A DNA stretch of 64,000 nucleotides. Origin: Acetobacter senegalensis. Its GTDB lineage: Bacteria; Pseudomonadota; Alphaproteobacteria; Acetobacterales; Acetobacteraceae. The translations under genes were made by a program, and so were the position numbers. The notes below the pieces were generated by a model that was given only the letters and a program-made list of their open reading frames with translations, did not search any database and was not told the DNA's origin. Of this stretch, positions 1 to 64,000 are shown piece by piece; position 1 is the first letter of the stretch, and the number at the start of each line of letters is the position of its first letter. The stretch spans positions 92,406 through 156,405 of the forward strand of contig NZ_LHZU01000147.1 in assembly GCF_001580995.1 (NCBI RefSeq). The letters are read 5' to 3'.

Positions 1-912
1 CCGCTCCGTTTGATCAAGCGAACTCCAGATTTGAGGCCCCTGTTCGCGCACACGATCCAGAAAGGCCTGCCAGGGAGTGTCCGGGTTATCTGCAATGATT
101 TTACGTATGCGTTGCAGGACGTCTCTGGTTCGAGAGGCTGGAGGAGAGAGAAAATCTCCCGTTGCTGTAACAGGTGTCCGACTATGGCTTTTTGATCTCT
201 GGCCGCGGCGGGATATGGCGAGAATAGGTGCTCTGTGTCCCTGTGCCGCCAAGCTGGCCACAGTATCAGCCATGCTCAAGCCTGTGCCGATAATCAAAAC
301 CCTGTCGTCTGGTTTGACTGTGCTCAGCCCATCAGGTTTCCACGGATCATTGATCAGAACAGGACGCGTTTCAGCAGAAAGGAATGCCCCCAAAGCGGCA
401 AATTGTCTGGGCAGTTGCGGTGCTGGGTGGCTGGTTGCGATAACGACAGTATCTGCTTCAAAAACGTCCCCGCCCTGAGTTTCCAGTATCCATTTGCCAG
501 TTGATACTTTCCGCGCCGCAGTGACCAGACTAGGAATGTGTCGTAGGAGGTGAGCTTCCAGCAGGGGGGCCAGTCTGGCCGCTACGTACTGGCCGAAAAC
601 CTTACGGGCTGGATAGAGATTCCCATCAGGTTGCCGGGCCCCGTCGTCCTGATGGTTTGCCCCCGTTTCTTCCAGCCATTCAAGGAAGTCTAGAGGATGG
701 GCCGTATCAATGCTCATGCGGCTGGCAGGAACATTGATACGGTGGTTGGGGTCTGTTGCGCTGTAAGCCACACCGCTGCCCAACACGGAGCGGGGTTCAA
801 AAACCAGAACCGTCAGGGGGACACGGGGCCCCTTGAGCAGATGCCAGGCCAGCGCAGCGCCACTGAAGCCGCCGCCGATAATGGCTATGATATTAGGAGG
901 CTGCGTACTCAT
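1..912 (-). CDS. FAD/NAD(P)-binding oxidoreductase, partial (3' end outside window)
   Basis: The frame is open from an ATG at 912 to the window edge (304 codons), so the C-terminus is missing. The N-terminus carries a dinucleotide-binding fold with IIGGGFSGAALA at about residues 9-20, then the GSGVAY and NVPASRM segments typical of the FAD/NAD(P)-binding (NAD_binding_9-like) family. A second nucleotide-binding motif, IIGTGLSMAD, lies near residue 205. It starts 2 nt after the ssuD stop, so it is the third gene of the sulfur operon. The substrate is unknown. The context suggests a monooxygenase or hydroxylase-like step in organosulfur use; this is inference. Confidence 0.75.
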   Translation of the reverse strand, partial: MSTQPPNIIAIIGGGFSGAALAWHLLKGPRVPLTVLVFEPRSVLGSGVAYSATDPNHRINVPASRMSIDTAHPLDFLEWLEETGANHQDDGARQPDGNLYPARKVFGQYVAARLAPLLEAHLLRHIPSLVTAARKVSTGKWILETQGGDVFEADTVVIATSHPAPQLPRQFAALGAFLSAETRPVLINDPWKPDGLSTVKPDDRVLIIGTGLSMADTVASLAAQGHRAPILAISRRGQRSKSHSRTPVTATGDFLSPPASRTRDVLQRIRKIIADNPDTPWQAFLDRVREQGPQIWSSLDQTER

Positions 913-914
913 GG

Positions 915-2081
915 TCAGGCTGCGTGAGAACCGGGACGGTGATCACCAGCAATGGTTTCACCAAAAGGTCCCATGTTGTTCAGGTTGGACGTTGCCCGAA
1001 TAGGGTGCGCTGTTGGCAGAAGCGGCAGGACCAGTTCTCCAAACTGATAGGCTTCTTCCAGATGCGGGTAACCGGAGAAGATAAAGGTGTCTATGCCAAG
1101 CCGACGATATTCATCAATGCGTTCGGCAACGGTGTCCGGGTCACCCACAAGAGCGGTGCCGGCCCCCCCACGCACAAGGCCGACCCCGGCCCACAGATTG
1201 GGGCTGATTTCAAGCTTGTCGCGTTTGCCGCCATGCAAAGCACTCATCCGGGCCTGCCCCACGGAATCCATCCGCGCAAAAACCTTTTGAGCTTTGGAGA
1301 TTGTTTCGTCACTTAGGTGGCTGATAAGGCGGTCTGCTTCCTGCCATGCTTCACGCTCGGTTTCTCGAACAATGACGTGAAGGCGGATGCCAAAGGAGAT
1401 ATCGCGTCCCTGTTTTTCTGCGAGTTGGCGTACTTTGCTTATTTTTTCGGCGACTAACGCAGGCGGTTCACCCCATGTCAGATATTTATCAATGTGCTTG
1501 GCGGCGACATGTGCACCGGCCTCAGAGGAGCCGCCGAAATAGAGTGGGGGACCATTTTTCTGGAAAGACGGAAACAGAATGTGGCCATCATCTATCTTGA
1601 AGTGTTTCCCAACGTAATTGACATGCTCTCCATGCAAAAGGGCTCGGTAGATATTGAGAAATTCATCTGTAATTTCATAGCGTGTAGCGTGGTCGGCAAA
1701 AAATCCGTCGCCCGCATTTTCTGCCGGGTCTCCCCCGGTGACAATGTTGATCAGCAGACGGCCTTCAGAGAAACGGTCCAGTGTTGCTGTCATCCGTGCG
1801 GCGAGAGTAGGGGAAAGCAGCCCGGGCCGGACCGCAATAAGATAGCGCAGCCGTTCCGTAATGGGCGCGAGGGCCGAGGCTACAACCCAACTATCTTCAC
1901 AACTGCGGCCTGTTGGTATCAGTACTCCATAATATCCAAGGGTATCGGCCGCTTTTGCCACCTGCTGCAGGTAAGGAAGATCTACCGGACGCCCCCCTTT
2001 CTGGGTGCCAAGATAACGGCTGTCACCATGGGTAGGCAAAAACCATAGAACGTTGATTTTATCAGGAATAGAAAAAGACAT
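915..2081 (-). CDS. ssuD: FMNH2-dependent alkanesulfonate monooxygenase SsuD
   Basis: A 388-residue LLM-class flavin monooxygenase that desulfonates alkanesulfonates to aldehyde and sulfite, using reduced FMN from a separate reductase. The sequence follows E. coli SsuD closely: [13 protein letters not shown] start, [10 protein letters not shown] containing the conserved active-site-region cysteine near residue 61, LYFGGSS, and the loop [19 protein letters not shown]. Length matches the family (about 380). It follows the upstream monooxygenase by 1 nt and precedes the FAD protein by 2 nt, so it sits in a tight operon. No ssuE reductase or ssuABC transporter is visible here; they may lie beyond the left edge or elsewhere. 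Confidence 0.93.
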
Positions 2082-2082
2082 G

Positions 2083-3501
2083 TCAGGACGCCTTGGAAAA
2101 GGGCAAGGAAGAAAAGAGAGGGGCCGCTGGAGCCGTCAGGTTTTGCGGGTCCCGGTAGCGCGCGCCAAAATGGTATGCGGGCAGCCGTGTTCTTCCGGGT
2201 TCAAAAAGACGTTCGCGCAGGGTCTCGTTTGGCGTGTAAGCTGTACGGTAGCGACCACGCTGCTGAAGTTCAGGCACGACGAGGGAAATAAAATCCCTTG
2301 CAGTCTCAAAGGAGTGGTACTGCCGCAGATTGATGCCATCAATACCATCGACGTCCAGCCAGTTCTCGATCTGATCAGCGACAGTCGTGGGGGAGCCGAC
2401 AACAAAGAAGCGTCCCTCATCAAACGACGCTATCTGTTTGAGTGCGCTACCAATGGTTTGATCCGGGCGGAAGCGACGGCCCATGTTCCCAAAGCTCTGA
2501 CCCTCACGTAGCAGGACATCCCCTATGCGCTCGTTTACATCATAGCGCCGGAGGTCAATTTCAGCCTGAGCGTGAACAAGTGCGCCTTCTACGCTGTAGT
2601 AACGGCGATAGTGTTCCAGCTTTTTGGCGGCGAGGGCATCTGTTTCATCAACAATAATGCCAGCCATGACGATGAACCGAATATCGTCTGGCTTTCGACC
2701 ATGAGCCACGGCCTGTTCGCGTGTTTTGGCAATGTTGCGGCGTACTTCCTCAGTCGTGCGGCCGCCAATAAACACAACCTCGGCGTGTCGGGCTGCAAAT
2801 TCCAACCCTGCTGATGAGCCGGTTGCCTGAAACAGTAAAGGTGTCCGTTGCCGGGATGGTTCCACAAGGTGCGGCCCAGCAACCCGAAAATTAGGCCCTG
2901 TGTGGTTAATGGAACGGACTGCTGAAGGATTTGTATAAATGCCTGCTGCAGCGTCTTTCAGAACGGCGTTGTCATCCCAACTGCCTTCCCAGAGCTTATA
3001 GAGGACATCCATATATTCGTCCGCAATGGCATAACGTTCATCATGCGGGATCTCATCATCCAGACCGAAATTCTGCGCGGCACTCCTTAAGTAGGAGGTG
3101 ACAATATTCCAGCCCACCCGCCCTTGTGTGAGCAGATCAAGCGTTCCCATGCGGCGTGCAAAGGCGAAAGGGGGCTCATAGGTGGTGGAAAATGTAACAC
3201 CAAAACCGATATTCTTGGTGACAGCCGCCATGGCCGGGACAAGCAGGAGCGGATCAAGATTAGGAATTTGCACAGCCTCCCGCAGGGCGGCATCGTTGCT
3301 TTCTCCAAACCGGTCATAAGTGCCAATTACGTCAGCCAGAAAAACTGCGTCAAACAGACCGGCTTCGGCCAGTTTGGCCGTTTCAAGCCAATGCTCCATT
3401 TCACTATAGCGATGGCGGTTATTGCCCGGCGCACGCCACATGCCATGCACGATGTGGCTGACGCAGGCCATTTCAAACAGATTTACGTGCAGTTGTTTCA
3501 T
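2083..3501 (-). CDS. LLM-class flavin monooxygenase, NtaA/SnaA/DszA/DmoA family
   Basis: A 472-residue protein of the bacterial-luciferase-like family subgroup that includes nitrilotriacetate monooxygenase component A, dimethylsulfide monooxygenase DmoA and DszA. Family signs are [16 protein letters not shown] near residue 22, the [15 protein letters not shown] segment, [10 protein letters not shown] near residue 130 and the [20 protein letters not shown] block near residue 226. It needs reduced flavin from a partner reductase. Being first in an operon with ssuD, it most likely acts on an organosulfur compound (sulfone, sulfide or sulfonate), but the substrate cannot be read from sequence. 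The ATG at 3501 has a weak ribosome site and follows the stop of the leader ORF by 9 nt, which suggests translational coupling. Confidence 0.85.
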
Positions 3502-3510
3502 GGTTTTGGC

Positions 3511-3636
3511 TCAGACTGCGTGACGAAGTGGTCTCAAGGTCGGCTGATAAGGCGGGGCAGAGAGGGTGACGGCACGGCAGGTTGCGGAGTGGAGCGGAAA
3601 GGAGCCGGAAGAGAAAAAGGCAAGAGACGTAAGCAC
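3511..3636 (-). CDS. Possible 41-codon leader peptide of the sulfur operon
   Basis: A GTG start at 3636 is preceded by a strong AAGGAG (3643-3648) at 6 nt spacing. It lies downstream of a good promoter and ends 9 nt before the first monooxygenase. The peptide starts MLTSLAFFSSG and contains one cysteine in SATCRAV. Position, ribosome site and length fit a translated leader that could sense cysteine or couple translation. No homologue is recognised, and the evidence is limited to the signals around it. Confidence 0.4.
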   Translation of the reverse strand: MLTSLAFFSSGSFPLHSATCRAVTLSAPPYQPTLRPLRHAV

Positions 3637-3642
3637 CGCAGA

Positions 3643-3648
3643 CTCCTT
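3643..3648 (-). promoter_or_regulatory. Strong ribosome binding site of the leader ORF
   Basis: AAGGAG on the minus strand, 6 nt before the GTG at 3636. It is clearly better than the site in front of the first annotated enzyme gene, and is the main reason to think the small ORF is translated. Confidence 0.5.
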
Positions 3649-3677
3649 AAATAACCACACAAAATAGTACATAATGA

Positions 3678-3705
3678 ATAGTAACAACGACATCGCGTGA
3701 GTCAA
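3678..3705 (-). promoter_or_regulatory. Sigma-70-type promoter of the sulfur operon
   Basis: On the minus strand a -35 box TTGACT (3700-3705) and a -10 box TACTAT (3678-3683) are separated by 16 bp. Expected transcription start is near 3671, about 25 nt before the ribosome site of the leader ORF. Confidence 0.6.
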
Positions 3706-3719
3706 ACAAAAACTCACGA

Positions 3720-4409
3720 CTTAAATTTGTTATAAAGAAAATTATCGCCCCATTGTGTTGAAAGGCCGGGATGCCGATAACCAGATTCAGTCGGGCTGCC
3801 AGCGTGTTATCTGCATGGGGATCTATTCAACGCAGGCTCTGCGCGTTGGATGCGGAGAGTGTTTGCGGGCGATCACATTTGGAAGATGACGGTAATCTGC
3901 TCCCGCAAGATGGGAGGGGGCTGAGTCATCTTTAACGGGGGTTATGTGGAAACAGAGCTCCCGTCAGTCCATGTTCAGTTGCTGCTGCGCACGTAAGGAG
4001 TGCTTCATATGCCGTTTCGACGCACGCCGCTTTAAACAGGCAAGGCCCTAAACCAGCAGTATTGGAGAGGGCAGCCGGTGCGATCAACCTCCTGCCCATG
4101 TGGAGGAAGAGATACATATGAGGAACAAGTATCGTGGCTTTCTTTGTGCGATGGCCCTTGGGGTAGTCGGCAAAAAGAAGAACGACCTTATTTGACCGAC
4201 GGCGGGGGTTAGGGCGCTGTTTGGGATTGAACGAGATCTTCAGACCCACAGGTTGTCATCAGGGGTTATTACTGATCTGGCGAAGTGGGGGCGTGGTTAG
4301 TCTCTTTCTATCTTCTAGTAATATGATTTTAAATAATAAATTTAGTGGTCATTCCTTCTGAGGGATAGGTACGAGGTCTGTTTTGCAAGCAGAATAAGGA
4401 CGATAATAA
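3720..4409. other. Long intergenic region, no recognised gene
   Basis: About 690 bases between the divergently oriented sulfur operon and exbB. An open frame of 105 codons exists on the minus strand (3932-4249), but it has no recognisable domain, has an arginine- and proline-rich start and lacks a good ribosome site. The plus strand is broken by stops. It could be decayed coding or mobile DNA; I see no transposase motif or terminal repeats. Confidence 0.5.
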
Positions 4410-4424
4410 TGATAGTGATTCGCA
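4410..4424. promoter_or_regulatory. Possible Fur box upstream of exbB
   Basis: TGATAGTGATTCGCA matches the 7-1-7 Fur consensus at 10 of 14 positions, with one half site (TGATAGT) nearly perfect. It lies about 155 bp before exbB in AT-rich DNA. ExbB-ExbD-TonB genes are commonly iron regulated. The second half site is weak, so this is tentative. Confidence 0.35.
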
Positions 4425-4579
4425 CTTGCGGGTTTTGAGCGGCTTTGTTATCACTGTGTGAAATTTTTCATGTGTCAGAGATACAGCAGGTTGTTGCGCC
4501 ATTGAGTTAAGAAAGGGCGTATCTGAGATCTCTCGCATGGAGTTGTATTTCTTCATGTTTTGAAAGTGCTGGTTTCTCC

Positions 4580-5329
4580 ATGCCAACATCAGCCTCCCCA
4601 GTTCTCACCAATATTTCGTTTTCTCCGTGGGAAATGTTTATGAATGCCGGGCCTGTTGTCCGGTGTGTGATGGTTCTTCTGGCGTTGGCATCCCTGCTGA
4701 CGTGGACGGTCTTTTTTGCCATAACGGTTGAACTGGTGCGTGTGCGGCTGAAGCTGGGCCGGGCGGAGCGGGCGCTGGAGGAAGCGGGAACGCTGGATCT
4801 GGGAGAAGAGCACACGCGCGGTGCCGGGATTGCCCATGCGCTGGTGATGGCCGCGGAAACGGAGCGCGAACGCTCACAGGATATTCCCGATGACCGCGAG
4901 GGTTTGAAGGAGCGGATCGTGCTGCATCTTGAACGTCTGGAAGCGGCGGAAGGCCGCCGTCTGATGCGTGGCACGGGCCTGCTGGCCACCATCGGCGCAA
5001 CATCACCCTTTATTGGTCTGTTTGGCACGGTGTGGGGGATCATGACCTCCTTTACCGGCATTGCCGCCAGTAAGGCGACCAGTCTGGCGGTGGTGGCGCC
5101 CGGCATTGCCGAAGCGCTTCTGGCCACGGCTCTGGGGTTGGTGGCGGCCATTCCGGCGGTGATCATCTACAACCATCTTGCACGTCAGTCCGCCGCGTGC
5201 CGGGCGCAGGTGGCGGATCTGACCTCGCTGGTCATGCGGCTGGTCTCGCGCGATCTGGGGCGGATGCAGGCGCAACTGGAAAGCGGGCAGGTGGTGCGCT
5301 TTGGTGTCAGCCGCATGGCCGGGGAGTGA
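4580..5329 (+). CDS. exbB: TonB-system energiser ExbB
   Basis: A 249-residue inner-membrane proton-channel protein of the MotA/TolQ/ExbB family. It has a membrane segment near residues 28-50 and the long cytoplasmic part with LERLEAAEGRRLMRGTGLLATIGATSPFIGLFGTVWGI split over residues 113-155. Two further membrane segments follow near 135-157 and 175-197, the latter including the conserved AEALLATALGLVAAIPAV. With ExbD it converts proton-motive force into TonB movement. It is followed by exbD after 6 nt. The ATG at 4580 fits the usual short N-terminus, though the ribosome site is weak. Confidence 0.93.
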   Translation: MPTSASPVLTNISFSPWEMFMNAGPVVRCVMVLLALASLLTWTVFFAITVELVRVRLKLGRAERALEEAGTLDLGEEHTRGAGIAHALVMAAETERERSQDIPDDREGLKERIVLHLERLEAAEGRRLMRGTGLLATIGATSPFIGLFGTVWGIMTSFTGIAASKATSLAVVAPGIAEALLATALGLVAAIPAVIIYNHLARQSAACRAQVADLTSLVMRLVSRDLGRMQAQLESGQVVRFGVSRMAGE

Positions 5330-5335
5330 CGGGGC

Positions 5336-5809
5336 ATGATCCGCATCCGTCACACTGATGAAAACCCGCATGAGGCCAGTGAGATCAATGTCACGCCGTT
5401 CATTGATGTGATGCTGGTTCTGCTGGTGATCTTCATGGTCACGGCCCCGCTGACCACGGTGAACGTGCCGGTTGATCTGCCGTCCTCCACCGAAAAGCCC
5501 ACACCCCGGCCGGATGATCCCGTGTTTCTGACTGTCAAGGCCGATCACGGTCTGGCGCTGGGCGAGGACGATATCGGTGCGGACGCGCTTGCCGGTGCGC
5601 TGGAGACGGCGACGAAAGGCAACAAGGACGAACGGATCTTCCTGCGGGCCGACAAAACGGTGGATTACGGCACACTGATGGGCGTGATGGACAAGCTGCG
5701 CTCTGCCGGATACCTCAAGGTGGCGCTGGTCAATCTGCAGGGGCAGGAAGAAGGGGCCGCACCGGCTGCTCCGTCCAACGCGCCCACCCCGGCAGGGGAG
5801 ACGCCATGA
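5336..5809 (+). CDS. exbD: TonB-system energiser ExbD
   Basis: A 157-residue protein with a short cytoplasmic N-terminus containing the NVTPFIDVMLVLLVIFMV segment (about residues 18-36), in which the membrane aspartate required for proton translocation is present. A periplasmic domain follows. The C-terminus has an Ala/Pro-rich tail. It overlaps tonB by 4 nt (ATGA) and forms an exbB-exbD-tonB operon that powers outer-membrane receptors for siderophores and other ligands. No TonB-dependent receptor is encoded nearby. Confidence 0.93.
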   Translation: MIRIRHTDENPHEASEINVTPFIDVMLVLLVIFMVTAPLTTVNVPVDLPSSTEKPTPRPDDPVFLTVKADHGLALGEDDIGADALAGALETATKGNKDERIFLRADKTVDYGTLMGVMDKLRSAGYLKVALVNLQGQEEGAAPAAPSNAPTPAGETP

Positions 5810-6666
5810 CCACGGCGGTTGCCGAGCAGGGCGAAAAAACCGTGCACCTGTCACAGTCTTTTGCCGAGTGGCAGAAAGCCCATACCCGCCATATCCGCCA
5901 GGAGGAAGCGCTTCGCTGGGGGATATCCTTTGTGGCGGTGCTGATGGTGACAGGCGGGGCGGTGGCATGGATCATGCGGCTGCCTCCGGTTGTGGTGCCC
6001 GTGCCGGAACCTCCACCTGCGGCCATTGCCCTTGATATGGCGCCGGAGCCAGTGTCCACACCGTCTCCTCCAACGGATGTGCCGCCCGGCCCGCAGCAGA
6101 CCCTCTCGGAACCAGACCCGGCACCGGAGGAGCCGCCCAAGATATCGGCCCCGCCATCACCCGCAGCCAATCCACCAGTGCCGGTGCCCAAACCAGAAAA
6201 GCCGCGCAAAATTGTGAAGAAACACAAACCTGCGCCGCATCTGAAACAGCCGGTGCCAGATAAAACGCCACCAGCAGAGGAAGTAACAGCACCGCCCGCG
6301 ACAGAAGCACCTCCGGCGGCTGCTCAGGCTACTTCTGCTTCAGGCCAGTCATCATCACATGCGTCTCAAAGCCCGGCAACGTGGCAAGGTGATTTGTTAG
6401 CTCGGCTGGAGAAGTACAAGCGGTATCCGTCGGAGGCTATGGCTGATCATCAGGAGGGCGTACCAATGCTGCGTTTCTCCATGGATCGTAAAGGTCATGT
6501 CTTGTCTGCTCACATTCAAGGCAGTTCCGGCCATGCTTTGCTGGATCAGGAAGCGATGGCGTTGGTGCGCCGTGCCGAGCCTCTTCCGGTTCCGCCAGAT
6601 AGTGTTCAAGGAGACCCTATTACTCTCACCGTGCCGATTGAATTTTACATAGAAAAAGGGAAATGA
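5806..6666 (+). CDS. tonB: TonB family energy-transducing protein
   Basis: A 286-residue protein with an N-terminal cytoplasmic stretch of about 35 residues and one membrane anchor (about 37-56, ending WIMRLPPVVVPVPEPPP). A long periplasmic region rich in Pro, Lys and Glu covers residues 58-175. The C-terminal TonB domain (about 195-286) has YPSEAMADHQEGVPMLRFSMD and a closing VPIEFYIEKGK. This is the classical TonB layout. It is the last gene of the exb operon; AT-rich DNA without an obvious hairpin follows. Confidence 0.9.
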   Translation: MTTAVAEQGEKTVHLSQSFAEWQKAHTRHIRQEEALRWGISFVAVLMVTGGAVAWIMRLPPVVVPVPEPPPAAIALDMAPEPVSTPSPPTDVPPGPQQTLSEPDPAPEEPPKISAPPSPAANPPVPVPKPEKPRKIVKKHKPAPHLKQPVPDKTPPAEEVTAPPATEAPPAAAQATSASGQSSSHASQSPATWQGDLLARLEKYKRYPSEAMADHQEGVPMLRFSMDRKGHVLSAHIQGSSGHALLDQEAMALVRRAEPLPVPPDSVQGDPITLTVPIEFYIEKGK

Positions 6667-6804
6667 TAGCGAATTATTCGCGGAATATTTTTAGAGTTTA
6701 TAGGTTTTCTAATTTAAGTATTTATCAAAAATACTCTATTTTTATTGTCTTATCTAATTTGTCTTTGAGGTTGAAAGACTTCCGCTCTGTCAGGGGGTGT
6801 TATT

Positions 6805-7326
6805 TTAGTTTCTATAGTTGGTGCGAATTTTATGTTGAGCTTTAGAGGAGGTGCGAGGGCTATCGTCATGAGGTTTGACTGCTGCATGGTTGCTGCCAGT
6901 GACGTAATCCTGAAGTTCCTGAGCCTCCTGCTCTGCATTTTCTGCCCGTAATTTGACGATATCGCCAATACTGACCAGACCTACGAGCTTTCCGTCTTCA
7001 AGAACCGGAACATGACGGCTGCGAGACCATGTCATTCGATTGGCGATGTCAAATATGTTGTCGTCAGGTGAAGCGGTTGGCGTCTCTTTCAGCATGATCT
7101 CTTTTGCCGTCAGGGATGCGATGTTGGGGCCATATTGGGTGAGTGCGTTAACAATGGCACGTTCCGAAACCATTCCCGCAAGTGCGCCATTAGCGCCCAT
7201 AACTGGTGCGCCACCAATATTATGACGGATCAGCAAATTGGCGACAGAAAGGACAGGATCGTCTTCCTTGACGGTGAGGACCACATTTCCTTTCTGGGCC
7301 AGAATATGAAAAACACGAGAAGACAT
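6805..7326 (-). CDS. CBS-domain-pair protein
   Basis: A 173-residue soluble protein made almost entirely of two CBS motifs. The first runs from about VVLTVKEDDPVLSVANLL (residues 16-33) to GMVSERAIVNAL, the second from KEIMLKETPTASPDDNIFDIA to GLVSIGDIVKLR. CBS pairs bind adenosyl nucleotides (AMP, ATP, NAD, SAM) and usually act as energy sensors. The ATG at 7326 is chosen because AGAAGGAA (7335-7342) lies 8 nt upstream; an upstream in-frame start at 7404 lacks such a site. It lies 79 bp after nuoN on the same strand and may be cotranscribed with the complex I genes. Confidence 0.85.
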   Translation of the reverse strand: MSSRVFHILAQKGNVVLTVKEDDPVLSVANLLIRHNIGGAPVMGANGALAGMVSERAIVNALTQYGPNIASLTAKEIMLKETPTASPDDNIFDIANRMTWSRSRHVPVLEDGKLVGLVSIGDIVKLRAENAEQEAQELQDYVTGSNHAAVKPHDDSPRTSSKAQHKIRTNYRN

Positions 7327-7405
7327 AGGAACTGTTCCTTCTGTATTTTGCGTGAAGAGATGGAATGTTTTTGAAGTCAGAAGGCATTGTTTGTATGCGG
7401 CCATA

Positions 7406-8872
7406 TTAAAGGCTGGGCTGCATTGGCTCTTGAATACTTATAAGTTCATTTTGTGGTAATGGTGGGGACGGCAGAACCTGCGGAAGCATCCGGGCAGGGA
7501 AAATTCCACCCACAACCACTATCAAAGTCAAAACGACGATAAGAGTTGTCAGTTCCGGAGACTGACTTTTTTTAACTTGTAACGAGGGCGTGTTCTGCGT
7601 GCCCATAAGGACACGGACAATAGAGAGATAATAATACAGGCCGATGATGCTCCCAATAACAAGGGCAGCAAGCAGAAGTGTCTGCTGACGTTCCACACCG
7701 GTTGCGGCGACCTCAAATTTTGCGAAAAATCCAATTCCCGGTGGAATGCCAGCCAGCGAAAGGATCATCAGGGATAAGGTTGTTGCCAGAAAAGGGCGGG
7801 TGTAAAATAGGCCTCTCCAGTCAGTAATAGTATTGGGGAGTGAATTCTCCGTCAGAGCAAAGGCGCAGATAATGGCGAAAATTCCTAAAGTGCTTGCGGC
7901 ATAGGCTGCGAGATAGAGTGTGATCGCTTCTGATCTCAACTGTCCGGGCGAAAAAAAAGCAATAAGCAGATAACCGACATGCGCGATTGACGAACACGCC
8001 ATAAGACGGATGAGATTGGTTTGACGCAAGGCCAGAAAATTGCCGCCGAGAATAGTCAGAATGATCACGGCGGACAGGATGCCATGCAGATACCCGGGAG
8101 TATCCCCTGTGCCGAAATAGCGAACAAGAGACGAGAAAATGGCTATTTTTGAAACCACAGCCATGAATGCAGCAACCGGCGGCGGCGCACCGTCCATGAC
8201 ATCTGGCAGCCACATATGAAAAGGCACGGCAGAGAGTTTAAAGAAAACTCCCACAAGGATCATGATGGTTGCAATGGCCGGGATGGCGTTGGCATTGCCT
8301 GAAGGGGGAGGGCTGAACAGAAGGGAGCCAGTGCTGGCATAAGCCAGACCGATGCCAAACAGAAGAATGGCGGACGATATTCCTGAAAGAATCAGATATT
8401 TCATGGAGGCTTCACTGGCCTCTGTCAAACGGGAATAGCGAGATGCCACAAGCCCCATAAGGGAGAGCGCCAGTATCTCAACCCCCAGAAAGAAGGGGAG
8501 ATAATTTGCGCTGAAAACCATAGAAATCGCGCCTAATGTGCCCAGAACAAGTAGGAGAGGATATTCGTCGGTTGGATGTGTTTTATCCTGCTCCAGATCC
8601 CGCCATGACATAAGAAGAATACTTAGAGACGAAAGCAGGATGAGAAGAGCAGTATAGTTTGCCCAGCGGTCCTGCACAAAGAGGGACAAGCCTTCGGGGT
8701 GTGGTGTGCCGACATGATAACCAATGCCGCCGAGGGACAGGACGAGTGTCACTAAAGCAAGTGTCAGGCTACGTGTTGTTGAGCGACGCCATGCGATGGC
8801 CGTGAGCAGGAGCATGGTGCCGACAGAAAGAAGAGGGAGCGGCAAAGGCAGGAACAGATCATGCGTGATCAT
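7406..8872 (-). CDS. nuoN: NADH-quinone oxidoreductase subunit N
   Basis: A 488-residue antiporter-like membrane subunit of complex I with about 14 predicted hydrophobic helices. The conserved proton-channel stretch KLSAVPFHMWLPDVMDGAPPPV is near residues 213-234, and LACSSIAHVGYLLIAF near 290-305. Subunits L, M and N pump protons in the membrane arm. It overlaps nuoM by 4 nt and is the last nuo gene. Confidence 0.95.
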   Translation of the reverse strand: MITHDLFLPLPLPLLSVGTMLLLTAIAWRRSTTRSLTLALVTLVLSLGGIGYHVGTPHPEGLSLFVQDRWANYTALLILLSSLSILLMSWRDLEQDKTHPTDEYPLLLVLGTLGAISMVFSANYLPFFLGVEILALSLMGLVASRYSRLTEASEASMKYLILSGISSAILLFGIGLAYASTGSLLFSPPPSGNANAIPAIATIMILVGVFFKLSAVPFHMWLPDVMDGAPPPVAAFMAVVSKIAIFSSLVRYFGTGDTPGYLHGILSAVIILTILGGNFLALRQTNLIRLMACSSIAHVGYLLIAFFSPGQLRSEAITLYLAAYAASTLGIFAIICAFALTENSLPNTITDWRGLFYTRPFLATTLSLMILSLAGIPPGIGFFAKFEVAATGVERQQTLLLAALVIGSIIGLYYYLSIVRVLMGTQNTPSLQVKKSQSPELTTLIVVLTLIVVVGGIFPARMLPQVLPSPPLPQNELISIQEPMQPSL

Positions 8873-10377
8873 TGCGTGTCTCCTCCTCCATCAGAGAGAG
8901 GTGGAGCAGAAAGAGGTGACGGCATGGATAAGGTCATGATTGGTTGAGGGTGCACGCCGAGCACGACCAGAAGGATCATGAGCGCGCCAAGAATAGTCAT
9001 CTGTCCTGCTGAAAAATCTTTTGCATGACTGGGGGATGTTCGGCTTGGGGCCATGAAAATTCGGTTTACCATACGGAGCGAATAGATGGCTGCCAGCACG
9101 AGCCCGGTTGCGGTGAGCGCGGCCACGATGGAATTGACATGCCACGTTGCAAGCAGAACCAGAAATTCTCCGGTAAAGTTTCCCAAACCGGGCATGCCAA
9201 GAGATGCGACGGCAAAAAATAGCCCCGCGCTTGAAAGCCGGGGCAGAGAAGCCCACAGGCCGCCAATTTGTGCCATATCCCTGGTGTGGAGACGGTCCTG
9301 AATGGAACCGGCGATGATAAAGAGTGCTCCGGTGCTCAGGCCATGTGCCAGCATCTGGATAATAGCGCCCTGCAAACCGGTATTGGACCCTGTGAAAATT
9401 CCCAACAGAACGAACCCCATGTGGCTGATGCTGCTGTAGGCAATCAGGCGTTTAACATCGTTTTGAGCGCAGGACAGCCACGCGCCATACAGAATGCCTG
9501 CAATACCCAGCCCCATTGCGACGGGAGCAAAGCGGATTGCAGCCTCTGGAAAGAGCATGAGGTTAAAGCGGATCATGCCGTAGCCCCCGGTTTTGAGCAT
9601 AAGGCCCGCGAGGAGAACACTGGCGGCAGTAGGGGCCTGCGTGTGGGCGGCGGGCAGCCAGACATGCACGGGGACGACCGGAAGTTTCACTGCAAACGCA
9701 ATAAAGAACCCCAGCATAAGCAGCATGGAAAGGAAGGGAGAAAGAGGGGTGTTGGCGAGTGCAAAGTAATTGAACGTAAGTAGTCCGGTCTCCCGGTAGT
9801 GCGTAATGACAAGACCCAGAATGGACAGAAGCATGAGCAGCCCGCTGCCCTGTGTGAAGAGAAAAAACCTGATTGCTGCGCGGTGTCTATCTTCATGCCC
9901 CCATGCGGAGATCAGAACAAACATTGGGACAAGCATGAGTTCCCAAAGAAAGAAGAAGAGAAAGAGGTCCGTGGCCAGAAATGTTCCGATGATGCCGGTA
10001 AGAGTGGCGAGAAACAGAAAATGGAAAGCACCTGCATCGGTGGTGATTTGTCGGGTGGCGAGAAGAACGCAGGGAAAGGAGAGGATGAGAGAGAGCCATA
10101 GCAAGGAAAGGGAAAGGCCATCCATATCCAACTGGAAGGCGATGCCCATGACGGGGATCCACGGTATGGAAAAATGATCTAGCCATGGCCCTGGCAGGGT
10201 ATGGTGCCTGAAGGTGGTGATAAGCAATAACACTGTTTCCAGTGTCAGCACCATCAGAGTGATGCGCCAGGAGATGTTCCTGGTGGGCTGCTGGTTGGCC
10301 GTATTTGAACGGTCAGCCAACCAGGCAACAGTACCACCCAGCAAGGGCAGAAGCACAAGGGCCGGGAGCGGGTTCAT
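8869..10377 (-). CDS. nuoM: NADH-quinone oxidoreductase subunit M
   Basis: A 502-residue antiporter-like membrane subunit of complex I. Conserved features are FFLWELMLVPMFVLI with the key membrane glutamate, FAVKLPVVPVHVWLPAAHTQAPTA split near residues 225-248, and AYSSISHMGFVLLG near 310. The start at 10377 overlaps the nuoL stop (ATGA) and is preferred over an in-frame start 60 nt upstream that adds an arginine-rich, non-family N-terminus. Confidence 0.95.
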   Translation of the reverse strand: MNPLPALVLLPLLGGTVAWLADRSNTANQQPTRNISWRITLMVLTLETVLLLITTFRHHTLPGPWLDHFSIPWIPVMGIAFQLDMDGLSLSLLWLSLILSFPCVLLATRQITTDAGAFHFLFLATLTGIIGTFLATDLFLFFFLWELMLVPMFVLISAWGHEDRHRAAIRFFLFTQGSGLLMLLSILGLVITHYRETGLLTFNYFALANTPLSPFLSMLLMLGFFIAFAVKLPVVPVHVWLPAAHTQAPTAASVLLAGLMLKTGGYGMIRFNLMLFPEAAIRFAPVAMGLGIAGILYGAWLSCAQNDVKRLIAYSSISHMGFVLLGIFTGSNTGLQGAIIQMLAHGLSTGALFIIAGSIQDRLHTRDMAQIGGLWASLPRLSSAGLFFAVASLGMPGLGNFTGEFLVLLATWHVNSIVAALTATGLVLAAIYSLRMVNRIFMAPSRTSPSHAKDFSAGQMTILGALMILLVVLGVHPQPIMTLSMPSPLSAPPLSDGGGDTQ

Positions 10378-12332
10378 GGTACAACTCCTGAGGCGAGGGC
10401 GGCGCAGAGGCCTGCGACGATCCATGCGGCATACCACCGGACACGCCCGTTCTGGACGCGGGCCAGAAGGGTATCTCCGCTCTGAAGAAGGAGTGTGGTT
10501 CTGCCCGAGGAAAGCGTAAGAAAACGGGTGCGGGTATGTTCAAGAAAAGAGCTGATGGCACGGACCATTCTGCCGATGCCCGTAATAAGGTAATCAAGAA
10601 CATCATGCCGGGTGAGCCAGACCAGAAATCTGAAAGGCTGCACGAAGAGAAAAGCATACAGGGCATCTACGCCCCAGCCTTCCTTTGCCACCCGGATGAT
10701 GGTGGCCTGACCGGGAATTTCCTGCATGACAGGCGTAGCGCGGCCCCAGAGCACCCATGCAATGACCACGCCAGCAATGGGGGCTGACGCTCCAGCCAGA
10801 AGGAGCCACACAGGTTCTTCCGCATGAGGGAGGGGGGCGGATAAAAAGTGGGTAAAGAGGTGAATGGGGGCAAGTGTGTCTGGCATTTCGATGACTCCTC
10901 CAAACAGGGAGAGAAAGGAGAGGCACGCAAGCGGAATAGCCATAAGACGCGGGGTTGAACCGGTGCTTTCTGTTTTGTGGGTGTTGAAAAAAACAATGAA
11001 AATGCAACGAAAAATATAAAGAGAAGTCAGAAAGGCGCCAGTCAGTGCAATTCCCCATAGAATATGAGCAAGTGGAAACGAACCAGGCAATAAGGGGAAA
11101 TGGGCGCTCCAGATGCTGGAGAGGATCATTTCCTTGCTATAGAAGCCGGACGTGACAAGCGGCAGCCCGGCCAGAGCGGAAGCGCCCGCCAGAAAAGCTA
11201 CTGTTAGGCCGGGCATGGTGCGATATAGCCCCCCCATACGGAAAATATCCTGCTCGTGGTGGAGGCGGGCGATGAGAGCACCCGCTGTAAGGAACAGAAG
11301 CGCCTTGAAAAATGCGTGGGTCATCAGATGAAAAAGGGCGGCCTGCCAGACGCCCGTGCCGAGGGCGAGGAACATATAGCCAAGCTGACTGATGGTGGAC
11401 CACGCCAGGATACGTTTGAGATCTGTTTGCACAAGGGCCGTGCAGGCAGCCATCATGAGGGTGAGCGCGCCAATAATGGATGTCAGCATCATCACAAGAG
11501 GGGCTGCGGTGAACAGTTCATGTAGCCGGGCGATCAGGTAGATACCCGCAGTGACCATTGTGGCAGCATGGATAAGGGCCGATGTTGGGGTAGGCCCCGC
11601 CATGGCGTCTGGCAACCATGTCTGGAAGGGAATTTGGGCAGATTTGGCTAATGCGCCTATCAGCAGAAACAGTGTTGCAGCGGTCAGAACGTCCGGGCCA
11701 ATTTGGCCTGCGTGCAAGGTGGCCAGAAGCGTTTCTATATGGAGTGAGCCAGTTGTGGTGGCCAGAAGGAGAAGGCCGCATAGCATGGCGGTATCTCCGA
11801 TACGCGTCATGTAGAATGCCTTGCGGGCGGCTGCGGTATTGACGGGGTTTTCATACCAGAACCCGATCAGCAGATAGGAGCATATGCCAACGCCTTCCCA
11901 TCCGATAAACAGGCAGAACAGATCAGATGCGAGCACCAGAACCAGCATGGATGCCACAAAGAGCGTCATGGAGCCGAAGAACCGTGCGATGCCGGGTTCT
12001 TCCTCCATATAGCGTATGGCGTAAAGATGAATCAGAAACCCGACAATCGTAACGACGAGGATCATCACGAGCGACACGGGATCAAGAGTAAACGCAATAT
12101 CCGCAGAGAATGCCTGTGTGTGCATCCATTCCCAGAGGATAATGTGGATAGGCGCTGGAACCGCTGAAAAGAGAAAAAAGCATGCCAGCGTGATGCTACA
12201 CAAGGCGGATAACCCGATGGCTCCCGTTGCTACCCATCCAACCGTTCGTGCGGAAAGACGGCCCGCTGTGACAAACAGAAAGATGGCTGATGCAAGAGGG
12301 AAAAACACCAGAAGGGGAAGGAGGTAGGGCAT
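10374..12332 (-). CDS. nuoL: NADH-quinone oxidoreductase subunit L
   Basis: A 652-residue, largest membrane subunit of complex I, with the antiporter-like core plus the C-terminal extension that carries the long lateral helix. Motifs are FIGWEGVGICSYLLIGFWYE (about residue 135) and AKSAQIPFQTWLPDAMAGPTP (about 225), followed by STISQLGYMFLALG (about 315). The ATG at 12332 has GAGG 8 nt upstream and gives the family N-terminus (PYLLPLLVFFPLASA). nuoK ends 4 nt upstream. Confidence 0.95.
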   Translation of the reverse strand: MPYLLPLLVFFPLASAIFLFVTAGRLSARTVGWVATGAIGLSALCSITLACFFLFSAVPAPIHIILWEWMHTQAFSADIAFTLDPVSLVMILVVTIVGFLIHLYAIRYMEEEPGIARFFGSMTLFVASMLVLVLASDLFCLFIGWEGVGICSYLLIGFWYENPVNTAAARKAFYMTRIGDTAMLCGLLLLATTTGSLHIETLLATLHAGQIGPDVLTAATLFLLIGALAKSAQIPFQTWLPDAMAGPTPTSALIHAATMVTAGIYLIARLHELFTAAPLVMMLTSIIGALTLMMAACTALVQTDLKRILAWSTISQLGYMFLALGTGVWQAALFHLMTHAFFKALLFLTAGALIARLHHEQDIFRMGGLYRTMPGLTVAFLAGASALAGLPLVTSGFYSKEMILSSIWSAHFPLLPGSFPLAHILWGIALTGAFLTSLYIFRCIFIVFFNTHKTESTGSTPRLMAIPLACLSFLSLFGGVIEMPDTLAPIHLFTHFLSAPLPHAEEPVWLLLAGASAPIAGVVIAWVLWGRATPVMQEIPGQATIIRVAKEGWGVDALYAFLFVQPFRFLVWLTRHDVLDYLITGIGRMVRAISSFLEHTRTRFLTLSSGRTTLLLQSGDTLLARVQNGRVRWYAAWIVAGLCAALASGVVP

Positions 12333-12336
12333 GGTC

Positions 12337-12648
12337 TTATCCTCGCAGCAGGTTGCCGGTATCGGCATCAAGAGAAGGACGCCCTCTGGCGTGCAACGCG
12401 AGGATAATGGCTAACCCCACGGCGGTTTCCGCCGCGGCGAGTGCCAAAATCATCAGGAACATGACCTGTCCGCCACTATCGTGCCAATGCGCACCGGCAG
12501 CCACAAACAGGAGCGCTGCTGCATTCAGCATGATATCGAGTGACATCAGCATGAACAGCAGGTTACGGCGTATCAGCACCCCGGCAAGACCGATGCAGAA
12601 CAGCATGCAGGCCAGAAGCAGGGAGGCATTTAAGGAAAGAGCGACCAT
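12337..12648 (-). CDS. nuoK: NADH-quinone oxidoreductase subunit K
   Basis: A 103-residue subunit with three membrane helices of the MnhC/NuoK family. The characteristic GLAGVLIRRNLLFMLMSLDIMLN segment occupies residues 20-42, and AAAETAVGLAIILALH lies near 70-85. It includes the conserved membrane glutamate of the second half. It starts 1 nt after nuoJ. Confidence 0.95.
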   Translation of the reverse strand: MVALSLNASLLLACMLFCIGLAGVLIRRNLLFMLMSLDIMLNAAALLFVAAGAHWHDSGGQVMFLMILALAAAETAVGLAIILALHARGRPSLDADTGNLLRG

Positions 12649-12649
12649 T

Positions 12650-13150
12650 TCAACGGCCCTCCGTGCGGTGTCTGCCGATATGAAAGGCTGTGATAAGACC
12701 AGCCAGAAGTAGAAATGAGACCAGTTCCACCATCAGCACATAGGGGCCGAACAGGCTAAGACCCACATCCCGCGCGGAAAGAGGGGCAAGCGGCCCTTCT
12801 TGTTGTGGGGAGGAGCTGACAGAATAGATCAGTTCTGCACAGAGAAGAATGGAAAGAAGAGCAGGGCCCAGCCAGATGCGGGGGCGGAGCCACTCTTTTT
12901 CTCTCTCCCGGTCAGATTGTCCTAGATTGAGCATCATGATGACAAAAACAAAAAGAACCATGATTGCGCCGGCGTAGATGATGACCTCAAGTGCGGCGGC
13001 AAATGGCGCGCCAAGCAGGGCGAAAACTGTCGCTAGCCCCAATAAGGTGACAACCAGATACAGCACGGCATGAACGGCCACCTGCCGTGTGATGACCATA
13101 ATGGCCCCCAGCAGGGTCACGGCGCCGGAAAAGAGGGCTAGCGTATTCAT
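12650..13150 (-). CDS. nuoJ: NADH-quinone oxidoreductase subunit J
   Basis: A 166-residue membrane subunit with about five helices. The conserved block AALEVIIYAGAIMVLFVFVIMML at residues 51-73 contains the pi-bulge helix typical of NuoJ. Length is close to the family norm. It lies 6 nt from nuoI and 1 nt from nuoK, inside the nuo operon. Confidence 0.94.
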   Translation of the reverse strand: MNTLALFSGAVTLLGAIMVITRQVAVHAVLYLVVTLLGLATVFALLGAPFAAALEVIIYAGAIMVLFVFVIMMLNLGQSDREREKEWLRPRIWLGPALLSILLCAELIYSVSSSPQQEGPLAPLSARDVGLSLFGPYVLMVELVSFLLLAGLITAFHIGRHRTEGR

Positions 13151-13156
13151 GGTGTG

Positions 13157-13669
13157 TTACGGCAGAAGCGTATGGAGATCGACGGGTGGCCGCTCGCGTT
13201 TGGCCTCTCCGCGATCCTTGCCGGGGATGGTAACACCGGCCACATGGTAGAAACTGTAGTCCGGATATTTTCCTGTTCCGCTGATTAGAAGATCTTCTTT
13301 TTCATAAACAAGATTGGGTCGTGCATATTCGCTCATCTCAAAATCTGGTGTCAGTTGAATGGCGTAGGTCGGGCAGGCTTCCTCACAAAAACCACAGAAA
13401 ATACAGCGGGAAAAATTGATCCGAAAGAACTCCGGATACCATCGCCCATTTTCTTCTGTTTTCTGCAAACTGATGCAATCTACCGGGCAGGCGACAGCGC
13501 AGAGATTGCAGGCAACGCAGCGCTCCATGCCGTCCGGATCGCGTGAGAGAATGATGCGTCCACGGTAGCGTGGCGGCAGGTAGGGATGTTCCTCCGGATA
13601 CTGCACGGTTGCACGGCGCTGGAAAGCGTGAAGGAATGTCAGGAACAGTGTGCGGACAGTATTGAGCAT
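13157..13669 (-). CDS. nuoI: NADH-quinone oxidoreductase subunit I (2x 4Fe-4S)
   Basis: A 170-residue ferredoxin-like subunit carrying the two 4Fe-4S clusters N6a and N6b. The motifs [15 protein letters not shown] (about residues 52-66) and [14 protein letters not shown] (about 90-103) are complete. It relays electrons from the NADH arm toward NuoB. It lies between nuoH and nuoJ. Confidence 0.96.
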
Positions 13670-13694
13670 GACACGTGCCTTTCCATGGAGCGTA

Positions 13695-14651
13695 CTATCC
13701 GGCTGCGCGTAACATCAGGACAGTGCCGGTGGCGGTGACATTGAGAAGAGAAAGCGGCAGCAGGATTTTCCAGCCAAGAGCCATCAGTTGGTCATAACGC
13801 GGACGAGGAAGAGCGGCCCGGAGAAGAATGAAAAAAATGACAACGCTTGTGGTTTTGAGCAAAAACCAGAGGGCCGCCGGGAGAAGAGGCCCCTGCCAGC
13901 CGCCCAGATAAAGCGTGGTGACAAGAGAGGAAATAAGGATAATTCCTGCATATTCGGCAATGAAGAACATGCCGAATTTCATGCCGGAATATTCTGTATG
14001 AAAGCCAGCCCCCAGTTCGTTTTCGCCTTCGGGAAGATCAAAGGGAAGACGATGGGTTTCTGCAATGCCTGCCAGCAGGAAGACAAGAAAACCAAGGCAT
14101 TGCGGAAGAATGAACCAACAATGCGTCTGCGCCATGACGATATCATGCAGGTTGAATGAACCAGCAATCATCACTACCCCAAGCAGGGAAAGCCCCATGA
14201 AGACTTCATAGCTGATCATCTGGGCAGCGGCTCTCATGCCACCCAGCAACGCATATTTACTGTTGGAGGCCCATCCGGCGAGAACAACCGCGTATACGCC
14301 AAGACCCATCATGCCCAGAATGAACAGAAGACCAACATTCAGGGTGCCAACAATGCCGCTCCATGCGGTAAAGGGAATGGCGCCGAAAGAGAGCAGAACC
14401 GTCATCATGCCTATGGTTGGGGCCAGAACAAAAATGGCTTTGTCAGCGAATGGTGGAATCCAGTCTTGTTTGAAAAGAATCTTGATACCATCGGCTACGG
14501 CTTGAAAGAGACCACCCGGCCCAACGCGGTTTGGACCATGCCGATCCTGCCATAAGCCCAAAAGGCGACGCTCCACCCATGTCAACAGTGTGGCTAATGC
14601 CAGGATCACCAGTGGGGTTAGAACAATAGCAAGGAACGGTATCTGGCTCAT
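13695..14651 (-). CDS. nuoH: NADH-quinone oxidoreductase subunit H
   Basis: A 318-residue membrane subunit at the quinone site. Conserved are [20 protein letters not shown] (about residues 24-43), [15 protein letters not shown], and the quinone-chamber loop [19 protein letters not shown] (about 200-218). The ATG at 14651 overlaps the nuoG stop (ATGA). A longer in-frame start 84 nt upstream would lie inside nuoG and adds non-family residues. Confidence 0.95.
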
Positions 14652-17401
14652 GACCCATCTCCTTCCGCCCTTGTGGCCGTAAGGCGCGCCAGACGAGGGA
14701 AAGAGAAGGCGGGGGCGACCATGTGCGCCGGGCACAACGCAATACCATCAGGCAGATCAGCAACCAGCTGCACAGGAAGGGTTTGCGGCCCATAGCCTTC
14801 CAGATGAAAGGTTATGTGGGACGCTGTGGCAGTTCCATGTGCCGGAAGCCGTAGATTGGCTGGAGGAGCACGGGCAACAACAGGAGGAGAGAGCATGCTG
14901 AGTTCCTCGCTGCCAAACAGCCGGACATCAGGAAGAAGAAGAACCGTATCGGACTGTGGCGTAAACGGCGGAGGGATGTCAGGTGCTGGAAGCTGCTCGG
15001 TTTGACCGTTTTTTAGCGCATGGTTGGCAAGCAAGCGGATGCCAGCCTCTCCACCACGTAAGGGGCCACCAATCTCCTGCTGGAAGCGATTGAGGGCCTG
15101 TACCGAATTCCATGCTGGCGCGTGAAAAGAGGGAACAAGGGCCGCAGGCATGTCTGGTTGATAAGCGCCTTCCATGGAACTGCTGAAGGGCGTGTCTGGA
15201 TTGGTTGGGGGAGGTTGATCCCGCACACTGATGTAAGAGCGGATGACGGTGCGTCCACTTGCGCGATAGGTCTGGCTGCGAAGCTTCTGGCCATTTAGCC
15301 GATACGCTGCATCTGGAGCGGCCTTTATGATGCCTGCGAATATCGGAATTTCAGTGCCCAAGGCAGCAAGAACATCATCAAGATTCTGCCACGCGGTTAT
15401 GTCTGTTCTGTGAGGTGCAAGCTGGGGCTCTGCCGATGGGGGAAGAGCGCGAGCGAGTTCCTGCACCCAGCGCCAGCTGGCCTGAATGGGAGAAAGCGGA
15501 AAAACCGCCGGGAAAAAGCGCTGCGCGCGCCCTTCCTGACTGATCAGGGTGCCAGCGTATTCCGTAAAGGCAGCCGCCGGCAGAACGAGGTTTGCGTTTT
15601 GCCACAGGGCAGTTGCCGTATGATCAATCAGAACGATGTTGGGAACCGCCTCCAGAAGCTCGACGATTTCTGGTGGATCAAGATGGCGAGTGAGATCATT
15701 CTCCACAATGATGAGTGTTCCGATTGCTCCCGCTCTGGCCCGCATCATGACAGTTTCGAGGGGAAGGCCACCCATCATGGCCATCCCCATGCTGTTGCAG
15801 TCTGGCATGACCAGAGATAACCCGGCATCCGGGGTATTCTGGGCAAGGCTGCGGGCAATGCGGGCGGCAGCTTGTATCAGGGCCGGAGAGCCATACTGCA
15901 TGCCCGATACGATCAGTGGTTTCTTGGCGGCACCCAGAGCGGTCGCAATCCGATTTGCCTGTTCGGCCTCAAATGGTGTGAGGTCAGGCACAGCGGGAGC
16001 GGTTGGATCAAGTTGATGCGCAATGGCGAACCCAAGGCGGGCAGCGTTGTCTGGCACTGCACGAAAGGTTTCCTCCGCGCTTTTGTCCAGATCGGTGGGG
16101 GCTGGCGTGACGATAAAAAGAGAGGATAGCGTCTCAGACCCGATTGTGCGGACGGCCGCATCCATCCAACGAGGCACCTTGGCGGCGTCGGCTGCAAGAA
16201 AGCTGTTCTGTCGTCCGGCTTGCCGTAAGGCCAGCGCAAGACGTGGCGCGGTTGCGGAAACGTCCTCCCCCAGCACGAGCACGGCGTCCGCGCTTTCCAT
16301 GTCATGCAAGGTTGGAATGGAGCCCGGATGATCTCTTAAGAGCGTATAAGCCAGTTCAGCGCAGGTTTGTTCCTGTTGTGTCTGCCCCGTAGAAAACTGT
16401 TCCCGGCCAACCAGACACTGGAGACTGAAGCAGGCTTCCAGAGACGCGCGGGAGGAGGCAATGCCGACGATTGGGCCAGAGGCCACCATGCGCGCAAACT
16501 GCGCCATGGCAGACTGTGTGGGCACGGGGGTAGGCTGTTCCTCGGACAGGCAAAGAGGCGTGTGAAGGCGAGAGGGGGCATTGACAAAGCCGTGTCCAAA
16601 TCTTCCCCGGTCACACAGCGCATAACGGTTGACCTCGTCATTATAACGGTTGAGGAGCCGCCTTACTTTTTCATCACGCGCGTTGACAAAAGTATTGCAT
16701 CCCACGCCACAATGAACGCAGACGGAGGGCGCGCCACGCATGTCCCATTTGCGGGTGTAGGTCTCGGAAAAGGGTTTGTCTGTAAAGACGCCTGTGGGGC
16801 AGATTTCGGCGAGATTACCGCTGAAAGCATTCTCTAGTGTGCCGTCTTCTGATCGCCCGAAATAGACATTGTCATGAGCGCCAAGCACTGCGAGGTCCTC
16901 GCCTCCAGCATAATCCTTGTAGAAACGCACACAGCGGTAACAGGCAATACACCGGTTCATCTCATGGTTCAGGAAAGGGCCGAGATCCTGATTGCGGTGG
17001 GTGCGTTTGGTAAAACGGTAGCGGCGCGTATTGTGCCCGGTCATGACGGTCATGTCCTGAAGGTGACATTCACCGCCTTCCGGGCAAACGGGGCAGTCAT
17101 GCGGATGGTTGACCATCATCCATTCAATGACGCCCTCCCGAAATTCCTTTGCTTCTGCGTCATCAATTGAAACGCGCGTGCCCTCGGTCACCGGCGTCAT
17201 GCAGGCCATGACGATACGGCCTGTTTTGTCATCCGGGCCACTGAACTGTTTGATTGCGCACTGTCTGCACGCTCCAACGGACCCAAGTTCCGGGTGCCAG
17301 CAGAAATAGGGGAGGTTGGCTCCGGCTTCCAGACAGGCCTGAAGCAGGTTGATGTCTGCGCGGGTGGAGCACTGAAGTCCATCTAGCTGGAAGGTGACCA
17401 T
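14648..17401 (-). CDS. nuoG: NADH-quinone oxidoreductase subunit G
   Basis: A 917-residue peripheral subunit. The N-terminus holds the 2Fe-2S motif (C34 region with GACRQCA), the H-x3-C-x2-C-x5-C 4Fe-4S motif (HPHDCPVCPEGGEC, about 99-112) and CIACYRCVRF with the distal CPTG. The extra N7 cluster motif CVHCGVGC near residue 228, with a later cysteine, is present. The rest is a degenerate molybdopterin-oxidoreductase-like domain. The long form (E. coli about 908 residues) is unlike the roughly 690-residue NuoG typical of most alphaproteobacteria. Confidence 0.94.
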   Translation of the reverse strand: MVTFQLDGLQCSTRADINLLQACLEAGANLPYFCWHPELGSVGACRQCAIKQFSGPDDKTGRIVMACMTPVTEGTRVSIDDAEAKEFREGVIEWMMVNHPHDCPVCPEGGECHLQDMTVMTGHNTRRYRFTKRTHRNQDLGPFLNHEMNRCIACYRCVRFYKDYAGGEDLAVLGAHDNVYFGRSEDGTLENAFSGNLAEICPTGVFTDKPFSETYTRKWDMRGAPSVCVHCGVGCNTFVNARDEKVRRLLNRYNDEVNRYALCDRGRFGHGFVNAPSRLHTPLCLSEEQPTPVPTQSAMAQFARMVASGPIVGIASSRASLEACFSLQCLVGREQFSTGQTQQEQTCAELAYTLLRDHPGSIPTLHDMESADAVLVLGEDVSATAPRLALALRQAGRQNSFLAADAAKVPRWMDAAVRTIGSETLSSLFIVTPAPTDLDKSAEETFRAVPDNAARLGFAIAHQLDPTAPAVPDLTPFEAEQANRIATALGAAKKPLIVSGMQYGSPALIQAAARIARSLAQNTPDAGLSLVMPDCNSMGMAMMGGLPLETVMMRARAGAIGTLIIVENDLTRHLDPPEIVELLEAVPNIVLIDHTATALWQNANLVLPAAAFTEYAGTLISQEGRAQRFFPAVFPLSPIQASWRWVQELARALPPSAEPQLAPHRTDITAWQNLDDVLAALGTEIPIFAGIIKAAPDAAYRLNGQKLRSQTYRASGRTVIRSYISVRDQPPPTNPDTPFSSSMEGAYQPDMPAALVPSFHAPAWNSVQALNRFQQEIGGPLRGGEAGIRLLANHALKNGQTEQLPAPDIPPPFTPQSDTVLLLPDVRLFGSEELSMLSPPVVARAPPANLRLPAHGTATASHITFHLEGYGPQTLPVQLVADLPDGIALCPAHMVAPAFSFPRLARLTATRAEGDGS

Positions 17402-17422
17402 GATCCTGCTCCTTTTCTGCCA

Positions 17423-18721
17423 TCAGGCTGCGTGCCGGAGGGGGCAACCGCGCTGGGAAATATGGGCGGAAAAATCATCAGCAAACAGTTTCAGACCGCT
17501 GGCGAGCGGGGCCATGGCACCGGGTGCATGCGCGCAAAAAGTGCGGCCCGGTGTGCCCAGCATACGGGCATGACGGGCAAGTTCTTCAAGGTCTTCGCTC
17601 TCGCCTGTGCCTTCTTCAAGAGCGCCGAGGAGACGTTCCACCCACGGCAGACCATCCCGACATGGCGTACACCAGCCACAGGATTCCTGCGCGAAAAAAT
17701 GTTCCAGATTCAGGATCATGCCGATAGGGCATGTGCGGTCATCCAGAATAATGGCCGTGCCGGTGCCAAGCCGGCTTCCGGCTTTTTCGACCGAGCCGTA
17801 ATCCATTGCAACATCCAGCGCAGATTCATCAAGAAAAGCGGTGGACGCCCCGCCGGGCAAAAGAGCGCGCAGGCTATAGCCGGGCAGCATTCCCCCAGCG
17901 TGATCTTCAATGATCTGGCGGAGGGGCGTGCCAATGGGGAGCTCCCATGCACCGGGCCGTCGCACCCGACCGCTTACGCCATAAAGCTTGGTCCCGCCAT
18001 CCGCGCCCATGCCAAGGCTGAGAAACCACTCTGGCCCATTGGTGACAATGTGCGGAAGATTGCAGAGAGTTTCAACGTTGTTCACAACAGTCGAGGCTCC
18101 CCACAGGCCGCTGAACTGAGGGAAGGGCGGTTTGCTGCGGGGGGTGGCGCGTTTGCCTTCCAGCGCGGTGATGAGAGCGGTTTCTTCCCCGCAGATGTAA
18201 CGGCCAGCACTGGAGTGGAGATGGATATCAAAACTGAAGCCAGAGCCCAGAATGTTCTCGCCCAGCCAGCCTTTTTGCCGAGCTTCCTCAATAGCATCCG
18301 TCAAACGCTTGCGCGGAAGGTGATATTCTCCCCGTAGAAAAACAATGCCGTGGCCAGCCTGAATGGCGTATGCCGCCAGAATCATACCTTCCACAAGCTG
18401 AAGCGGGTTCCCTTCAAGCAACCAGCGGTCTTTGAACGTGCCGGGTTCCATCTCATCAGCATTGGCAACGAGGTATTTCCTGCGTTCGGAGGCTGCATTT
18501 TTCGGCACAAAGCTCCATTTCTGGCCCGTTGCAAAGCCTGCGCCTCCACGGCCCCGCAGTTTTGAGCGTGTCACCATGTCGATCACCTCGGCCGGGGCAA
18601 GGATTTTGAGAGCCTTGCGGGCTGCTTGCCACCCACCTGCCTGCTCGTATGCTGCGCAATCCGGTGGTGGGGCGGCGGGTGTGATCATGGCGGTAAGAGG
18701 GTGTGTGGCGGCTGTCATCAC
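17423..18721 (-). CDS. nuoF: NADH-quinone oxidoreductase subunit F (NADH/FMN site)
   Basis: A 432-residue flavoprotein subunit that binds NADH and FMN and passes electrons to 4Fe-4S cluster N3. Motifs are RGRGGAGFATGQKW (about residues 55-68, NADH/FMN loop), YICGEETALITALEG (about 178-192) and the cluster ligands ESCGWCTPCRDG (about 345-356) with a later cysteine. It overlaps nuoE by 4 nt and is followed by nuoG after 21 nt. Confidence 0.96.
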   Translation of the reverse strand: MMTAATHPLTAMITPAAPPPDCAAYEQAGGWQAARKALKILAPAEVIDMVTRSKLRGRGGAGFATGQKWSFVPKNAASERRKYLVANADEMEPGTFKDRWLLEGNPLQLVEGMILAAYAIQAGHGIVFLRGEYHLPRKRLTDAIEEARQKGWLGENILGSGFSFDIHLHSSAGRYICGEETALITALEGKRATPRSKPPFPQFSGLWGASTVVNNVETLCNLPHIVTNGPEWFLSLGMGADGGTKLYGVSGRVRRPGAWELPIGTPLRQIIEDHAGGMLPGYSLRALLPGGASTAFLDESALDVAMDYGSVEKAGSRLGTGTAIILDDRTCPIGMILNLEHFFAQESCGWCTPCRDGLPWVERLLGALEEGTGESEDLEELARHARMLGTPGRTFCAHAPGAMAPLASGLKLFADDFSAHISQRGCPLRHAA

Positions 18722-19209
18722 GGTGTCTCCCTCAGGCTGCCAATCAGGCGGTCCAGCGCGTCTGTATCAAGGTCTCCGTGTAGTGTTTCGTCTGCCAGAA
18801 GGGCGGGGGCGTGATCGCAATGGCCCAGGCAGACTGTAGGCAGCAAGGTGATGGCTCCATCTGGTGTGGTTTCTCCCGGATGGATCCCCAGCGTCTGGCG
18901 GAGGTGGGCGCAAAGGCGGTCACGCCCCATCAGCCAGCAGGAAACGCTGTCGCAGAGCATGATGACATGTCTGCCAACGGGCTGGCGGAACAGGAGGTTG
19001 AAATAGGTTGCAATGCCATCCAGCGCATCGGGTGACATATCGAGCAACTGGGCCACTTCCTGCAAATGCTGGGAACTGATCCACCTGAAATGGGATTGCA
19101 CCAATTGCAACGCGGCAACGCTGGCTCCCTGTGGGTGGAGTTCCTCCTGCGCAAGGGCGAGAATATCTGCCCTCAGTTCGGCAGGGAGGGTGTATTCAAC
19201 GGTCAACAT
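18718..19209 (-). CDS. nuoE: NADH-quinone oxidoreductase subunit E (2Fe-2S)
   Basis: A 163-residue thioredoxin-fold subunit holding 2Fe-2S cluster N1a. The four ligands appear as CDSVSC (about residues 85-90) and CLGHC (about 127-131). It is close to the E. coli length of 166. Its start lies inside the end of nuoCD (14-nt overlap), and it overlaps nuoF by 4 nt. Confidence 0.95.
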
Positions 19210-20971
19210 CGGCCATCACAAAATCAATGCTGCCAACAATCGCTATCAGATCGGCAATCATGGTGCCGCGGCTTAGAAGTGGGATCATCTGCAGGTGTGC
19301 GAAGGAGGGCGTGCGGATACGGGTTCTGTAAGAGGTCGTGCCGCCATCACTGATCAGGCTGTAACTGTTGAGCCCTTTTGTTGCTTCAACACAGGCTCGT
19401 GCTTCGCCCGGGGGGATGACGGGGCCCCAACTGACATTGATAAAATGATGAATGAGGGTTTCAATATCATGCATTGTCCGCGCTTTTGGCGGTGGCGTGG
19501 TCAGCGGATGATCCGCTTTTACCGGCCCGGACGGCATGTGTTCCAGACATTGGCGGATGATCCGCAGGCTCTGACGTATCTCTTCTATATGGACCACGAT
19601 ACGGTCGTAACAATCGCCGTTTCTGCCCGTGGGAATATCAAAGTCCAGTTGATCGTAACAGGCATAGGGGGCGTATTTGCGATAATCCCATTCCAGCCCG
19701 CAGGCGCGTAAGCCGGGTCCTGTTACACCCCATTCTATGGCCTCGGCTTTTGTGTAAGCGCCAATTCCTTGCGTGCGTGCACGGAAAATTGGATTGCGCA
19801 TGACCATGGCATCATATTCGTCAAGGCGTTTGGGGAGATAATCCAGAAAGGTGCGGATCAGCCCATCCCACCCCGTGGGAAGGTCCATGGCGACGCCCCC
19901 GATACGGAACCATGCCGGATGCATCCGAAAACCGCAGATGGCTTCTATAATGCTGAATACTTTCTCGCGGTCAGTAAACATATAGAATACAGGAGAAAGT
20001 TGCCCCACATCCTGCGCCATTGTTCCGTAAAAAACCAGATGGCTGGCAATGCGGAACAATTCTGCCAGCATGACGCGGATCATCTGCGCACGTGGGGGAA
20101 CAGTAATGCCTGCCAGTGTTTCAACAGCCATGACATAGGGAAAGTTGTTCATCACGCCACCGAGGTAATCCACCCGATCGGTGTAGGGAATGTAGGTGTG
20201 CCAGGACTGGCGTTCTCCCATTTTTTCCGCGCCACGGTGATGAAAGCCTATATCGGGTACAGCATCTACAATACGTTCCCCTTCCAGTTGCAGCACGATG
20301 CGAAACACACCGTGCACACTTGGATGGTTGGGGCCAAGATTGAGAAACATGAAATCACTATGATCACTATGGCGCTTCATACCCCATAGGGAGGGATCAA
20401 AAGATAATGCATTTTGCTCATATTTTTCCTGATCTTCGGTCAGGCTGTAAGGTGGTTTTTCCGTTGCACGGGCATGGTGATCTTTACGTAACGGATGGTC
20501 TGTCCATGTAGGAGGCGTAAGGATACGGCGCAGGAAAGGATGGCGGTCAAAATGAATCCCGAACAGATCCCATATTTCCCGTTCGTACCAGTTGGCGTTG
20601 GGCCAGATATCACTAATGCTGGGCAGAGACGGGGCATGATCAGTTAGGGCCACCTTGATCCGGACTTCATCCGCCCGACTATCGAGGGACATGAGATGAT
20701 AGACGACTGTGAAGGAGGAACTTGGTTGTCCTTCCCTGTGAATGCGTTCCCGTTCATCTATTGCCGTAAGGTCAAAAAGCATCAAATGACCTTGGGCATG
20801 ATCCTTCAGCATTTGAAGCGTGGCGCGAATGGTGGCTGCCGATATCCAGACAACAGCTACGTTATCCCGTGTGACATCGGCAGTTGGGCCAGAAGGCGGG
20901 AGGTTCTGTGCAGCAATGTTTTCCAACAGGGAATGGGGCGGTGGCCGGTCAGAAAGAACAGTCGCGCTCAT
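19196..20971 (-). CDS. nuoC: Fused NADH-quinone oxidoreductase subunit C/D
   Basis: A 591-residue fusion also called nuoCD. Residues about 1-175 form the 30-kDa NuoC domain ([21 protein letters not shown]) and the rest the 49-kDa NuoD domain: [23 protein letters not shown] split near 205-228, [11 protein letters not shown] near 345, and the C-terminal [11 protein letters not shown]. It forms the quinone-reduction interface with NuoB and NuoH. Fused C/D occurs in the E. coli-type operon. The ATG at 20971 follows the nuoB stop by 4 nt; an alternative ATG at 20986 would overlap nuoB. Confidence 0.94.
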
Positions 20972-20975
20972 GGTA

Positions 20976-21620
20976 TCAGATCCCATCTGGTGAACGCAGG
21001 TCCTGCGTTTGTTGACGGACGCTGCGTTTGGCGTCCCGCAGGCTTGGTGGAGTAACCGGAACGATCCCTTGCTCGCCTACCATCCAACTGAGCGGGCGCC
21101 TCTGGCTCCCGATGGATTTTTGCAAAAGCATGAGGCCTTCCAGAAGAGCTTCTGGCCTTGGTGGGCAACCGGGAACATACACATCTACCGGCAGGAAGCT
21201 GTCTACCCCCTGTACCACGCTGTAAATATCATACATGCCACCGGAATTGGCGCAGGACCCCATTGAGATAACCCAGCGCGGTTCAAGCATCTGATCATAG
21301 AGATGTTTGATGATAGGAGCCATTTTTACAAAAACAGTTCCGGATATAACAATGAGATCGGCCTCGCGGGGCGTAGCCCTGAGAACTTCAGATCCGAAAC
21401 GGGCGATATCGAACTGGCTTGTGAAGGCCGTAGCCATTTCCACGTAGCAACAGGAAAGACCAAAATTGAGAGGCCAAATGGAGTTCTTCTGCCCCCAGGA
21501 GACAAAATCCTGAAGGCGACCGATAACAAGGTTGCGCTGGACTGTTTCTGTAAAAGTCGCGTTATCAACAGAGGGTACAGTGGTTGGCGTTGTTGCCGGG
21601 CGAGAAAGTGACCAGATCAT
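20976..21620 (-). CDS. nuoB: NADH-quinone oxidoreductase subunit B (cluster N2)
   Basis: A 214-residue subunit that carries the terminal 4Fe-4S cluster N2. The tandem cysteines in [10 protein letters not shown] (about 60-69), GSCANSGG (about 125) and PGCPPRPE (about 155) are all present. The ATG at 21620 overlaps the nuoA stop (ATGA) and gives a family-like N-terminus. An in-frame extension of 56 residues upstream is cysteine- and arginine-rich and lies within nuoA, so it is rejected. Confidence 0.95.
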
Positions 21621-22042
21621 GATAGATGCTCCATGCTGGATTGTGTTTCTGGAAGGCGCCGGGGCAGAGGCCCCCAATCCAACCCGCCTGCTCGCCACAG
21701 GTACACGAGGGAGACAGCCAGAAAGAAAATGAAGAGCAATGCTGCGCTGTATCCAACCCACCCCACATCTGTGACCACAATGGCCCACGCAAAGAGAAAC
21801 GCGGTTTCTACGTCAAAAATGACAAAGAACATGGCGACCAGATAATACTGCACTGGCAGGCGGAGATGGGCAGATCCGGTAGGGATGATTCCGGATTCAA
21901 ATGGTATGGAGAGAGAGGTTCCGCCGTGGGACAAGGAACGTCTGAGACCCGTCAGGGCGCTCAGGCCCAGCATGCAGGCAAGCAGAACACTTATAACCAA
22001 CGCATAGATAAGAAGGGAACGGATTTGGGAAAAATCGACCAT
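21617..22042 (-). CDS. nuoA: NADH-quinone oxidoreductase subunit A
   Basis: A 141-residue membrane subunit with three helices. The conserved [33 protein letters not shown] block (residues about 47-80) contains the acidic residues of the E-channel. It is the first gene of the nuo operon. GGAAGG stands 7 nt before the ATG at 22042. The operon reads nuoA-B-CD-E-F-G-H-I-J-K-L-M-N without interruption. Confidence 0.95.
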
Positions 22043-22431
22043 ATCGGGACCTTCCGCATCTGTTGATTATTATCCGAACGGAGTTGTCTTAACCTGTAAG
22101 GAATTTGTGTTTTTCTGCTTATATTCTGCACGTCCCGGCGATGTTTGCTCCAGTATAAAAAAACGGAGCCGCGAGCGGTGCTGTCGAGCTTCATACGCCT
22201 GATAAAAGGGGAAGTTCCCGCAAGGCAGACAGAAAGCGTATCTGGAACGTCACAGCCTTCCTTTTCCATGCACGGCAAGGGCTGAGGAGTAGGGAATTTA
22301 TGCCGCTGAGAAGGGAATAAAAAACAGGAGGGGGAGAATGCGTCTCTCTTTGCCTGTGTGCGTTCTTCTGCGTGTGAAGGCATTTTTTTGCGTCTTCACG
22401 CTGGACTTTAATATCATAGATGGAGACGAAC
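22043..22431. other. Intergenic region between divergent nuoA and SDR gene
   Basis: About 390 bases that must hold the nuo operon promoter (minus) and the SDR promoter (plus). No pair of boxes is convincing. On the plus strand TAATAT at about 22411 follows a TTGCGT-like box with short spacing. No operator palindrome or riboswitch-like structure was recognised. Confidence 0.4.
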
Positions 22432-23196
22432 ATGGGGCGCGTACAGGGTAAAGTTGCCATTGTGAGTGGAGCGGCGCTTGGTATTGGCAAAGCGACAGCA
22501 CAGCTTCTGGCGCAGGAAGGCGCTTGTGTTGTTGTTGGGGATATTAACAAGGAGGAGGGAGAGAAAACCGTTTCCGAAATTGAAGGGAAAGGCGGAAAAG
22601 CTCAGTTTTTCACCCTTGATGTGAGCAAGGAAGAAGATTGGAAAGTTGTGGTTGAAGCTGCTTTAGCTGCCTTTGGCCGACTTGATATCGTGGTGAATAA
22701 CGCAGGTATTGCGTATAGTGGCACTGTGGAAAGCACCAGTCTGGAAGCATGGCGAAGGGTACAGTCCATCAATCTGGACGGTGTGTTTCTGGGCACAAAA
22801 TACGCCATTGAAGGAATACGGAAGCACGCTGGAGGTGGCTCAATCATCAATCTGTCTTCAATTGAAGGGCTAATTGGAGATCCGGATCTGGCTGCTTACA
22901 ATGCCAGCAAGGGCGGAGTGCGTATTTTTACAAAATCGTCGGCATTACATTGTGCAAAGGCGGGATATAACATCCGGGTCAACTCCGTTCATCCGGGCTA
23001 TATCTGGACACCCATGGTAGAAGGGCTGACACAGGAAGACGAGGCAGCACGTCAGCGGCTGGTTGATCTTCACCCTATCGGGCATTTAGGGGCGCCAGAA
23101 GATATTGCCTATGGCATCCTCTATCTTGCATCTGACGAATCAAAATTCGTTACAGGCAGCGAGCTTGTGATAGATGGCGGTTATACGGCGCAATAG
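22432..23196 (+). CDS. SDR-family alcohol dehydrogenase, R-specific ADH-like
   Basis: A 254-residue classical short-chain dehydrogenase. It shows GAALGIGKATA at about 14-24, NNAGIA near 91, SSIEGLIGDPDLAAYNASKGG with catalytic Ser, Tyr and Lys near 142-162, and the C-terminus GSELVIDGGYTAQ. These segments closely follow the Lactobacillus brevis R-specific alcohol dehydrogenase group, which reduces ketones or oxidises secondary alcohols. After the second strand it has VVVGDINKEEG, whose aspartate favours NAD over NADP (family knowledge). The start at 22432 is chosen because GGAG stands just upstream; an ATG at 22420 is possible. The physiological substrate is unknown. Confidence 0.88.
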   Translation: MGRVQGKVAIVSGAALGIGKATAQLLAQEGACVVVGDINKEEGEKTVSEIEGKGGKAQFFTLDVSKEEDWKVVVEAALAAFGRLDIVVNNAGIAYSGTVESTSLEAWRRVQSINLDGVFLGTKYAIEGIRKHAGGGSIINLSSIEGLIGDPDLAAYNASKGGVRIFTKSSALHCAKAGYNIRVNSVHPGYIWTPMVEGLTQEDEAARQRLVDLHPIGHLGAPEDIAYGILYLASDESKFVTGSELVIDGGYTAQ

Positions 23197-23554
23197 TTGC
23201 GATACTGCGTGAGTATTGTGCGTGCTGACCGTGTGATAACGAAGAGACTTGTACCACATCTGTGATAGCCAGAGTTTGCCCCCCACTTTTGTTTTGGCAA
23301 TCCAGCTTGCTGACATGAGGCGTCACGCCTTGCTTCTTTAGCTTCCGCCGACGTTATTATTATCGCTGCATCGAAAATGTATGGTGACAGTGTCCTGACG
23401 CTTTACGGGAGCGCGTCAGGCGGTCCATGCCGATCAAGAAAAGGGTGCTAATCGGCGTTGAGTTCTGTGCAGCATGTTGAAGTCAAAGCTCCTCGCAAAA
23501 CCATCAAGTTAAGTTGAACGGCGGTTCAGAGGTTGTGAAGGGGAAGGGTGTTGA
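23197..23554. other. Intergenic region, no recognised gene
   Basis: About 360 bases between the SDR gene and the catabolic cluster. No open frame with a recognisable domain, no hairpin with a T tract and no terminal repeats were found. Confidence 0.45.
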
Positions 23555-23575
23555 TTGACACTTATTCTGTAATAC

Positions 23576-23589
23576 ACTAACCAGTTAGT
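23576..23589. promoter_or_regulatory. Putative TetR operator, copy 1 (aldehyde dehydrogenase)
   Basis: ACTAACCAGTTAGT is a perfect inverted repeat (ACTAAC and GTTAGT around CA), 50 bp before the aldehyde dehydrogenase. It contains TAACCAG followed by TTAGT, the motif repeated at 29768, 35513 and 37279. A TTGACA lies 15 bp upstream (23555-23560), so bound protein would block a promoter here. Confidence 0.6.
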
Positions 23590-23639
23590 AACACCGATTT
23601 CCAGCGACAATAACACAAAATCAAAAACAGGGCGGTGCA

Positions 23640-25139
23640 ATGACAACGAGCACACAAAAGCTTTCCTTACCCCAAAACCCACGTTTATTCGGATTATATA
23701 TCAATGGGTTGTGGGTGGATTCTGGCGACCGTAAGATCATGGAACGCCGCAGCCCGGCACACGGTGTTCTGGTAACCAGAACCACAGCGGGCACGGAAGC
23801 GGACGTCAACGAGGCTGTTGCAGTAGCCAGAAAGGCGTTTGAAGACAGGAGATGGTCAGGGCTTTCTGGTCAGCAGCGTGCGGATGTGCTTCTGAAAGCG
23901 GCAACCCTTATTCGGGAGCGGGCCGAGGAACTGGCGCAGCTTGAAACCTTTGAAACAGGCAAGCCTATTACGCAATCTCGTGGAGAAATTCAGGCCAGCG
24001 CCGGTATTTATGAATATGCGGCGGGTGCAGCCAGAATGCTGCATGGGGATAGCTTCAATAACCTCGGCGATAGCATGTTCGGGTTTGTGACCCGTGAGCC
24101 AATCGGTGTTGTGGGGCTGATTACACCGTGGAATTTTCCTTTTTTCATTCTGTCTGAGCGTCTGCCCTTCATTTTGGCTTCTGGCTGCACAGTGGTTGCA
24201 AAGCCGAGTGATCTGACATCTGCCACCACGCTGATTATGGCTGAGATCCTGACGCAGGCGGGCCTGCCAGATGGCGTATTCAATGTTGTCACGGGCCCAG
24301 GAAGTGTGGTGGGAGAGGTGCTGTCTCACCATCCCGACATTGATATGCTGTCCTTCACGGGGTCAACCGCTGTTGGCAAGCGGGTGCTGGCGGCATCTGC
24401 CGGGAACTTCAAAAAGCTGAGTCTGGAACTGGGGGGTAAGAATCCTCATGTGGTCTTTGCTGACGCACGGCTTGAAGACGCTGTTGATGGGGTTATTTTT
24501 GGTTTCTGCTTTAACGCGGGCCAATGCTGCGTGGGCGGAAGCCGGTTGCTTGTTGAAAAATCCATTCAGCCCGAATTTGAGCGCCTTTTGACTGAAAAAT
24601 TGGCCCGTTTGCGTGTGGGAGATCCGTTGGACCCGGACACGCAGATTGGCGCAATTGTAAGTGAAAAGCAGCATGAAACCATTTGTGACTACATTGAACG
24701 AGGAACAAAGCAGGGAGCCCGTTTGCTCTCGCAAGGTAAAATCAATGGCACAGATGGGGGATTGTTTGTTCAACCAACAATCTTTTCGGACGTTACATCT
24801 GACATGGATATTGCAACGGACGAAATTTTTGGGCCGGTTCTGAGTATACTTCCGTTTGAGACAACGGATGATGCCATTACCATAGCAAACAACACTATTT
24901 ACGGCCTTTCCGCCACAATCTGGACGCAGAATCTCTCGCACGCCATGGACGCAGTGCGCGGTATTCGTGCGGGGCGCGTTTGGGTCAACACCACCATTGC
25001 GGGTGGACCGGAACTCCCTGCAGGCGGATTCAAGCAGTCCGGCATTGGGCGTGAGACTGGCATTTACGGGGTAGAAGAATACACCGAAATCAAGGCAACG
25101 CACATTGCTTTTGGCCCTCGTACCCCTTGGGTGTCGTGA
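23640..25139 (+). CDS. NAD(P)-dependent aldehyde dehydrogenase
   Basis: A 499-residue ALDH-superfamily enzyme oxidising an aldehyde to an acid. The catalytic set is complete: N165 in PWNFPF, E263 in SLELGGKN and C297 in FNAGQCCVGG. It also has FTGSTAVGKRV for cofactor binding (about 239-249) and the C-terminal block ELPAGGFKQSGIGRE. It resembles the betaine/lactaldehyde-type groups, but the substrate is open. It overlaps the GMC alcohol dehydrogenase by 1 nt, which suggests alcohol-to-aldehyde-to-acid oxidation as a coupled pair. It is the first gene after operator copy 1. Confidence 0.9.
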   Translation: MTTSTQKLSLPQNPRLFGLYINGLWVDSGDRKIMERRSPAHGVLVTRTTAGTEADVNEAVAVARKAFEDRRWSGLSGQQRADVLLKAATLIRERAEELAQLETFETGKPITQSRGEIQASAGIYEYAAGAARMLHGDSFNNLGDSMFGFVTREPIGVVGLITPWNFPFFILSERLPFILASGCTVVAKPSDLTSATTLIMAEILTQAGLPDGVFNVVTGPGSVVGEVLSHHPDIDMLSFTGSTAVGKRVLAASAGNFKKLSLELGGKNPHVVFADARLEDAVDGVIFGFCFNAGQCCVGGSRLLVEKSIQPEFERLLTEKLARLRVGDPLDPDTQIGAIVSEKQHETICDYIERGTKQGARLLSQGKINGTDGGLFVQPTIFSDVTSDMDIATDEIFGPVLSILPFETTDDAITIANNTIYGLSATIWTQNLSHAMDAVRGIRAGRVWVNTTIAGGPELPAGGFKQSGIGRETGIYGVEEYTEIKATHIAFGPRTPWVS

Positions 25140-26734
25140 TGTCTGGCAGCTATGATTTCATTATCGTAGGGGGCGGCACAGCGGGGTGCGTGCTTGCCAA
25201 CCGCCTGAGTCAGAACCCAAGCGCACGTGTTTTGCTGCTGGAAGCAGGAAAAGCGGATAACCATCCTTTCATTCACATGCCCATAGGGTTTGCAAAAATG
25301 ACAGGAGGACCTCACACATGGGGTTTTCATACCGTGCCGCAGGTGCATGCGCAGAACCGTCGCATACCGTATGTTCAGGCCCGCGTTCTGGGAGGTGGAA
25401 GCTCAATCAACGCTGAGGTTTTTACGCGGGGTGTTGCGCAGGATTATGATCGCTGGGCTGATGAAGAAGGGTGTACGGGCTGGTCTGCCAAGGATGTGCA
25501 ACCTTATTTTCTTCGGTCTGAAGGCAATGAATTGTTTGCCACGAAATACCACGGCACGGATGGTCCGTTAGGTGTTTCCAGCATCACGAGCCCTATGCCC
25601 GTAACGCGTGCGTTTGTTCAGGCCTGTCAGCAATATGGCATTCCCTATAATCCTGATTTTAATGGGGCGTCGCAAGTGGGGGCTGGTGTTTACCAGATCA
25701 CTACCCGGAATGGGCGGCGGTGTTCAACGGCCGTTGGCTATTTGCGGCCGGTCATGAAGCGTCCCAATCTGACAGTTGAAATCAATTGCCTCACGACGCG
25801 TATTCTTTTTTCAAATAATCGGGCGACGGGTGTTGAATACATTCACAAAGGTAAGAAGTGCGTGGCCCACGCAGATGCTGAAGTGATTGTGACAGCGGGC
25901 GCTATTGGATCACCAAAGATCATGATGCTTTCTGGTATTGGACCAGCGGAGCATCTGAAAGATCATGGCATACCCGTTGTTGCAGATCTGCCAGGTGTTG
26001 GCAGTAATCTGAGTGACCATTACGGTATAGATATTGTTTACGAGTTGAAAAAACCGATCAGTCTTGATCGCTACAATAAAGCGCACATGATGATGTGGGC
26101 TGGCCTGCAATATCTTCTGTTCAAGTCAGGGCCTGTGACATCCAATGTAGTGGAAGGCGGGGCGTTCTGGTCTTCCAATGATCGGGAGAGTGTGCCTGAT
26201 CTGCAATTCCATTTTCTGGCAGGTGCTGGTGTGGAAGCAGGCGTGCCGAATATTCCCTCAGGGTCTGGTTGCACGTTGAATTCCTATGTTCTGCGTCCTA
26301 AAAGCCGCGGGACAGTGAGGCTTAAGAGCGCCGACCCTGCAACTGGAGTTCTGGTTGATCCGAATTTTCTTGCAGAACCGGAAGACGTACAAAGTTCTGT
26401 GGAAGGTCTGCATATCAGCCGCGAGATCATGAACCAGCCGAATATGCAAAAGCATGTTAAACGCGCGCACTTTCCAGATGAGAGCGTAAAAACCCGAGAG
26501 GCTCTGGTGCGGTACGCACGTCAATATGGGCGGACGTCATATCATCCCAACGGTACCTGTAAAATGGGTCGTGATGAGATGGCCGTGGTTGACCCGACAT
26601 TGAAAGTGCATGGTGTTGAGGGCTTGAGGATTTGTGATTCCTCGGTGCTCCCTAGTCTTATTGGCTCCAATACAAATGCTGTTACTGTTATGATATCAGA
26701 AAAAGCAAGTGATATCATTTCTTCTTCTTACTAA
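25139..26734 (+). CDS. GMC-family FAD-dependent alcohol dehydrogenase
   Basis: A 531-residue glucose-methanol-choline oxidoreductase of the choline-dehydrogenase/AlkJ type. FAD binding is shown by FIIVGGGTAGCVLANRLS (residues 6-23) and LEAGKADNHP. The signature RVLGGGSSINAEVFTRG lies near 78-94, and TAGAIGSPKIMMLSGIGP near 248-265. The active-site histidine is in SYHPNGTCKMG (about 467), with the second-site asparagine in GSNTNAVTVMI. No signal peptide is present, so it is cytoplasmic or membrane-associated. The ATG at 25139 overlaps the upstream stop (TGATG). Its acceptor is unknown. Confidence 0.9.
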   Translation: MSGSYDFIIVGGGTAGCVLANRLSQNPSARVLLLEAGKADNHPFIHMPIGFAKMTGGPHTWGFHTVPQVHAQNRRIPYVQARVLGGGSSINAEVFTRGVAQDYDRWADEEGCTGWSAKDVQPYFLRSEGNELFATKYHGTDGPLGVSSITSPMPVTRAFVQACQQYGIPYNPDFNGASQVGAGVYQITTRNGRRCSTAVGYLRPVMKRPNLTVEINCLTTRILFSNNRATGVEYIHKGKKCVAHADAEVIVTAGAIGSPKIMMLSGIGPAEHLKDHGIPVVADLPGVGSNLSDHYGIDIVYELKKPISLDRYNKAHMMMWAGLQYLLFKSGPVTSNVVEGGAFWSSNDRESVPDLQFHFLAGAGVEAGVPNIPSGSGCTLNSYVLRPKSRGTVRLKSADPATGVLVDPNFLAEPEDVQSSVEGLHISREIMNQPNMQKHVKRAHFPDESVKTREALVRYARQYGRTSYHPNGTCKMGRDEMAVVDPTLKVHGVEGLRICDSSVLPSLIGSNTNAVTVMISEKASDIISSSY

Positions 26735-26754
26735 AACCATCCTTAAATATTAAA

Positions 26755-26784
26755 GCAGAAATGATACTCACAGGTCATTTCTGC
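26755..26784 (+). repeat. Intercistronic hairpin between GMC and MFS genes
   Basis: A perfect 10-bp stem (GCAGAAATGA and its complement) encloses a 10-nt loop. No T tract follows on the plus strand, so it is not a classical terminator for the upstream genes. It may stabilise mRNA ends or reduce read-through into the transporter gene. It lies 42 bp before the MFS start. Confidence 0.55.
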
Positions 26785-26825
26785 ACTACCATTGGGCAAT
26801 GTACGTCCGCCAAAGGAGTGCTGCT

Positions 26826-28103
26826 ATGGAGTGTTCTGTTGCGGTAAAGGATAAGACGCACGAGAAAGCAGGTATTCTCGATTTTCTTTCTTTCTCGATG
26901 TTTTTCCTTTTCGGAGGCATTACCAGTCTGAATGACGTAGTAATGCCAAAACTCAAAGAAGTGTTTGATCTGAATTACACTCAGATGACAACAGTTCAGT
27001 TCTGCTTTTTTGCAAGTTATTTTCTTATTTCTATTCCAGCTTCTCATATGATCAAGAAAAATGGCTATATGAGAACACTTGTTATTGGCCTTAATCTGAT
27101 AGCGTTAGGGTGCCTGTGTTTTATTCCAGCAACGTGGTCTGCCCGTTTTCTGGTTTTTCTGCTGGCCCTGTTTGTGGTGGCTGCCGGTATTACGATTATT
27201 CAGGTAACAGCCAATCCACTTGTTATCTCTTTAAGTAATAAACAGAATGTATCGTCACGCCTGACATTTGCCCACGCCTGTAATTCTCTTGGTACAGTGG
27301 TTGCTCCCTATCTGGGTGCCATGATTATTTTGCGTCACCATTCCGAAGAAAGTCTGCTTGGAAAAATAGCAGCGTATTTTTCTGATCAGGGAATGTCTGA
27401 AGGGGCAATAGATATTAGTGTCTGTTATCTGATTGTTTCTGTCATTATTTTTTGTTGGTCAGTGATGACCTGGATAAATCGTAGCAAACTCAAGGGCGAA
27501 TATTTTCATGAAGGAAGTGTGCTGAAGGCCGTTGAGTTGTTTAAGGACAGGCATTTCAGTTTTGGCGTTGCCGCGATGTTTTTCTATATCGGCGCAGAAG
27601 TTACGATTGGAAGCCTTCTGGTTAATTATCTTATTTTGCCAGATACCTTGCATTTGACTGCGGAAGAAGCCGGGAAACACCTTGCATTTTACTGGGGTGG
27701 GCTTTTATGTGGGCGTCTGCTGGGCATTGTTTTGCTGCGCGCTATAGCGCCTTCTGTTCTTCTGACTGTGTATGGAACCTGCGCCTTTCTGCTGGTTATT
27801 CTTTCCATTGTTTCCACAGGAGGAATGGCTGGTTGGGCAATGTTAGCCGTTGGGTTGTGTAACTCAGTCATGTTTCCGCTTATTTTTTCACTGACTTCGA
27901 TGGACCTTGGGCATCGTGCCTCTGAAGGGTCTGGCCTGATTTGCATGGCGATTGTGGGTGGGGCGTTTGTTCCGGTTATAACAGGACGGTTTGCGGATAT
28001 TACCAACCTGAATATAGCCTTCATTATACCGGCTCTTTGCTATCTTGTTGTTATTTTATTTGGGTTTTACTCACGTTCTTCCCGCCATAAAGTGTTTTCC
28101 TGA
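26826..28103 (+). CDS. FucP/GluP-type sugar:proton symporter (MFS)
   Basis: A 425-residue major-facilitator protein with about 12 hydrophobic segments. The N-terminal part FFLFGGITSLNDVVMPKLKEVF, the first-half NGYMRTLVIGL loop and VTANPLVISLSNKQNVSSRLTFAHACNSLGTVVAPYLG match the fucose/glucose/galactose permease group, whose members import sugars with protons. AAGGAG stands 7 nt before the ATG at 26826; an upstream in-frame start at 26799 is less likely. It is followed by a carbohydrate porin gene, so the pair would give outer- and inner-membrane uptake of the pathway substrate. Confidence 0.85.
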   Translation: MECSVAVKDKTHEKAGILDFLSFSMFFLFGGITSLNDVVMPKLKEVFDLNYTQMTTVQFCFFASYFLISIPASHMIKKNGYMRTLVIGLNLIALGCLCFIPATWSARFLVFLLALFVVAAGITIIQVTANPLVISLSNKQNVSSRLTFAHACNSLGTVVAPYLGAMIILRHHSEESLLGKIAAYFSDQGMSEGAIDISVCYLIVSVIIFCWSVMTWINRSKLKGEYFHEGSVLKAVELFKDRHFSFGVAAMFFYIGAEVTIGSLLVNYLILPDTLHLTAEEAGKHLAFYWGGLLCGRLLGIVLLRAIAPSVLLTVYGTCAFLLVILSIVSTGGMAGWAMLAVGLCNSVMFPLIFSLTSMDLGHRASEGSGLICMAIVGGAFVPVITGRFADITNLNIAFIIPALCYLVVILFGFYSRSSRHKVFS

Positions 28104-28140
28104 TCATAAACGGCAGTATAAAAATAAAAAGGAAGCTGTC

Positions 28141-29679
28141 ATGTGGGAAATGTCTCGTACTGTAGGGGCTGTTGCGTGTCTTGCATTGATACCGGCGGCC
28201 AGTGAAGCGCGTGCGCGCCGGCCTGAACTGTCAGAATGTTTTGGTGTTGCGATGACACCGTGGGACCCGGATGTGCTCTGTGTGAATAATCCTAATCTGG
28301 TGGAAGAAGAGTTGTCAAACAATCAGGATAATTTCTTCTTTTACGATGATCATCATAACATCAGCAGGCGGCCAAGCCGTGTGTCCCGGGTGTGGCGTTC
28401 GGCACCTCGCCCGTTATCGTCCAACTGGTTACATCAGGATGTGATGACGGGAGATTGGGGCGGACTGCGCACGCGGTTGGCACAGCGCGGCATCCTGTTT
28501 CAGGGGCATTATGTGCAGGATACAGCCGGAAACCCTGCCGGTGGGAAAGCGCAGGCCGTGCGTTATGCGCATGAATTTGCCGGAGGACTGGATATCGATT
28601 TCAACAAATGGCTTGGTTACGATATCGGGATTCTTCATTTTCTGGTTACACAACGTTCAGGGCTGGGGCTGCATATGGTGATGCCTGCGCTCAGTTCCGT
28701 GCAGGAAATTTATGGAACAGGGCAGACCGTGCGTTTGACCCGGCTTTCTCTTGAACACAAATTTACAAATTATGTGAACACGGAACTGGGATGGGTTAAT
28801 ACGGAAAATGATTTTGCCCAGTCTACAACGCACTGGGGTATGTCTATTTACTGTCAGTTTCAAAGCAATGCCATTTGTGGCATGCCACAGTCGCTCGCAT
28901 TCAATTCTGGCTACGGCTATTATCCCAGTGCGCACCCGGGTGCTTATGTAAAGCTATACCCTACCGGCAAAGATGATTTCCTTGCCTCGTTTGGTGTCTA
29001 TAACGTGGATAATACAATTGCCAACAGTCATAATGGCTGGAAAATGTGGCTTCATAATACTGTGGGTACGTATTTTCCTGTGCAACTGGGCTGGAAGCAT
29101 GGGGGCACGGATATAAAAGGAGCGTATCCGGGTAATATCAGAATAGGTGGGTATTGGGAAACAACCCGCGTTAAAACGGTTACCCAGAAAATCACGATGT
29201 TTGCACCTGCGGGTACAGTTTATCAAAACTGGCCCAATGACAGCATAAAAGGGCGGTATGGCGCGTGGTTTGAAGGAGATCAGATGATCGAGCGCGATCG
29301 GAACAACCCTAAACGGGGTGTGGTTGCGTTTGGCAGTTTTGTCTGGGGGGACACCCAGACTTCTCCGTTTCCATATTTTGCCACCTGGGGCTTTATTCGC
29401 AAAGGCACGTTTGCCAGCAGGCCAGATGATACGATCAGTATTGGCGGAAAGCTGATGGTGGTTAATTCAAAAATTGCCCGCTATGCCCGATATCTTAAAT
29501 CAACCGGGCAAGATGTTTCCACGCCGACCTTTGAGCATAGCTTTGAGGTCAATTATGGCTGGCGACCTGCACCGTGGCTGCTGGTGCGGCCCGGGTTGCA
29601 GTATGTCTGGAGACCCGGCGGAACGCGGCGTTACCCCAATGCGACGGTACTCGATTTTGAGACCGCTATCATCTTCTAG
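28141..29679 (+). CDS. OprB-family carbohydrate-selective porin
   Basis: A 512-residue outer-membrane protein. A signal peptide ends in ASEARA near residue 23. After an acidic linker the OprB barrel starts with the diagnostic DVMTGDWGGLRTRLAQRGILFQGHYVQD (about residues 100-127). It ends FETAIIF, with aromatic residues suited to barrel assembly. OprB porins let sugars and polyols across the outer membrane and are numerous in acetic acid bacteria. AAGGAAG precedes the ATG at 28141, and the MFS gene ends 37 nt upstream, so both are probably one unit. Confidence 0.88.
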   Translation: MWEMSRTVGAVACLALIPAASEARARRPELSECFGVAMTPWDPDVLCVNNPNLVEEELSNNQDNFFFYDDHHNISRRPSRVSRVWRSAPRPLSSNWLHQDVMTGDWGGLRTRLAQRGILFQGHYVQDTAGNPAGGKAQAVRYAHEFAGGLDIDFNKWLGYDIGILHFLVTQRSGLGLHMVMPALSSVQEIYGTGQTVRLTRLSLEHKFTNYVNTELGWVNTENDFAQSTTHWGMSIYCQFQSNAICGMPQSLAFNSGYGYYPSAHPGAYVKLYPTGKDDFLASFGVYNVDNTIANSHNGWKMWLHNTVGTYFPVQLGWKHGGTDIKGAYPGNIRIGGYWETTRVKTVTQKITMFAPAGTVYQNWPNDSIKGRYGAWFEGDQMIERDRNNPKRGVVAFGSFVWGDTQTSPFPYFATWGFIRKGTFASRPDDTISIGGKLMVVNSKIARYARYLKSTGQDVSTPTFEHSFEVNYGWRPAPWLLVRPGLQYVWRPGGTRRYPNATVLDFETAIIF

Positions 29680-29767
29680 GTAGATAGACACACTACACGA
29701 AATGTTCAGCGTTTTTTGAGCAGGGTTCTGTTCTCTTTCCTTGATCTTCCAACGCAATACAATGTAT

Positions 29768-29781
29768 GTAACCAGATAGTT
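29768..29781. promoter_or_regulatory. Putative TetR operator, copy 2 (acyl-CoA dehydrogenase operon)
   Basis: GTAACCAGATAGTT matches copy 3 over TAACCAGATAGTT. A TACAAT box (29758-29763) lies just before it and the operon start is 20 bp after it, so it occupies the expected start-of-transcription zone. Confidence 0.6.
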
Positions 29782-29801
29782 CATTAAGTAGGATTTTAAA
29801 G

Positions 29802-30944
29802 ATGTTTCTTAACGAAGTGCAGGAACAGGTTCTGGAAACAACCCGGTCTTTTGTAGATGAGGTGATCCGCCCGGCAGCAGAAGCGCTGGATCGGGAAGAA
29901 CGCTTTCCTACCGAAATTTATGATCAGATGGCCGAGTTAGGCCTGTTTGGTATTGGGGTGCCGGAAGAGCTGGGTGGGCCGGGATTTGATACACTGACGT
30001 ATGCTGTGGTCATGGAAGAACTCTCCCGTGGTTACGCCAGCATCGCAGACCAATGTGGATTGGTGGAATTGATTTCCACCCTGCTGGTAAGGCATGGCAC
30101 GGAACATCAGCGCAAGATGCTGCCAGAAGTTCTCTCCATGCGGCGCAAGGTGGCTTACTGCATTACCGAGCCGGAGGCCGGGACGGATGTCTCTGGTATT
30201 CGCACCACGGCTGAGCGAGATGGCGATGGCTGGGTGCTGAACGGGGGCAAGATCTGGATTCATAATGCTCCCGTGGCAGATACGGGTTTTGTGCTGGCAC
30301 GAACCAACAAGGAAGCCGGTAATCGTGGCATGTCCATCTTTATTGTGGATCTGCATGCCAAGGGGGTAGAGCGCGGCCCGAAGGAACATAAGATGGGGCA
30401 GCGCGCCAGCCAGGTCGGCGGGCTTGATTTTCAGGATGTAAGATTGGGGCCAGACGCGCTTCTGGGTGAAGAAGGACGCGGCTTTCATATGATGATGAGC
30501 GTTCTGGATAAAGGGCGGGTGGGCATTGCCTCTCTGGCCGTGGGCATTGCGCAGGCGGGATTGGAAGCCGCAGTGGATTACGCAGGCACCCGGAAGCAGT
30601 TTGGAAAACATATTTCAGAATTTCAGGGCGTCCAGTGGCTCCTTGCTGACATGGCAAAGGATATTGAGGCCGCACGGCTTCTTGTTTACTCCGCTGCGAC
30701 CAAAATTGACCGAGGGCTGGATGCAACACGGTCCTGCTCCATGGCCAAATGTTTTGCAGGGGACATGGCAGTAGCCCGCACAGCAGACGCGGTACAGGTT
30801 TTTGGTGGTTCAGGCTATATCCGTGGTTTTGAGGTTGAGCGCCTTTATCGCGATGCCAAAATTACCCAGATTTACGAAGGAACAAACCAGATTCAGCGGA
30901 TGATTATTGCGCGTGAATTGCTGCGCAAAGGCGCACGTTCATGA
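29802..30944 (+). CDS. Acyl-CoA dehydrogenase
   Basis: A 380-residue FAD enzyme that desaturates an acyl-CoA at C2-C3 and passes electrons to ETF. It shows YCITEPEAGTDVSG (about 125-138, substrate/FAD site), GGKIWIHNAPVAD, the arginine-rich RKQFGKHISEFQG near 265-277, QVFGGSGYIRGFEVERLYRDAKI near 330-352 and the catalytic Glu359 in IYEGTNQIQ. The length is typical. It is the first gene of an operon with an SDR, a DUF993 protein, an isomerase and its own ETF genes. It overlaps the SDR by 4 nt. Confidence 0.92.
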   Translation: MFLNEVQEQVLETTRSFVDEVIRPAAEALDREERFPTEIYDQMAELGLFGIGVPEELGGPGFDTLTYAVVMEELSRGYASIADQCGLVELISTLLVRHGTEHQRKMLPEVLSMRRKVAYCITEPEAGTDVSGIRTTAERDGDGWVLNGGKIWIHNAPVADTGFVLARTNKEAGNRGMSIFIVDLHAKGVERGPKEHKMGQRASQVGGLDFQDVRLGPDALLGEEGRGFHMMMSVLDKGRVGIASLAVGIAQAGLEAAVDYAGTRKQFGKHISEFQGVQWLLADMAKDIEAARLLVYSAATKIDRGLDATRSCSMAKCFAGDMAVARTADAVQVFGGSGYIRGFEVERLYRDAKITQIYEGTNQIQRMIIARELLRKGARS

Positions 30945-31708
30945 TGCAGGTAGCTCTGGTTACTGGGTCTTCTCGCGGTATCGGGCTGGCTACTGCCGAG
31001 GCTTTGGCTCAGGCCGGTTTTGCCATTGCGCTCAACGGCCCTGCAGACGATGCAGAACTTCACGCGGCAGTTAAAAAAGTTTCGGACTATGGAGTGCCTG
31101 TGATGGCCGCTCCATTTGATGTAACGGATAGTGCTGCTTATGAACCGCAACTCTCCCGCATTGAAGACACATTGGGCCCGTTAACAACGTTGGTGAATAA
31201 TGCCGGGGTAGGGGTTCTGCAACGCGGGGATCTGCTGGATGTGACGGAAGCCAGTTGGGACCGGTGTGTAAACGTGAATGCCAAGGCTGTTTTCTTTCTC
31301 TCGCAGGCTTTTGCGCGGCGTTTGCTTTCACGCAAACGGGATGATGAGCAGTTTTACGCCATTGTGAATGTGACATCTTCAAACGCCGTTGCTGTTGCTG
31401 TCCAGCGTTCGGAATATTGTGCCTCAAAAGCTGCTGCTGCCATGATTTCACGTACCCTTGCTGTCAGGCTCGGGGCTGAAAACATAGCTGTTTATGATGT
31501 GCAGCCTGGGCTGATTGCCACAGAAATGACAGCGCCTGTTATTGAAAGTTACAGAAAGCGCGCTGAAGACGGTTTGACCTTGTTTCCCCGTGTTGGCACT
31601 CCCGCAGAAATTGGTGCCATCATTACAAGTCTTGCCGCTGGAAAACTTCCATATGTGACAGGACAGGCAATTTCGGCAGATGCCGGAATGCTGGTTCCGC
31701 GTTTTTGA
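30941..31708 (+). CDS. SDR-family oxidoreductase
   Basis: A 255-residue short-chain dehydrogenase of the 3-oxoacyl-reductase-like type. It shows TGSSRGIGLATAEA at residues 8-21, NNAGVGV near 86, a serine in NVTSSNA near 142, YCASKAA with catalytic Tyr and Lys near 158-164, and VTGQAISADAGMLVPRF at the end. It could oxidise a hydroxyacyl-CoA or a sugar-derived hydroxyl in the same pathway as the upstream acyl-CoA dehydrogenase. The ATG at 30941 overlaps the upstream stop. Confidence 0.88.
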   Translation: MMQVALVTGSSRGIGLATAEALAQAGFAIALNGPADDAELHAAVKKVSDYGVPVMAAPFDVTDSAAYEPQLSRIEDTLGPLTTLVNNAGVGVLQRGDLLDVTEASWDRCVNVNAKAVFFLSQAFARRLLSRKRDDEQFYAIVNVTSSNAVAVAVQRSEYCASKAAAAMISRTLAVRLGAENIAVYDVQPGLIATEMTAPVIESYRKRAEDGLTLFPRVGTPAEIGAIITSLAAGKLPYVTGQAISADAGMLVPRF

Positions 31709-31716
31709 GAGTGGCC

Positions 31717-32865
31717 ATGAAAATAGCACTTCCCGACCTGAATGGTCAGAAGACTGAGTATTCTCTGACCGGTGTTCCGTTGCCTTCGGCAGTTCTTTCT
31801 GGCCAGTCGGCACGTATTGTCTATTCAGCGGCTCACGTGGTTGCTGATCCTTTCACGAATAATGACCCATCTGGTTCTCCTGCGATTGATTGGGAAAAAA
31901 CCCTTGAGTTTCGCCGCTATCTTGCCGGTTTAGGAATTGGTATTGCGGAATCCATGGATACAGCCCAGCGCGGTATGGGGCTGGACTGGCCCAAAGCGCT
32001 GGAACTGATTACCCATACTCGCAAGGAACTGCCGGACGCATTGGTTGCTAACGGGTGTGGCACGGATCATCTGCTGCCTCAGGATGCGCGATCGGTAGAT
32101 GATGTTATTCGCGCTTATCTGGAGCAGGTTGAGGCTATTCAGGCCGTGGGCGGCCGGTTGATCCTGATGGCAAGCCGCGCTTTGGTAAAAGTGGCCCGAA
32201 GCGCAGCGGACTACCTGCGTGTGTATTCAGACGTTCTCTCCGCCTGTGACCAGCCGGTTATTCTGCACTGGTTGGGAGAGATGTTCGACCCGGCACTTGC
32301 CGGATATTGGGGGAGTGCCTCGTTTGAGGACGCTGTAGAGACCGTTCTTGAGATTATTGAAGTTAATAAAAGCAAAGTTGACGGCATAAAAATATCTCTT
32401 CTGGATAAACAGAAGGAAATCGTTCTGCGGCGGCGTCTGCCTTCTGGTGTGAAAATGTACACTGGGGATGACTTCAATTATCCGGAACTGATTGAAGGTG
32501 ATGACCAAGGATTCAGCCATGCTCTTCTTGGTATTTTTGATCCTCTGGCACCGGCTGCCGCGTATGCTGTATCAAAACTGGGAGAAGGGGATACTGCTGC
32601 TTTCCGGTCCACGCTGGACCCGACGGTGCCCCTTGCCCGCACCATTTTTCGGGCTCCCACACAGTATTATAAAACAGGCGTCGTGTTCCTTGCGTGGCTG
32701 AATGGTTTTCAGGATCACTTCATTATGGTGAATGGCGCGCAGGCTCTCCGGCCTTTGCCATATTTTACGGAAATTTTCAGGCAGGCGGACCAGTGCGGTC
32801 TTCTCCGTGATCCGGAAAAGGCGGTACACCGTATGACGTCTCTTCTGGCTGTTTACGGAGCCTGA
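31717..32865 (+). CDS. DUF993 family TIM-barrel protein (dihydrodipicolinate-synthase-like)
   Basis: A 382-residue protein recognised as DUF993 (inference from recalled family features). It shows YSAAHVVADPF near residue 33, GLDWPKALELI, LVANGCGTD, and GGRLILMASRAL near 145. Lys/Asp-rich KVDGIKISLLDKQKEI near 220 resembles the Schiff-base lysine strand of NAL/DHDPS aldolases, and VKMYTGDDFNYPELI follows. Its reaction is not established; an aldolase or related lyase role is likely for the fold. The ATG at 31717 is taken; TTG 31705 or GTG 31711 are possible. It is 1 nt before the isomerase gene. Confidence 0.72.
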   Translation: MKIALPDLNGQKTEYSLTGVPLPSAVLSGQSARIVYSAAHVVADPFTNNDPSGSPAIDWEKTLEFRRYLAGLGIGIAESMDTAQRGMGLDWPKALELITHTRKELPDALVANGCGTDHLLPQDARSVDDVIRAYLEQVEAIQAVGGRLILMASRALVKVARSAADYLRVYSDVLSACDQPVILHWLGEMFDPALAGYWGSASFEDAVETVLEIIEVNKSKVDGIKISLLDKQKEIVLRRRLPSGVKMYTGDDFNYPELIEGDDQGFSHALLGIFDPLAPAAAYAVSKLGEGDTAAFRSTLDPTVPLARTIFRAPTQYYKTGVVFLAWLNGFQDHFIMVNGAQALRPLPYFTEIFRQADQCGLLRDPEKAVHRMTSLLAVYGA

Positions 32866-32866
32866 A

Positions 32867-33724
32867 ATGCGGGATTTCACGCATGATCTCTCTGCATTGG
32901 CGCTGAACACCGCCACACTTGGCCATAATGTGCCGGGGGCAGGTGCCGGGTGGTCTCCTGAGCGGATACTGGATGCATGCGCCCGGCGGGGCATTGGGGG
33001 GATTGTTTTCTGGCGGCGGGAGGTTACAGGCCGAGGCGCTGAAATTGCGCGCCGGGCACGGGAGGCAGGCGTGAGTGTCGCCGGTTTATGCCGGTCTCCT
33101 TTTCTGGTCGGACCGATGGCCCCGGTAGGAAGACAGGCTGTTATTGACGATTTTCGGTCTGCTCTGGATCTTGCTGCCGAGTTGGGAGCGCCGATTTTGA
33201 CTATTGTTACCGGCGGCGTGCAGCCTGAGACGAAAGGCGTGGAAGAAAGTCTTAAGCTAGTGGCAGGGTATCTGGAAGAAGTGGTTCCATATGCTGATGC
33301 GTGCGGTGTCAAATTGGCTCTGGAACCATTGAACCCGGCTTATGGGGGGGATCGCTCCTGCCTGACAACCACCAGAGACGCGCTGGATATCTGTGATCTG
33401 GTCAATGCGCCAGGCCTTGGTGTGGCCATAGATGTTTACCACGTCTGGTGGGATACGGATTTACGCTATCAGCTTCAACGCGCTGGGCATCGGATTCTGG
33501 GCTATCATTTGTGTGACTGGCTGGCCCAGACCACTGACATTCTTCTTGATCGCGGGATGATGGGGGACGGCGTGGCTGATCTGAAACCTATTCGGGCCGC
33601 TGTGGAGGCCGCGGGCTATAGCGGTTTCTGTGAAGTTGAAATTTTCTCTGTAAATAACTGGTGGAAGCGGAATCCGGACGATGTTCTGGACATCATGATT
33701 GATCGCTTCCGGACTGTTTGCTGA
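32867..33724 (+). CDS. Sugar phosphate isomerase/epimerase-like TIM-barrel protein
   Basis: A 285-residue member of the AP-endonuclease-2/xylose-isomerase-like barrel family. Candidate metal ligands are in place: E153 in LALEPLNP, D189 and H192 in [11 protein letters not shown]214 and D217 in YHLCDW, and E256/E258 in CEVEIFS. Family members isomerise, epimerise or dehydrate sugars and inositol derivatives. It follows the DUF993 gene by 1 nt; DUF993 and this family appear to form a functional pair (inference from this spacing). The substrate is unknown. Confidence 0.82.
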
Positions 33725-33738
33725 AACGCGAGGATGTT

Positions 33739-34500
33739 ATGAAAATACTTGTCCCCGTAAAAAGGGTTGTTGACTATAATGTCAAGGTTCGGGTGAAGAC
33801 GGACGGAAGCGGTGTTGATCTGTCCGGTGTGAAAATGTCCATGAACCCGTTTGATGAAATTGCTCTGGAAGAAGCGGTTCGCCTTAAAGAAAAAGGTCTT
33901 GCAACCGAGGTTGTGGCTGTTTCCGCGGGCGTAGGTCAGGTGCGTGATACATTGCGCACAGCGCTGGCGATGGGGGCGGATCGGGCGATACTGGTTGAGA
34001 CATCAACGGACGTGAATGATGATCTTGAACCCCTGGCTGTTGCAAAAATTCTTGCCAAACTGGTGGAAACAGAAACGCCGGATCTGGTGATCATGGGCAA
34101 GCAGGCCATTGATAATGATATGAACGCAACCGGCCAGATGCTTGCAGCCTTGCTGGGGTGGGGGCAGGCAACCTTTGCATCTCAGGTGGAAATTGCAGAT
34201 GGAAGTGTAACTGTTACGCGTGAAGTAGATGGCGGCTTGCAGACCCTGAGAGTAGGGCTGCCTGCGGTTGTAACGGCCGATCTGCGCTTGAATGAGCCAC
34301 GGTATGTTTCTTTGCCCAATATCATGAAAGCCAAGAAAAAACCTTTGGAAGAAAAAAAGATATCAGACATGGGTGTGGATATTACACCCCGTCTGCAGGT
34401 GGTGCGTACGGTTGAGCCGGCCCAGCGGAGCGCCGGTGTGAGAGTTAACTCCGTTGATGAGCTTATCGAAAAACTGAAAAATCAGGCAGGAGTGATCTGA
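33739..34500 (+). CDS. etfB: Electron transfer flavoprotein beta subunit
   Basis: A 253-residue ETF beta subunit that binds AMP and pairs with the alpha subunit to accept electrons from acyl-CoA dehydrogenases. It shows [19 protein letters not shown], the recognition-loop region [19 protein letters not shown] near 36-54, [10 protein letters not shown], and the ETF-beta signature around [43 protein letters not shown] (split over 153-205). GAGG stands 5 nt before the ATG at 33739. Its stop overlaps the etfA start. Confidence 0.94.
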
Positions 34501-35426
34501 TGACTGTTTTATTGCTGGGTGAAAGTGTGAATGGCCAGCTTGCAACAGATACAGTTGCCAGAGCGCTTGATGCCCTCAAGCCGCTGGGAGAAGTGCATCT
34601 TCTGTTGACTGGAGACGTGACAGAAAATGCAGCCAGCACGGCTGCGCATCTGGATGGTGTGAGCAAGGTTCTGGTTGCGCGCGACACCGTGCTTGAGCAT
34701 GGGCTTGCGGAACCTGTGGCCGCCTTGGTTGTAAAGCTGGCTGGGCAGTATAGTCATATTGCAGCAGGCGCTACGGCATTTTCCAAAAATATCCTGCCGC
34801 GAGTTGCTGCATTGTTGGACGTGATGGTTCTGACGGATGTGACAGCCGTGCTGGATGCGGACACATTTGAGCGCCCGGTATTTGCGGGGAATGCCATTCA
34901 GACAGTTAAATCAACTGATAAAATAAAAGTTTTTACAATACGAACGTCAGTCTTTTCCGCCGTGGGCCAAAATGGTGCCGCCGAGATCGAGACGGCGGAT
35001 GTGGCAGATCTACCCTCTCTCTCCCTGTGGGTGGAAGATCAGTCTGTTGTTTCTGAACGGCCAGAATTGACGTCTGCCCGTGTGGTCGTGTCTGGTGGCC
35101 GGGGCCTGGGGTCCAGAGAAAATTTTGAGTGCGTTATCAACCTTGCGGACAAGATGGGCGGTGCCGTTGGCGCAAGCCGGGCTGCGGTGGATCTGGGATA
35201 TGCACCGAATGACTGGCAGGTAGGGCAGACCGGGAAAGTTGTTGCGCCGGACCTCTATATAGCCGCGGGCATTTCCGGCGCTATTCAGCATCTTGCGGGA
35301 ATGAAAGATTCCAAGGTGATTGTTGCGATCAACAAGGACGAAGAGGCACCAATCTTCAGAATTGCGGATTACGCCATTGTAGGAGATCTTTTTACGGTTC
35401 TCCCAGAACTGACTGAAAAGCTGTAA
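34500..35426 (+). CDS. etfA: Electron transfer flavoprotein alpha subunit
   Basis: A 308-residue ETF alpha subunit binding FAD. The C-terminal FAD domain has [14 protein letters not shown] near 200, [47 protein letters not shown] over about 220-268, and [14 protein letters not shown] near 275. It overlaps etfB and is the last gene of the acyl-CoA dehydrogenase operon. This looks like a pathway-dedicated ETF: it is cotranscribed with one dehydrogenase and lacks a neighbouring ETF-ubiquinone oxidoreductase, which must be supplied elsewhere. Confidence 0.94.
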
Positions 35427-35483
35427 GCGTCCATCACAAAGACGGGAAGCGGGCTTTAACGGCCAGTCCGAGCCAGATTGTCC

Positions 35484-35512
35484 TTGCGGCCCGAAATACG
35501 CCAAAATATAAA
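35484..35512 (+). promoter_or_regulatory. Promoter of the CoA-transferase gene
   Basis: TTGCGG (35484-35489) and TATAAA (35507-35512) are separated by exactly 17 bp. Operator copy 3 begins directly after the -10 box, a standard repressor position. Confidence 0.6.
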
Positions 35513-35526
35513 TAACCAGATAGTTA
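35513..35526. promoter_or_regulatory. Putative TetR operator, copy 3 (CoA-transferase)
   Basis: TAACCAGATAGTTA has perfect outer half sites (TAAC and GTTA) with a 6-bp centre. It starts at the base after the -10 box and lies 24 bp before the gene. Confidence 0.65.
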
Positions 35527-35550
35527 AAATAGCTGGAAAGCTGAAAACAG

Positions 35551-37140
35551 ATGTCCAAGATCAAAAGCGCCGCAGAAGTTGCTGAGTTTATCAAGGACGG
35601 AGCCGTTATCGCCGTCAATTCTTCCAGTGGTCTATGCTGTCCCGATGAGATTCTGGCCGCAATTGGTGCCAGATTTCGGGCGAAGGGTGCCCCCAGAGGC
35701 ATAACCACCATTCATCCCATTGCTGCGGGAGATATGTTCGGCACAAAAGGGGTGGATCATGTTGCGCAGCCTGGGCTTCTTGCCACCATTATTGGCGGCT
35801 CGTTCCCTTCGGGGCCATCGTCAATGGAGCCGCCCCTTATTCGGCAGATGATCCGGGACAATCAGGTGGCAGCCTATAACGTGCCCAGTGGCGTTATTTT
35901 TGACATGTTGCGGGAAGGGGCTGCTCTTCGGCCCGGCGTGTTGACACAAGTTGGCATGGATACATTTGTGGACCCGCAGAAGGAAGGCTGTGCCATGAAT
36001 GATGTGGCGCGGCAGAAGCCTATAGTGGAGCGGACCACGTTTAAGGGCCAGGAATGGCTTTATTTCAATGCTCTGCGGCCAGATGTTGCCATTATTCGCG
36101 CCAGCACGGCAGATGAGCGTGGCAATCTGACATTTGAGAACGAAGGGGCCTATATTGGCGCGATGGAGATTGCGCTGGCAGGCCGGAATAGCGGGGGCAT
36201 TGTTATTGCGCAGGTGAAGCGTATTGCGCAGTCTGGCACATTGAGGCCGCATGATGTGCGGGTGCCGGGTATTCTGGTGGACTATGTGGTCGAAGCGCCG
36301 GAACAGTTGCAGACAACTGCGACCCCTTATGATCCTGCCATTTCAGGGGAGGTGTTCCGGCCGCTGGATAGTTTCAGCCTGCCGGAGTTTGACGCCGCCA
36401 AAGTGATGGCGCGCCGCGTAGCACAGGAACTGAAGCCCGGATGGGCTGTTAATATCGGGTTTGGTATTTCAGCCAACGTGCCCAGAATTCTGCTTGAAGA
36501 AGGGCGGCATGGTGAGGTGACGTGGGTGATTGAGCAGGGGGCTGTTGGTGGTATTCCTCTGCTTGATTTCAAATTCGGCTGTTCTTCCAATGCGGAATGT
36601 TTTGTGGCTTCTCCTCAGTTGTTTACCTATTTTCAGGCTGGCGGGTTTGATGTCTCCTTGATGTCTTTCCTTCAGATTGATCGTATGGGGTCAGTCAATG
36701 TCTCCAATCTGGCGGCCCGCCCCCATGTTACGGCTGGTGCGGGCGGCTTTGTGGACATTACTTCTCACGCAAAGCGCATCATCTTTTCCGGGTATTTCAA
36801 TGCAGGGGCCAAGCTGGGCGTTGCTGACGGAAAGGTGCGGATTGATCGGGAAGGCAAGGTGCCGAAGATAGTTGAAAAACTGGATCAGACATCCTTTTCC
36901 GGACCAAGGGCCATCGCGGAAGGAAAGGAAATTCTTTACGTTACGGAGCGGTGCGTCATGAAACTGACGCCTCAGGGGCTGATGGTGACAGAAATTGCGC
37001 CCGGTATAGATCTGAAAACCCAGGTGCTTGATCAGGCTGAAGTGCCGCTGCTTGTTTCTTCCACCCTGAAGGAGATGGATGCTGCCCTCTTTCAGCCTTC
37101 AATGACGGATGTGCCTGCTCAGAATAAAGAAGCTGCCTGA
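35551..37140 (+). CDS. Family I acyl-CoA:acetate/propionate CoA-transferase (fused alpha-beta)
   Basis: A 529-residue protein containing both halves of a 3-oxoacid/propionate-type CoA-transferase. The N-terminal half has DGAVIAVNSSSGLCCPDEIL near 15-34 and the C-terminal half has NIGFGISANVPRILLEEG near 302-319. The catalytic glutamate sits in WVIEQGAVGGIP (E330 region). The enzyme moves CoA from a donor such as acetyl-CoA to an acid, matching an upstream aldehyde dehydrogenase that makes the acid and an acyl-CoA dehydrogenase that uses the thioester. It has its own promoter and operator copy 3. Confidence 0.88.
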   Translation: MSKIKSAAEVAEFIKDGAVIAVNSSSGLCCPDEILAAIGARFRAKGAPRGITTIHPIAAGDMFGTKGVDHVAQPGLLATIIGGSFPSGPSSMEPPLIRQMIRDNQVAAYNVPSGVIFDMLREGAALRPGVLTQVGMDTFVDPQKEGCAMNDVARQKPIVERTTFKGQEWLYFNALRPDVAIIRASTADERGNLTFENEGAYIGAMEIALAGRNSGGIVIAQVKRIAQSGTLRPHDVRVPGILVDYVVEAPEQLQTTATPYDPAISGEVFRPLDSFSLPEFDAAKVMARRVAQELKPGWAVNIGFGISANVPRILLEEGRHGEVTWVIEQGAVGGIPLLDFKFGCSSNAECFVASPQLFTYFQAGGFDVSLMSFLQIDRMGSVNVSNLAARPHVTAGAGGFVDITSHAKRIIFSGYFNAGAKLGVADGKVRIDREGKVPKIVEKLDQTSFSGPRAIAEGKEILYVTERCVMKLTPQGLMVTEIAPGIDLKTQVLDQAEVPLLVSSTLKEMDAALFQPSMTDVPAQNKEAA

Positions 37141-37175
37141 TAGGACGCGCGGAATAACAGCAACTGGGATTACGG

Positions 37176-37206
37176 CATGGGGCAGGCAGAGAGTGGCTGC
37201 CCCGTG
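37176..37206 (+). terminator. Probable terminator of the CoA-transferase gene
   Basis: A 10-bp stem (CATGGGGCAG with CTGCCCCGTG, one G-U pair) encloses 11 nt and is 35 bp after the stop. The following run (CCTGTTTC) has few T residues, so termination may be weak. Confidence 0.45.
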
Positions 37207-37278
37207 ACCTGTTTCTGGGAGTGTAGAAACGCGCGGTTAGGTTGGATCTGCCTCAAGCGTTAGAATTTGGTTCATATG

Positions 37279-37292
37279 TAAATATCTTGTTA
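37279..37292. promoter_or_regulatory. Putative TetR operator, copy 4 (autoregulation)
   Basis: The minus strand reads TAACAAGATATTTA, matching copy 3 at 12 of 14 positions in inverted orientation. It overlaps the -35 box of the tetR promoter. A second 12-bp perfect palindrome, AATAACGTTATT, lies at 37302-37313 between the -35 and -10 boxes. Confidence 0.55.
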
Positions 37293-37315
37293 CTTATGGG
37301 AAATAACGTTATTAT
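37287..37315 (+). promoter_or_regulatory. Promoter of the tetR gene
   Basis: TTGTTA (37287-37292) and TATTAT (37310-37315) are separated by 17 bp, 67 bp before the tetR ATG. Operator copy 4 covers the -35 box. Confidence 0.6.
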
Positions 37316-37381
37316 AACACGTTGCTCCAGGATGTTTATCTGAGTGATGGTCCGTTAGTACGCATTTAATGAGGGAATGAG

Positions 37382-38068
37382 ATGACACAGGCAGAAAGCA
37401 GGGAAGGCACAGATAGTCTGCCTGGCACGAGCCCGGAGGCAACGCGTATTCCCCGTAAGCGGGACGCGGAAGCAACTCAGAAACGTATTCTGTCTTCAGC
37501 CAAGCATGAATTTGCCATGAGTGGGCTGGGCGGCGCGCGGGTTGATGTGATCGCTGAAAAAGCGGAAGCCAATAAACGGATGATCTACCACTACTTTGGG
37601 AGCAAGGAAGCTCTTTTTACCAAGGTTCTGGAAGAAGCTTATGGTGATCTGTATGAAGCCGAGCGTAAATTGAAGCTTGATCACCTTGAACCCAAAGTAG
37701 CCTTGGAGCGATTTGTCAGGTTTACGTGGAATTATTACCTTGAAAACCCTGATTTTATTACACTTGTAAATAGTGAGAACCTGCACAAGGGCGTGCACCT
37801 TGAAAGTTCTGATGTGCTCAAAAGTGTGAGCAAAAACCGGCTCCATATGCTGGAAAATTTACTGGTCCGTGGGCAGAAGAGTGGTGTTTTCCGGTCCGGC
37901 ATTGATGCCATGCAGCTTCATATTTCCATCGCAGCGCTTGGTTATTATTATCTGACAAACAGATATACAGGTTCCATTGTGTTCCGGTGTGATCTTATGG
38001 CTCCGGAAATGTTGAAAAAACGAATTGAATTCAATGTGGACAGTATTATTCGGATTGTAAGTGCTTGA
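37382..38068 (+). CDS. TetR/AcrR-family regulator of the catabolic cluster
   Basis: A 228-residue regulator. After a disordered N-terminus of about 35 residues the helix-turn-helix domain covers RILSSAKHEFAMSGLGGARVDVIAEKAEANKRMIYHYFGSKEALF (split over about 38-83), with the usual YHYFGSKE end. The C-terminal ligand domain contains FVRFTWNYYLENPDFITLVNSEN. Its own promoter carries a motif shared with three other promoters of the cluster, so it most likely represses them until a pathway intermediate binds (inference). A strong hairpin terminator follows. Confidence 0.88.
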   Translation: MTQAESREGTDSLPGTSPEATRIPRKRDAEATQKRILSSAKHEFAMSGLGGARVDVIAEKAEANKRMIYHYFGSKEALFTKVLEEAYGDLYEAERKLKLDHLEPKVALERFVRFTWNYYLENPDFITLVNSENLHKGVHLESSDVLKSVSKNRLHMLENLLVRGQKSGVFRSGIDAMQLHISIAALGYYYLTNRYTGSIVFRCDLMAPEMLKKRIEFNVDSIIRIVSA

Positions 38069-38121
38069 ATCTGTTTATTCATATAGTTGAAACAATTTTG
38101 TAATTCTTCAGGATTCTTTTT

Positions 38122-38162
38122 TATACCTAAAATAGCGCAGTAGAGTGCGTTTTTTAGGTATA
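38122..38162. terminator. Bidirectional-type intrinsic terminator after tetR
   Basis: TATACCTAAAA (38122-38132) pairs perfectly with TTTTAGGTATA (38152-38162). Inside is a second stem AGCGCA/TGCGTT with a 6-nt loop. The inner stem is preceded by AAAA and followed by six T residues, the form of an intrinsic terminator working on both strands. It closes the catabolic island. Confidence 0.75.
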
Positions 38163-38355
38163 TATGACTTATCCGTATAGCAACAATCTCCAAACCCTTC
38201 TTGTCTCATGTCCCTGAACGGGGGTACGAGGGGTTTGAATTGTGTCCGGCAGTTACAAACGCTGTGGGTGGGCACATCACTTGGAGAGGGCGTGCTACGT
38301 GGCGGCTGAGCGATATTGTGTTCCGGTAGATGTTCATCACAGTTCCCCCAACAGT

Positions 38356-38919
38356 ATGCGGATAAACCGTATGCTGCGGATGTCCCGGCGGGATGTTCTG
38401 CTGGCGGGCATGGGGGCTGCTGTCGCATCGGTAACGGCACAGGCTGCAGAGCCGCAGCCGGCGGTCTCTTCAGACGTGACGGAAGCAGCGCAGTTTCTTA
38501 CGCTTTCCCTGCGGTTGACTGATCGGGAAACACTTTCCCCGGCCATTGGCAGCGCGTTATACGCCCGCATTGTGCAGGCAGTGCCTGAAAGAAAGGCGCA
38601 GATCAGTCAGCTCTACACTCTCATGCGGCAAAGCCATTTTGAGAGTGCTCAGGAACTGGCGATAGCTGCCGAGAAAGCGGACCCGGCTTTCAAGGACGTC
38701 ATCCACGATATTATGACAGGCTGGTATCGGGGGGTAGCAGACCAGAAAGTGGTTGTGTATCGCTCTGCCCTGATGTTCGACATCACAAAAGATGCTGTCT
38801 ATCCAAAGACTTACGCAACAGGTGGTCCGTTCTACTGGACATCAAAGCCACCTGAAGTGCCTCTCCCGACAGGTGCGCCCGGACTTTCTCCGTCCAAATT
38901 TGTTGTGGAACCCACCTGA
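38356..38919 (+). CDS. FAD-dependent sorbitol-type dehydrogenase, small subunit (Tat-exported)
   Basis: A 187-residue protein with a Tat signal (SRRDVLLAGMGAAVA, about residues 8-22, cleaved near TAQAAE). Its body resembles the FAD-SLDH small-subunit family, especially the C-terminal IMTGWYRGVADQKVVVYRSALMF and GGPFYWTSKPPEVP. The small subunit is exported with the large subunit and helps it fold. It is followed by the GMC large subunit and cytochrome c, the SLC order of sorbitol and related dehydrogenases of acetic acid bacteria. The ATG at 38356 is the best of several starts; the ribosome site is weak. Confidence 0.8.
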   Translation: MRINRMLRMSRRDVLLAGMGAAVASVTAQAAEPQPAVSSDVTEAAQFLTLSLRLTDRETLSPAIGSALYARIVQAVPERKAQISQLYTLMRQSHFESAQELAIAAEKADPAFKDVIHDIMTGWYRGVADQKVVVYRSALMFDITKDAVYPKTYATGGPFYWTSKPPEVPLPTGAPGLSPSKFVVEPT

Positions 38920-38937
38920 TAAGCGGAATCTGAAAAT

Positions 38938-40575
38938 ATGTCTTCTGAACAGCCTCTTAGCGCCGATGTGGTGATTGTCGGCTCCGGTGTGGCAGGAAGT
39001 TCCATAGCGAATGAACTGGCGCGGGCGGGTATCTCCGTTATTGTACTGGAAGCAGGTCCGCGGGTTGACCGCCAGCATTTTGTGGAAAATTTTCGCAATC
39101 TGGAAAATAAGCCGTCCTACCAGGGGCCGTTTCCGGCTGTGCCGTGGGCCAGACATCCTCCCAACCAGATGACGCCGAATGAATATCTGCATACGACAGG
39201 CCCGGATGCGGAAGCCTATCAGCAGGTGTATCTGCGGATGATGGGGGGGACCACCTGGCACTGGGCCGGGTGCGCCTGGCGGTATCTGCCATCAGACTTT
39301 GAGCTTCGGTCCCGTTATGGGCAGGGGCGCGATTGGGCCCTGAAATATGAGGATCTGGAGCCATTCTATTATCAGGCTGAAGTGATGATGGGCGTGTGCG
39401 GTCCTGATCCTGCAAAGGAAGATCTGGGGTCTCCACGCAAGCAGCCTTACCCGATGGACGCGCTGCCGATTTCTTACGCTGCCCAGCAGTTCCGTAAACT
39501 GATTGCCGAGAAAACACCCTGGCGGGTTGTGCATGAACCGCAGGCCCGGAATACACGCCCGTATGATAACCGGCCTACATGCGAGGGCCATAACAACTGC
39601 ATGCCCATCTGCCCTATCGGCGCCATGTATAACGGTAGCTATTCCGTTTATCATGCAGAGGCTGCAGGTGCGCGGTTTGTGCCAAATGCCGTTGTGTACA
39701 AGATAGAGCGTGATGACGCTAACAAGCGCGTAACGGCTGTGCATTACTTTGATCCCGATAAAGGATCGCATCGTGTCACGGGCAAATACTTCGTGATTGC
39801 GGCACATTGTATTGAAACAGCAAAGCTGCTTCTTGTTTCTGCGGATGACAAAAGCCCGGATGGTGTGGCGAACAGTTCAGGCCATGTTGGCCGGAACATG
39901 ATGGACCATACAGGCGTGCAGGTGACCTTTATCAGTGGAGATAAGGCGCTGTGGCCGGGACGCGGGCCACTGGAAACCAACGTGATTGACAATTTCCGTG
40001 ATGGAGACTGGCGTTCTGAACGCGGTGCCTATCTGGTCCACATGGTGGATGACAATCAGGTTGATCTGGCAACGTCTCTGGCTATTTCCAAAGGGTATGT
40101 GGGCAAGGAACTGGAAGAGCAGATCCGGTATCTTGCATCTCATACCGTAAGGCTGTTCAGCCATAATGAAGGGCTGGCCGATCCTGACAATCGGCTGACA
40201 TTAAGCAAAACCAACAAGGACATTCTGGGTATTCCGCATCCGGAAGTATATTACAAACTGCCGGAATATACGGTGAAAAGCTGTGATCATACTCGTGGGC
40301 TTTTCAAGGAACTGATCGGCCTGATGCATGGCCGGGATGAACAATGGACGCCGGGTTATTTCCCGCAGGATCATCCCGCAGGCAGCACCATAATGGGCGT
40401 GGACCCCAAGGATTCCGTTGTGGACGGGCATTGCCGCACGCATGATCACGAGAACCTGTTTATTGCCAGCTCATCTGTTTTTTCATCGGTCGGCACGGGC
40501 AATATTACCTTGACGGTTGCAGCGCTCGCCCTCCGCGTTGCGGATACGCTTAAAAAAGAACTGAACCATGCCTGA
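38938..40575 (+). CDS. FAD-dependent sorbitol/gluconate-type dehydrogenase, large subunit (GMC)
   Basis: A 545-residue GMC flavoprotein. FAD binding is shown by VIVGSGVAGSSIANELARAG (about 11-30). The segment CEGHNNCMPICPIGAMY (about 218-234) has the C-x5-C-x3-C spacing that binds a 3Fe-4S cluster in bacterial FAD-glucose dehydrogenase (family knowledge). The active site has HPAGSTIMG near 482 and GTGNITLTVAALALRVAD at the end. It has no signal of its own and is presumably exported by hitchhiking on the Tat small subunit. The substrate (sorbitol, gluconate, glucose or another polyol) cannot be decided from sequence. Confidence 0.88.
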   Translation: MSSEQPLSADVVIVGSGVAGSSIANELARAGISVIVLEAGPRVDRQHFVENFRNLENKPSYQGPFPAVPWARHPPNQMTPNEYLHTTGPDAEAYQQVYLRMMGGTTWHWAGCAWRYLPSDFELRSRYGQGRDWALKYEDLEPFYYQAEVMMGVCGPDPAKEDLGSPRKQPYPMDALPISYAAQQFRKLIAEKTPWRVVHEPQARNTRPYDNRPTCEGHNNCMPICPIGAMYNGSYSVYHAEAAGARFVPNAVVYKIERDDANKRVTAVHYFDPDKGSHRVTGKYFVIAAHCIETAKLLLVSADDKSPDGVANSSGHVGRNMMDHTGVQVTFISGDKALWPGRGPLETNVIDNFRDGDWRSERGAYLVHMVDDNQVDLATSLAISKGYVGKELEEQIRYLASHTVRLFSHNEGLADPDNRLTLSKTNKDILGIPHPEVYYKLPEYTVKSCDHTRGLFKELIGLMHGRDEQWTPGYFPQDHPAGSTIMGVDPKDSVVDGHCRTHDHENLFIASSSVFSSVGTGNITLTVAALALRVADTLKKELNHA

Positions 40576-41875
40576 AACTGTCCGTAAAACTTTTGTCTCT
40601 CTTCTGGTTGCGGGAAGTATTTTGGCAGGTACGTCTCATTACTGTGCAGCCGCAGATGAGCCTGATGCCGCACTGATACAGCGCGGAGAGTATCTGGCTA
40701 CTGCGGGAGATTGCGTGGCGTGTCATACCAGGCCCGGAGGTAAGCCTTTTGCTGGTGGTTTGAAAATTGCCACCCCAATGGGGGATATTGTTTCCACCAA
40801 TATCACGCCAGATCCGGACCATGGCATTGGTGCCTATACGGAAGAAGACTTTGAAAAAAGCGTGCGGCACGGTGTGCGTAAAGATGGTTCCTATCTTTAT
40901 CCCGCCATGCCTTATGTGTCTTACTCCGGCCTGACAGATGGAGATGTGAAGGCGCTGTATGCGTGGTTCATGCATGCGGTGAAACCTGTGGCGGAAACGC
41001 CGACTGAGACCTCTCTCTCCTTTCCCGCAAATGTAAGAACTGCCATGGCGGGCTGGAATATGCTGGCCAACCATAATCCGCCAGAAACAGGAGATTCCGC
41101 TACATTTGAAAAAATGCGGCGTGGGCGTTATCTGGCAAATGCGTTGGAGCATTGCGGCACCTGCCATACCCCGCGCAACTTTATTCTGAGCGAAAAACAG
41201 GATCAGTATCTTGCGGGTGGACCGCTTGACGGCTGGTATGCTCCCAACATCACATCCAGCAAAACAAGCGGGATTGGAGACTGGAGCGAGGATGATCTGG
41301 TTCAGTATCTGCAGACAGGTGCTGTTCCCGGCCGTAGCCAGGCGGCTGGCCCCATGGGAGAAGCTGTGGAGCACAGCACCAGCCACCTGACGGATGCAGA
41401 CTTGCACGCGTTGGCTGCCTATATTTTGCAGGTCGCCCCGCAGGAGGAAGAGCCGGGGCAAAAGCCCCGGGATAGCTTCGGGCAGGCAACGGCCCAGCCG
41501 GATATCCGGAGTGGTGATCTGACGCGGATTGATGATGTCACGGAGCTTAAGGGCGGTGCGGTTTACGATGCAAACTGTGCGGCTTGTCATGGGTATGATG
41601 GGGCAGGGGCCAGCAACCGTTATGTGCCGTCCCTGTTTTCAAATTCCGTGGTCGGGGCTTCCCGTCCAGATAACCTGATCATGACGGTGCTGTATGGCGT
41701 CAATCGCACAGCAGGAAAGACCCATGCCTTCATGCCTGGCTTTGATGGTCATTCGGACGTGCAGCGACTGAGCGATGCCGAGGTTGCCGATGTGGTCAAT
41801 TACGTGATGGCGCAGTATGGCAATGGCAATCCGCATGTGACGGCGGATCAGGTCAAGACATTCCATAAAAAATAA
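40568..41875 (+). CDS. Triheme cytochrome c subunit of the membrane dehydrogenase
   Basis: A 435-residue exported protein with a signal peptide (to about CAAAD, residue 30) and three heme c motifs: CVACH at 49-53, CGTCH near 196 and CAACH near 336. This is the electron-transfer subunit that passes electrons from the flavoprotein to ubiquinone in the periplasmic dehydrogenases of acetic acid bacteria. It overlaps the large-subunit gene by 8 nt, so small, large and cytochrome subunits form one operon. Confidence 0.92.
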   Translation: MPETVRKTFVSLLVAGSILAGTSHYCAAADEPDAALIQRGEYLATAGDCVACHTRPGGKPFAGGLKIATPMGDIVSTNITPDPDHGIGAYTEEDFEKSVRHGVRKDGSYLYPAMPYVSYSGLTDGDVKALYAWFMHAVKPVAETPTETSLSFPANVRTAMAGWNMLANHNPPETGDSATFEKMRRGRYLANALEHCGTCHTPRNFILSEKQDQYLAGGPLDGWYAPNITSSKTSGIGDWSEDDLVQYLQTGAVPGRSQAAGPMGEAVEHSTSHLTDADLHALAAYILQVAPQEEEPGQKPRDSFGQATAQPDIRSGDLTRIDDVTELKGGAVYDANCAACHGYDGAGASNRYVPSLFSNSVVGASRPDNLIMTVLYGVNRTAGKTHAFMPGFDGHSDVQRLSDAEVADVVNYVMAQYGNGNPHVTADQVKTFHKK

Positions 41876-42011
41876 AAGTGTAACAGCTTTCTGACGTGAT
41901 TTTGACGGGAACCGGAAACGTGATTTTTTCTGGCTTCCCGTCGGCTTTTAAACATGCCAAAAGCCCCTGCTCATCTGGCCGGGTCAGGCCATTGTTTCTG
42001 TCAGGAAATTC

Positions 42012-43214
42012 ATGCTGTTCAAAACGCTTTCTGGGCAAGCCATTGCGGGGTTGTGCGCACTTTTTGCCTCAACCTTCATTGCCGTAACAACAGAAGTCGC
42101 GCCTGTGGGGCTTCTGATTGATATGTCGCAGGCGTTTCAGATTACTGAAGGGCATGCCGGGCTGGCCGTGAGCGCTTATGCGCTTATGGTGGCTTTCGGT
42201 GCGGTACCGCTGACCATTGCAACAGCCCGGATGGACCGCAAGCTTCTGATGCTTGTCTGTCTGGTGGGCTATGCTGTCTCCAACCTTATTGCCGCCGTGG
42301 CACCATCATTTCTGATTCTGTGCCTTGGCCGCGCCTTGGGCGGAGCATCTCATGCGCTGCTTATGTCCATAGTCTCAGCCTATGCAGCTTATCTGGTGCC
42401 GGAGAGAATGACAGGCCGGGCGATTTCCTTTGTCTATGGCGGCACGTCCCTTGGGTCTGTTCTGGGGGTTCCGGGGGCGGCTGCCATCGCGCATTTTTCT
42501 GGCTGGCGTACGGCTCTTTATCTCATGACGGGCCTTTCTGTGCTGCTGACGGTTTTTATTGCGTTTTACCTGCCGCGCGTCAGGGCACCTGCCGGAGGCA
42601 GCCCGCATCTTCCAACAGTAAGATCACGTTCGGCCATGCGTATCTTTCTGGTGGTTGTGGCTGTGAACGTGGTGTTCTTCTTCGCGCATAATCTTCTTTA
42701 TACGTATGTCTCTCCCTTGCTGCTTCAACATGGTCTGCCGGAAAGCATGCTGAGTGTGGCGTTGCTTGTAACGGGTGGGGTCAGTATTTTTGGCCTATGG
42801 GGTGCCGGTCAGATGGTGGACCGTTGGCCTGCGGCTGGTCTGTTTGGTGGTGGCCTTGCCATGCTGTTGGGGATGGGCCTTGTGTATGGACACCTGCTTT
42901 CGGCTTGGGCAGCAGTGGGGGCTGTTGGGGTTTGGTGCGCCGGTTACGCTGCCGTCATTCCGTTTGTGATGTCCGGAGCCATTCGCGCCCGTGCAACCAG
43001 CGCTGATGTGGCTGGTGCTGCTATCAACAGTGCGAGCAATTTTGGTATCTTGCTTGGGTCTGCCGTAGGGGGACATCTGCTCAGCACGCTTGGCTTTGCG
43101 GTCCTATGCCCAGCAGCCGTTGCAATTACACTGGCGGGAATTCTGTTGGCTGTCTTCAATCCGGGAGCTTTTCCGCGCCGGCTTGATCACTTTGATACGG
43201 TGTCTGACACCTGA
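42012..43214 (+). CDS. MFS transporter, DHA1 sugar/drug-efflux type
   Basis: A 400-residue protein with about 12 membrane segments. The N-terminal part (FASTFIAVTTEVAPVGLL) and the motif PLTIATARMDRKLLML near residue 56 are typical of the AraJ/SotB/YdhP DHA1 group, which exports sugars or drugs. AGGAA stands 4 nt before the ATG. It lies 136 bp after the dehydrogenase operon on the same strand and ends before an intrinsic terminator. The substrate is unknown. Confidence 0.8.
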   Translation: MLFKTLSGQAIAGLCALFASTFIAVTTEVAPVGLLIDMSQAFQITEGHAGLAVSAYALMVAFGAVPLTIATARMDRKLLMLVCLVGYAVSNLIAAVAPSFLILCLGRALGGASHALLMSIVSAYAAYLVPERMTGRAISFVYGGTSLGSVLGVPGAAAIAHFSGWRTALYLMTGLSVLLTVFIAFYLPRVRAPAGGSPHLPTVRSRSAMRIFLVVVAVNVVFFFAHNLLYTYVSPLLLQHGLPESMLSVALLVTGGVSIFGLWGAGQMVDRWPAAGLFGGGLAMLLGMGLVYGHLLSAWAAVGAVGVWCAGYAAVIPFVMSGAIRARATSADVAGAAINSASNFGILLGSAVGGHLLSTLGFAVLCPAAVAITLAGILLAVFNPGAFPRRLDHFDTVSDT

Positions 43215-43291
43215 CGACATGAAAAGCCATATGGGTGATGGGTATGGTACCATCGCCCTGTGCGCTCACACTCTGATACCGATCTGTAAGG

Positions 43292-43320
43292 AAGGGGATG
43301 CCGCATGCATCCCCTTTTTT
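43292..43320 (+). terminator. Intrinsic terminator after the MFS gene
   Basis: GGGGATGC (43294-43301) and GCATCCCC (43307-43314) form a perfect 8-bp stem with a 5-nt loop, followed by six T residues. It lies between the convergent MFS and NodT genes. Confidence 0.85.
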
Positions 43321-43333
43321 ATGGAGGCGGCAG

Positions 43334-44746
43334 TCAGTGCCAACCACCCCCAAGAGCATAAGAGAGCGTAATTGTCGCAATCTGCTGCTGTGCGACTGCC
43401 TGAGTGAGTGTGTTTTCTACCGAAAGAGTATCCAGTCTGGCTTCCAGAATATCATGCAAGGTACGCTGGCCGCCTTCATACAGACCGCGAGCTGCCGCGC
43501 CATTAGCCTGTGATTGCTTGAGCGCGGCTGAAAGCTCCTGAATTCTTAGATCTTCGCTGGTGCGTGCCTCATAGGCATTTTCCACATCAGCCAAGGCAGA
43601 AAGCAGGGTTTTGTCATACGTGGCAACAGCTTCATCAAGCTGCGCATCGGCTGCGGCAATGCGGGCGTGAATACGGCCGGATGTGAAAATGGGCAGGTAG
43701 CTGGTCAGTGCGACAAGGCCGCCTGTGCCGGAAAGACCGGGAATACCATCAAAGCGCAGCCGTCCGTCTCCTCCAAAAAACTGCAGACCAAAGCGGGGAA
43801 GCAAATCGGTTTTGGTGCTTTTCAGATGATAGAGACGGGCTGAGACGAGGTCCTCCGCTGCGGCAACATCGGGGCGACGCCGCAACACGGTATCGGGCAT
43901 GTCTCCTGTGGGTGCGGGTGGTGTAGCGAGCGGGGTGACGGAGACTGCGACTGTGGCGTTTTCAGGCGCTTGTCCGGCAAGAATAGCCATGCGACGCAGG
44001 GAGGCATTCACTGCGGCTTCAAGCAGTGGGCGGCGTGCCCGAAGGGTGTTGATCTTCTCGTCCACACTCTGAATATCGGATAAAACGGCTTGTCCTGCGT
44101 CAAAACGGGCCTGAGCATATGTTTTTAGGCGGCCGAGGGTGACGAGGCTGTCTTCCAGAAGAGCAAGTTGTTTGCGAAGGGACTGAACCTGCACATAGTT
44201 GGTAGCGACATCCGCCGCTATGGCCATCTGGACACCGTGCAGGCGTGCCTGTTCGGCCAGAACAAGAGCATGGGCGGCCTTGGTCTCGGCATGGCGGCCG
44301 CCAAACAGGTCAGGTTCCCAGGTGGCGGAAAGTCCTGCAAGATGACCGTCTGTTCCGGCATCGCGGGCGGGCAGATTGTAGGGATTGCGCCAGTCCATGC
44401 CGCCCCCGGCAATATTTCCCGTAATTCCGAGAGTTGGCCCTAATGTGGAGCGAGCGACGGCCTGAGTGGCCTCGGCTTGCAGAATGTGATCACGTGCGAT
44501 GCGGAGATCCGGATTGGCTTTGAGGGCGTTTTCAATGGCCAGTGTCAGGGCCGGATCGTTCCAGGCACGCCACCAAGCTGACAGATCAGATGCTTCTCCG
44601 GCAGGTGCTTGGGAAAACTGGCTCGGAACCACAACGCCCGAGGGAGGAGCGTGGGTGGAAAAGGGAGAACACGCCGCAAGCAGGCAGGTGGCCAGCAGGG
44701 AAGAGTGGCGAGAGAGTGTGGTGGGAGCAGGAAGGGGCATGGGCAT
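43334..44746 (-). CDS. Outer-membrane efflux lipoprotein, NodT family
   Basis: A 470-residue TolC-like outer-membrane factor. The signal peptide ends in a lipobox LLAAC (C24 region), followed by SDLSAWWRAWNDPALTLAIENALKANPDLRIARD split over about 53-85, typical of NodT/CusC proteins, and paired coiled-coil repeats. It is the last gene of the exporter operon and overlaps the permease stop/start. It gives the outer-membrane exit for the ABC-2 exporter upstream. Confidence 0.9.
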   Translation of the reverse strand: MPMPLPAPTTLSRHSSLLATCLLAACSPFSTHAPPSGVVVPSQFSQAPAGEASDLSAWWRAWNDPALTLAIENALKANPDLRIARDHILQAEATQAVARSTLGPTLGITGNIAGGGMDWRNPYNLPARDAGTDGHLAGLSATWEPDLFGGRHAETKAAHALVLAEQARLHGVQMAIAADVATNYVQVQSLRKQLALLEDSLVTLGRLKTYAQARFDAGQAVLSDIQSVDEKINTLRARRPLLEAAVNASLRRMAILAGQAPENATVAVSVTPLATPPAPTGDMPDTVLRRRPDVAAAEDLVSARLYHLKSTKTDLLPRFGLQFFGGDGRLRFDGIPGLSGTGGLVALTSYLPIFTSGRIHARIAAADAQLDEAVATYDKTLLSALADVENAYEARTSEDLRIQELSAALKQSQANGAAARGLYEGGQRTLHDILEARLDTLSVENTLTQAVAQQQIATITLSYALGGGWH

Positions 44747-45873
44747 CAGGACTGGCTCGTCAGCATGGAACGGAAGCGCGTGAGGGCGAGGGCAAGAAAG
44801 ACGATGCCTGCCGCTGTAATGGCGAGCAGAGGGATCATGATCGTATTGAGCCCGGCACCGCGATAAAGAATGGCCTGAGAAAGTGTGACAAACTGGGTTG
44901 TCGGGAAAAACCGGACAACGTTCTGAATGACGGTCGGCATGTTTTCAACGGGTGTGGCCGCGCCGGAGAGCAGGTAGGCCACGGCATAAACCGGAACAGC
45001 CAGCAGCCCGAACTGCGGCATGGTGGGCGCGACCGTGGCCAGCATGACCCCCAGCGCCGTGGCGGAGAACAGATAAAGCAGGGTGCAGCAGGCAAACAAT
45101 GGAATGGAGCCGGCCAGATGCACGCCTAACCAGACATGTACAACCAACCAGAGAGACAGCATGGCCGCGATAAAAATGGCCAACCCGTTTGTGATGATCT
45201 TGGCGAGTGCAATTTCACTGGCGGTAACAGGGAGGACGAGCAGATGTTCGATCGTGCCATGTTCTCGCTCACGGATAATGGCGGCCCCAACGAGAATGAT
45301 GGAGAGAATGGTGATGTTGGTGACAATCTGCATGACCGACATAAACGGGAAGGATTCACTGTTCGGGTTGTAATAAACCCTGCTTTTGATCTGAAAGGGC
45401 ATGAAGTCGGTCAAAGCGGGGGCATGTGTTGCGGCCTGCACCTCGTTCATGAAAATCTGTGTCAGGTAGGATGTGCCAAGTCCGGCCTGTGTCATGGCTG
45501 TGGCATCTACCCGGATTTGCAGGGCAGGGGATCGACCGGCCAGAACGTCCCGTTCAAAGGATGGCGGGATATCAACAACAAAAATGAAGTCCCCTTTGTC
45601 CATACCGGTTTCTGCGGCCTCTGGCGTGGTGAGAACCGGTGGTTTGAAGTAGGGCGGTAAGACGGCATCACGCAGTTTAAGGGAAAGCGTGGAATGGTCA
45701 TGATCAATGAAGGCAACCGTTGCATTTGACACTTCGACCTTGACCCCATTGGCCACAGCCAGAACACCTGCGGTGAATGCAAACACAATCAGGGCTATCA
45801 GCACACGGTCTTGCAACAGGCTGCGTATTTCCTTGCCGCAGAGAAGGCCAATATTTGTAAGCCAGTTTTTCAT
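44746..45873 (-). CDS. ABC-2 type permease of multidrug exporter (YhhJ-like)
   Basis: A 375-residue membrane protein. One N-terminal helix is followed by a large periplasmic domain (about 50-175), then five C-terminal helices with IREREHGTIEHLLVLPVTASEIALAKI, the ABC-2 signature near 205-231. It resembles the YhhJ/YbhR permease group. It sits 3 nt after the ATPase-permease gene, and with it should form the inner-membrane exporter. Confidence 0.88.
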   Translation of the reverse strand: MKNWLTNIGLLCGKEIRSLLQDRVLIALIVFAFTAGVLAVANGVKVEVSNATVAFIDHDHSTLSLKLRDAVLPPYFKPPVLTTPEAAETGMDKGDFIFVVDIPPSFERDVLAGRSPALQIRVDATAMTQAGLGTSYLTQIFMNEVQAATHAPALTDFMPFQIKSRVYYNPNSESFPFMSVMQIVTNITILSIILVGAAIIREREHGTIEHLLVLPVTASEIALAKIITNGLAIFIAAMLSLWLVVHVWLGVHLAGSIPLFACCTLLYLFSATALGVMLATVAPTMPQFGLLAVPVYAVAYLLSGAATPVENMPTVIQNVVRFFPTTQFVTLSQAILYRGAGLNTIMIPLLAITAAGIVFLALALTRFRSMLTSQS

Positions 45874-45876
45874 GCC

Positions 45877-48642
45877 TCAGCGCTCCTGTTTGCGGAGCAG
45901 CAGACGGGCCAGAACCATGTAGCTCGCGGCAAAAGCCGCCAATGCCGCATACATGGGGAGAAACCCGGAAAAGCCCACACCCTTGGTAAAGCTGCCCAGA
46001 CTGATAAGCTGAAACCATGAGGCGGGGAACAACTTGCCTACCTGGTAAGAAATACCGGTAAGGGTGGAAACCGGGTAAAGAAGCCCCGAGAAATTGACGG
46101 CGGGGATCAGGCAAAGGATGGCTGTGCCAAATATGGCCGCAACCTGAGACTGCACAAAAACCGAGATCAGCAGCCCGAAACCGGTTGAGGCGAAAATATA
46201 GAGGATGGCCCCGAGAGACAGCGCCAGAAAAGACCCTTTGAGTGGCACACCCATGACAACAACCGAGAGCACAACCAGCGCCAGATAGGAAAGCGTGGCG
46301 AGGGCAACGTAAGGGGTCTGTTTGCCAATCAGATATTCTCCAACCGAGGCAGGGGAAGCGTATAGATTGACAATGGAGCCGATTTCCTTCTCCCGCACCA
46401 CGCCCAGGGCTGTCAGCATGGTGGGGATAAGAATGAGCGCCAGCATGATGGTGCCCGGTGTCATGGCGTAAATACTGCGGAATTCCTGATTATAGACAAA
46501 TCGGGGTTCTATGCTGATGGGGGATGCGGGTACCATTCCGCGAGGAAGGGATTTTCCGGCAGAAGACGCATATTGAAGCAGGGCGCCCGTTGCGTAGGCC
46601 CGTATATTGGCCCCCAAAAAGGGCATGGCGCCGCTGATGCCAATACCAACGGAGGGATGGCGCCCGGCATCAAGGTCGCGCCCAAAATCAGGCGGGATAT
46701 CCAGCGTCATCTGCACTGTTCCCTTCTGGAGCCGTTGTGCCATGTCGGCATCGCTGGCAGCGGGCGCGGTTTCAGTAAAATAACTTGAACCTTGGAAAAC
46801 CTCGATCAATTCCCGACTGTGATGGGTGTGGTCATGATCGCGGACGGTGTAACTGATTTTGTTGACATCGAAGGAGATGCTGTAAGCTGATACCAGCAAC
46901 AGAACGACCGGCCCCATAATGGCGAAGGCCAGCCGCAGGCGGTCGCGCAGGAGTTCTATGGTTTCACGGCGCGCAAATGCCCACGTGCGCGCAAGCCATG
47001 TCACCAGTTTTGGAGACGATGCAGCATGCTGTGTCACACTTGCTGCCTGAGAAGTGGAAGCCGCAGTGGGCGGCTGTGGGTCTGTGCGGGCTTCTTCATC
47101 GCGTAGATAGTCAATGAAGGCCGCTTCCAGAGATGTTTCTCCGCGTTTGCGTGTCAAATCTGCAGGCGTGCCAACGGCCAGAACGCGGCCCCGATGCATA
47201 AGGGAAATACGGTCACAACAGGCGGCTTCGTTCATGAAGTGTGTAGAAACGAAGATGGTGACGTGCTTGTTGCGGGAGAGGTCAATCAGATGCCGCCAGA
47301 ACATGTCCCGCGCGGCAGGGTCCACGCCTGAGGTTGGTTCATCCAGAATAAGGATATCAGGCGTGTTGATGCACGCAGCGGCCAGTTGCAGGCGTTGGCG
47401 GATGCCAAGCGGGAGATCAGCAGGGCTGGCACTGGCGAAGGGGCGGAGTTCAAAGTCATCCAACGCCTGTTCAACCCGTGTTTCTGCCTCTGGTGCGGGA
47501 ACACGGTAGAGTCTGGCTTGTAGAACCAGATTTTGCCGGACAGTCAATTCTTCATAAAGAGAGAATGACTGCGACATATAGCCAATGCGCATGCGGGCAT
47601 TGATATCATTGGCGGAGACCGGTTTGCCAAATAGTTTGGCTGTGCCGCTGGTAGCATCCAGCAGGCCGGTCAGCATTTTCATGGTTGTGGATTTGCCACA
47701 GCCATTAGAGCCCAGAAAACCGAAAATTTCTCCCCGGCCTATTCTGAAGCTGACATGATCCACCGCGACAAAGGACCCAAACTGCCGTGTGAGTCCGGTA
47801 GCCTCAATCGCGGGTTCTCCGCCGGGGTCCTGATACGGGGGAATGGAAAACCCGCTGGCGCGTGAGCGTTTTTCTTCAGGCAGAAGGGAAATATAGGCCT
47901 TTTCAACCGTAGGCTGTCCGGTCTGCTTGAGAATATCGGCTGTAGGGGCGCTGACCAGAACTTTCCCATCGTCCATTGCCACCAGCCAGGAAAAGCGGGC
48001 GGCTTCTTCCATGTATGCGGTGGAAACAAGAACAGTCATGGAAGGACGAGCAGCGCGGAGTGTATCCACAAGTGTCCAGAACTGCTGGCGTGACAGGGGA
48101 TCAACGCCGGTGGTGGGTTCGTCCAGAATCAGCAGATCAGGGTCATGCACCAGGGCGCAACACAGGCTGACTTTCTGCTTCATGCCGCCAGATAGTTTAC
48201 CCGCTGGACGGTCCGGAAAGGGAGCTAACCCCGTGGCTTCCAGTAGTTGTTTGATCCGCGTTTCGCGGTAGGCTGCGTCGAGCCCGAACAGACGGGCGAA
48301 GAAATCGATATTCTCACGCACGGAAAGCGTTGGGTAAAGATTGTGCCCCAGCCCCTGTGGCATGAACGCAACCCGTGGGAGAATAGCCTCGCGCTGTCGG
48401 GTATTGCTCATATCTGCGCCGAGGGTCATCACCGTGCCGCTTTGAATACGGCGAACGCCCGCAATCAGGCCCAGAAGGGTAGATTTCCCAACACCATCAG
48501 GGCCAACCAGCCCGATGGTCGTGCCCGCAGGGAGCGAGAGGGAAACATCTCGTAGCGCGACTGTATGACCGTAGCGATGCGTGAGAGAGCGCAGCAGTAT
48601 ATCAGCCTGATCTGCCTTCGGATGCAGGGCGGGCTGAGACAT
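45877..48642 (-). CDS. Double ATPase-permease fusion of ABC exporter (RbbA/YhiH-like)
   Basis: A 921-residue fusion of two ABC ATPase domains and an ABC-2 permease. The first ATPase has GPDGVGKST (about 43-51), LSGGMKQKV and LLILDEPTTGVDP. The second has GSNGCGKST (about 312-320), a degenerate signature LPLGIRQRL and LILDEPTSGVDP. The C-terminal part (about 560-921) has an export-type periplasmic domain and about six helices including VVREKEIGSIVNLYASPAS. This layout matches RbbA/YhiH. The ATG at 48642 overlaps the HlyD stop; a longer in-frame start at 48675 is less likely. Confidence 0.9.
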   Translation of the reverse strand: MSQPALHPKADQADILLRSLTHRYGHTVALRDVSLSLPAGTTIGLVGPDGVGKSTLLGLIAGVRRIQSGTVMTLGADMSNTRQREAILPRVAFMPQGLGHNLYPTLSVRENIDFFARLFGLDAAYRETRIKQLLEATGLAPFPDRPAGKLSGGMKQKVSLCCALVHDPDLLILDEPTTGVDPLSRQQFWTLVDTLRAARPSMTVLVSTAYMEEAARFSWLVAMDDGKVLVSAPTADILKQTGQPTVEKAYISLLPEEKRSRASGFSIPPYQDPGGEPAIEATGLTRQFGSFVAVDHVSFRIGRGEIFGFLGSNGCGKSTTMKMLTGLLDATSGTAKLFGKPVSANDINARMRIGYMSQSFSLYEELTVRQNLVLQARLYRVPAPEAETRVEQALDDFELRPFASASPADLPLGIRQRLQLAAACINTPDILILDEPTSGVDPAARDMFWRHLIDLSRNKHVTIFVSTHFMNEAACCDRISLMHRGRVLAVGTPADLTRKRGETSLEAAFIDYLRDEEARTDPQPPTAASTSQAASVTQHAASSPKLVTWLARTWAFARRETIELLRDRLRLAFAIMGPVVLLLVSAYSISFDVNKISYTVRDHDHTHHSRELIEVFQGSSYFTETAPAASDADMAQRLQKGTVQMTLDIPPDFGRDLDAGRHPSVGIGISGAMPFLGANIRAYATGALLQYASSAGKSLPRGMVPASPISIEPRFVYNQEFRSIYAMTPGTIMLALILIPTMLTALGVVREKEIGSIVNLYASPASVGEYLIGKQTPYVALATLSYLALVVLSVVVMGVPLKGSFLALSLGAILYIFASTGFGLLISVFVQSQVAAIFGTAILCLIPAVNFSGLLYPVSTLTGISYQVGKLFPASWFQLISLGSFTKGVGFSGFLPMYAALAAFAASYMVLARLLLRKQER

Positions 48643-49688
48643 CAGTCCTGTTCCTGTTGTTTGGGGGCTGGCCACTGGGCGGAGGAGCTGGTGCGTACGT
48701 AGCCTTCTCCGGTCATGCCTGCTTTGAGGGCGCCACCCAGTTTAGCGACCGTGTCTGGCATGATCTGCAATTTGATACGATAGACCAGCTTTTCGCGTTC
48801 TGTGGCGGTTTCCACGTATTTAGGCGTGAACTGCGCTTCCGGAGAAACAAAGGAGATACGGGCTGGGATCAGAGACGCGCCAAGGGCATCCAACTGGATG
48901 CGGGCCTCATCCCCCACATGGAGTTTGCCTGCTGTTTCCGATGGGAAAAAGACGGTGAGATAAGTATCAGAGGGGTCGAGCAGAGAGGCCACACGTCCTC
49001 CGCCAGCCAGTACCGCGCCCCGTTCAGCAACTTTGTATTCAATCTGACCGCTGACAGGTGCCTTGACTGTCATATCGTTCAGAACGGTTTGAAGCCGATC
49101 AATCTGTGACGCCGCCGCAGTTGTGGCCGCCTGGGCCGAGGCTGCGGCATGTTCTGCGGCCTGTGCGGAAAGGGTGCGTGTTGTATAAGCGGTCTGGCGT
49201 TCCTGTACTTCCATATCTGATACAAGATGTTGGGCTGCCATTTGCCGTGCGTGGCGTAATTCCTGGCTCGCTAACGTTGCCGCGGCTTGGGCGGCTTCCT
49301 GTTCCGCCTTGGCACGGCTTACGGTTTCCTGCGCCTGTAAGAAGTTTGCCCGTGCACCTGCCAGCTGGGCGGTTATTTCCGCATTGTCCTCATAGGCAAG
49401 AGGTTGGCCGGCTTGAACATGGTCTCCTTCATGAAAGGTGATGTCTGTGATCCTGCCCGGATATTTTACGGCAATATCCAAACGCGTCATTTCCAGACGG
49501 CCATTGCTGACAGCAATATTGGGGGGCAGATCGTTCTTGTGCGCAAAGTAATACCATGCACCCGCACCGCATAGTCCGCCGACAAGAGCAGCGCAGCCAA
49601 ACACCATGCCAAGCCGCCTGGGTGGCCGGGGGGCAGATGCCGCAGGGGAAGGGGCGGGCTGGTTGGGAGTGGTTGGCTGAGTGCTCAT
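48642..49688 (-). CDS. HlyD-family membrane-fusion protein
   Basis: A 348-residue periplasmic adaptor. It has a Pro/Ala-rich N-terminus, one membrane anchor (about 28-48), the lipoyl-like half GRITDITFHEGDHVQAGQPLAYED split near 80-103, an alanine-rich coiled-coil hairpin (about 105-190), and VKAPVSGQIEYKVAERGAVLAGGGRVASL near 207-235. It links the inner-membrane ABC exporter to NodT. It is the first gene of the operon; the ATG at 49688 is preferred over one 36 nt upstream. Confidence 0.9.
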   Translation of the reverse strand: MSTQPTTPNQPAPSPAASAPRPPRRLGMVFGCAALVGGLCGAGAWYYFAHKNDLPPNIAVSNGRLEMTRLDIAVKYPGRITDITFHEGDHVQAGQPLAYEDNAEITAQLAGARANFLQAQETVSRAKAEQEAAQAAATLASQELRHARQMAAQHLVSDMEVQERQTAYTTRTLSAQAAEHAAASAQAATTAAASQIDRLQTVLNDMTVKAPVSGQIEYKVAERGAVLAGGGRVASLLDPSDTYLTVFFPSETAGKLHVGDEARIQLDALGASLIPARISFVSPEAQFTPKYVETATEREKLVYRIKLQIMPDTVAKLGGALKAGMTGEGYVRTSSSAQWPAPKQQEQD

Positions 49689-49752
49689 GGTCCGCTGCTT
49701 TTGTGTCTGGGGCGTAGGGTTCAAGAACGGTGTTTTTATCTGATTTTCATCG

Positions 49753-49772
49753 AAATGAACGATCGGTCATTT
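49753..49772. promoter_or_regulatory. Near-perfect palindrome upstream of the exporter operon (TetR-type operator)
   Basis: AAATGA-AC-GATC-GG-TCATTT is a 20-bp inverted repeat with one mismatched base pair. It lies 64 bp before the HlyD start. Operators of this size and symmetry are typical for TetR-family repressors of efflux genes. No regulator gene adjoins it. Confidence 0.6.
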
Positions 49773-50385
49773 GTATCTTTTTACGCCATAATGCTTCTGG
49801 AGGATGCTGGCAATGATATGTGTCAGCCAGAATACAGCCATGAGCGGGGGAAAACACATTTCAAAGTCGAATTGACGGCTTTTAGGGTGATGCGTTATAA
49901 CAAAATTCATTCTATAAAAACTATTATTAACAAATACTTATTGTGTTTTCTGGGGTGGAAAATTATTTTCTTTTTCGAGAAAGCTATTAGGCAAAAAAAT
50001 CATTGGTATGTGGTCATTTCTCCACCGTTTATGGTTTTTCTGATGGTGGCGTTTTAATTCATGTAACGGGACTGCCTTCCTATAACGATTGATTAAAACG
50101 ATTATTCTAGGGCCTGAGAGACGAAGACGGAACGGGCCGGAATGAACAGACCGTTGTCAGGTTGGAAGAGGAGGGGAGCCGTTATTCAACGTCCGGTAAA
50201 CCGCCCCACTGAAAGAAAAAACATGTCGGTGTTCAGGGAGGGAACCGTGGTATGTGGCGGAGCCTGTCACTCCTGCGTGAAAGCGCCACAATTTTATAAA
50301 ATGCTGTCGCAAGAGTTGCGTTATCCCAGTAGCACAAAGGGATAGGCGGTGTTCAGGACGAACAGATAAAGAAGGATTGTTTTCA
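49773..50385. other. Intergenic region, no recognised gene
   Basis: About 600 bases, AT-rich around 49890-50060. A 118-codon open frame from 49701 has no recognisable domain and crosses the operator, so it is unlikely to be a gene. No regulator remnant or RNA structure could be identified by eye. Confidence 0.45.
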
Positions 50386-50781
50386 GTGGATGGTGGCGAG
50401 CAGAGTTACTGGGTGCACGATGATAATCTTGCTGTCCGTGTTGTGGCGATGCGGCGGGATACCAACGCCGCGGGAGATGTCTTTGGCGGCTGGGTTGCCG
50501 CACATATGGATCTGGCCGCCAGCACAACGGCTGAAGACAGGGCTGGCCGCAAATGCGCTACGGTCGCCATAGATGGATTGGTGTTTCATCGCCCGATGGC
50601 GGTTGGGGATGAACTGAATGTTTATACCCGTATCCTGAAGGTTGGCCGCACGTCTATGACGATTGAGGTGGAAGCAATACGCAGAATACGGCGTACCGCC
50701 ATCCGGCAGAAAGTGACGCAGGGAAAATTCATTTTTGTGGCGCTGGATGATGACGGAAAGCCGTGCGCGGTTGATAAATAG
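50386..50781 (+). CDS. Hotdog-fold acyl-CoA thioesterase (YciA-like)
   Basis: A 131-residue protein of the YciA/BFIT acyl-CoA hydrolase family. It shows MRRDTNAAGDVFGGWVAAHMDLAAS (about residues 22-46), containing the catalytic aspartate and the GGW turn, then VAIDGLVFHRPMAVGDELNVY near 62-82. It releases CoA from acyl-CoAs in the cytoplasm. The GTG at 50386 has AAGGA about 10 nt upstream; a TTG at 50377 is too close to that site. Confidence 0.85.
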   Translation: MDGGEQSYWVHDDNLAVRVVAMRRDTNAAGDVFGGWVAAHMDLAASTTAEDRAGRKCATVAIDGLVFHRPMAVGDELNVYTRILKVGRTSMTIEVEAIRRIRRTAIRQKVTQGKFIFVALDDDGKPCAVDK

Positions 50782-50951
50782 GGAACCTGCCGCCTTAGGT
50801 TTCTCCTGACGATCGCGGCTTCCTTCGGTTCATAAAGAGGGAACGCCCATATCGTTCAAGCCGGTTTATGGACTCATATGCGCTATAAGTAAGGGCAGAA
50901 CGGAAAGCGTTTTACCTTGAAATACGCTCAGGCGAGGGGCAGCATGAGCGG

Positions 50952-51893
50952 ATGAAAAAAATCATCCCTCTTGTCTTAACGGCGTGTTTTGTCAGTTTTT
51001 TAGGCGTGGAATGCACAAGTGCGGCATCTGCCAGGACAGAGGGGAGTGCTGCTCCCTCGTCCGCTGAGAAACGGGTGATCGCGGAGCGTATTGGTGCTGT
51101 GAAGAATGCTCAGGATCGCGCGGCCATTGAAAGCCAGAGCCCTGTATGGAAGATGACAACCTTTCTGTGTCAGGATGCAGCGCGTCCTGTGTTGGAAGAA
51201 AAAGGGGCAGGACGGCGGTTTTTCTTGCAGGATGACAAGCCGGAGAGTCAGGTTTTTGTGGGGCCGGAATTGTTGACTGGCCGCGGGCAGTTCAGCCTGA
51301 AAAAGGACGCCATGCAGTGGGTCCCATTCACATGGGCCTGCCATCTTGATCCCAAAACGGCCAAAGTGATTCGGTTTGACGTGGCTGAGACAAGGGAAGC
51401 AGATACGGCAGAGGGAAAGCCTCCGGTCTGTCAGGCAAAGGATCTGCATCTGACGCTTGATGCTCAGAACGGGGCCTTCAATGGGATGTCTCATTCAGGA
51501 ACCATGGTTATCCTGAAGAATACAACTGCCCATGCCTGTTCGGTTCCGGCGTATCCGGCAGTTGAGTTGCAGGACAGCGCTGGCAGGAATGTGTCTACGC
51601 ACCGTCAGACAGAGAGCGCTACGGCATCGGGCCAAACGGACAGCCTTTCCCATCAGGATAATGCTTCAGTGACCCTGCCGGCAGATGGAACGTTATATAC
51701 CGCGCTGCGCTGGGTGTCTGGCGATGTCTATGACGGCAGCCATAATTGCGTGACTGCTGCTGCTCTTCAGTTGATATGGGACGACGGTAGGCAGAGCGCG
51801 CGTGTTCCTATGCAGGCGCATGTGTGCGCACCAGCCCAGCAGAGTGCCCAATTTGAACAAACACCATTGAGCGCCCATTCCGCTATGCCGTAG
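50952..51893 (+). CDS. Exported protein with C-terminal DUF4232-like domain
   Basis: A 313-residue secreted protein. The signal peptide (residues 1-24) ends near TSAASA. The middle part (about 55-155) has two cysteines and WVPFTWACHLDP. The C-terminal part (about 155-295) matches the DUF4232 pattern: C-QAKDLHLTLD, an NGAFNGMSHSGTMVILKNTT turn, HACSVPAYPAVELQDSAG and a final cysteine. The function is unknown. A small internal ATG at 50944 is out of frame and stops at once. It lies 34 bp before a LysR gene on the same strand. Confidence 0.65.
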   Translation: MKKIIPLVLTACFVSFLGVECTSAASARTEGSAAPSSAEKRVIAERIGAVKNAQDRAAIESQSPVWKMTTFLCQDAARPVLEEKGAGRRFFLQDDKPESQVFVGPELLTGRGQFSLKKDAMQWVPFTWACHLDPKTAKVIRFDVAETREADTAEGKPPVCQAKDLHLTLDAQNGAFNGMSHSGTMVILKNTTAHACSVPAYPAVELQDSAGRNVSTHRQTESATASGQTDSLSHQDNASVTLPADGTLYTALRWVSGDVYDGSHNCVTAAALQLIWDDGRQSARVPMQAHVCAPAQQSAQFEQTPLSAHSAMP

Positions 51894-51927
51894 AAGCGGG
51901 CACAGAGTTCTCTGGTGAGGTTTTATC

Positions 51928-52830
51928 GTGTTTCTTCGGCAACTGACCTATCTGCTGGCGCTTGATCGCTTCCACCATTTTTCCCGCGCGGCGGAGGCCT
52001 GTGGTGTTTCTCAGCCCGCGCTCTCGGCAGGTATCCGGCAGTTGGAAGCGGAGCTGGGCATTACCATCATCCAGCGGAACCGCCGGTTTTACGGTCTGAC
52101 GGCGGAGGGAGAGCGGGTTCTGGCCTGGGCACGGCAAACCTTGGCCGCGCTGGATGGTTTGCGGCAGGAGGCCGCCCTTGCGCAGGATGTTGCTGGGGGA
52201 TCGCTTGCCATTGGGGTCATTCCAGCGGCTATTCAGGTTGTGCCGTTGCTGCTGGAGCGCTTTCGGGCCGTGGTGCCAGCCTTGCATGTGGAAGTGAAAA
52301 TCTGTTCCAGCAGAGATATGGTTCATTTACTGCGGGAACATACACTGCAACTTGGCCTGATGTATCTGGATCAGGTTCCAGCGGATAGCCCGTTTGAAAC
52401 GTCCGCGTTGTATGCTGAGGTGCCTGTCCTGGCGGCTGCAAAATCCATGCCTTTGCCCGCAGCCAAGATAATTGAATGGAAGGACATAGCCGCCGTGCCG
52501 CTGTGTCTGTTCACTACGGAGATGCGGAGCCGCCAGTTGGTGGATGCCGGGTTCAGGAATGCGGGTGTAAAGCCGACAATCCTTCTGGAAACCAATGCGT
52601 TGGAGTTACTCCATGCCGAGTTGCTTTCCGGGCGTCTGGCCAGCATCTTGCCAGTTGTGGCACTGCCGGAACGGGTTGGGCCGGAAGGTTTGCAGACGCG
52701 CCGGATTGGTCCTTCTGCTTCCCCTGATGTCGGGCTGGTGCGGTTGGATCAGTCAAACGGTACGGCGCTGTTGGAGCGCGTATGGAGTGTTGTGCGTGCA
52801 CTGAAGCTGGATGATATTTATATGCCCTAA
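51928..52830 (+). CDS. LysR-family transcriptional regulator
   Basis: A 300-residue regulator. The N-terminal winged helix-turn-helix (residues 1-60) has RQLTYLLALDRFHHFSRAAEACGVSQPALSAGIRQLEAELG split over 4-45. The effector domain starts near 90 (GSLAIGVIPAAI). GAGG stands before the GTG start at 51928. It is followed in the same direction by a FUSC exporter gene, which could be its target as in aaeR-aaeB systems, although the classical divergent layout is absent. The effector is unknown. Confidence 0.9.
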   Translation: MFLRQLTYLLALDRFHHFSRAAEACGVSQPALSAGIRQLEAELGITIIQRNRRFYGLTAEGERVLAWARQTLAALDGLRQEAALAQDVAGGSLAIGVIPAAIQVVPLLLERFRAVVPALHVEVKICSSRDMVHLLREHTLQLGLMYLDQVPADSPFETSALYAEVPVLAAAKSMPLPAAKIIEWKDIAAVPLCLFTTEMRSRQLVDAGFRNAGVKPTILLETNALELLHAELLSGRLASILPVVALPERVGPEGLQTRRIGPSASPDVGLVRLDQSNGTALLERVWSVVRALKLDDIYMP

Positions 52831-52938
52831 GGGCTTAGAATAGCGCATCATAATTTCTGCTTATGAACTGATTACAACAAACGCTTGGACGTTTATCCGG
52901 GCCTTTTGCATGGTCCACCTTTTACGTGAGGAAATACC

Positions 52939-54882
52939 ATGCGTAGCGCCAAAGAGCAGGAAAGCAACGGCGGAGCATTTTTCTCTGCCTCTGCATTTGG
53001 CGCGCGAAGTTTGCGGTTTGCAGGTGAACTGGAAGACCGTTGGCGGCAGAAATTGCGCTGGCTGCTCGCGCCTTCTCTGGCTGATGTTACATTTGCTGTT
53101 CGGTCCGCATTGGCGGCAGGGTTGTCCTTGCTGATTGCCATGTGGATGGAACTGGATAGTCCGCAATGGGCTCCTCTGACTGTCTGGGTGGTTGCACAAT
53201 CTTCCCGCGGAGAAAGTCTTTCCAAAGCCCGGTGGCGTATTGCAGGCACGGTGCTGGGGTGTGTGGTAGCCATTGCTCTGATTTCTGCTTTTCCTCAGGC
53301 GTCGGCTCTGTTTTTTTGTGCGCTGGCGCTCTGGATTGGCTGCTGCTGCGGGTTGGCGACCTTTCTGGAAAGCTATCGGGCTTATGGTCTGGTTCTGACA
53401 GGCTTTACATCCGCCATTGTTGCCACAGGGGCCATTGCTCAACCGGATGATGTGTTTAACGTCGCCATTGCGCGCGGAACATATATTGTTCTCGGGGTGG
53501 TGTGCGAGGCTGTGCTGGCCATGCTGTCCTCGCCTTATATGAGGGAGCAGGCCCGAAAGAATCTGGATAATCGGCTTGAAGGCGCTTTAAGGGCGGTAAC
53601 GGCTCTGGTGAAGGATCTGATCACCGGGAAGGCGGATGCCAGAGCCCATGCTCAGGTTCTGACAACGCTCGTTTCCGCCAACAGCCGTATCGAGTTTGAT
53701 GCACTGGAAATAGGCGGCCGTACGCATATTGCGGATCACGCTCGCGCTGCATTGTCCTGCATGATGGTCATGCTTGCCCGTGCGCGGGCGCTCTCTTTAT
53801 TGGGGGGGATGGACCGGGACGCGCGTTATGATGATGCAGGCAAGTCTGTGCCAGTGGCGCTTATGGCGGATTACGAGGCAGCACAGAGGCATATTCAGGC
53901 CGCTGAGCATCCGGTAAGGGGGGATCATTTCCGCTTTCACATAGCCTCCCGCAGACACGCGCTGGAATCAGTGGAGAACGGCGTAAGGGCCTGCGCGGGC
54001 ATTCTGGGCAGTTGGCTGGTCTGGGAAGTTACGGCCTGGCCGTCCGGGGCAGGGTTCGTGTCCTTTGTGGCGCTTGTGTACGGTCTGCTGGCAACACGTG
54101 AAAACCCGATAGTGGCATCTGGTTCCTTTTTTAAAGGTGCCTGTTGGTGTGCCGCCGCCGCGGGACTTTATGCGTTGTGGGTTCTGCCCAAAATAACGAC
54201 GCCGGAAATTCTGCTGATGGCCCTTATGGTGCCCATGACAATTGGGGGGCTGGCAGCACGGCATGCTTCGACCGCGGGGTATGCGTTTTCTTTCAACATG
54301 TTTTTCCCGGTGCTGCTCGGCCCAATTAACGATGGTCGTTATGATGAGCAGTCCTTTTTTAACGGCGCGCTGTGTTTTCTGCTGGCGGTTCTGTTTGTTG
54401 GCTGGACATATCGGGTTGTTCTGCCGTTTCGGGTTGATTCTCATATGCGGCGCACTGCACGGTGGCGGCGAAGGCGGCTCAGGGCGTTGGCGGTGCAGGG
54501 AAGCCGAACAACCATTCAGCAATGGTTGGCGGAAAGTTCAGACAGTCTCGTTCGTATTCTCAGAAATGCTCAGAATGTTCCCGCCCCGCTACGGCTGGCT
54601 TACATGCAGGACCAGTTGCGTCTGACCAGTATGGGCATGTGCCTGATTACGGTTAGGGATGCTGCCCATGACAAGGGCCTGCCAGTGCATGTCAGGCGGA
54701 CCTTACACCTTTTTCTGCGGAAATGGGCCGAAGGCGGATCACAGGCCACAATTTGGGCCCAGAAGATGCAAAGCTGGGTGGCGCGGCAGCGCCGGAACAC
54801 CGGCGAGCGCCCAGTTCAGGAAGAATTGGAAAAAGTCGAACTCATGCTCAAGGTAATCGCAGTGGAAGGCGCTGACACCTGA
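52939..54882 (+). CDS. FUSC-family aromatic-acid efflux protein (AaeB-like)
   Basis: A 647-residue inner-membrane protein with two membrane halves. The first (about 45-190) includes VRSALAAGLSLLIAMWMELDSPQWAPLTVWVVAQ split near 53-87. A central cytoplasmic helical domain (about 195-350) follows, then a second set of helices (about 355-500). The C-terminal cytoplasmic part is arginine-rich. This is the FUSC/AaeB layout, whose best-known member exports p-hydroxybenzoate with proton exchange. GAGGAAATACC precedes the ATG. The substrate is inferred only from the family. Confidence 0.82.
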   Translation: MRSAKEQESNGGAFFSASAFGARSLRFAGELEDRWRQKLRWLLAPSLADVTFAVRSALAAGLSLLIAMWMELDSPQWAPLTVWVVAQSSRGESLSKARWRIAGTVLGCVVAIALISAFPQASALFFCALALWIGCCCGLATFLESYRAYGLVLTGFTSAIVATGAIAQPDDVFNVAIARGTYIVLGVVCEAVLAMLSSPYMREQARKNLDNRLEGALRAVTALVKDLITGKADARAHAQVLTTLVSANSRIEFDALEIGGRTHIADHARAALSCMMVMLARARALSLLGGMDRDARYDDAGKSVPVALMADYEAAQRHIQAAEHPVRGDHFRFHIASRRHALESVENGVRACAGILGSWLVWEVTAWPSGAGFVSFVALVYGLLATRENPIVASGSFFKGACWCAAAAGLYALWVLPKITTPEILLMALMVPMTIGGLAARHASTAGYAFSFNMFFPVLLGPINDGRYDEQSFFNGALCFLLAVLFVGWTYRVVLPFRVDSHMRRTARWRRRRLRALAVQGSRTTIQQWLAESSDSLVRILRNAQNVPAPLRLAYMQDQLRLTSMGMCLITVRDAAHDKGLPVHVRRTLHLFLRKWAEGGSQATIWAQKMQSWVARQRRNTGERPVQEELEKVELMLKVIAVEGADT

Positions 54883-54905
54883 ACAAACCTTGTTCCGGGA
54901 AGCCC

Positions 54906-55559
54906 TCAGGGGCGAACGGTAGGATTATGCTCATCCGCCATACCGCAGGCCGTTGGTTCATCAATGGTCAAAAGGACGCGTAAACGTTCTGACATCGGGA
55001 GATGGGAGAGCGGGGGAGAGCGATGCACCACGCCTTGACCATTTGCGTGCGGGCCTTTGTTTCCTTCAAGAAGAGCAATGTGCCCGGCAGGAATACGATG
55101 GATCAGGGCAGGGTCGTCTTCCGGCGATGATGAAGCGGCAGTCTGCCCTTGCGTTGTGGAGACCCATTCGGTGCCTGGCCCGTAATACGTGCAGAGCAAC
55201 CGCAGTGCGACATGGTCCGTATGGAATTTTCGGCAGGAATCCGTGGTGATCTGCTCCAATCTGAAACGGACAGCATCAAGCCCGCTTGCTTCCCGATACA
55301 GTTGGGCGAGGTGCAAGGCGTCCTCCAGCAAGGGGAACGCCGTAGGCGGCATATGGGGGGAACACAGAGTACGCAGATCTTCTGGCGTGCCTTTGGCCAA
55401 TATGAGGCGAGGCCCTTCCTTGATCATGGCTTCAATCGCAGCCTGAAGTGTTGCGGGAAGAGGTCGCGCAAGAATGGTCATGGGCTCCTTGCCTGAATGG
55501 ATATCGGCCCGTGCGTTTTGGAAAAGAGACAATCTGGTGGGGCAAGGAGAAGACAACAT
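54906..55559 (-). CDS. DUF1826 family protein, probably Zur-regulated
   Basis: A 217-residue soluble protein of the DUF1826 family. It shows LDAVRFRLEQITTDSCRKFHTDHVALRLLCTYYGPGTEWV split near 93-132, where H, D, C and H could bind metal, then RIPAGHIALLEGNKG and a closing VHRSPPL-ERLRVLLTIDE. DUF1826 genes in other proteobacteria belong to zinc-starvation regulons (established knowledge), and a Zur-like palindrome lies just upstream. The ATG at 55559 is chosen for its GAGG site; an ATG at 55481 with AAGGAG gives a shorter form. The biochemical role is unknown. Confidence 0.8.
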   Translation of the reverse strand: MLSSPCPTRLSLFQNARADIHSGKEPMTILARPLPATLQAAIEAMIKEGPRLILAKGTPEDLRTLCSPHMPPTAFPLLEDALHLAQLYREASGLDAVRFRLEQITTDSCRKFHTDHVALRLLCTYYGPGTEWVSTTQGQTAASSSPEDDPALIHRIPAGHIALLEGNKGPHANGQGVVHRSPPLSHLPMSERLRVLLTIDEPTACGMADEHNPTVRP

Positions 55560-55571
55560 GAAAAACCTCAA

Positions 55572-55595
55572 AACGTAACGTTATAATATTACGTT
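55572..55595. promoter_or_regulatory. Zur-box-like palindrome upstream of DUF1826 gene
   Basis: A 24-bp inverted repeat with half AACGTAACGTTA is symmetrical at all but one pair of positions on each side. Its centre GTTATAATATTAC is one base off the Zur core GTTATAATATAAC. It lies 12 bp before the DUF1826 start, so bound Zur would block transcription or initiation. Confidence 0.7.
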
Positions 55596-55708
55596 CTCTG
55601 CGGATGATTACAAGAGGGCTGCATATCGGACGTGTAAGGCGTTTTTTTGAGAGTAGGCAGAAAAAGGGATAGAAAGAGAGGAACGTTCCGGTAAGAAAGG
55701 AAAACCTG

Positions 55709-56167
55709 ATGCAAAAAGGCCTATCTTGGTGGCATGCGGTGATAGCGGGGAGCATTCTGTGTTCCACGCTCATGGTAGGAAATGCCAAAGCGCAGGAGGA
55801 AACGAGGGAGCCTCAGTCAACCCTCATTATTCCTTTGGCACCGGCTGTAGCGGTACAGAAAGAAACGCCGGTTTATCACTGCACTGGGCCTCACTCCCTT
55901 TTGCAAAAATTGCCGGCAGGGGATTTTCCGGTGACATATCTGAATGCGGGAGCGGTCAGTCTGGCTGTGTTCCCAGTTGACGGGCAGACCTTGGTTTTCA
56001 CCAACGTTATGTCTGCTTCCGGAGCCAAATATGTTGCAGACCGATTTGTATGGTGGACCAAAGGGCAGCAGGTTTTCTTTTCTGAAGACCGAGCAGATGC
56101 AGGATCACCAAGTGTTTGTGAAGAAGTGAAAATTTCTCACACCGGAACAGAAAAACAGGCCCGGTAA
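55709..56167 (+). CDS. MliC-family periplasmic lysozyme inhibitor
   Basis: A 152-residue exported protein. The signal peptide ends near NAKA-QEE (residue 29). The mature part has the MliC/PliC pattern: VYHCTG near 55 with a partner cysteine near 141, VTYLNAGAVSLAVFPVDGQTLVF split near 74-97, then SASGAKYVADRFVWWTKGQQVFF near 102-124, including the SGxxY loop that enters the active site of c-type lysozyme. No lipobox is seen, so it is periplasmic or secreted. It would protect peptidoglycan from host lysozyme. Confidence 0.85.
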   Translation: MQKGLSWWHAVIAGSILCSTLMVGNAKAQEETREPQSTLIIPLAPAVAVQKETPVYHCTGPHSLLQKLPAGDFPVTYLNAGAVSLAVFPVDGQTLVFTNVMSASGAKYVADRFVWWTKGQQVFFSEDRADAGSPSVCEEVKISHTGTEKQAR

Positions 56168-56205
56168 ACAGGGGTTTCTCGAGCGAAAAATGAGGGGGCG
56201 CAGGG

Positions 56206-56958
56206 ATGCTGCTTGAAAAAGGCGGTCGCACATTTTTGCAGGACCGTCAGCTTGGAAGCTCTTTGTCTGCCATTGCAGGGGCCATAAACGCGTTTAGTTT
56301 TCTGAGTGTAGGATATTATTGCGCCAACATGACAGGCAACGTGTCTGCTTTGGCGACAAATTTTCTAAACGAAGACATGAAGGTGGCTCTTGTTTCAGCG
56401 GGGCTAGTAGTATGTTTTTTAGTAGGAGCCATGCTTTCCGCCATTATGGTGAACGTGGGGCGCAGGCGGGGTGAAGCTGGCATTTATGCCTATAGTATTC
56501 TGATTGAAGCCGTAATTCTGGGAGCCTTGGCTCTTATCCAGATGTTTTACGTGCTCCCATCCGTCCAGAATGTTTTCTTTCCCTTGGTGTTGAGCTTTCT
56601 GATGGGAATGCAGAATGCAACCGTGACCCGTGTCTCTGGAGCCGTTGTAAGAACAACGCATGTAACCGGTATGCTAACCGATCTGGGGATAGAGGTGGCA
56701 AACTGGCTGGAAACCGGGCGAAAGAGAACCCAGGCCGAACAGCATATCAAAATGCGTCAGCGTTTGTGGTTGCATAGCCAGATTATTCTTTGTTTTATTG
56801 CAGGAAGTGCTGTTGGTGCATGGGGATATCTGCACTGGCAAAAAGGTTTTCTGCTGGGTATAGCAGGTATATTGGGATGTTTGGCTGTACCGGGTATTCT
56901 GGTGAATACAGGTTCTGAAAAGCGGAGAGAGGCCGACGGAGAAAGCAGCAGCCAGTAA
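56206..56958 (+). CDS. YoaK/DUF1275 family membrane protein
   Basis: A 250-residue inner-membrane protein with about six helices. The N-terminal signature GAINAFSFLSVGYYCANMTGNVSALA (split over about 27-52) and the central LSFLMGMQNATVTRVSGAVVRTTHVTGMLTDLG (about 130-162) define DUF1275. The function is unknown; some relatives are stress-induced. It lies 38 bp after the MliC gene and may share its transcript. Confidence 0.88.
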   Translation: MLLEKGGRTFLQDRQLGSSLSAIAGAINAFSFLSVGYYCANMTGNVSALATNFLNEDMKVALVSAGLVVCFLVGAMLSAIMVNVGRRRGEAGIYAYSILIEAVILGALALIQMFYVLPSVQNVFFPLVLSFLMGMQNATVTRVSGAVVRTTHVTGMLTDLGIEVANWLETGRKRTQAEQHIKMRQRLWLHSQIILCFIAGSAVGAWGYLHWQKGFLLGIAGILGCLAVPGILVNTGSEKRREADGESSSQ

Positions 56959-57077
56959 AAGTCTGTTTTCTTCGCGTCATTTAAAAAGGGATAATGGCAG
57001 AGATATTAAACAGTGGCTGAGATAATTGGGTAATTTTGCGGATCTTGAAACTGTTGTTTTTATGCTTTTCTCACCAG

Positions 57078-57101
57078 GAGGGGGCTAACAACCCTCTTTT
57101 T
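57078..57101 (+). terminator. Probable intrinsic terminator after DUF1275 gene
   Basis: GAGGG (57078-57082) and CCCTC (57092-57096) form a short stem with a 9-nt loop followed by five T residues. It is about 120 bp after the stop. The stem is short, so the call is moderate. Confidence 0.5.
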
Positions 57102-57406
57102 CCGCCTGTGTAAAAATCGTAACCTGTTGGTATTGCTTCTATTAGAAAAATCAAAATAGGGTTTTTAGAACTTTTCATCTGCCAAACTGTAGAGATTATT
57201 TTTTCGATTTTCAAAACAATATTTACATTGCGTCATGTTTTAAAAATTGCATATGGAATCTCAGGGATAGTTCTGAGTGAGTGCAAAAAAGACCAGATGC
57301 AGGACTTTAGGCGCAGTAAGCAAGATGTCTTCGGGCTGGCGTATAGGGTGGCTCGTTTTTCAAACGCGGCCAAAACGCCGGAGGAGACGTTCTGGCCTGT
57401 CTTTTC
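57102..57406. other. Intergenic region, no recognised gene
   Basis: About 305 bases of AT-rich DNA. Near 57366-57395 a 10-bp imperfect stem (GGCCAAAACG with CGTTCTGGCC) lies downstream of trpS on the minus strand and may act as its transcript end, but a clean T tract is missing. Open frames here have no recognisable content. Confidence 0.4.
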
Positions 57407-58402
57407 TTATTTTACAAAGCCAACAATTTTTTCAGCTTCGGCAACAATCGGCTCGGCAATGGCCTGAGCGCGCGTGGCACCTGAGCGGAGAACGGCGAGC
57501 AGATGATCTTCATTCTGCATCAATCGGGTTGTTTCCTGTGCGATGGGGGCAATGGCGTTAACCACAACCTCAGTCAAAGCCTGCTTGAAGGGGCCAAAAC
57601 CTTCGCCTGCATGTTTTGCCAGAACGTCCGTAATGCTGATGTCCGAAAGGGCAGCATAGATTGTGACCAGATTTTTGGCTTCCGGCCGGTTTTCAAGCTG
57701 TGCGGGATCTTCAGGCAGAACGTCCGCATCGGTTTTTGCGCGGCGGATCTTGAGCGCAATGGTATCCGCGTCGTCCGTCATCTCAATCCGGCTCTGGGCG
57801 GAAGGATCTGATTTGGACATTTTCTTGGTTCCATCCCGCAGGCTCATGACGCGTGCGGCGGCAGGAGGAATAAGGGCTTCTACTTCCGGGAAGAAGGAGA
57901 CCCCGTAATCATGGTTGAATTTCTGAGCGATATCGTTGGTCAGTTCCAGATGCTGTTTCTGATCTTCTCCAACAGGCACGCGGGTTGCCTTGTAAGCCAG
58001 GATGTCGGCAGCCATCAGACTGGGATAAACGTATAGACCGGCGGAATGGTTTTCCCGGTCCTTGCCTGCTTTATCCTTGAACTGTGTCATGCGGTTGAGC
58101 CAGCCCAGGCGGGTGACACAGTTGAAAATCCACGCCAGCCGTGCATGAGCCGACACAGCGGATTGATTGAACAGGATGTGTTTTTCTGCATCAATGCCGG
58201 ATGCTAGGAGAATGGCGGCCTGCGTAAGGGTTTGGTGCCGCAGTTTTTCCGGTTCCTGCCACACAGTAATAGCGTGCATATCTACCAGACAGAACACGCA
58301 CTCATGGTCGGCCTGTAGGTTAACCCAGTTCCGGATAGCGCCCAGATAGTTACCAAGCTGCGGAATGCCGGACGGCTGAATGCCAGAAAAGATGCGTTGC
58401 AT
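57407..58402 (-). CDS. trpS: Tryptophanyl-tRNA synthetase
   Basis: A 331-residue class I aminoacyl-tRNA synthetase that charges tRNA-Trp. The HIGH-type motif is PQLGNYLG (about residues 14-21) after FSGIQPSG. The KMSKS loop is intact in [12 protein letters not shown] near 195-206. [12 protein letters not shown] and [15 protein letters not shown] also match the family. The ATG at 58402 gives the standard N-terminus; an in-frame GTG at 58414 is the alternative. Confidence 0.95.
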
Positions 58403-58436
58403 ATGCTTTACCACTGTGATCGTGAGCCAGGAGAAA

Positions 58437-58907
58437 TTAGGGGATAGGAGAGAGCTTGTTCAGATTTTCCCGTTCTTCCGCCACCATTCCCGCAGATTTT
58501 CGGACCGCGCGCGCCGCCGCGATATCCTCTTTGGTCATAACGGGGGCAGGTTGCGTTGAGCCGCGGGCAGAAAGCCAGGAGAGGATCTGCGCGACTTCGT
58601 CATCTTTAAGGTAACGGAAGGGGGGCATTTCTGCTTCATAAGGCATGCCATTGGCCATGATTGGTCCGCTAACACCATTCATGAGCACATCAGCGAGATA
58701 TTTACGGCCTTCTGCCGTGCTGGCAATGCGGTCTAAGCGTCCGACCAGCGGCGGAACGGATCCGGGCATGCCGTCACCGCTATGATGGCAAATACCGCAG
58801 TTGCTGCCGTAAAGATTTTTCGGGCTTTTGGGTGAACAGCCGCCAAGAAGAAGGGAAAGAGCACCAACCGCCAGAAAGGCGGACCGTGTGCTATGAAAAG
58901 ACATCAT
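58437..58907 (-). CDS. Lipoprotein-type c-type cytochrome
   Basis: A 156-residue protein with a signal peptide ending in a lipobox LLGGC (C24) and one heme motif CGICH at about 37-41. The distal methionine ligand is probably in [12 protein letters not shown] (about 91-102). It has the small class I cytochrome c fold and a charged C-terminal tail. It should sit on the periplasmic side of a membrane as an electron carrier. Its partner is not visible; it follows the FKBP gene after a perfect hairpin. Confidence 0.85.
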
Positions 58908-58924
58908 GGTCTGAAACCTGTCCT

Positions 58925-58951
58925 ACCGGTTCTGCGCACGACAGAACCGGT
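58925..58951 (-). repeat. Perfect hairpin between FKBP and cytochrome c genes
   Basis: ACCGGTTCTG (58925-58934) and its exact complement (58942-58951) form a 10-bp stem with a 7-nt loop. It lies 17 bp after the FKBP stop and 17 bp before the cytochrome start, without a T tract. It may protect the upstream mRNA end or limit expression of the downstream gene. Confidence 0.6.
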
Positions 58952-58967
58952 TCAGGCCGTTTCCGGA

Positions 58968-59459
58968 TTAATGAGCGTGATCAACGCCCAGCAACTGGAT
59001 ACGGAAAATAAGCGGGCTGTCTGCCGGGATAATCCCCATGGCCTTGTGGCCATACCCGAGTTCGGGCGGTACATAGAGCATCCAGGTATCACCCACATGC
59101 ATCATGGGAAGGGCTTCCATCCAGCCTTTCACCAGCCCCTGCAAGGGCATCTGCATGTAAGCGCCATCGCCATGCTGTTCGGAACTGTCAAAAATGGATC
59201 CGTCTGGCAGGCGGCCTTCATAGATCAGCATCATCACGTCTCCCGGGCGCGGCTGTTCGCCGTCCTTGGGGCCGGATTTCAACACCTTGTAGGCCAGGCC
59301 GTCCTTCAGCACGGTCACACCGGGCTGAGAGCGGAGCTTGTCCATCTGCTGGGCTGGGGTCAGTTCAGGTTCCGCTTCCTTATGTGAACCGCACGCAGCA
59401 AGAGAGACGGCCATGCCGGCCGCAAGCAGGTAAGGAGTAAGTTTGAAACGACTGGTCAT
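58968..59459 (-). CDS. FKBP-type peptidyl-prolyl isomerase lipoprotein
   Basis: A 163-residue protein with a signal peptide and lipobox SLAAC (C22 region). A helical linker precedes one FKBP domain (about 55-160): GDVMMLIYEGRLPDGSIFDSSEQ, LVKGWMEALPMMHVGDTWMLYVPPELGYGHK and PLIFRIQLLGV, split over that range. It catalyses proline cis-trans isomerisation and acts as a periplasmic folding helper. GAGAGGG stands before the ATG at 59459. The domain is complete. Confidence 0.9.
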   Translation of the reverse strand: MTSRFKLTPYLLAAGMAVSLAACGSHKEAEPELTPAQQMDKLRSQPGVTVLKDGLAYKVLKSGPKDGEQPRPGDVMMLIYEGRLPDGSIFDSSEQHGDGAYMQMPLQGLVKGWMEALPMMHVGDTWMLYVPPELGYGHKAMGIIPADSPLIFRIQLLGVDHAH

Positions 59460-59503
59460 GACCCTCTCGACAATCTGAAAAGAATGGCGGTGACGTCGCA
59501 CCC

Positions 59504-60745
59504 TTAAAGCGCGCCGCCCTTACGTCCGATCTGAGCACCCAACCGCAGACGCAGCGCGTTCAGTTTGATGAAGCCCTGTGCGTCTGCCTGGTTGTAGGCA
59601 CCTTCGTCATCTTCAAACGTGACAACGCGGGTATCATACAGGCTGTTCGGGCTTTCACGCCCTACGCAGATAACATTGCCCTTATACAGTTTCAGGCGGA
59701 CACGGCCCGATACGGAATGCTGGGAGGCATCAATCAGAGCCTGCAGCATGCGGCGTTCCGGGGAGAACCACAGCCCATTGTAAAGAATGGCAGCATAACG
59801 CGGCATCAGGCTGTCCTTGAGGTGCATGGCCTCGCGGTCCAGAGTGATGGATTCAATGCTGCGGTGGGCCGTCAGCAGGATGGTGCCGCCGGGGGTTTCA
59901 TAAATCCCGCGGGACTTCATACCCACAAAGCGGTTTTCCACCAGATCAAGACGGCCAATGCCATTGGCTTTGCCCAGCTCGTTCAGCTTTGTCAGCAGCG
60001 TGGCTGGAGACATGACTTCACCATTGATGGCAACCGGATCACCGCTGACGAAATCGATTGTGATTTCCGTAGCTTTGTCGGGTGCCGCTTCTGGAGAGAT
60101 GGTGCGTTGGAACACAATTTCTTCTGGTCCAACTGCCGGATCTTCCAGCAGTTTTCCTTCAGAAGAAGAGTGCAGCAGATTGGCATCCACCGAGAACGGC
60201 GCTTCTCCACGCTTGTCCTTGGCGATGGGGATCTGGTTTTCTTCGGCAAAAGACAGCAGCCGGGTGCGGGAGGTCAGATCCCATTCACGCCACGGAGCGA
60301 TCACTGTGATGTCGGGCTGCAGGGCGTAATAGGCCAATTCAAAACGAACCTGATCGTTCCCTTTGCCTGTGGCACCGTGCGCTACGGCATCTGCACCGAC
60401 CTGACGGGCGATTTCAATCTGGCGCTGGGCGATCAGAGGGCGGGCAATGGAGGTGCCCAGCAGATACTGGCCTTCATACAGGGTGTTGGCCCGGAACATC
60501 GGGAAGACGAAATCCTTCACGAAGGTCTCACGCAGATCTTCGACAAAGATTTCCTTCACACCGAACATTTCGGCCTTTTTGCGCGCCGGTTCCAGTTCTT
60601 CTCCCTGACCCAGATCAGCGGTGAAGGTGACAACTTCACAACCATAGGTCTTCTGCAGCCAGCGCAGGATGACAGATGTGTCCAGCCCGCCTGAATAGGC
60701 CAGCACAACTTTTTTGACATCTTTTCTGGCGGCAGGTGCGCCCAT
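59504..60745 (-). CDS. argG: Argininosuccinate synthase
   Basis: A 413-residue enzyme joining citrulline and aspartate with ATP in arginine synthesis. The P-loop AYSGGLDTS lies at residues 14-22. Further marks are [35 protein letters not shown] near 120-136, [21 protein letters not shown] and [19 protein letters not shown] near 273-291. Length and order are as usual for the family. GGAG precedes the ATG at 60745. It is probably transcribed as its own unit, upstream of the FKBP gene on the same strand. Confidence 0.97.
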
Positions 60746-60858
60746 GGGAGTGATCTCCTGAGTAAGTAAGACAAGAATGTTTCGCCCTGCTTCCTAGCAT
60801 CAGCAGGGCAGGGGAACCAGAGGCCAAGCTCGTATCTGGGTAAGAAGAAGCAGAAAAA

Positions 60859-62073
60859 TCAGCCCTGCGCTGCGCGCACGCGTTCGCTTTCAGTTTTCAA
60901 CTGCCCACATGCCGCCAGAATATCGCGCCCCCGGGGCGTACGAATAGGAGACGCAAATCCGGCATCCATGACGATATCCGCAAACTTGTTCTGCTGCTCC
61001 CGCGTGGAGGGGCGGTAGTCACTGCCCGGCCAGGGATTGAACGGGATCAGGTTCACTTTGGCGGGGATACCTGAAATCAGCCGTACCAGTTCACGTGCAT
61101 CGGCTTCACTGTCATTCACGCCACGCAGCATGATGTATTCAAATGTGATGCGGCGCGCATTGCTGGCTGCCGGATAGCGGCGGCAGGCGGCGAGAACTTC
61201 TTCAATCGGATATTTACGGTTGAGCGGTACAATCTGGTCTCGCAGGTCATTCCTGACGGCATGCAGGGAGACGGCCAGATTGATTCCCAGTTCGTCCCCG
61301 CAGCGATCCATCAGGGGCACAACGCCGGATGTGGAAAGGGTAATGCGGCGGCGCGACAGGCCAATTCCCTCTCCATCCATGATGATTTTCATGGCTTTGG
61401 CGATGTTCTCGTAATTATAGAGCGGCTCTCCCATGCCCATAAGAACAATGGTGGAAAGCAGGCGCGGCGTCTCGCCTTTGGGGCTGGGCCATTCATTGTA
61501 GGAATCCCGCGCAGCCATGAACTGCCCCACAATTTCCGCAGCGCCCAGATTACGCACCAGTTTCTGGGTGCCGGTATGGCAGAACGTGCAGGAGAGGGTG
61601 CACCCTACCTGTGAGGAGATGCAGACAGCACCACGATCTTCCCTACGGTCAGGAATGTAAACGGTTTCCGCTTCCTGCCCGTCCCGAAAGCGGAAGAGGA
61701 ATTTTCGTGTTTCATCGGTGGACGTCTGGACCATGGCCGCGTCTGGCCGACCAATAATGAACTGCTCCGCCAGCTTTTGCTGCAAAGGCTTGGCGATGCT
61801 GCTCATGCGGGAAAAATCTGTCACTCCCTGATGATAGATCCAGTGCCAGAGCTGCTTGGTCCGGAACGGCTTTTCCCCAATTTCCAGAAGAATTTCCGTA
61901 ATTTCGTCGCGTGAGAGGCCAACGAGGTCTCGGCGTCCGTCTGCCAGTCTAGCTTCTGGAGGGCTGAATAACGCAGCCTTGGCCAGAATGCGTGCCCGTT
62001 CCTCCGCATTCAGAGAAGCCGCGGCTTCGGCATCATGAGTTTTGGGATGAGAACCTGAAGAAACGAGGGACAT
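60859..62073 (-). CDS. rlmN: 23S rRNA (adenine2503-C2)/tRNA methyltransferase RlmN
   Basis: A 404-residue radical SAM methyltransferase that adds C2-methyl to A2503 of 23S rRNA and to A37 of some tRNAs. The cluster motif is CTLSCTFCH (C-x3-C-x2-C) near 152-160. GMGEPLYNYENI near 209 and LSTSGVVPLMD follow. The resolving cysteine is in ILAACGQL near 388. The N-terminal accessory domain is intact (GEKPFRTKQLWHWIYHQG). Confidence 0.96.
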   Translation of the reverse strand: MSLVSSGSHPKTHDAEAAASLNAEERARILAKAALFSPPEARLADGRRDLVGLSRDEITEILLEIGEKPFRTKQLWHWIYHQGVTDFSRMSSIAKPLQQKLAEQFIIGRPDAAMVQTSTDETRKFLFRFRDGQEAETVYIPDRREDRGAVCISSQVGCTLSCTFCHTGTQKLVRNLGAAEIVGQFMAARDSYNEWPSPKGETPRLLSTIVLMGMGEPLYNYENIAKAMKIIMDGEGIGLSRRRITLSTSGVVPLMDRCGDELGINLAVSLHAVRNDLRDQIVPLNRKYPIEEVLAACRRYPAASNARRITFEYIMLRGVNDSEADARELVRLISGIPAKVNLIPFNPWPGSDYRPSTREQQNKFADIVMDAGFASPIRTPRGRDILAACGQLKTESERVRAAQG

Positions 62074-62113
62074 ACATAACGCCGTAATGGGAGGGGGATG
62101 ATGAGCTTATAAC

Positions 62114-62142
62114 AGAAAAAGGCCCGGCGGGCACCGGACCTT
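62114..62142 (-). terminator. Intrinsic terminator of the exported-protein gene
   Basis: On the minus strand AAGGTCCGG pairs with CCGGGCCTT (one mismatch) around a 6-nt loop and runs into TTTTTC. It lies 68 bp after the stop of the 62210 gene and before rlmN. Confidence 0.75.
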
Positions 62143-62209
62143 CTCTATATTATAGACTGTTTTTAACGGAAACAGCAAAGGCTTGCTGCTTCTCTATGGC
62201 AAAGGTCAG

Positions 62210-62809
62210 TCAGTTCTGAGCGCTGTTTGCTGCGTGAGGTTGGTCCTGCAGATCAGCGCGCAGCCACGAAGCTACGTGCGTTTTGGCAGGATCAATTTCA
62301 TCCATGATCAGGCTGATGGTCTGCGCGGAGTACGCATCCGGCTTGCTATCAGGAGAAATTGGAAAAGTCGGGCGCGGAATATCAAAAGTCAGCGCAGGCT
62401 CCGGTGCGTCTCCTTCCGAACTGGCAGGCGCAGGGCTGTCTGACTGAATGTTGGCGACCACCGACAGTCTGTCGGCGTCTGGATGCTGGCCGAAGAAGAG
62501 ATAAGCGTAGGAGGCCGCTGCCGAAAGCACATCTCGCATAGCGATCCGATACCGGTTGGTGCCATCAGATGGGAGCGCCCGCGCGCGCAGGGTAGCCGGG
62601 TCCGCCGTAATAACGAGGGTTTCTGCCTCAGGCTCATCTTGAAGGATTAAACCATCCTGCTCGTAATCGCGCAGAAGGGGGCTGCTTGTGGCCAGAATGC
62701 TGTCATTGTGCGCAACTGCTGCGTGATAGGGAACGGGCGCAGCCTGAACAACATCAGTGATGCCGAACAGGCTGGTTGTGACACCGAGCATCATGATGAA
62801 TTTACGCAT
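62210..62809 (-). CDS. Exported protein of unknown function
   Basis: A 199-residue protein with a clear signal peptide (residues 1-23, ending VVQAA). The mature part is acidic and contains RYRIAMRDVLSAAASYAYLFFGQHPDADRLSVVAN split over about 87-121, followed by a low-complexity Ser/Pro/Glu linker and a C-terminal helix. I recognise no family. Its own terminator and good codon regularity support a real gene. It probably acts in the periplasm. Confidence 0.7.
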   Translation of the reverse strand: MRKFIMMLGVTTSLFGITDVVQAAPVPYHAAVAHNDSILATSSPLLRDYEQDGLILQDEPEAETLVITADPATLRARALPSDGTNRYRIAMRDVLSAAASYAYLFFGQHPDADRLSVVANIQSDSPAPASSEGDAPEPALTFDIPRPTFPISPDSKPDAYSAQTISLIMDEIDPAKTHVASWLRADLQDQPHAANSAQN

Positions 62810-62934
62810 AAATAAAACAGATCCTTTTTTGCTGAGAAAGCCAAGCTCTCATAAAATTGTGGCAAAAAAGGAGAAGAATAGCCATGCAGAAAGAGCATGA
62901 GGCGATATAAAATCGGTTTTATGTAAAATGAAAT

Positions 62935-63672
62935 TTAAGATTTACGTGCAGCGATCAGAAACTCTTTATTTCCTTCCGGGCCAGTAATCGGACTGGGTTC
63001 TATCCCGATTACTGTCCAGCCGGGCAGATTGCTCCACCACTCCTGAATGGTCGCACAGACGCTTTCATGTACAGCAGGGTCGCGCACGACGCCTTTTGCA
63101 CCAATCTGGTCTCGCCCCGCTTCAAACTGCGGTTTGATCAACGCAACGGCCCATGCACCCTCTGCAGCAAGAGATAGCGCGGCGGGAAGCACCGTGCGGA
63201 GGCCGATAAAACTGGCATCGCACACAACAACTGATGGCGCGATGGGAATAATGGTGCTGTCCAGATACCGTGCGTTACATTTTTCGAGCACCGTTACGCG
63301 CGGATCTGAGCGGAGTTTCCACGCAATCTGCCCGTGTCCCACATCCACAGCGTAAACAGATTTTGCACCGTGGGTCAGCAGAACATCTGTAAACCCGCCG
63401 GTTGACGCGCCAACATCAAGGCAGACGCAATCTTGCGGAGAAAGCCCGAAATGGTCCAACGCATGCGCCAGCTTGCAGCCCCCGCGTGAGACCCAGGGGT
63501 GTTGTTGCCCGCGGACCTCAAGGGGAGCTTCTTCCTGTAGCTGGTCTCCGGCTTTGGCGACCCGCTTCTCACCTGTGAACACAAGCCCGGCCATAATAAG
63601 GGCCTGAGCTTTTGTTCTGCTTTCAACCAGCCCTCGGTCAACAAGCATCTGGTCAACGCGACGGCGTGCCAT
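62935..63672 (-). CDS. tlyA: TlyA-family rRNA (cytidine-2'-O)-methyltransferase
   Basis: A 245-residue protein with an N-terminal S4 RNA-binding domain (about 2-60: RRRVDQMLVDRGLVESRTKA) and a FtsJ-like Rossmann methyltransferase domain. The SAM motif is CLDVGASTGGFTDVLL near 84-99, with VYAVDVGHGQIAWKL, VVCDASFIGL and ALIKPQFEAGRDQIG behind it. Relatives methylate 16S/23S rRNA; older annotations call it hemolysin A. It starts 4 nt after dxs, a pairing common in proteobacteria. Confidence 0.92.
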   Translation of the reverse strand: MARRRVDQMLVDRGLVESRTKAQALIMAGLVFTGEKRVAKAGDQLQEEAPLEVRGQQHPWVSRGGCKLAHALDHFGLSPQDCVCLDVGASTGGFTDVLLTHGAKSVYAVDVGHGQIAWKLRSDPRVTVLEKCNARYLDSTIIPIAPSVVVCDASFIGLRTVLPAALSLAAEGAWAVALIKPQFEAGRDQIGAKGVVRDPAVHESVCATIQEWWSNLPGWTVIGIEPSPITGPEGNKEFLIAARKS

Positions 63673-63676
63673 CTGA

Positions 63677-64000
63677 TTAGGCCGTTTGCTCCGTCAGAGA
63701 GACGCCCAATGCGCTGAGAGCGGTTTTTGTGATGTGTGGCGCTGTGAGTCCAGCCTGCTCGTATTGAGCGTCCTGCGAATTATGGTCGATGAAGATATCG
63801 GGCAGGGTGAGGGGGCGGAAGCGGACGTTATCGAGCAGACCGGTGCGGGCCAGATGGTGGCCGACCTGCGTGCCGAATCCGCCAATCGAACCTTCTTCCA
63901 GCGTGATCAGCACGGCATGGTTGCGGGCCAGGTTTTCCACCAGTTCCACATCAATCGGTTTGGCAAAGCGCGCATCGGCCACCGTGGGCGGCAGGCCATG
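63677..64000 (-). CDS. dxs: 1-deoxy-D-xylulose-5-phosphate synthase, C-terminal part
   Basis: Only the last 107 residues are in the window; the gene continues past the right edge. The visible part is the C-terminal transketolase domain: VADARFAKPID, then LITLEEGSIGGFGTQVGHHLA with the conserved EEG, and a tail ending in TEQTA. DXS makes DXP from pyruvate and glyceraldehyde 3-phosphate in the non-mevalonate isoprenoid pathway. It is followed by tlyA after 4 nt. Confidence 0.92.
   Translation of the reverse strand, partial: HGLPPTVADARFAKPIDVELVENLARNHAVLITLEEGSIGGFGTQVGHHLARTGLLDNVRFRPLTLPDIFIDHNSQDAQYEQAGLTAPHITKTALSALGVSLTEQTA

What the first reader, a model, noticed from the sequence alone, without database searches (positions are those of the whole stretch)
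23555..38162. Undescribed-looking catabolic island under one TetR regulator
Four promoters in 14 kb share a motif close to TAACCAGATAGTTA (23576, 29768, 35513, and inverted at 37279). They precede an aldehyde dehydrogenase-GMC pair, a six-gene acyl-CoA dehydrogenase/ETF operon, a CoA-transferase and tetR itself. Copy 3 starts at the base after a TTGCGG-17-TATAAA promoter; copy 4 covers the -35 of tetR. The gene set combines sugar-type uptake with CoA-thioester chemistry, which I do not recognise as a known pathway.
Basis: partly seen in the sequence, partly recalled or inferred. Interest (0 to 1): 0.85.

Follow-up and report, generated by a model that had tools for sequence, protein, structure and literature searches.

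The report
TetR regulon for CoA-linked ketose catabolism
A stretch of an Acetobacter genome holds a conserved set of sugar-breakdown genes with the same short palindrome before four of its gene groups, likely the binding site of one repressor; in Gluconobacter the same set contains the two enzymes used to make the vitamin C precursor, which suggests that those enzymes naturally open a still uncharacterised route predicted to run through coenzyme A.

Summary
Four copies of a 14-bp palindrome (TAACYANNTRGTTA-like) precede ALDH-GMC, the six-gene ACAD/ETF operon, the CoA-transferase gene and tetR; all four recur in A. tropicalis. In related loci from many alphaproteobacteria a match of at least 11/12 lies upstream of acad in 38 of 48 and of the CoA-transferase gene in 33 of 39 (shuffle means 0.09 and 0.05). 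DUF993 and the close TetR orthologue occur in the same 11 of 49 Acetobacter genomes.

The pathway is not wholly unknown. The ALDH's best PDB match is Gluconobacter L-sorbosone dehydrogenase (60% identity). In 7 of 7 fetched Gluconobacter loci the island ALDH is 96-99% identical to that enzyme and the next gene carries the published L-sorbose dehydrogenase start primer. So the vitamin C precursor pair heads this regulon there. What follows (CoA transfer, acyl-CoA dehydrogenase-ETF, DUF993, isomerase, often glycerate kinase) was not found described in the papers searched. DUF993 folds like dihydrodipicolinate synthase and keeps a lysine on strand 6.

Likely mechanism: TetR repression; ketose to osone to 2-keto acid; then a predicted CoA-thioester route to C3 units such as glycerate. 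TetR binding, the inducer and every step after the 2-keto acid are untested.

The parts
23578..23591 (+). operator-like palindrome 1, before ALDH-GMC
   Evidence: conserved with changes on one arm in A. tropicalis (L070) and identical in A. pomorum (L119)
23640..25139 (+). ALDH of the L-sorbosone dehydrogenase type, 499 aa
25139..26734 (+). GMC dehydrogenase, 531 aa from the ATG overlapping the ALDH stop; L-sorbose dehydrogenase-like by position
26799..28103 (+). MFS symporter of the FucP/GluP type
   Evidence: NCBIfam gluP above cut-off
28141..29679 (+). OprB-type carbohydrate porin
   Evidence: Pfam PF04966
29769..29782 (+). operator-like palindrome 2, before acad
29802..30944 (+). acyl-CoA dehydrogenase
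30941..31708 (+). SDR (NCBIfam '3-ketoacyl-ACP reductase' PRK12745, above cut-off)
31717..32865 (+). DUF993 protein, dihydrodipicolinate synthase fold
32867..33724 (+). xylose-isomerase-like TIM barrel (AP_endonuc_2)
33739..34500 (+). EtfB
34500..35426 (+). EtfA
35484..35512 (+). promoter-like TTGCGG-17-TATAAA of the CoA-transferase gene
   Evidence: sequence
35513..35526 (+). operator-like palindrome 3, abutting the -10
35551..37140 (+). CoA-transferase, YdiF-like
37279..37292 (-). operator-like palindrome 4, covering the tetR -35
37287..37315 (+). promoter-like TTGTTA-17-TATTAT of tetR
   Evidence: sequence
37382..38068 (+). TetR-family regulator (TetR_N + TetR_C_29)

Best explanation
This stretch holds a conserved catabolic gene set: a TetR-family protein likely represses it by binding a 14-bp palindrome that stands before four of its gene groups, and its enzymes are predicted to oxidise an L-sorbose-like ketose to a 2-keto sugar acid and then to degrade that acid as a coenzyme A thioester. 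Steps: (1) porin and symporter likely take up the ketose (inferred from family). (2) GMC and ALDH would make ketose -> osone -> 2-keto-aldonate; this is in print for the Gluconobacter pair and inferred for the window's 60%-identical subtype. (3) The CoA-transferase would form the acyl-CoA, possibly drawing CoA from a glyceryl-CoA product (inferred). (4) Acyl-CoA dehydrogenase with EtfBA and an ETF-QO would oxidise it into the quinone pool (inferred from family). (5) SDR, the DUF993 Schiff-base lyase and the isomerase would reshape and split the chain, with glycerate as one product (inferred). (6) An inducer, probably a pathway intermediate, would release TetR from operators that abut or overlap the core promoters (inferred).
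For: Regulon: site counts over species, all four sites in A. tropicalis, DUF993 and close TetR in the same 11 of 49 Acetobacter genomes, recognition-helix His70 in 27 of 31 loci with a site >=11/12 and 5 of 46 without, >=11/12 sites before both CoAT and acad in 7 of 7 Gluconobacter loci. Entry steps: ALDH best PDB match is L-sorbosone dehydrogenase; Gluconobacter island ALDH 95.9-98.8% identical to it in 7 of 7 loci and the next gene carries the SDH start primer at 23-25 of 25 bases. CoA part: family and catalytic-residue matches, ETF and ETF-QO beside it, glycerate kinase in many clusters. DUF993: fold and invariant Lys225.
Against: No binding, expression or growth data. The window's ALDH is only 60% identical to L-sorbosone dehydrogenase and changes the tunnel residue Met167 to Phe, so its substrate may differ. 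CoA transfer to a 2-keto acid has no precedent that I know of. The window's island lacks enoyl-CoA hydratase, thiolase and glycerate kinase. In L089, L090, L092 and L093 acad has a site of 11/12 but no TetR was seen in the 20-kb stretch. Promoter boxes at the operator are above shuffles for acad (15 of 41) but not for CoAT (3 of 35). The deposited name glycerate kinase rests on a match below the NCBIfam cut-off.
Confidence: 0.55

Rival explanations
1. The window's island serves another sugar or polyol: its ALDH-GMC subtype has diverged from the L-sorbose pair, and only the regulator and the CoA part are shared.
For: ALDH 59.9% to L-sorbosone dehydrogenase, with Met167->Phe and Trp468->Ile; the same subtype in A. 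tropicalis (91%) and L080 (83%) comes with its own symporter and porin.
Against: Catalytic residues and the Cys295-Cys296 pair are kept; it is still the best PDB match; the operon behind it is the same as in Gluconobacter.
Confidence: 0.25
2. The palindrome is a site for another regulator or part of the promoters, and TetR controls something else.
For: Binding is untested; the sites before tetR are the weakest (7 of 37 at >=11); some loci with a site show no TetR in the stretch fetched; one-mismatch copies are not enriched genome-wide.
Against: Both arms of the palindrome are kept in 41 acad and 35 CoAT upstreams; TetR follows the island in 11 of 11 Acetobacter genomes and in 0 of 38 others at comparable identity; recognition-helix residue and site go together; Erwinia and Pantoea loci have the full palindrome before their own tetR.
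Confidence: 0.1
3. The CoA part is an ordinary short-chain acid or fatty-acid beta-oxidation operon that merely sits beside a ketose-oxidising pair.
For: The ACAD is closest in the PDB to butyryl-CoA dehydrogenase and CarC types; the CoA-transferase is YdiF-like.
Against: No thiolase in the island; DUF993 and a sugar-isomerase-like protein are in the same operon and both parts share the operator; sugar transporters and glycerate kinase recur with it.
Confidence: 0.1

Closest known systems
Gluconobacter oxydans L-sorbose / L-sorbosone dehydrogenase pair (SDH-SNDH) making 2-keto-L-gulonate (PMC7092628, PMC10602560)
   Same: In Gluconobacter the pair is the ALDH-GMC of this island; the window's ALDH keeps the catalytic residues
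   Different: Window ALDH 60% identical; the passages and sections read describe the pair as a production pathway and do not mention the CoA genes or TetR
Klebsiella michiganensis deoxyribonate pathway with acyl-CoA intermediates (PMC6365646, passages)
   Same: Sugar acid carried as CoA thioester, CoA-transferase and glycerate kinase in one cluster
   Different: That cluster has a CoA-synthetase and a thiolase; the island has neither, and has ACAD-ETF, DUF993 and an isomerase instead
Dihydrodipicolinate synthase (DapA) fold family
   Different: Pfam gives DUF993 only, not DHDPS; 382 aa; His184 on strand 5; reaction unknown
TetR-type repressors of catabolic operons
   Same: TetR_N and TetR_C_29 domains; palindromes at promoters, one before its own gene
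   Different: This operator and regulon were not found in the papers searched

Membership tests
TetR-family regulator | TetR_N helix-turn-helix domain with a TetR-type C-terminal domain | tested here: met
   PF00440 and PF17938 above cut-off
TetR-family regulator | binds the palindrome and is released by a ligand | not testable with these tools
   only comparative support
L-sorbosone dehydrogenase (SNDH) subfamily | ALDH catalytic residues and the Cys295-Cys296 pair of 7w5l | tested here: met
L-sorbosone dehydrogenase (SNDH) subfamily | same substrate-tunnel residues (Phe164, Met167, Val297) | tested here: inconclusive
   Phe164 and Val297 kept, Met167 is Phe in the window
L-sorbosone dehydrogenase (SNDH) subfamily | oxidises L-sorbosone | not testable with these tools
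   in print for G. oxydans WSH-004 only (PMC10602560 section 2.1)
L-sorbose dehydrogenase (SDH) | sequence identity with the cloned SDH gene | tested here: inconclusive
   primer ends match the Gluconobacter island GMC; no full SDH sequence was available for the window's GMC
Acyl-CoA dehydrogenase | three ACAD domains and catalytic Glu | tested here: met
Dihydrodipicolinate synthase family (PF00701) | match to the family model | tested here: not met
   only DUF993 matched at E <= 0.001
Dihydrodipicolinate synthase fold with Schiff-base lysine | TIM-barrel fold of the DHDPS type and a lysine on strand 6 | tested here: met
   that this lysine forms a Schiff base is not tested
Deoxyribonate acyl-CoA pathway | CoA-synthetase and thiolase in the cluster | tested here: not met
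   no such gene between 23640 and 38068

The most novel reading that the evidence does not exclude
[quoted passage not shown] the CoA-transferase recycles CoA from glyceryl-CoA to the incoming acid, and the missing electron acceptor of L-sorbose dehydrogenase is the island's own ETF / ETF-QO.
Probability: 0.3. Interest if true: 0.85.

Novelty: new variant of a known kind. Interest (0 to 1): 0.68.

Why it matters
If right, it gives a native role and a regulator to the dehydrogenase pair used to make 2-keto-L-gulonate, names genes that would consume that product and so limit yield, and offers a first function for DUF993, a family with a crystal structure (4DNH) but no paper under that name in the library searched. 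It might also explain why published SDH works in intact E. coli but not in broken cells even with DCIP or PMS (PMC7092628, discussion passage): a specific electron carrier such as ETF could be missing (my inference).

Tried and rejected
Motif-only statistics in the window were set aside as circular; cross-species counts replace them. The SDR gene at 22420-23196 was considered part of the island and left out: no site of the palindrome was found before it, and in A. tropicalis its 3' part lies about 2.9 kb before the ALDH gene. The FAD-sorbitol-dehydrogenase-type operon after tetR (38362-41875) was left out: no site, and of the loci only A. tropicalis has it next to tetR. The idea that ETF and ETF-QO occur in Acetobacter only with the island failed: 48 of 49 genomes match each. 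Sequence comparison of DUF993 with the genome's own DapA is not significant (probability 0.2%, E 0.28), though it pairs the two lysines; the structure comparison carries that claim. Substrates considered from memory and dropped for want of evidence: 2-C-methylerythritol, apiose, anhydroglucitol, autoinducer-2, deoxyribose. Longest-ORF gene calling mislabelled many high-GC loci, so neighbourhoods rest on tblastn and annotated records. S. meliloti pSymA came without annotation.

Literature, all from search listings unless stated: DUF993 0 papers; 7VPF 0; six SMa14xx gene names 1 unrelated paper; SMc/SMa names and 4DNH 2 papers; sorbose dehydrogenase with ETF, CoA-transferase and Gluconobacter, 3 of 4 terms, 0; some searches listed 20, 13 and 9 papers, none of whose titles or abstract starts describes this operon. 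Read in part: PMC7092628 (passages, sections 5 and 6), PMC10602560 (abstract, introduction, section 2.1, passages), PMC6365646, PMC8102297, PMC9171043 and PMC12542648 (passages only).

Limits of counts: loci are related to each other (two Mesorhizobium MAGs, two Boseongicola MAGs, close Acetobacter pairs), so they are not independent. L109, L112, L116 and L119 were dropped before as duplicates of L070, L077/L078, L084 and L080/L081. Shuffles keep base composition only. Thresholds there: acad >=70%, CoAT >=60%, TetR >=50% identity to the window's protein.

Full report
What is there. The window lies in a genome (G000, 3.93 Mb, 148 contigs) of the genus that also holds the A. tropicalis, A. oeni, A. 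malorum and A. pomorum records (contig lengths and places agree), so I call it Acetobacter. DUF993 is 92% identical to that of A. tropicalis LMG 19825. From 23640 to 38068 the genes run on the + strand: ALDH, GMC dehydrogenase, FucP/GluP-type symporter, OprB porin; acyl-CoA dehydrogenase (ACAD), SDR, DUF993, xylose-isomerase-like protein, EtfB, EtfA; CoA-transferase (CoAT); TetR.

The motif. The four copies stand at 23578, 29769, 35513 and 37279. Across species the signal is the palindrome TAACYANNTRGTTA. In the anchored alignments the TAAC and GT columns are invariant in 41 acad upstreams and kept in 34 of 35 CoAT upstreams. Best match in about 210 bp upstream, 12 specified positions: acad >=11 in 38 of 48, CoAT in 33 of 39, tetR in 7 of 37; at >=10: 45, 35 and 21. 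Mononucleotide shuffles gave means of 0.09, 0.05 and 0.07 at >=11. Below 10 fall L086, L091 and L177 for acad and L143, L171, L176 and L185 for CoAT. In 1.01 Mb of related loci 119 sites reach 12 of 14 in a first, looser scan, against 11 and 16 in two shuffles, none inside the core genes mapped there. In Acetobacter, 12 of 14 exact sites of the 11 DUF993-bearing genomes are in the island (reversed control 7 sites); the 38 other genomes have 9 (control 15).

The regulator. 11 of 49 Acetobacter genomes have DUF993. The same 11 have a TetR match at E <= 1.4e-70 (53-100% identity); the best among the other 38 is E 2.4e-36 at 38%, in a 68%-complete genome. TetR is on the same contig as DUF993 in 10 of the 11; in G253 the two lie on different contigs, near their ends. 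In 77 TetR homologues from related loci the residue aligned with His70 in the recognition helix (KRMIYHYF) is His in 27 of 31 loci whose best site is >=11/12 and in 5 of the 46 others. These sequences share ancestry, so this is support, not proof. In four same-family loci (L089, L090, L092, L093) acad has an 11/12 site but no TetR was seen in the 20-kb stretch.

Promoter geometry. Copy 3 begins at the base after TTGCGG-17-TATAAA; copy 4 contains TTGTTA, the likely -35 of tetR. Over the anchored acad upstreams the best -35/-10 pair placed at the operator reaches >=9/12 in 15 of 41 (shuffle mean 0.92, max 4); for CoAT in 3 of 35 (shuffle mean 0.6, max 4). Operator-abutting promoters are thus supported for acad and not shown for CoAT as a group. 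Repression by blocking RNA polymerase is the natural reading, but inferred.

Spread and core. The ACAD-type cluster was seen in Acetobacter, Gluconobacter, Paracoccus, Sinorhizobium, Rhizobium, Mesorhizobium, Labrys and a plasmid labelled Roseateles, among others. Full versions add a sugar ABC transporter, a Zn-alcohol dehydrogenase, aldo/keto reductases, enoyl-CoA hydratase, glycerate kinase and, in some, ETF-QO. Reduced versions: Caballeronia and Paraburkholderia plasmids have MFS, enoyl-CoA hydratase, CoAT, TetR, SDR, DUF993 and isomerase without ACAD in the stretch shown. Paracoccus pantotrophus, Erwinia, Nitratireductor and Bradyrhizobium loci have Gfo/Idh, DUF993 and isomerase, the first two with glycerate kinase, and no CoAT or ACAD in the stretches shown.

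The link to L-sorbose. The window ALDH's best match among solved structures is L-sorbosone dehydrogenase of G. oxydans WSH-004 (7w5l, 661 bits; next 3u4j, 523): 59.9% identity, the catalytic residues named in PMC10602560 and the Cys295-Cys296 pair kept, Met167 replaced by Phe. In Gluconobacter sp. P1C6_b (L117) the island ALDH is 98.8% identical. PMC7092628 (section 6) prints the primers used to clone SDH from WSH-004. The forward primer occurs with up to 2 mismatches in 7 of 26 genomes of the genus to which P1C6_b belongs. All 7 places are the start of the island GMC, next to an ALDH 95.9-98.8% identical to 7w5l and followed by CoAT, glycerate kinase, ACAD, SDR, DUF993, isomerase, EtfB and EtfA; operator-like sites (>=11/12) stand before CoAT and acad in 7 of 7. 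TetR was seen in 6 of 7 (L219 ends at the contig edge). The stop primer matches 23-24 of 24 bases in 6 of 7, with no good match in L219. In L218 GMC and ACAD each come as two pieces, possible frameshifts. PMC10602560 (section 2.1) reports L-sorbosone as the best substrate, with NADP+ or NAD+. So the SDH/SNDH pair known from 2-keto-L-gulonate production sits at the head of this gene set in Gluconobacter. The window carries a diverged subtype, as do A. tropicalis (ALDH 91% to the window's) and L080 (83%).

Verdict. That the island is one conserved, TetR-linked unit I hold at about 0.9. Entry through ketose and osone oxidation is well supported for the Gluconobacter form and likely for the window (about 0.6). 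The CoA-thioester steps and the DUF993 reaction are predictions (about 0.3 for the order given).

Noticed in passing
38362-41875: A three-gene FAD-sorbitol-dehydrogenase-type operon (PF12318 small subunit, GMC large subunit, cytochrome c) follows tetR directly, also in A. tropicalis; enzymes of this type can supply L-sorbose from sorbitol (recalled and PMC10602560 introduction).
   Followed up: partly
34500-35426: The island's EtfA is the only ETF-alpha match in the window's genome, while an ETF-QO match sits at the very start of contig C35; a second etf operon may be lost at an assembly gap.
   Followed up: partly
L200:8998-19176: In a Streptomyces plasmid DUF993 lies beside a type I polyketide synthase, an unexpected setting for this family.
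   Followed up: no
31717-32865 (DUF993 paralogue SMc04132 of S. meliloti): SMc04132, SMc04133 and SMc04135 are listed with lower values in a phbC phaR against a phbC mutant (PMC12542648, table passage).
   Followed up: no
37382-38068: The recognition-helix residue at His70 goes with the presence of the palindrome across homologues, a possible specificity determinant.
   Followed up: partly
L198:5819-13463 and L202:542-5928: A LacI-linked variant pairs DUF993 with a Dabb protein, GMC enzymes and glycerate kinase, with no isomerase of the island type annotated beside it.
   Followed up: no
17423-21788: Respiratory NADH dehydrogenase genes, with the 30- and 49-kDa subunits fused in one ORF (19196-20986), lie on the minus strand before the island.
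   Followed up: no
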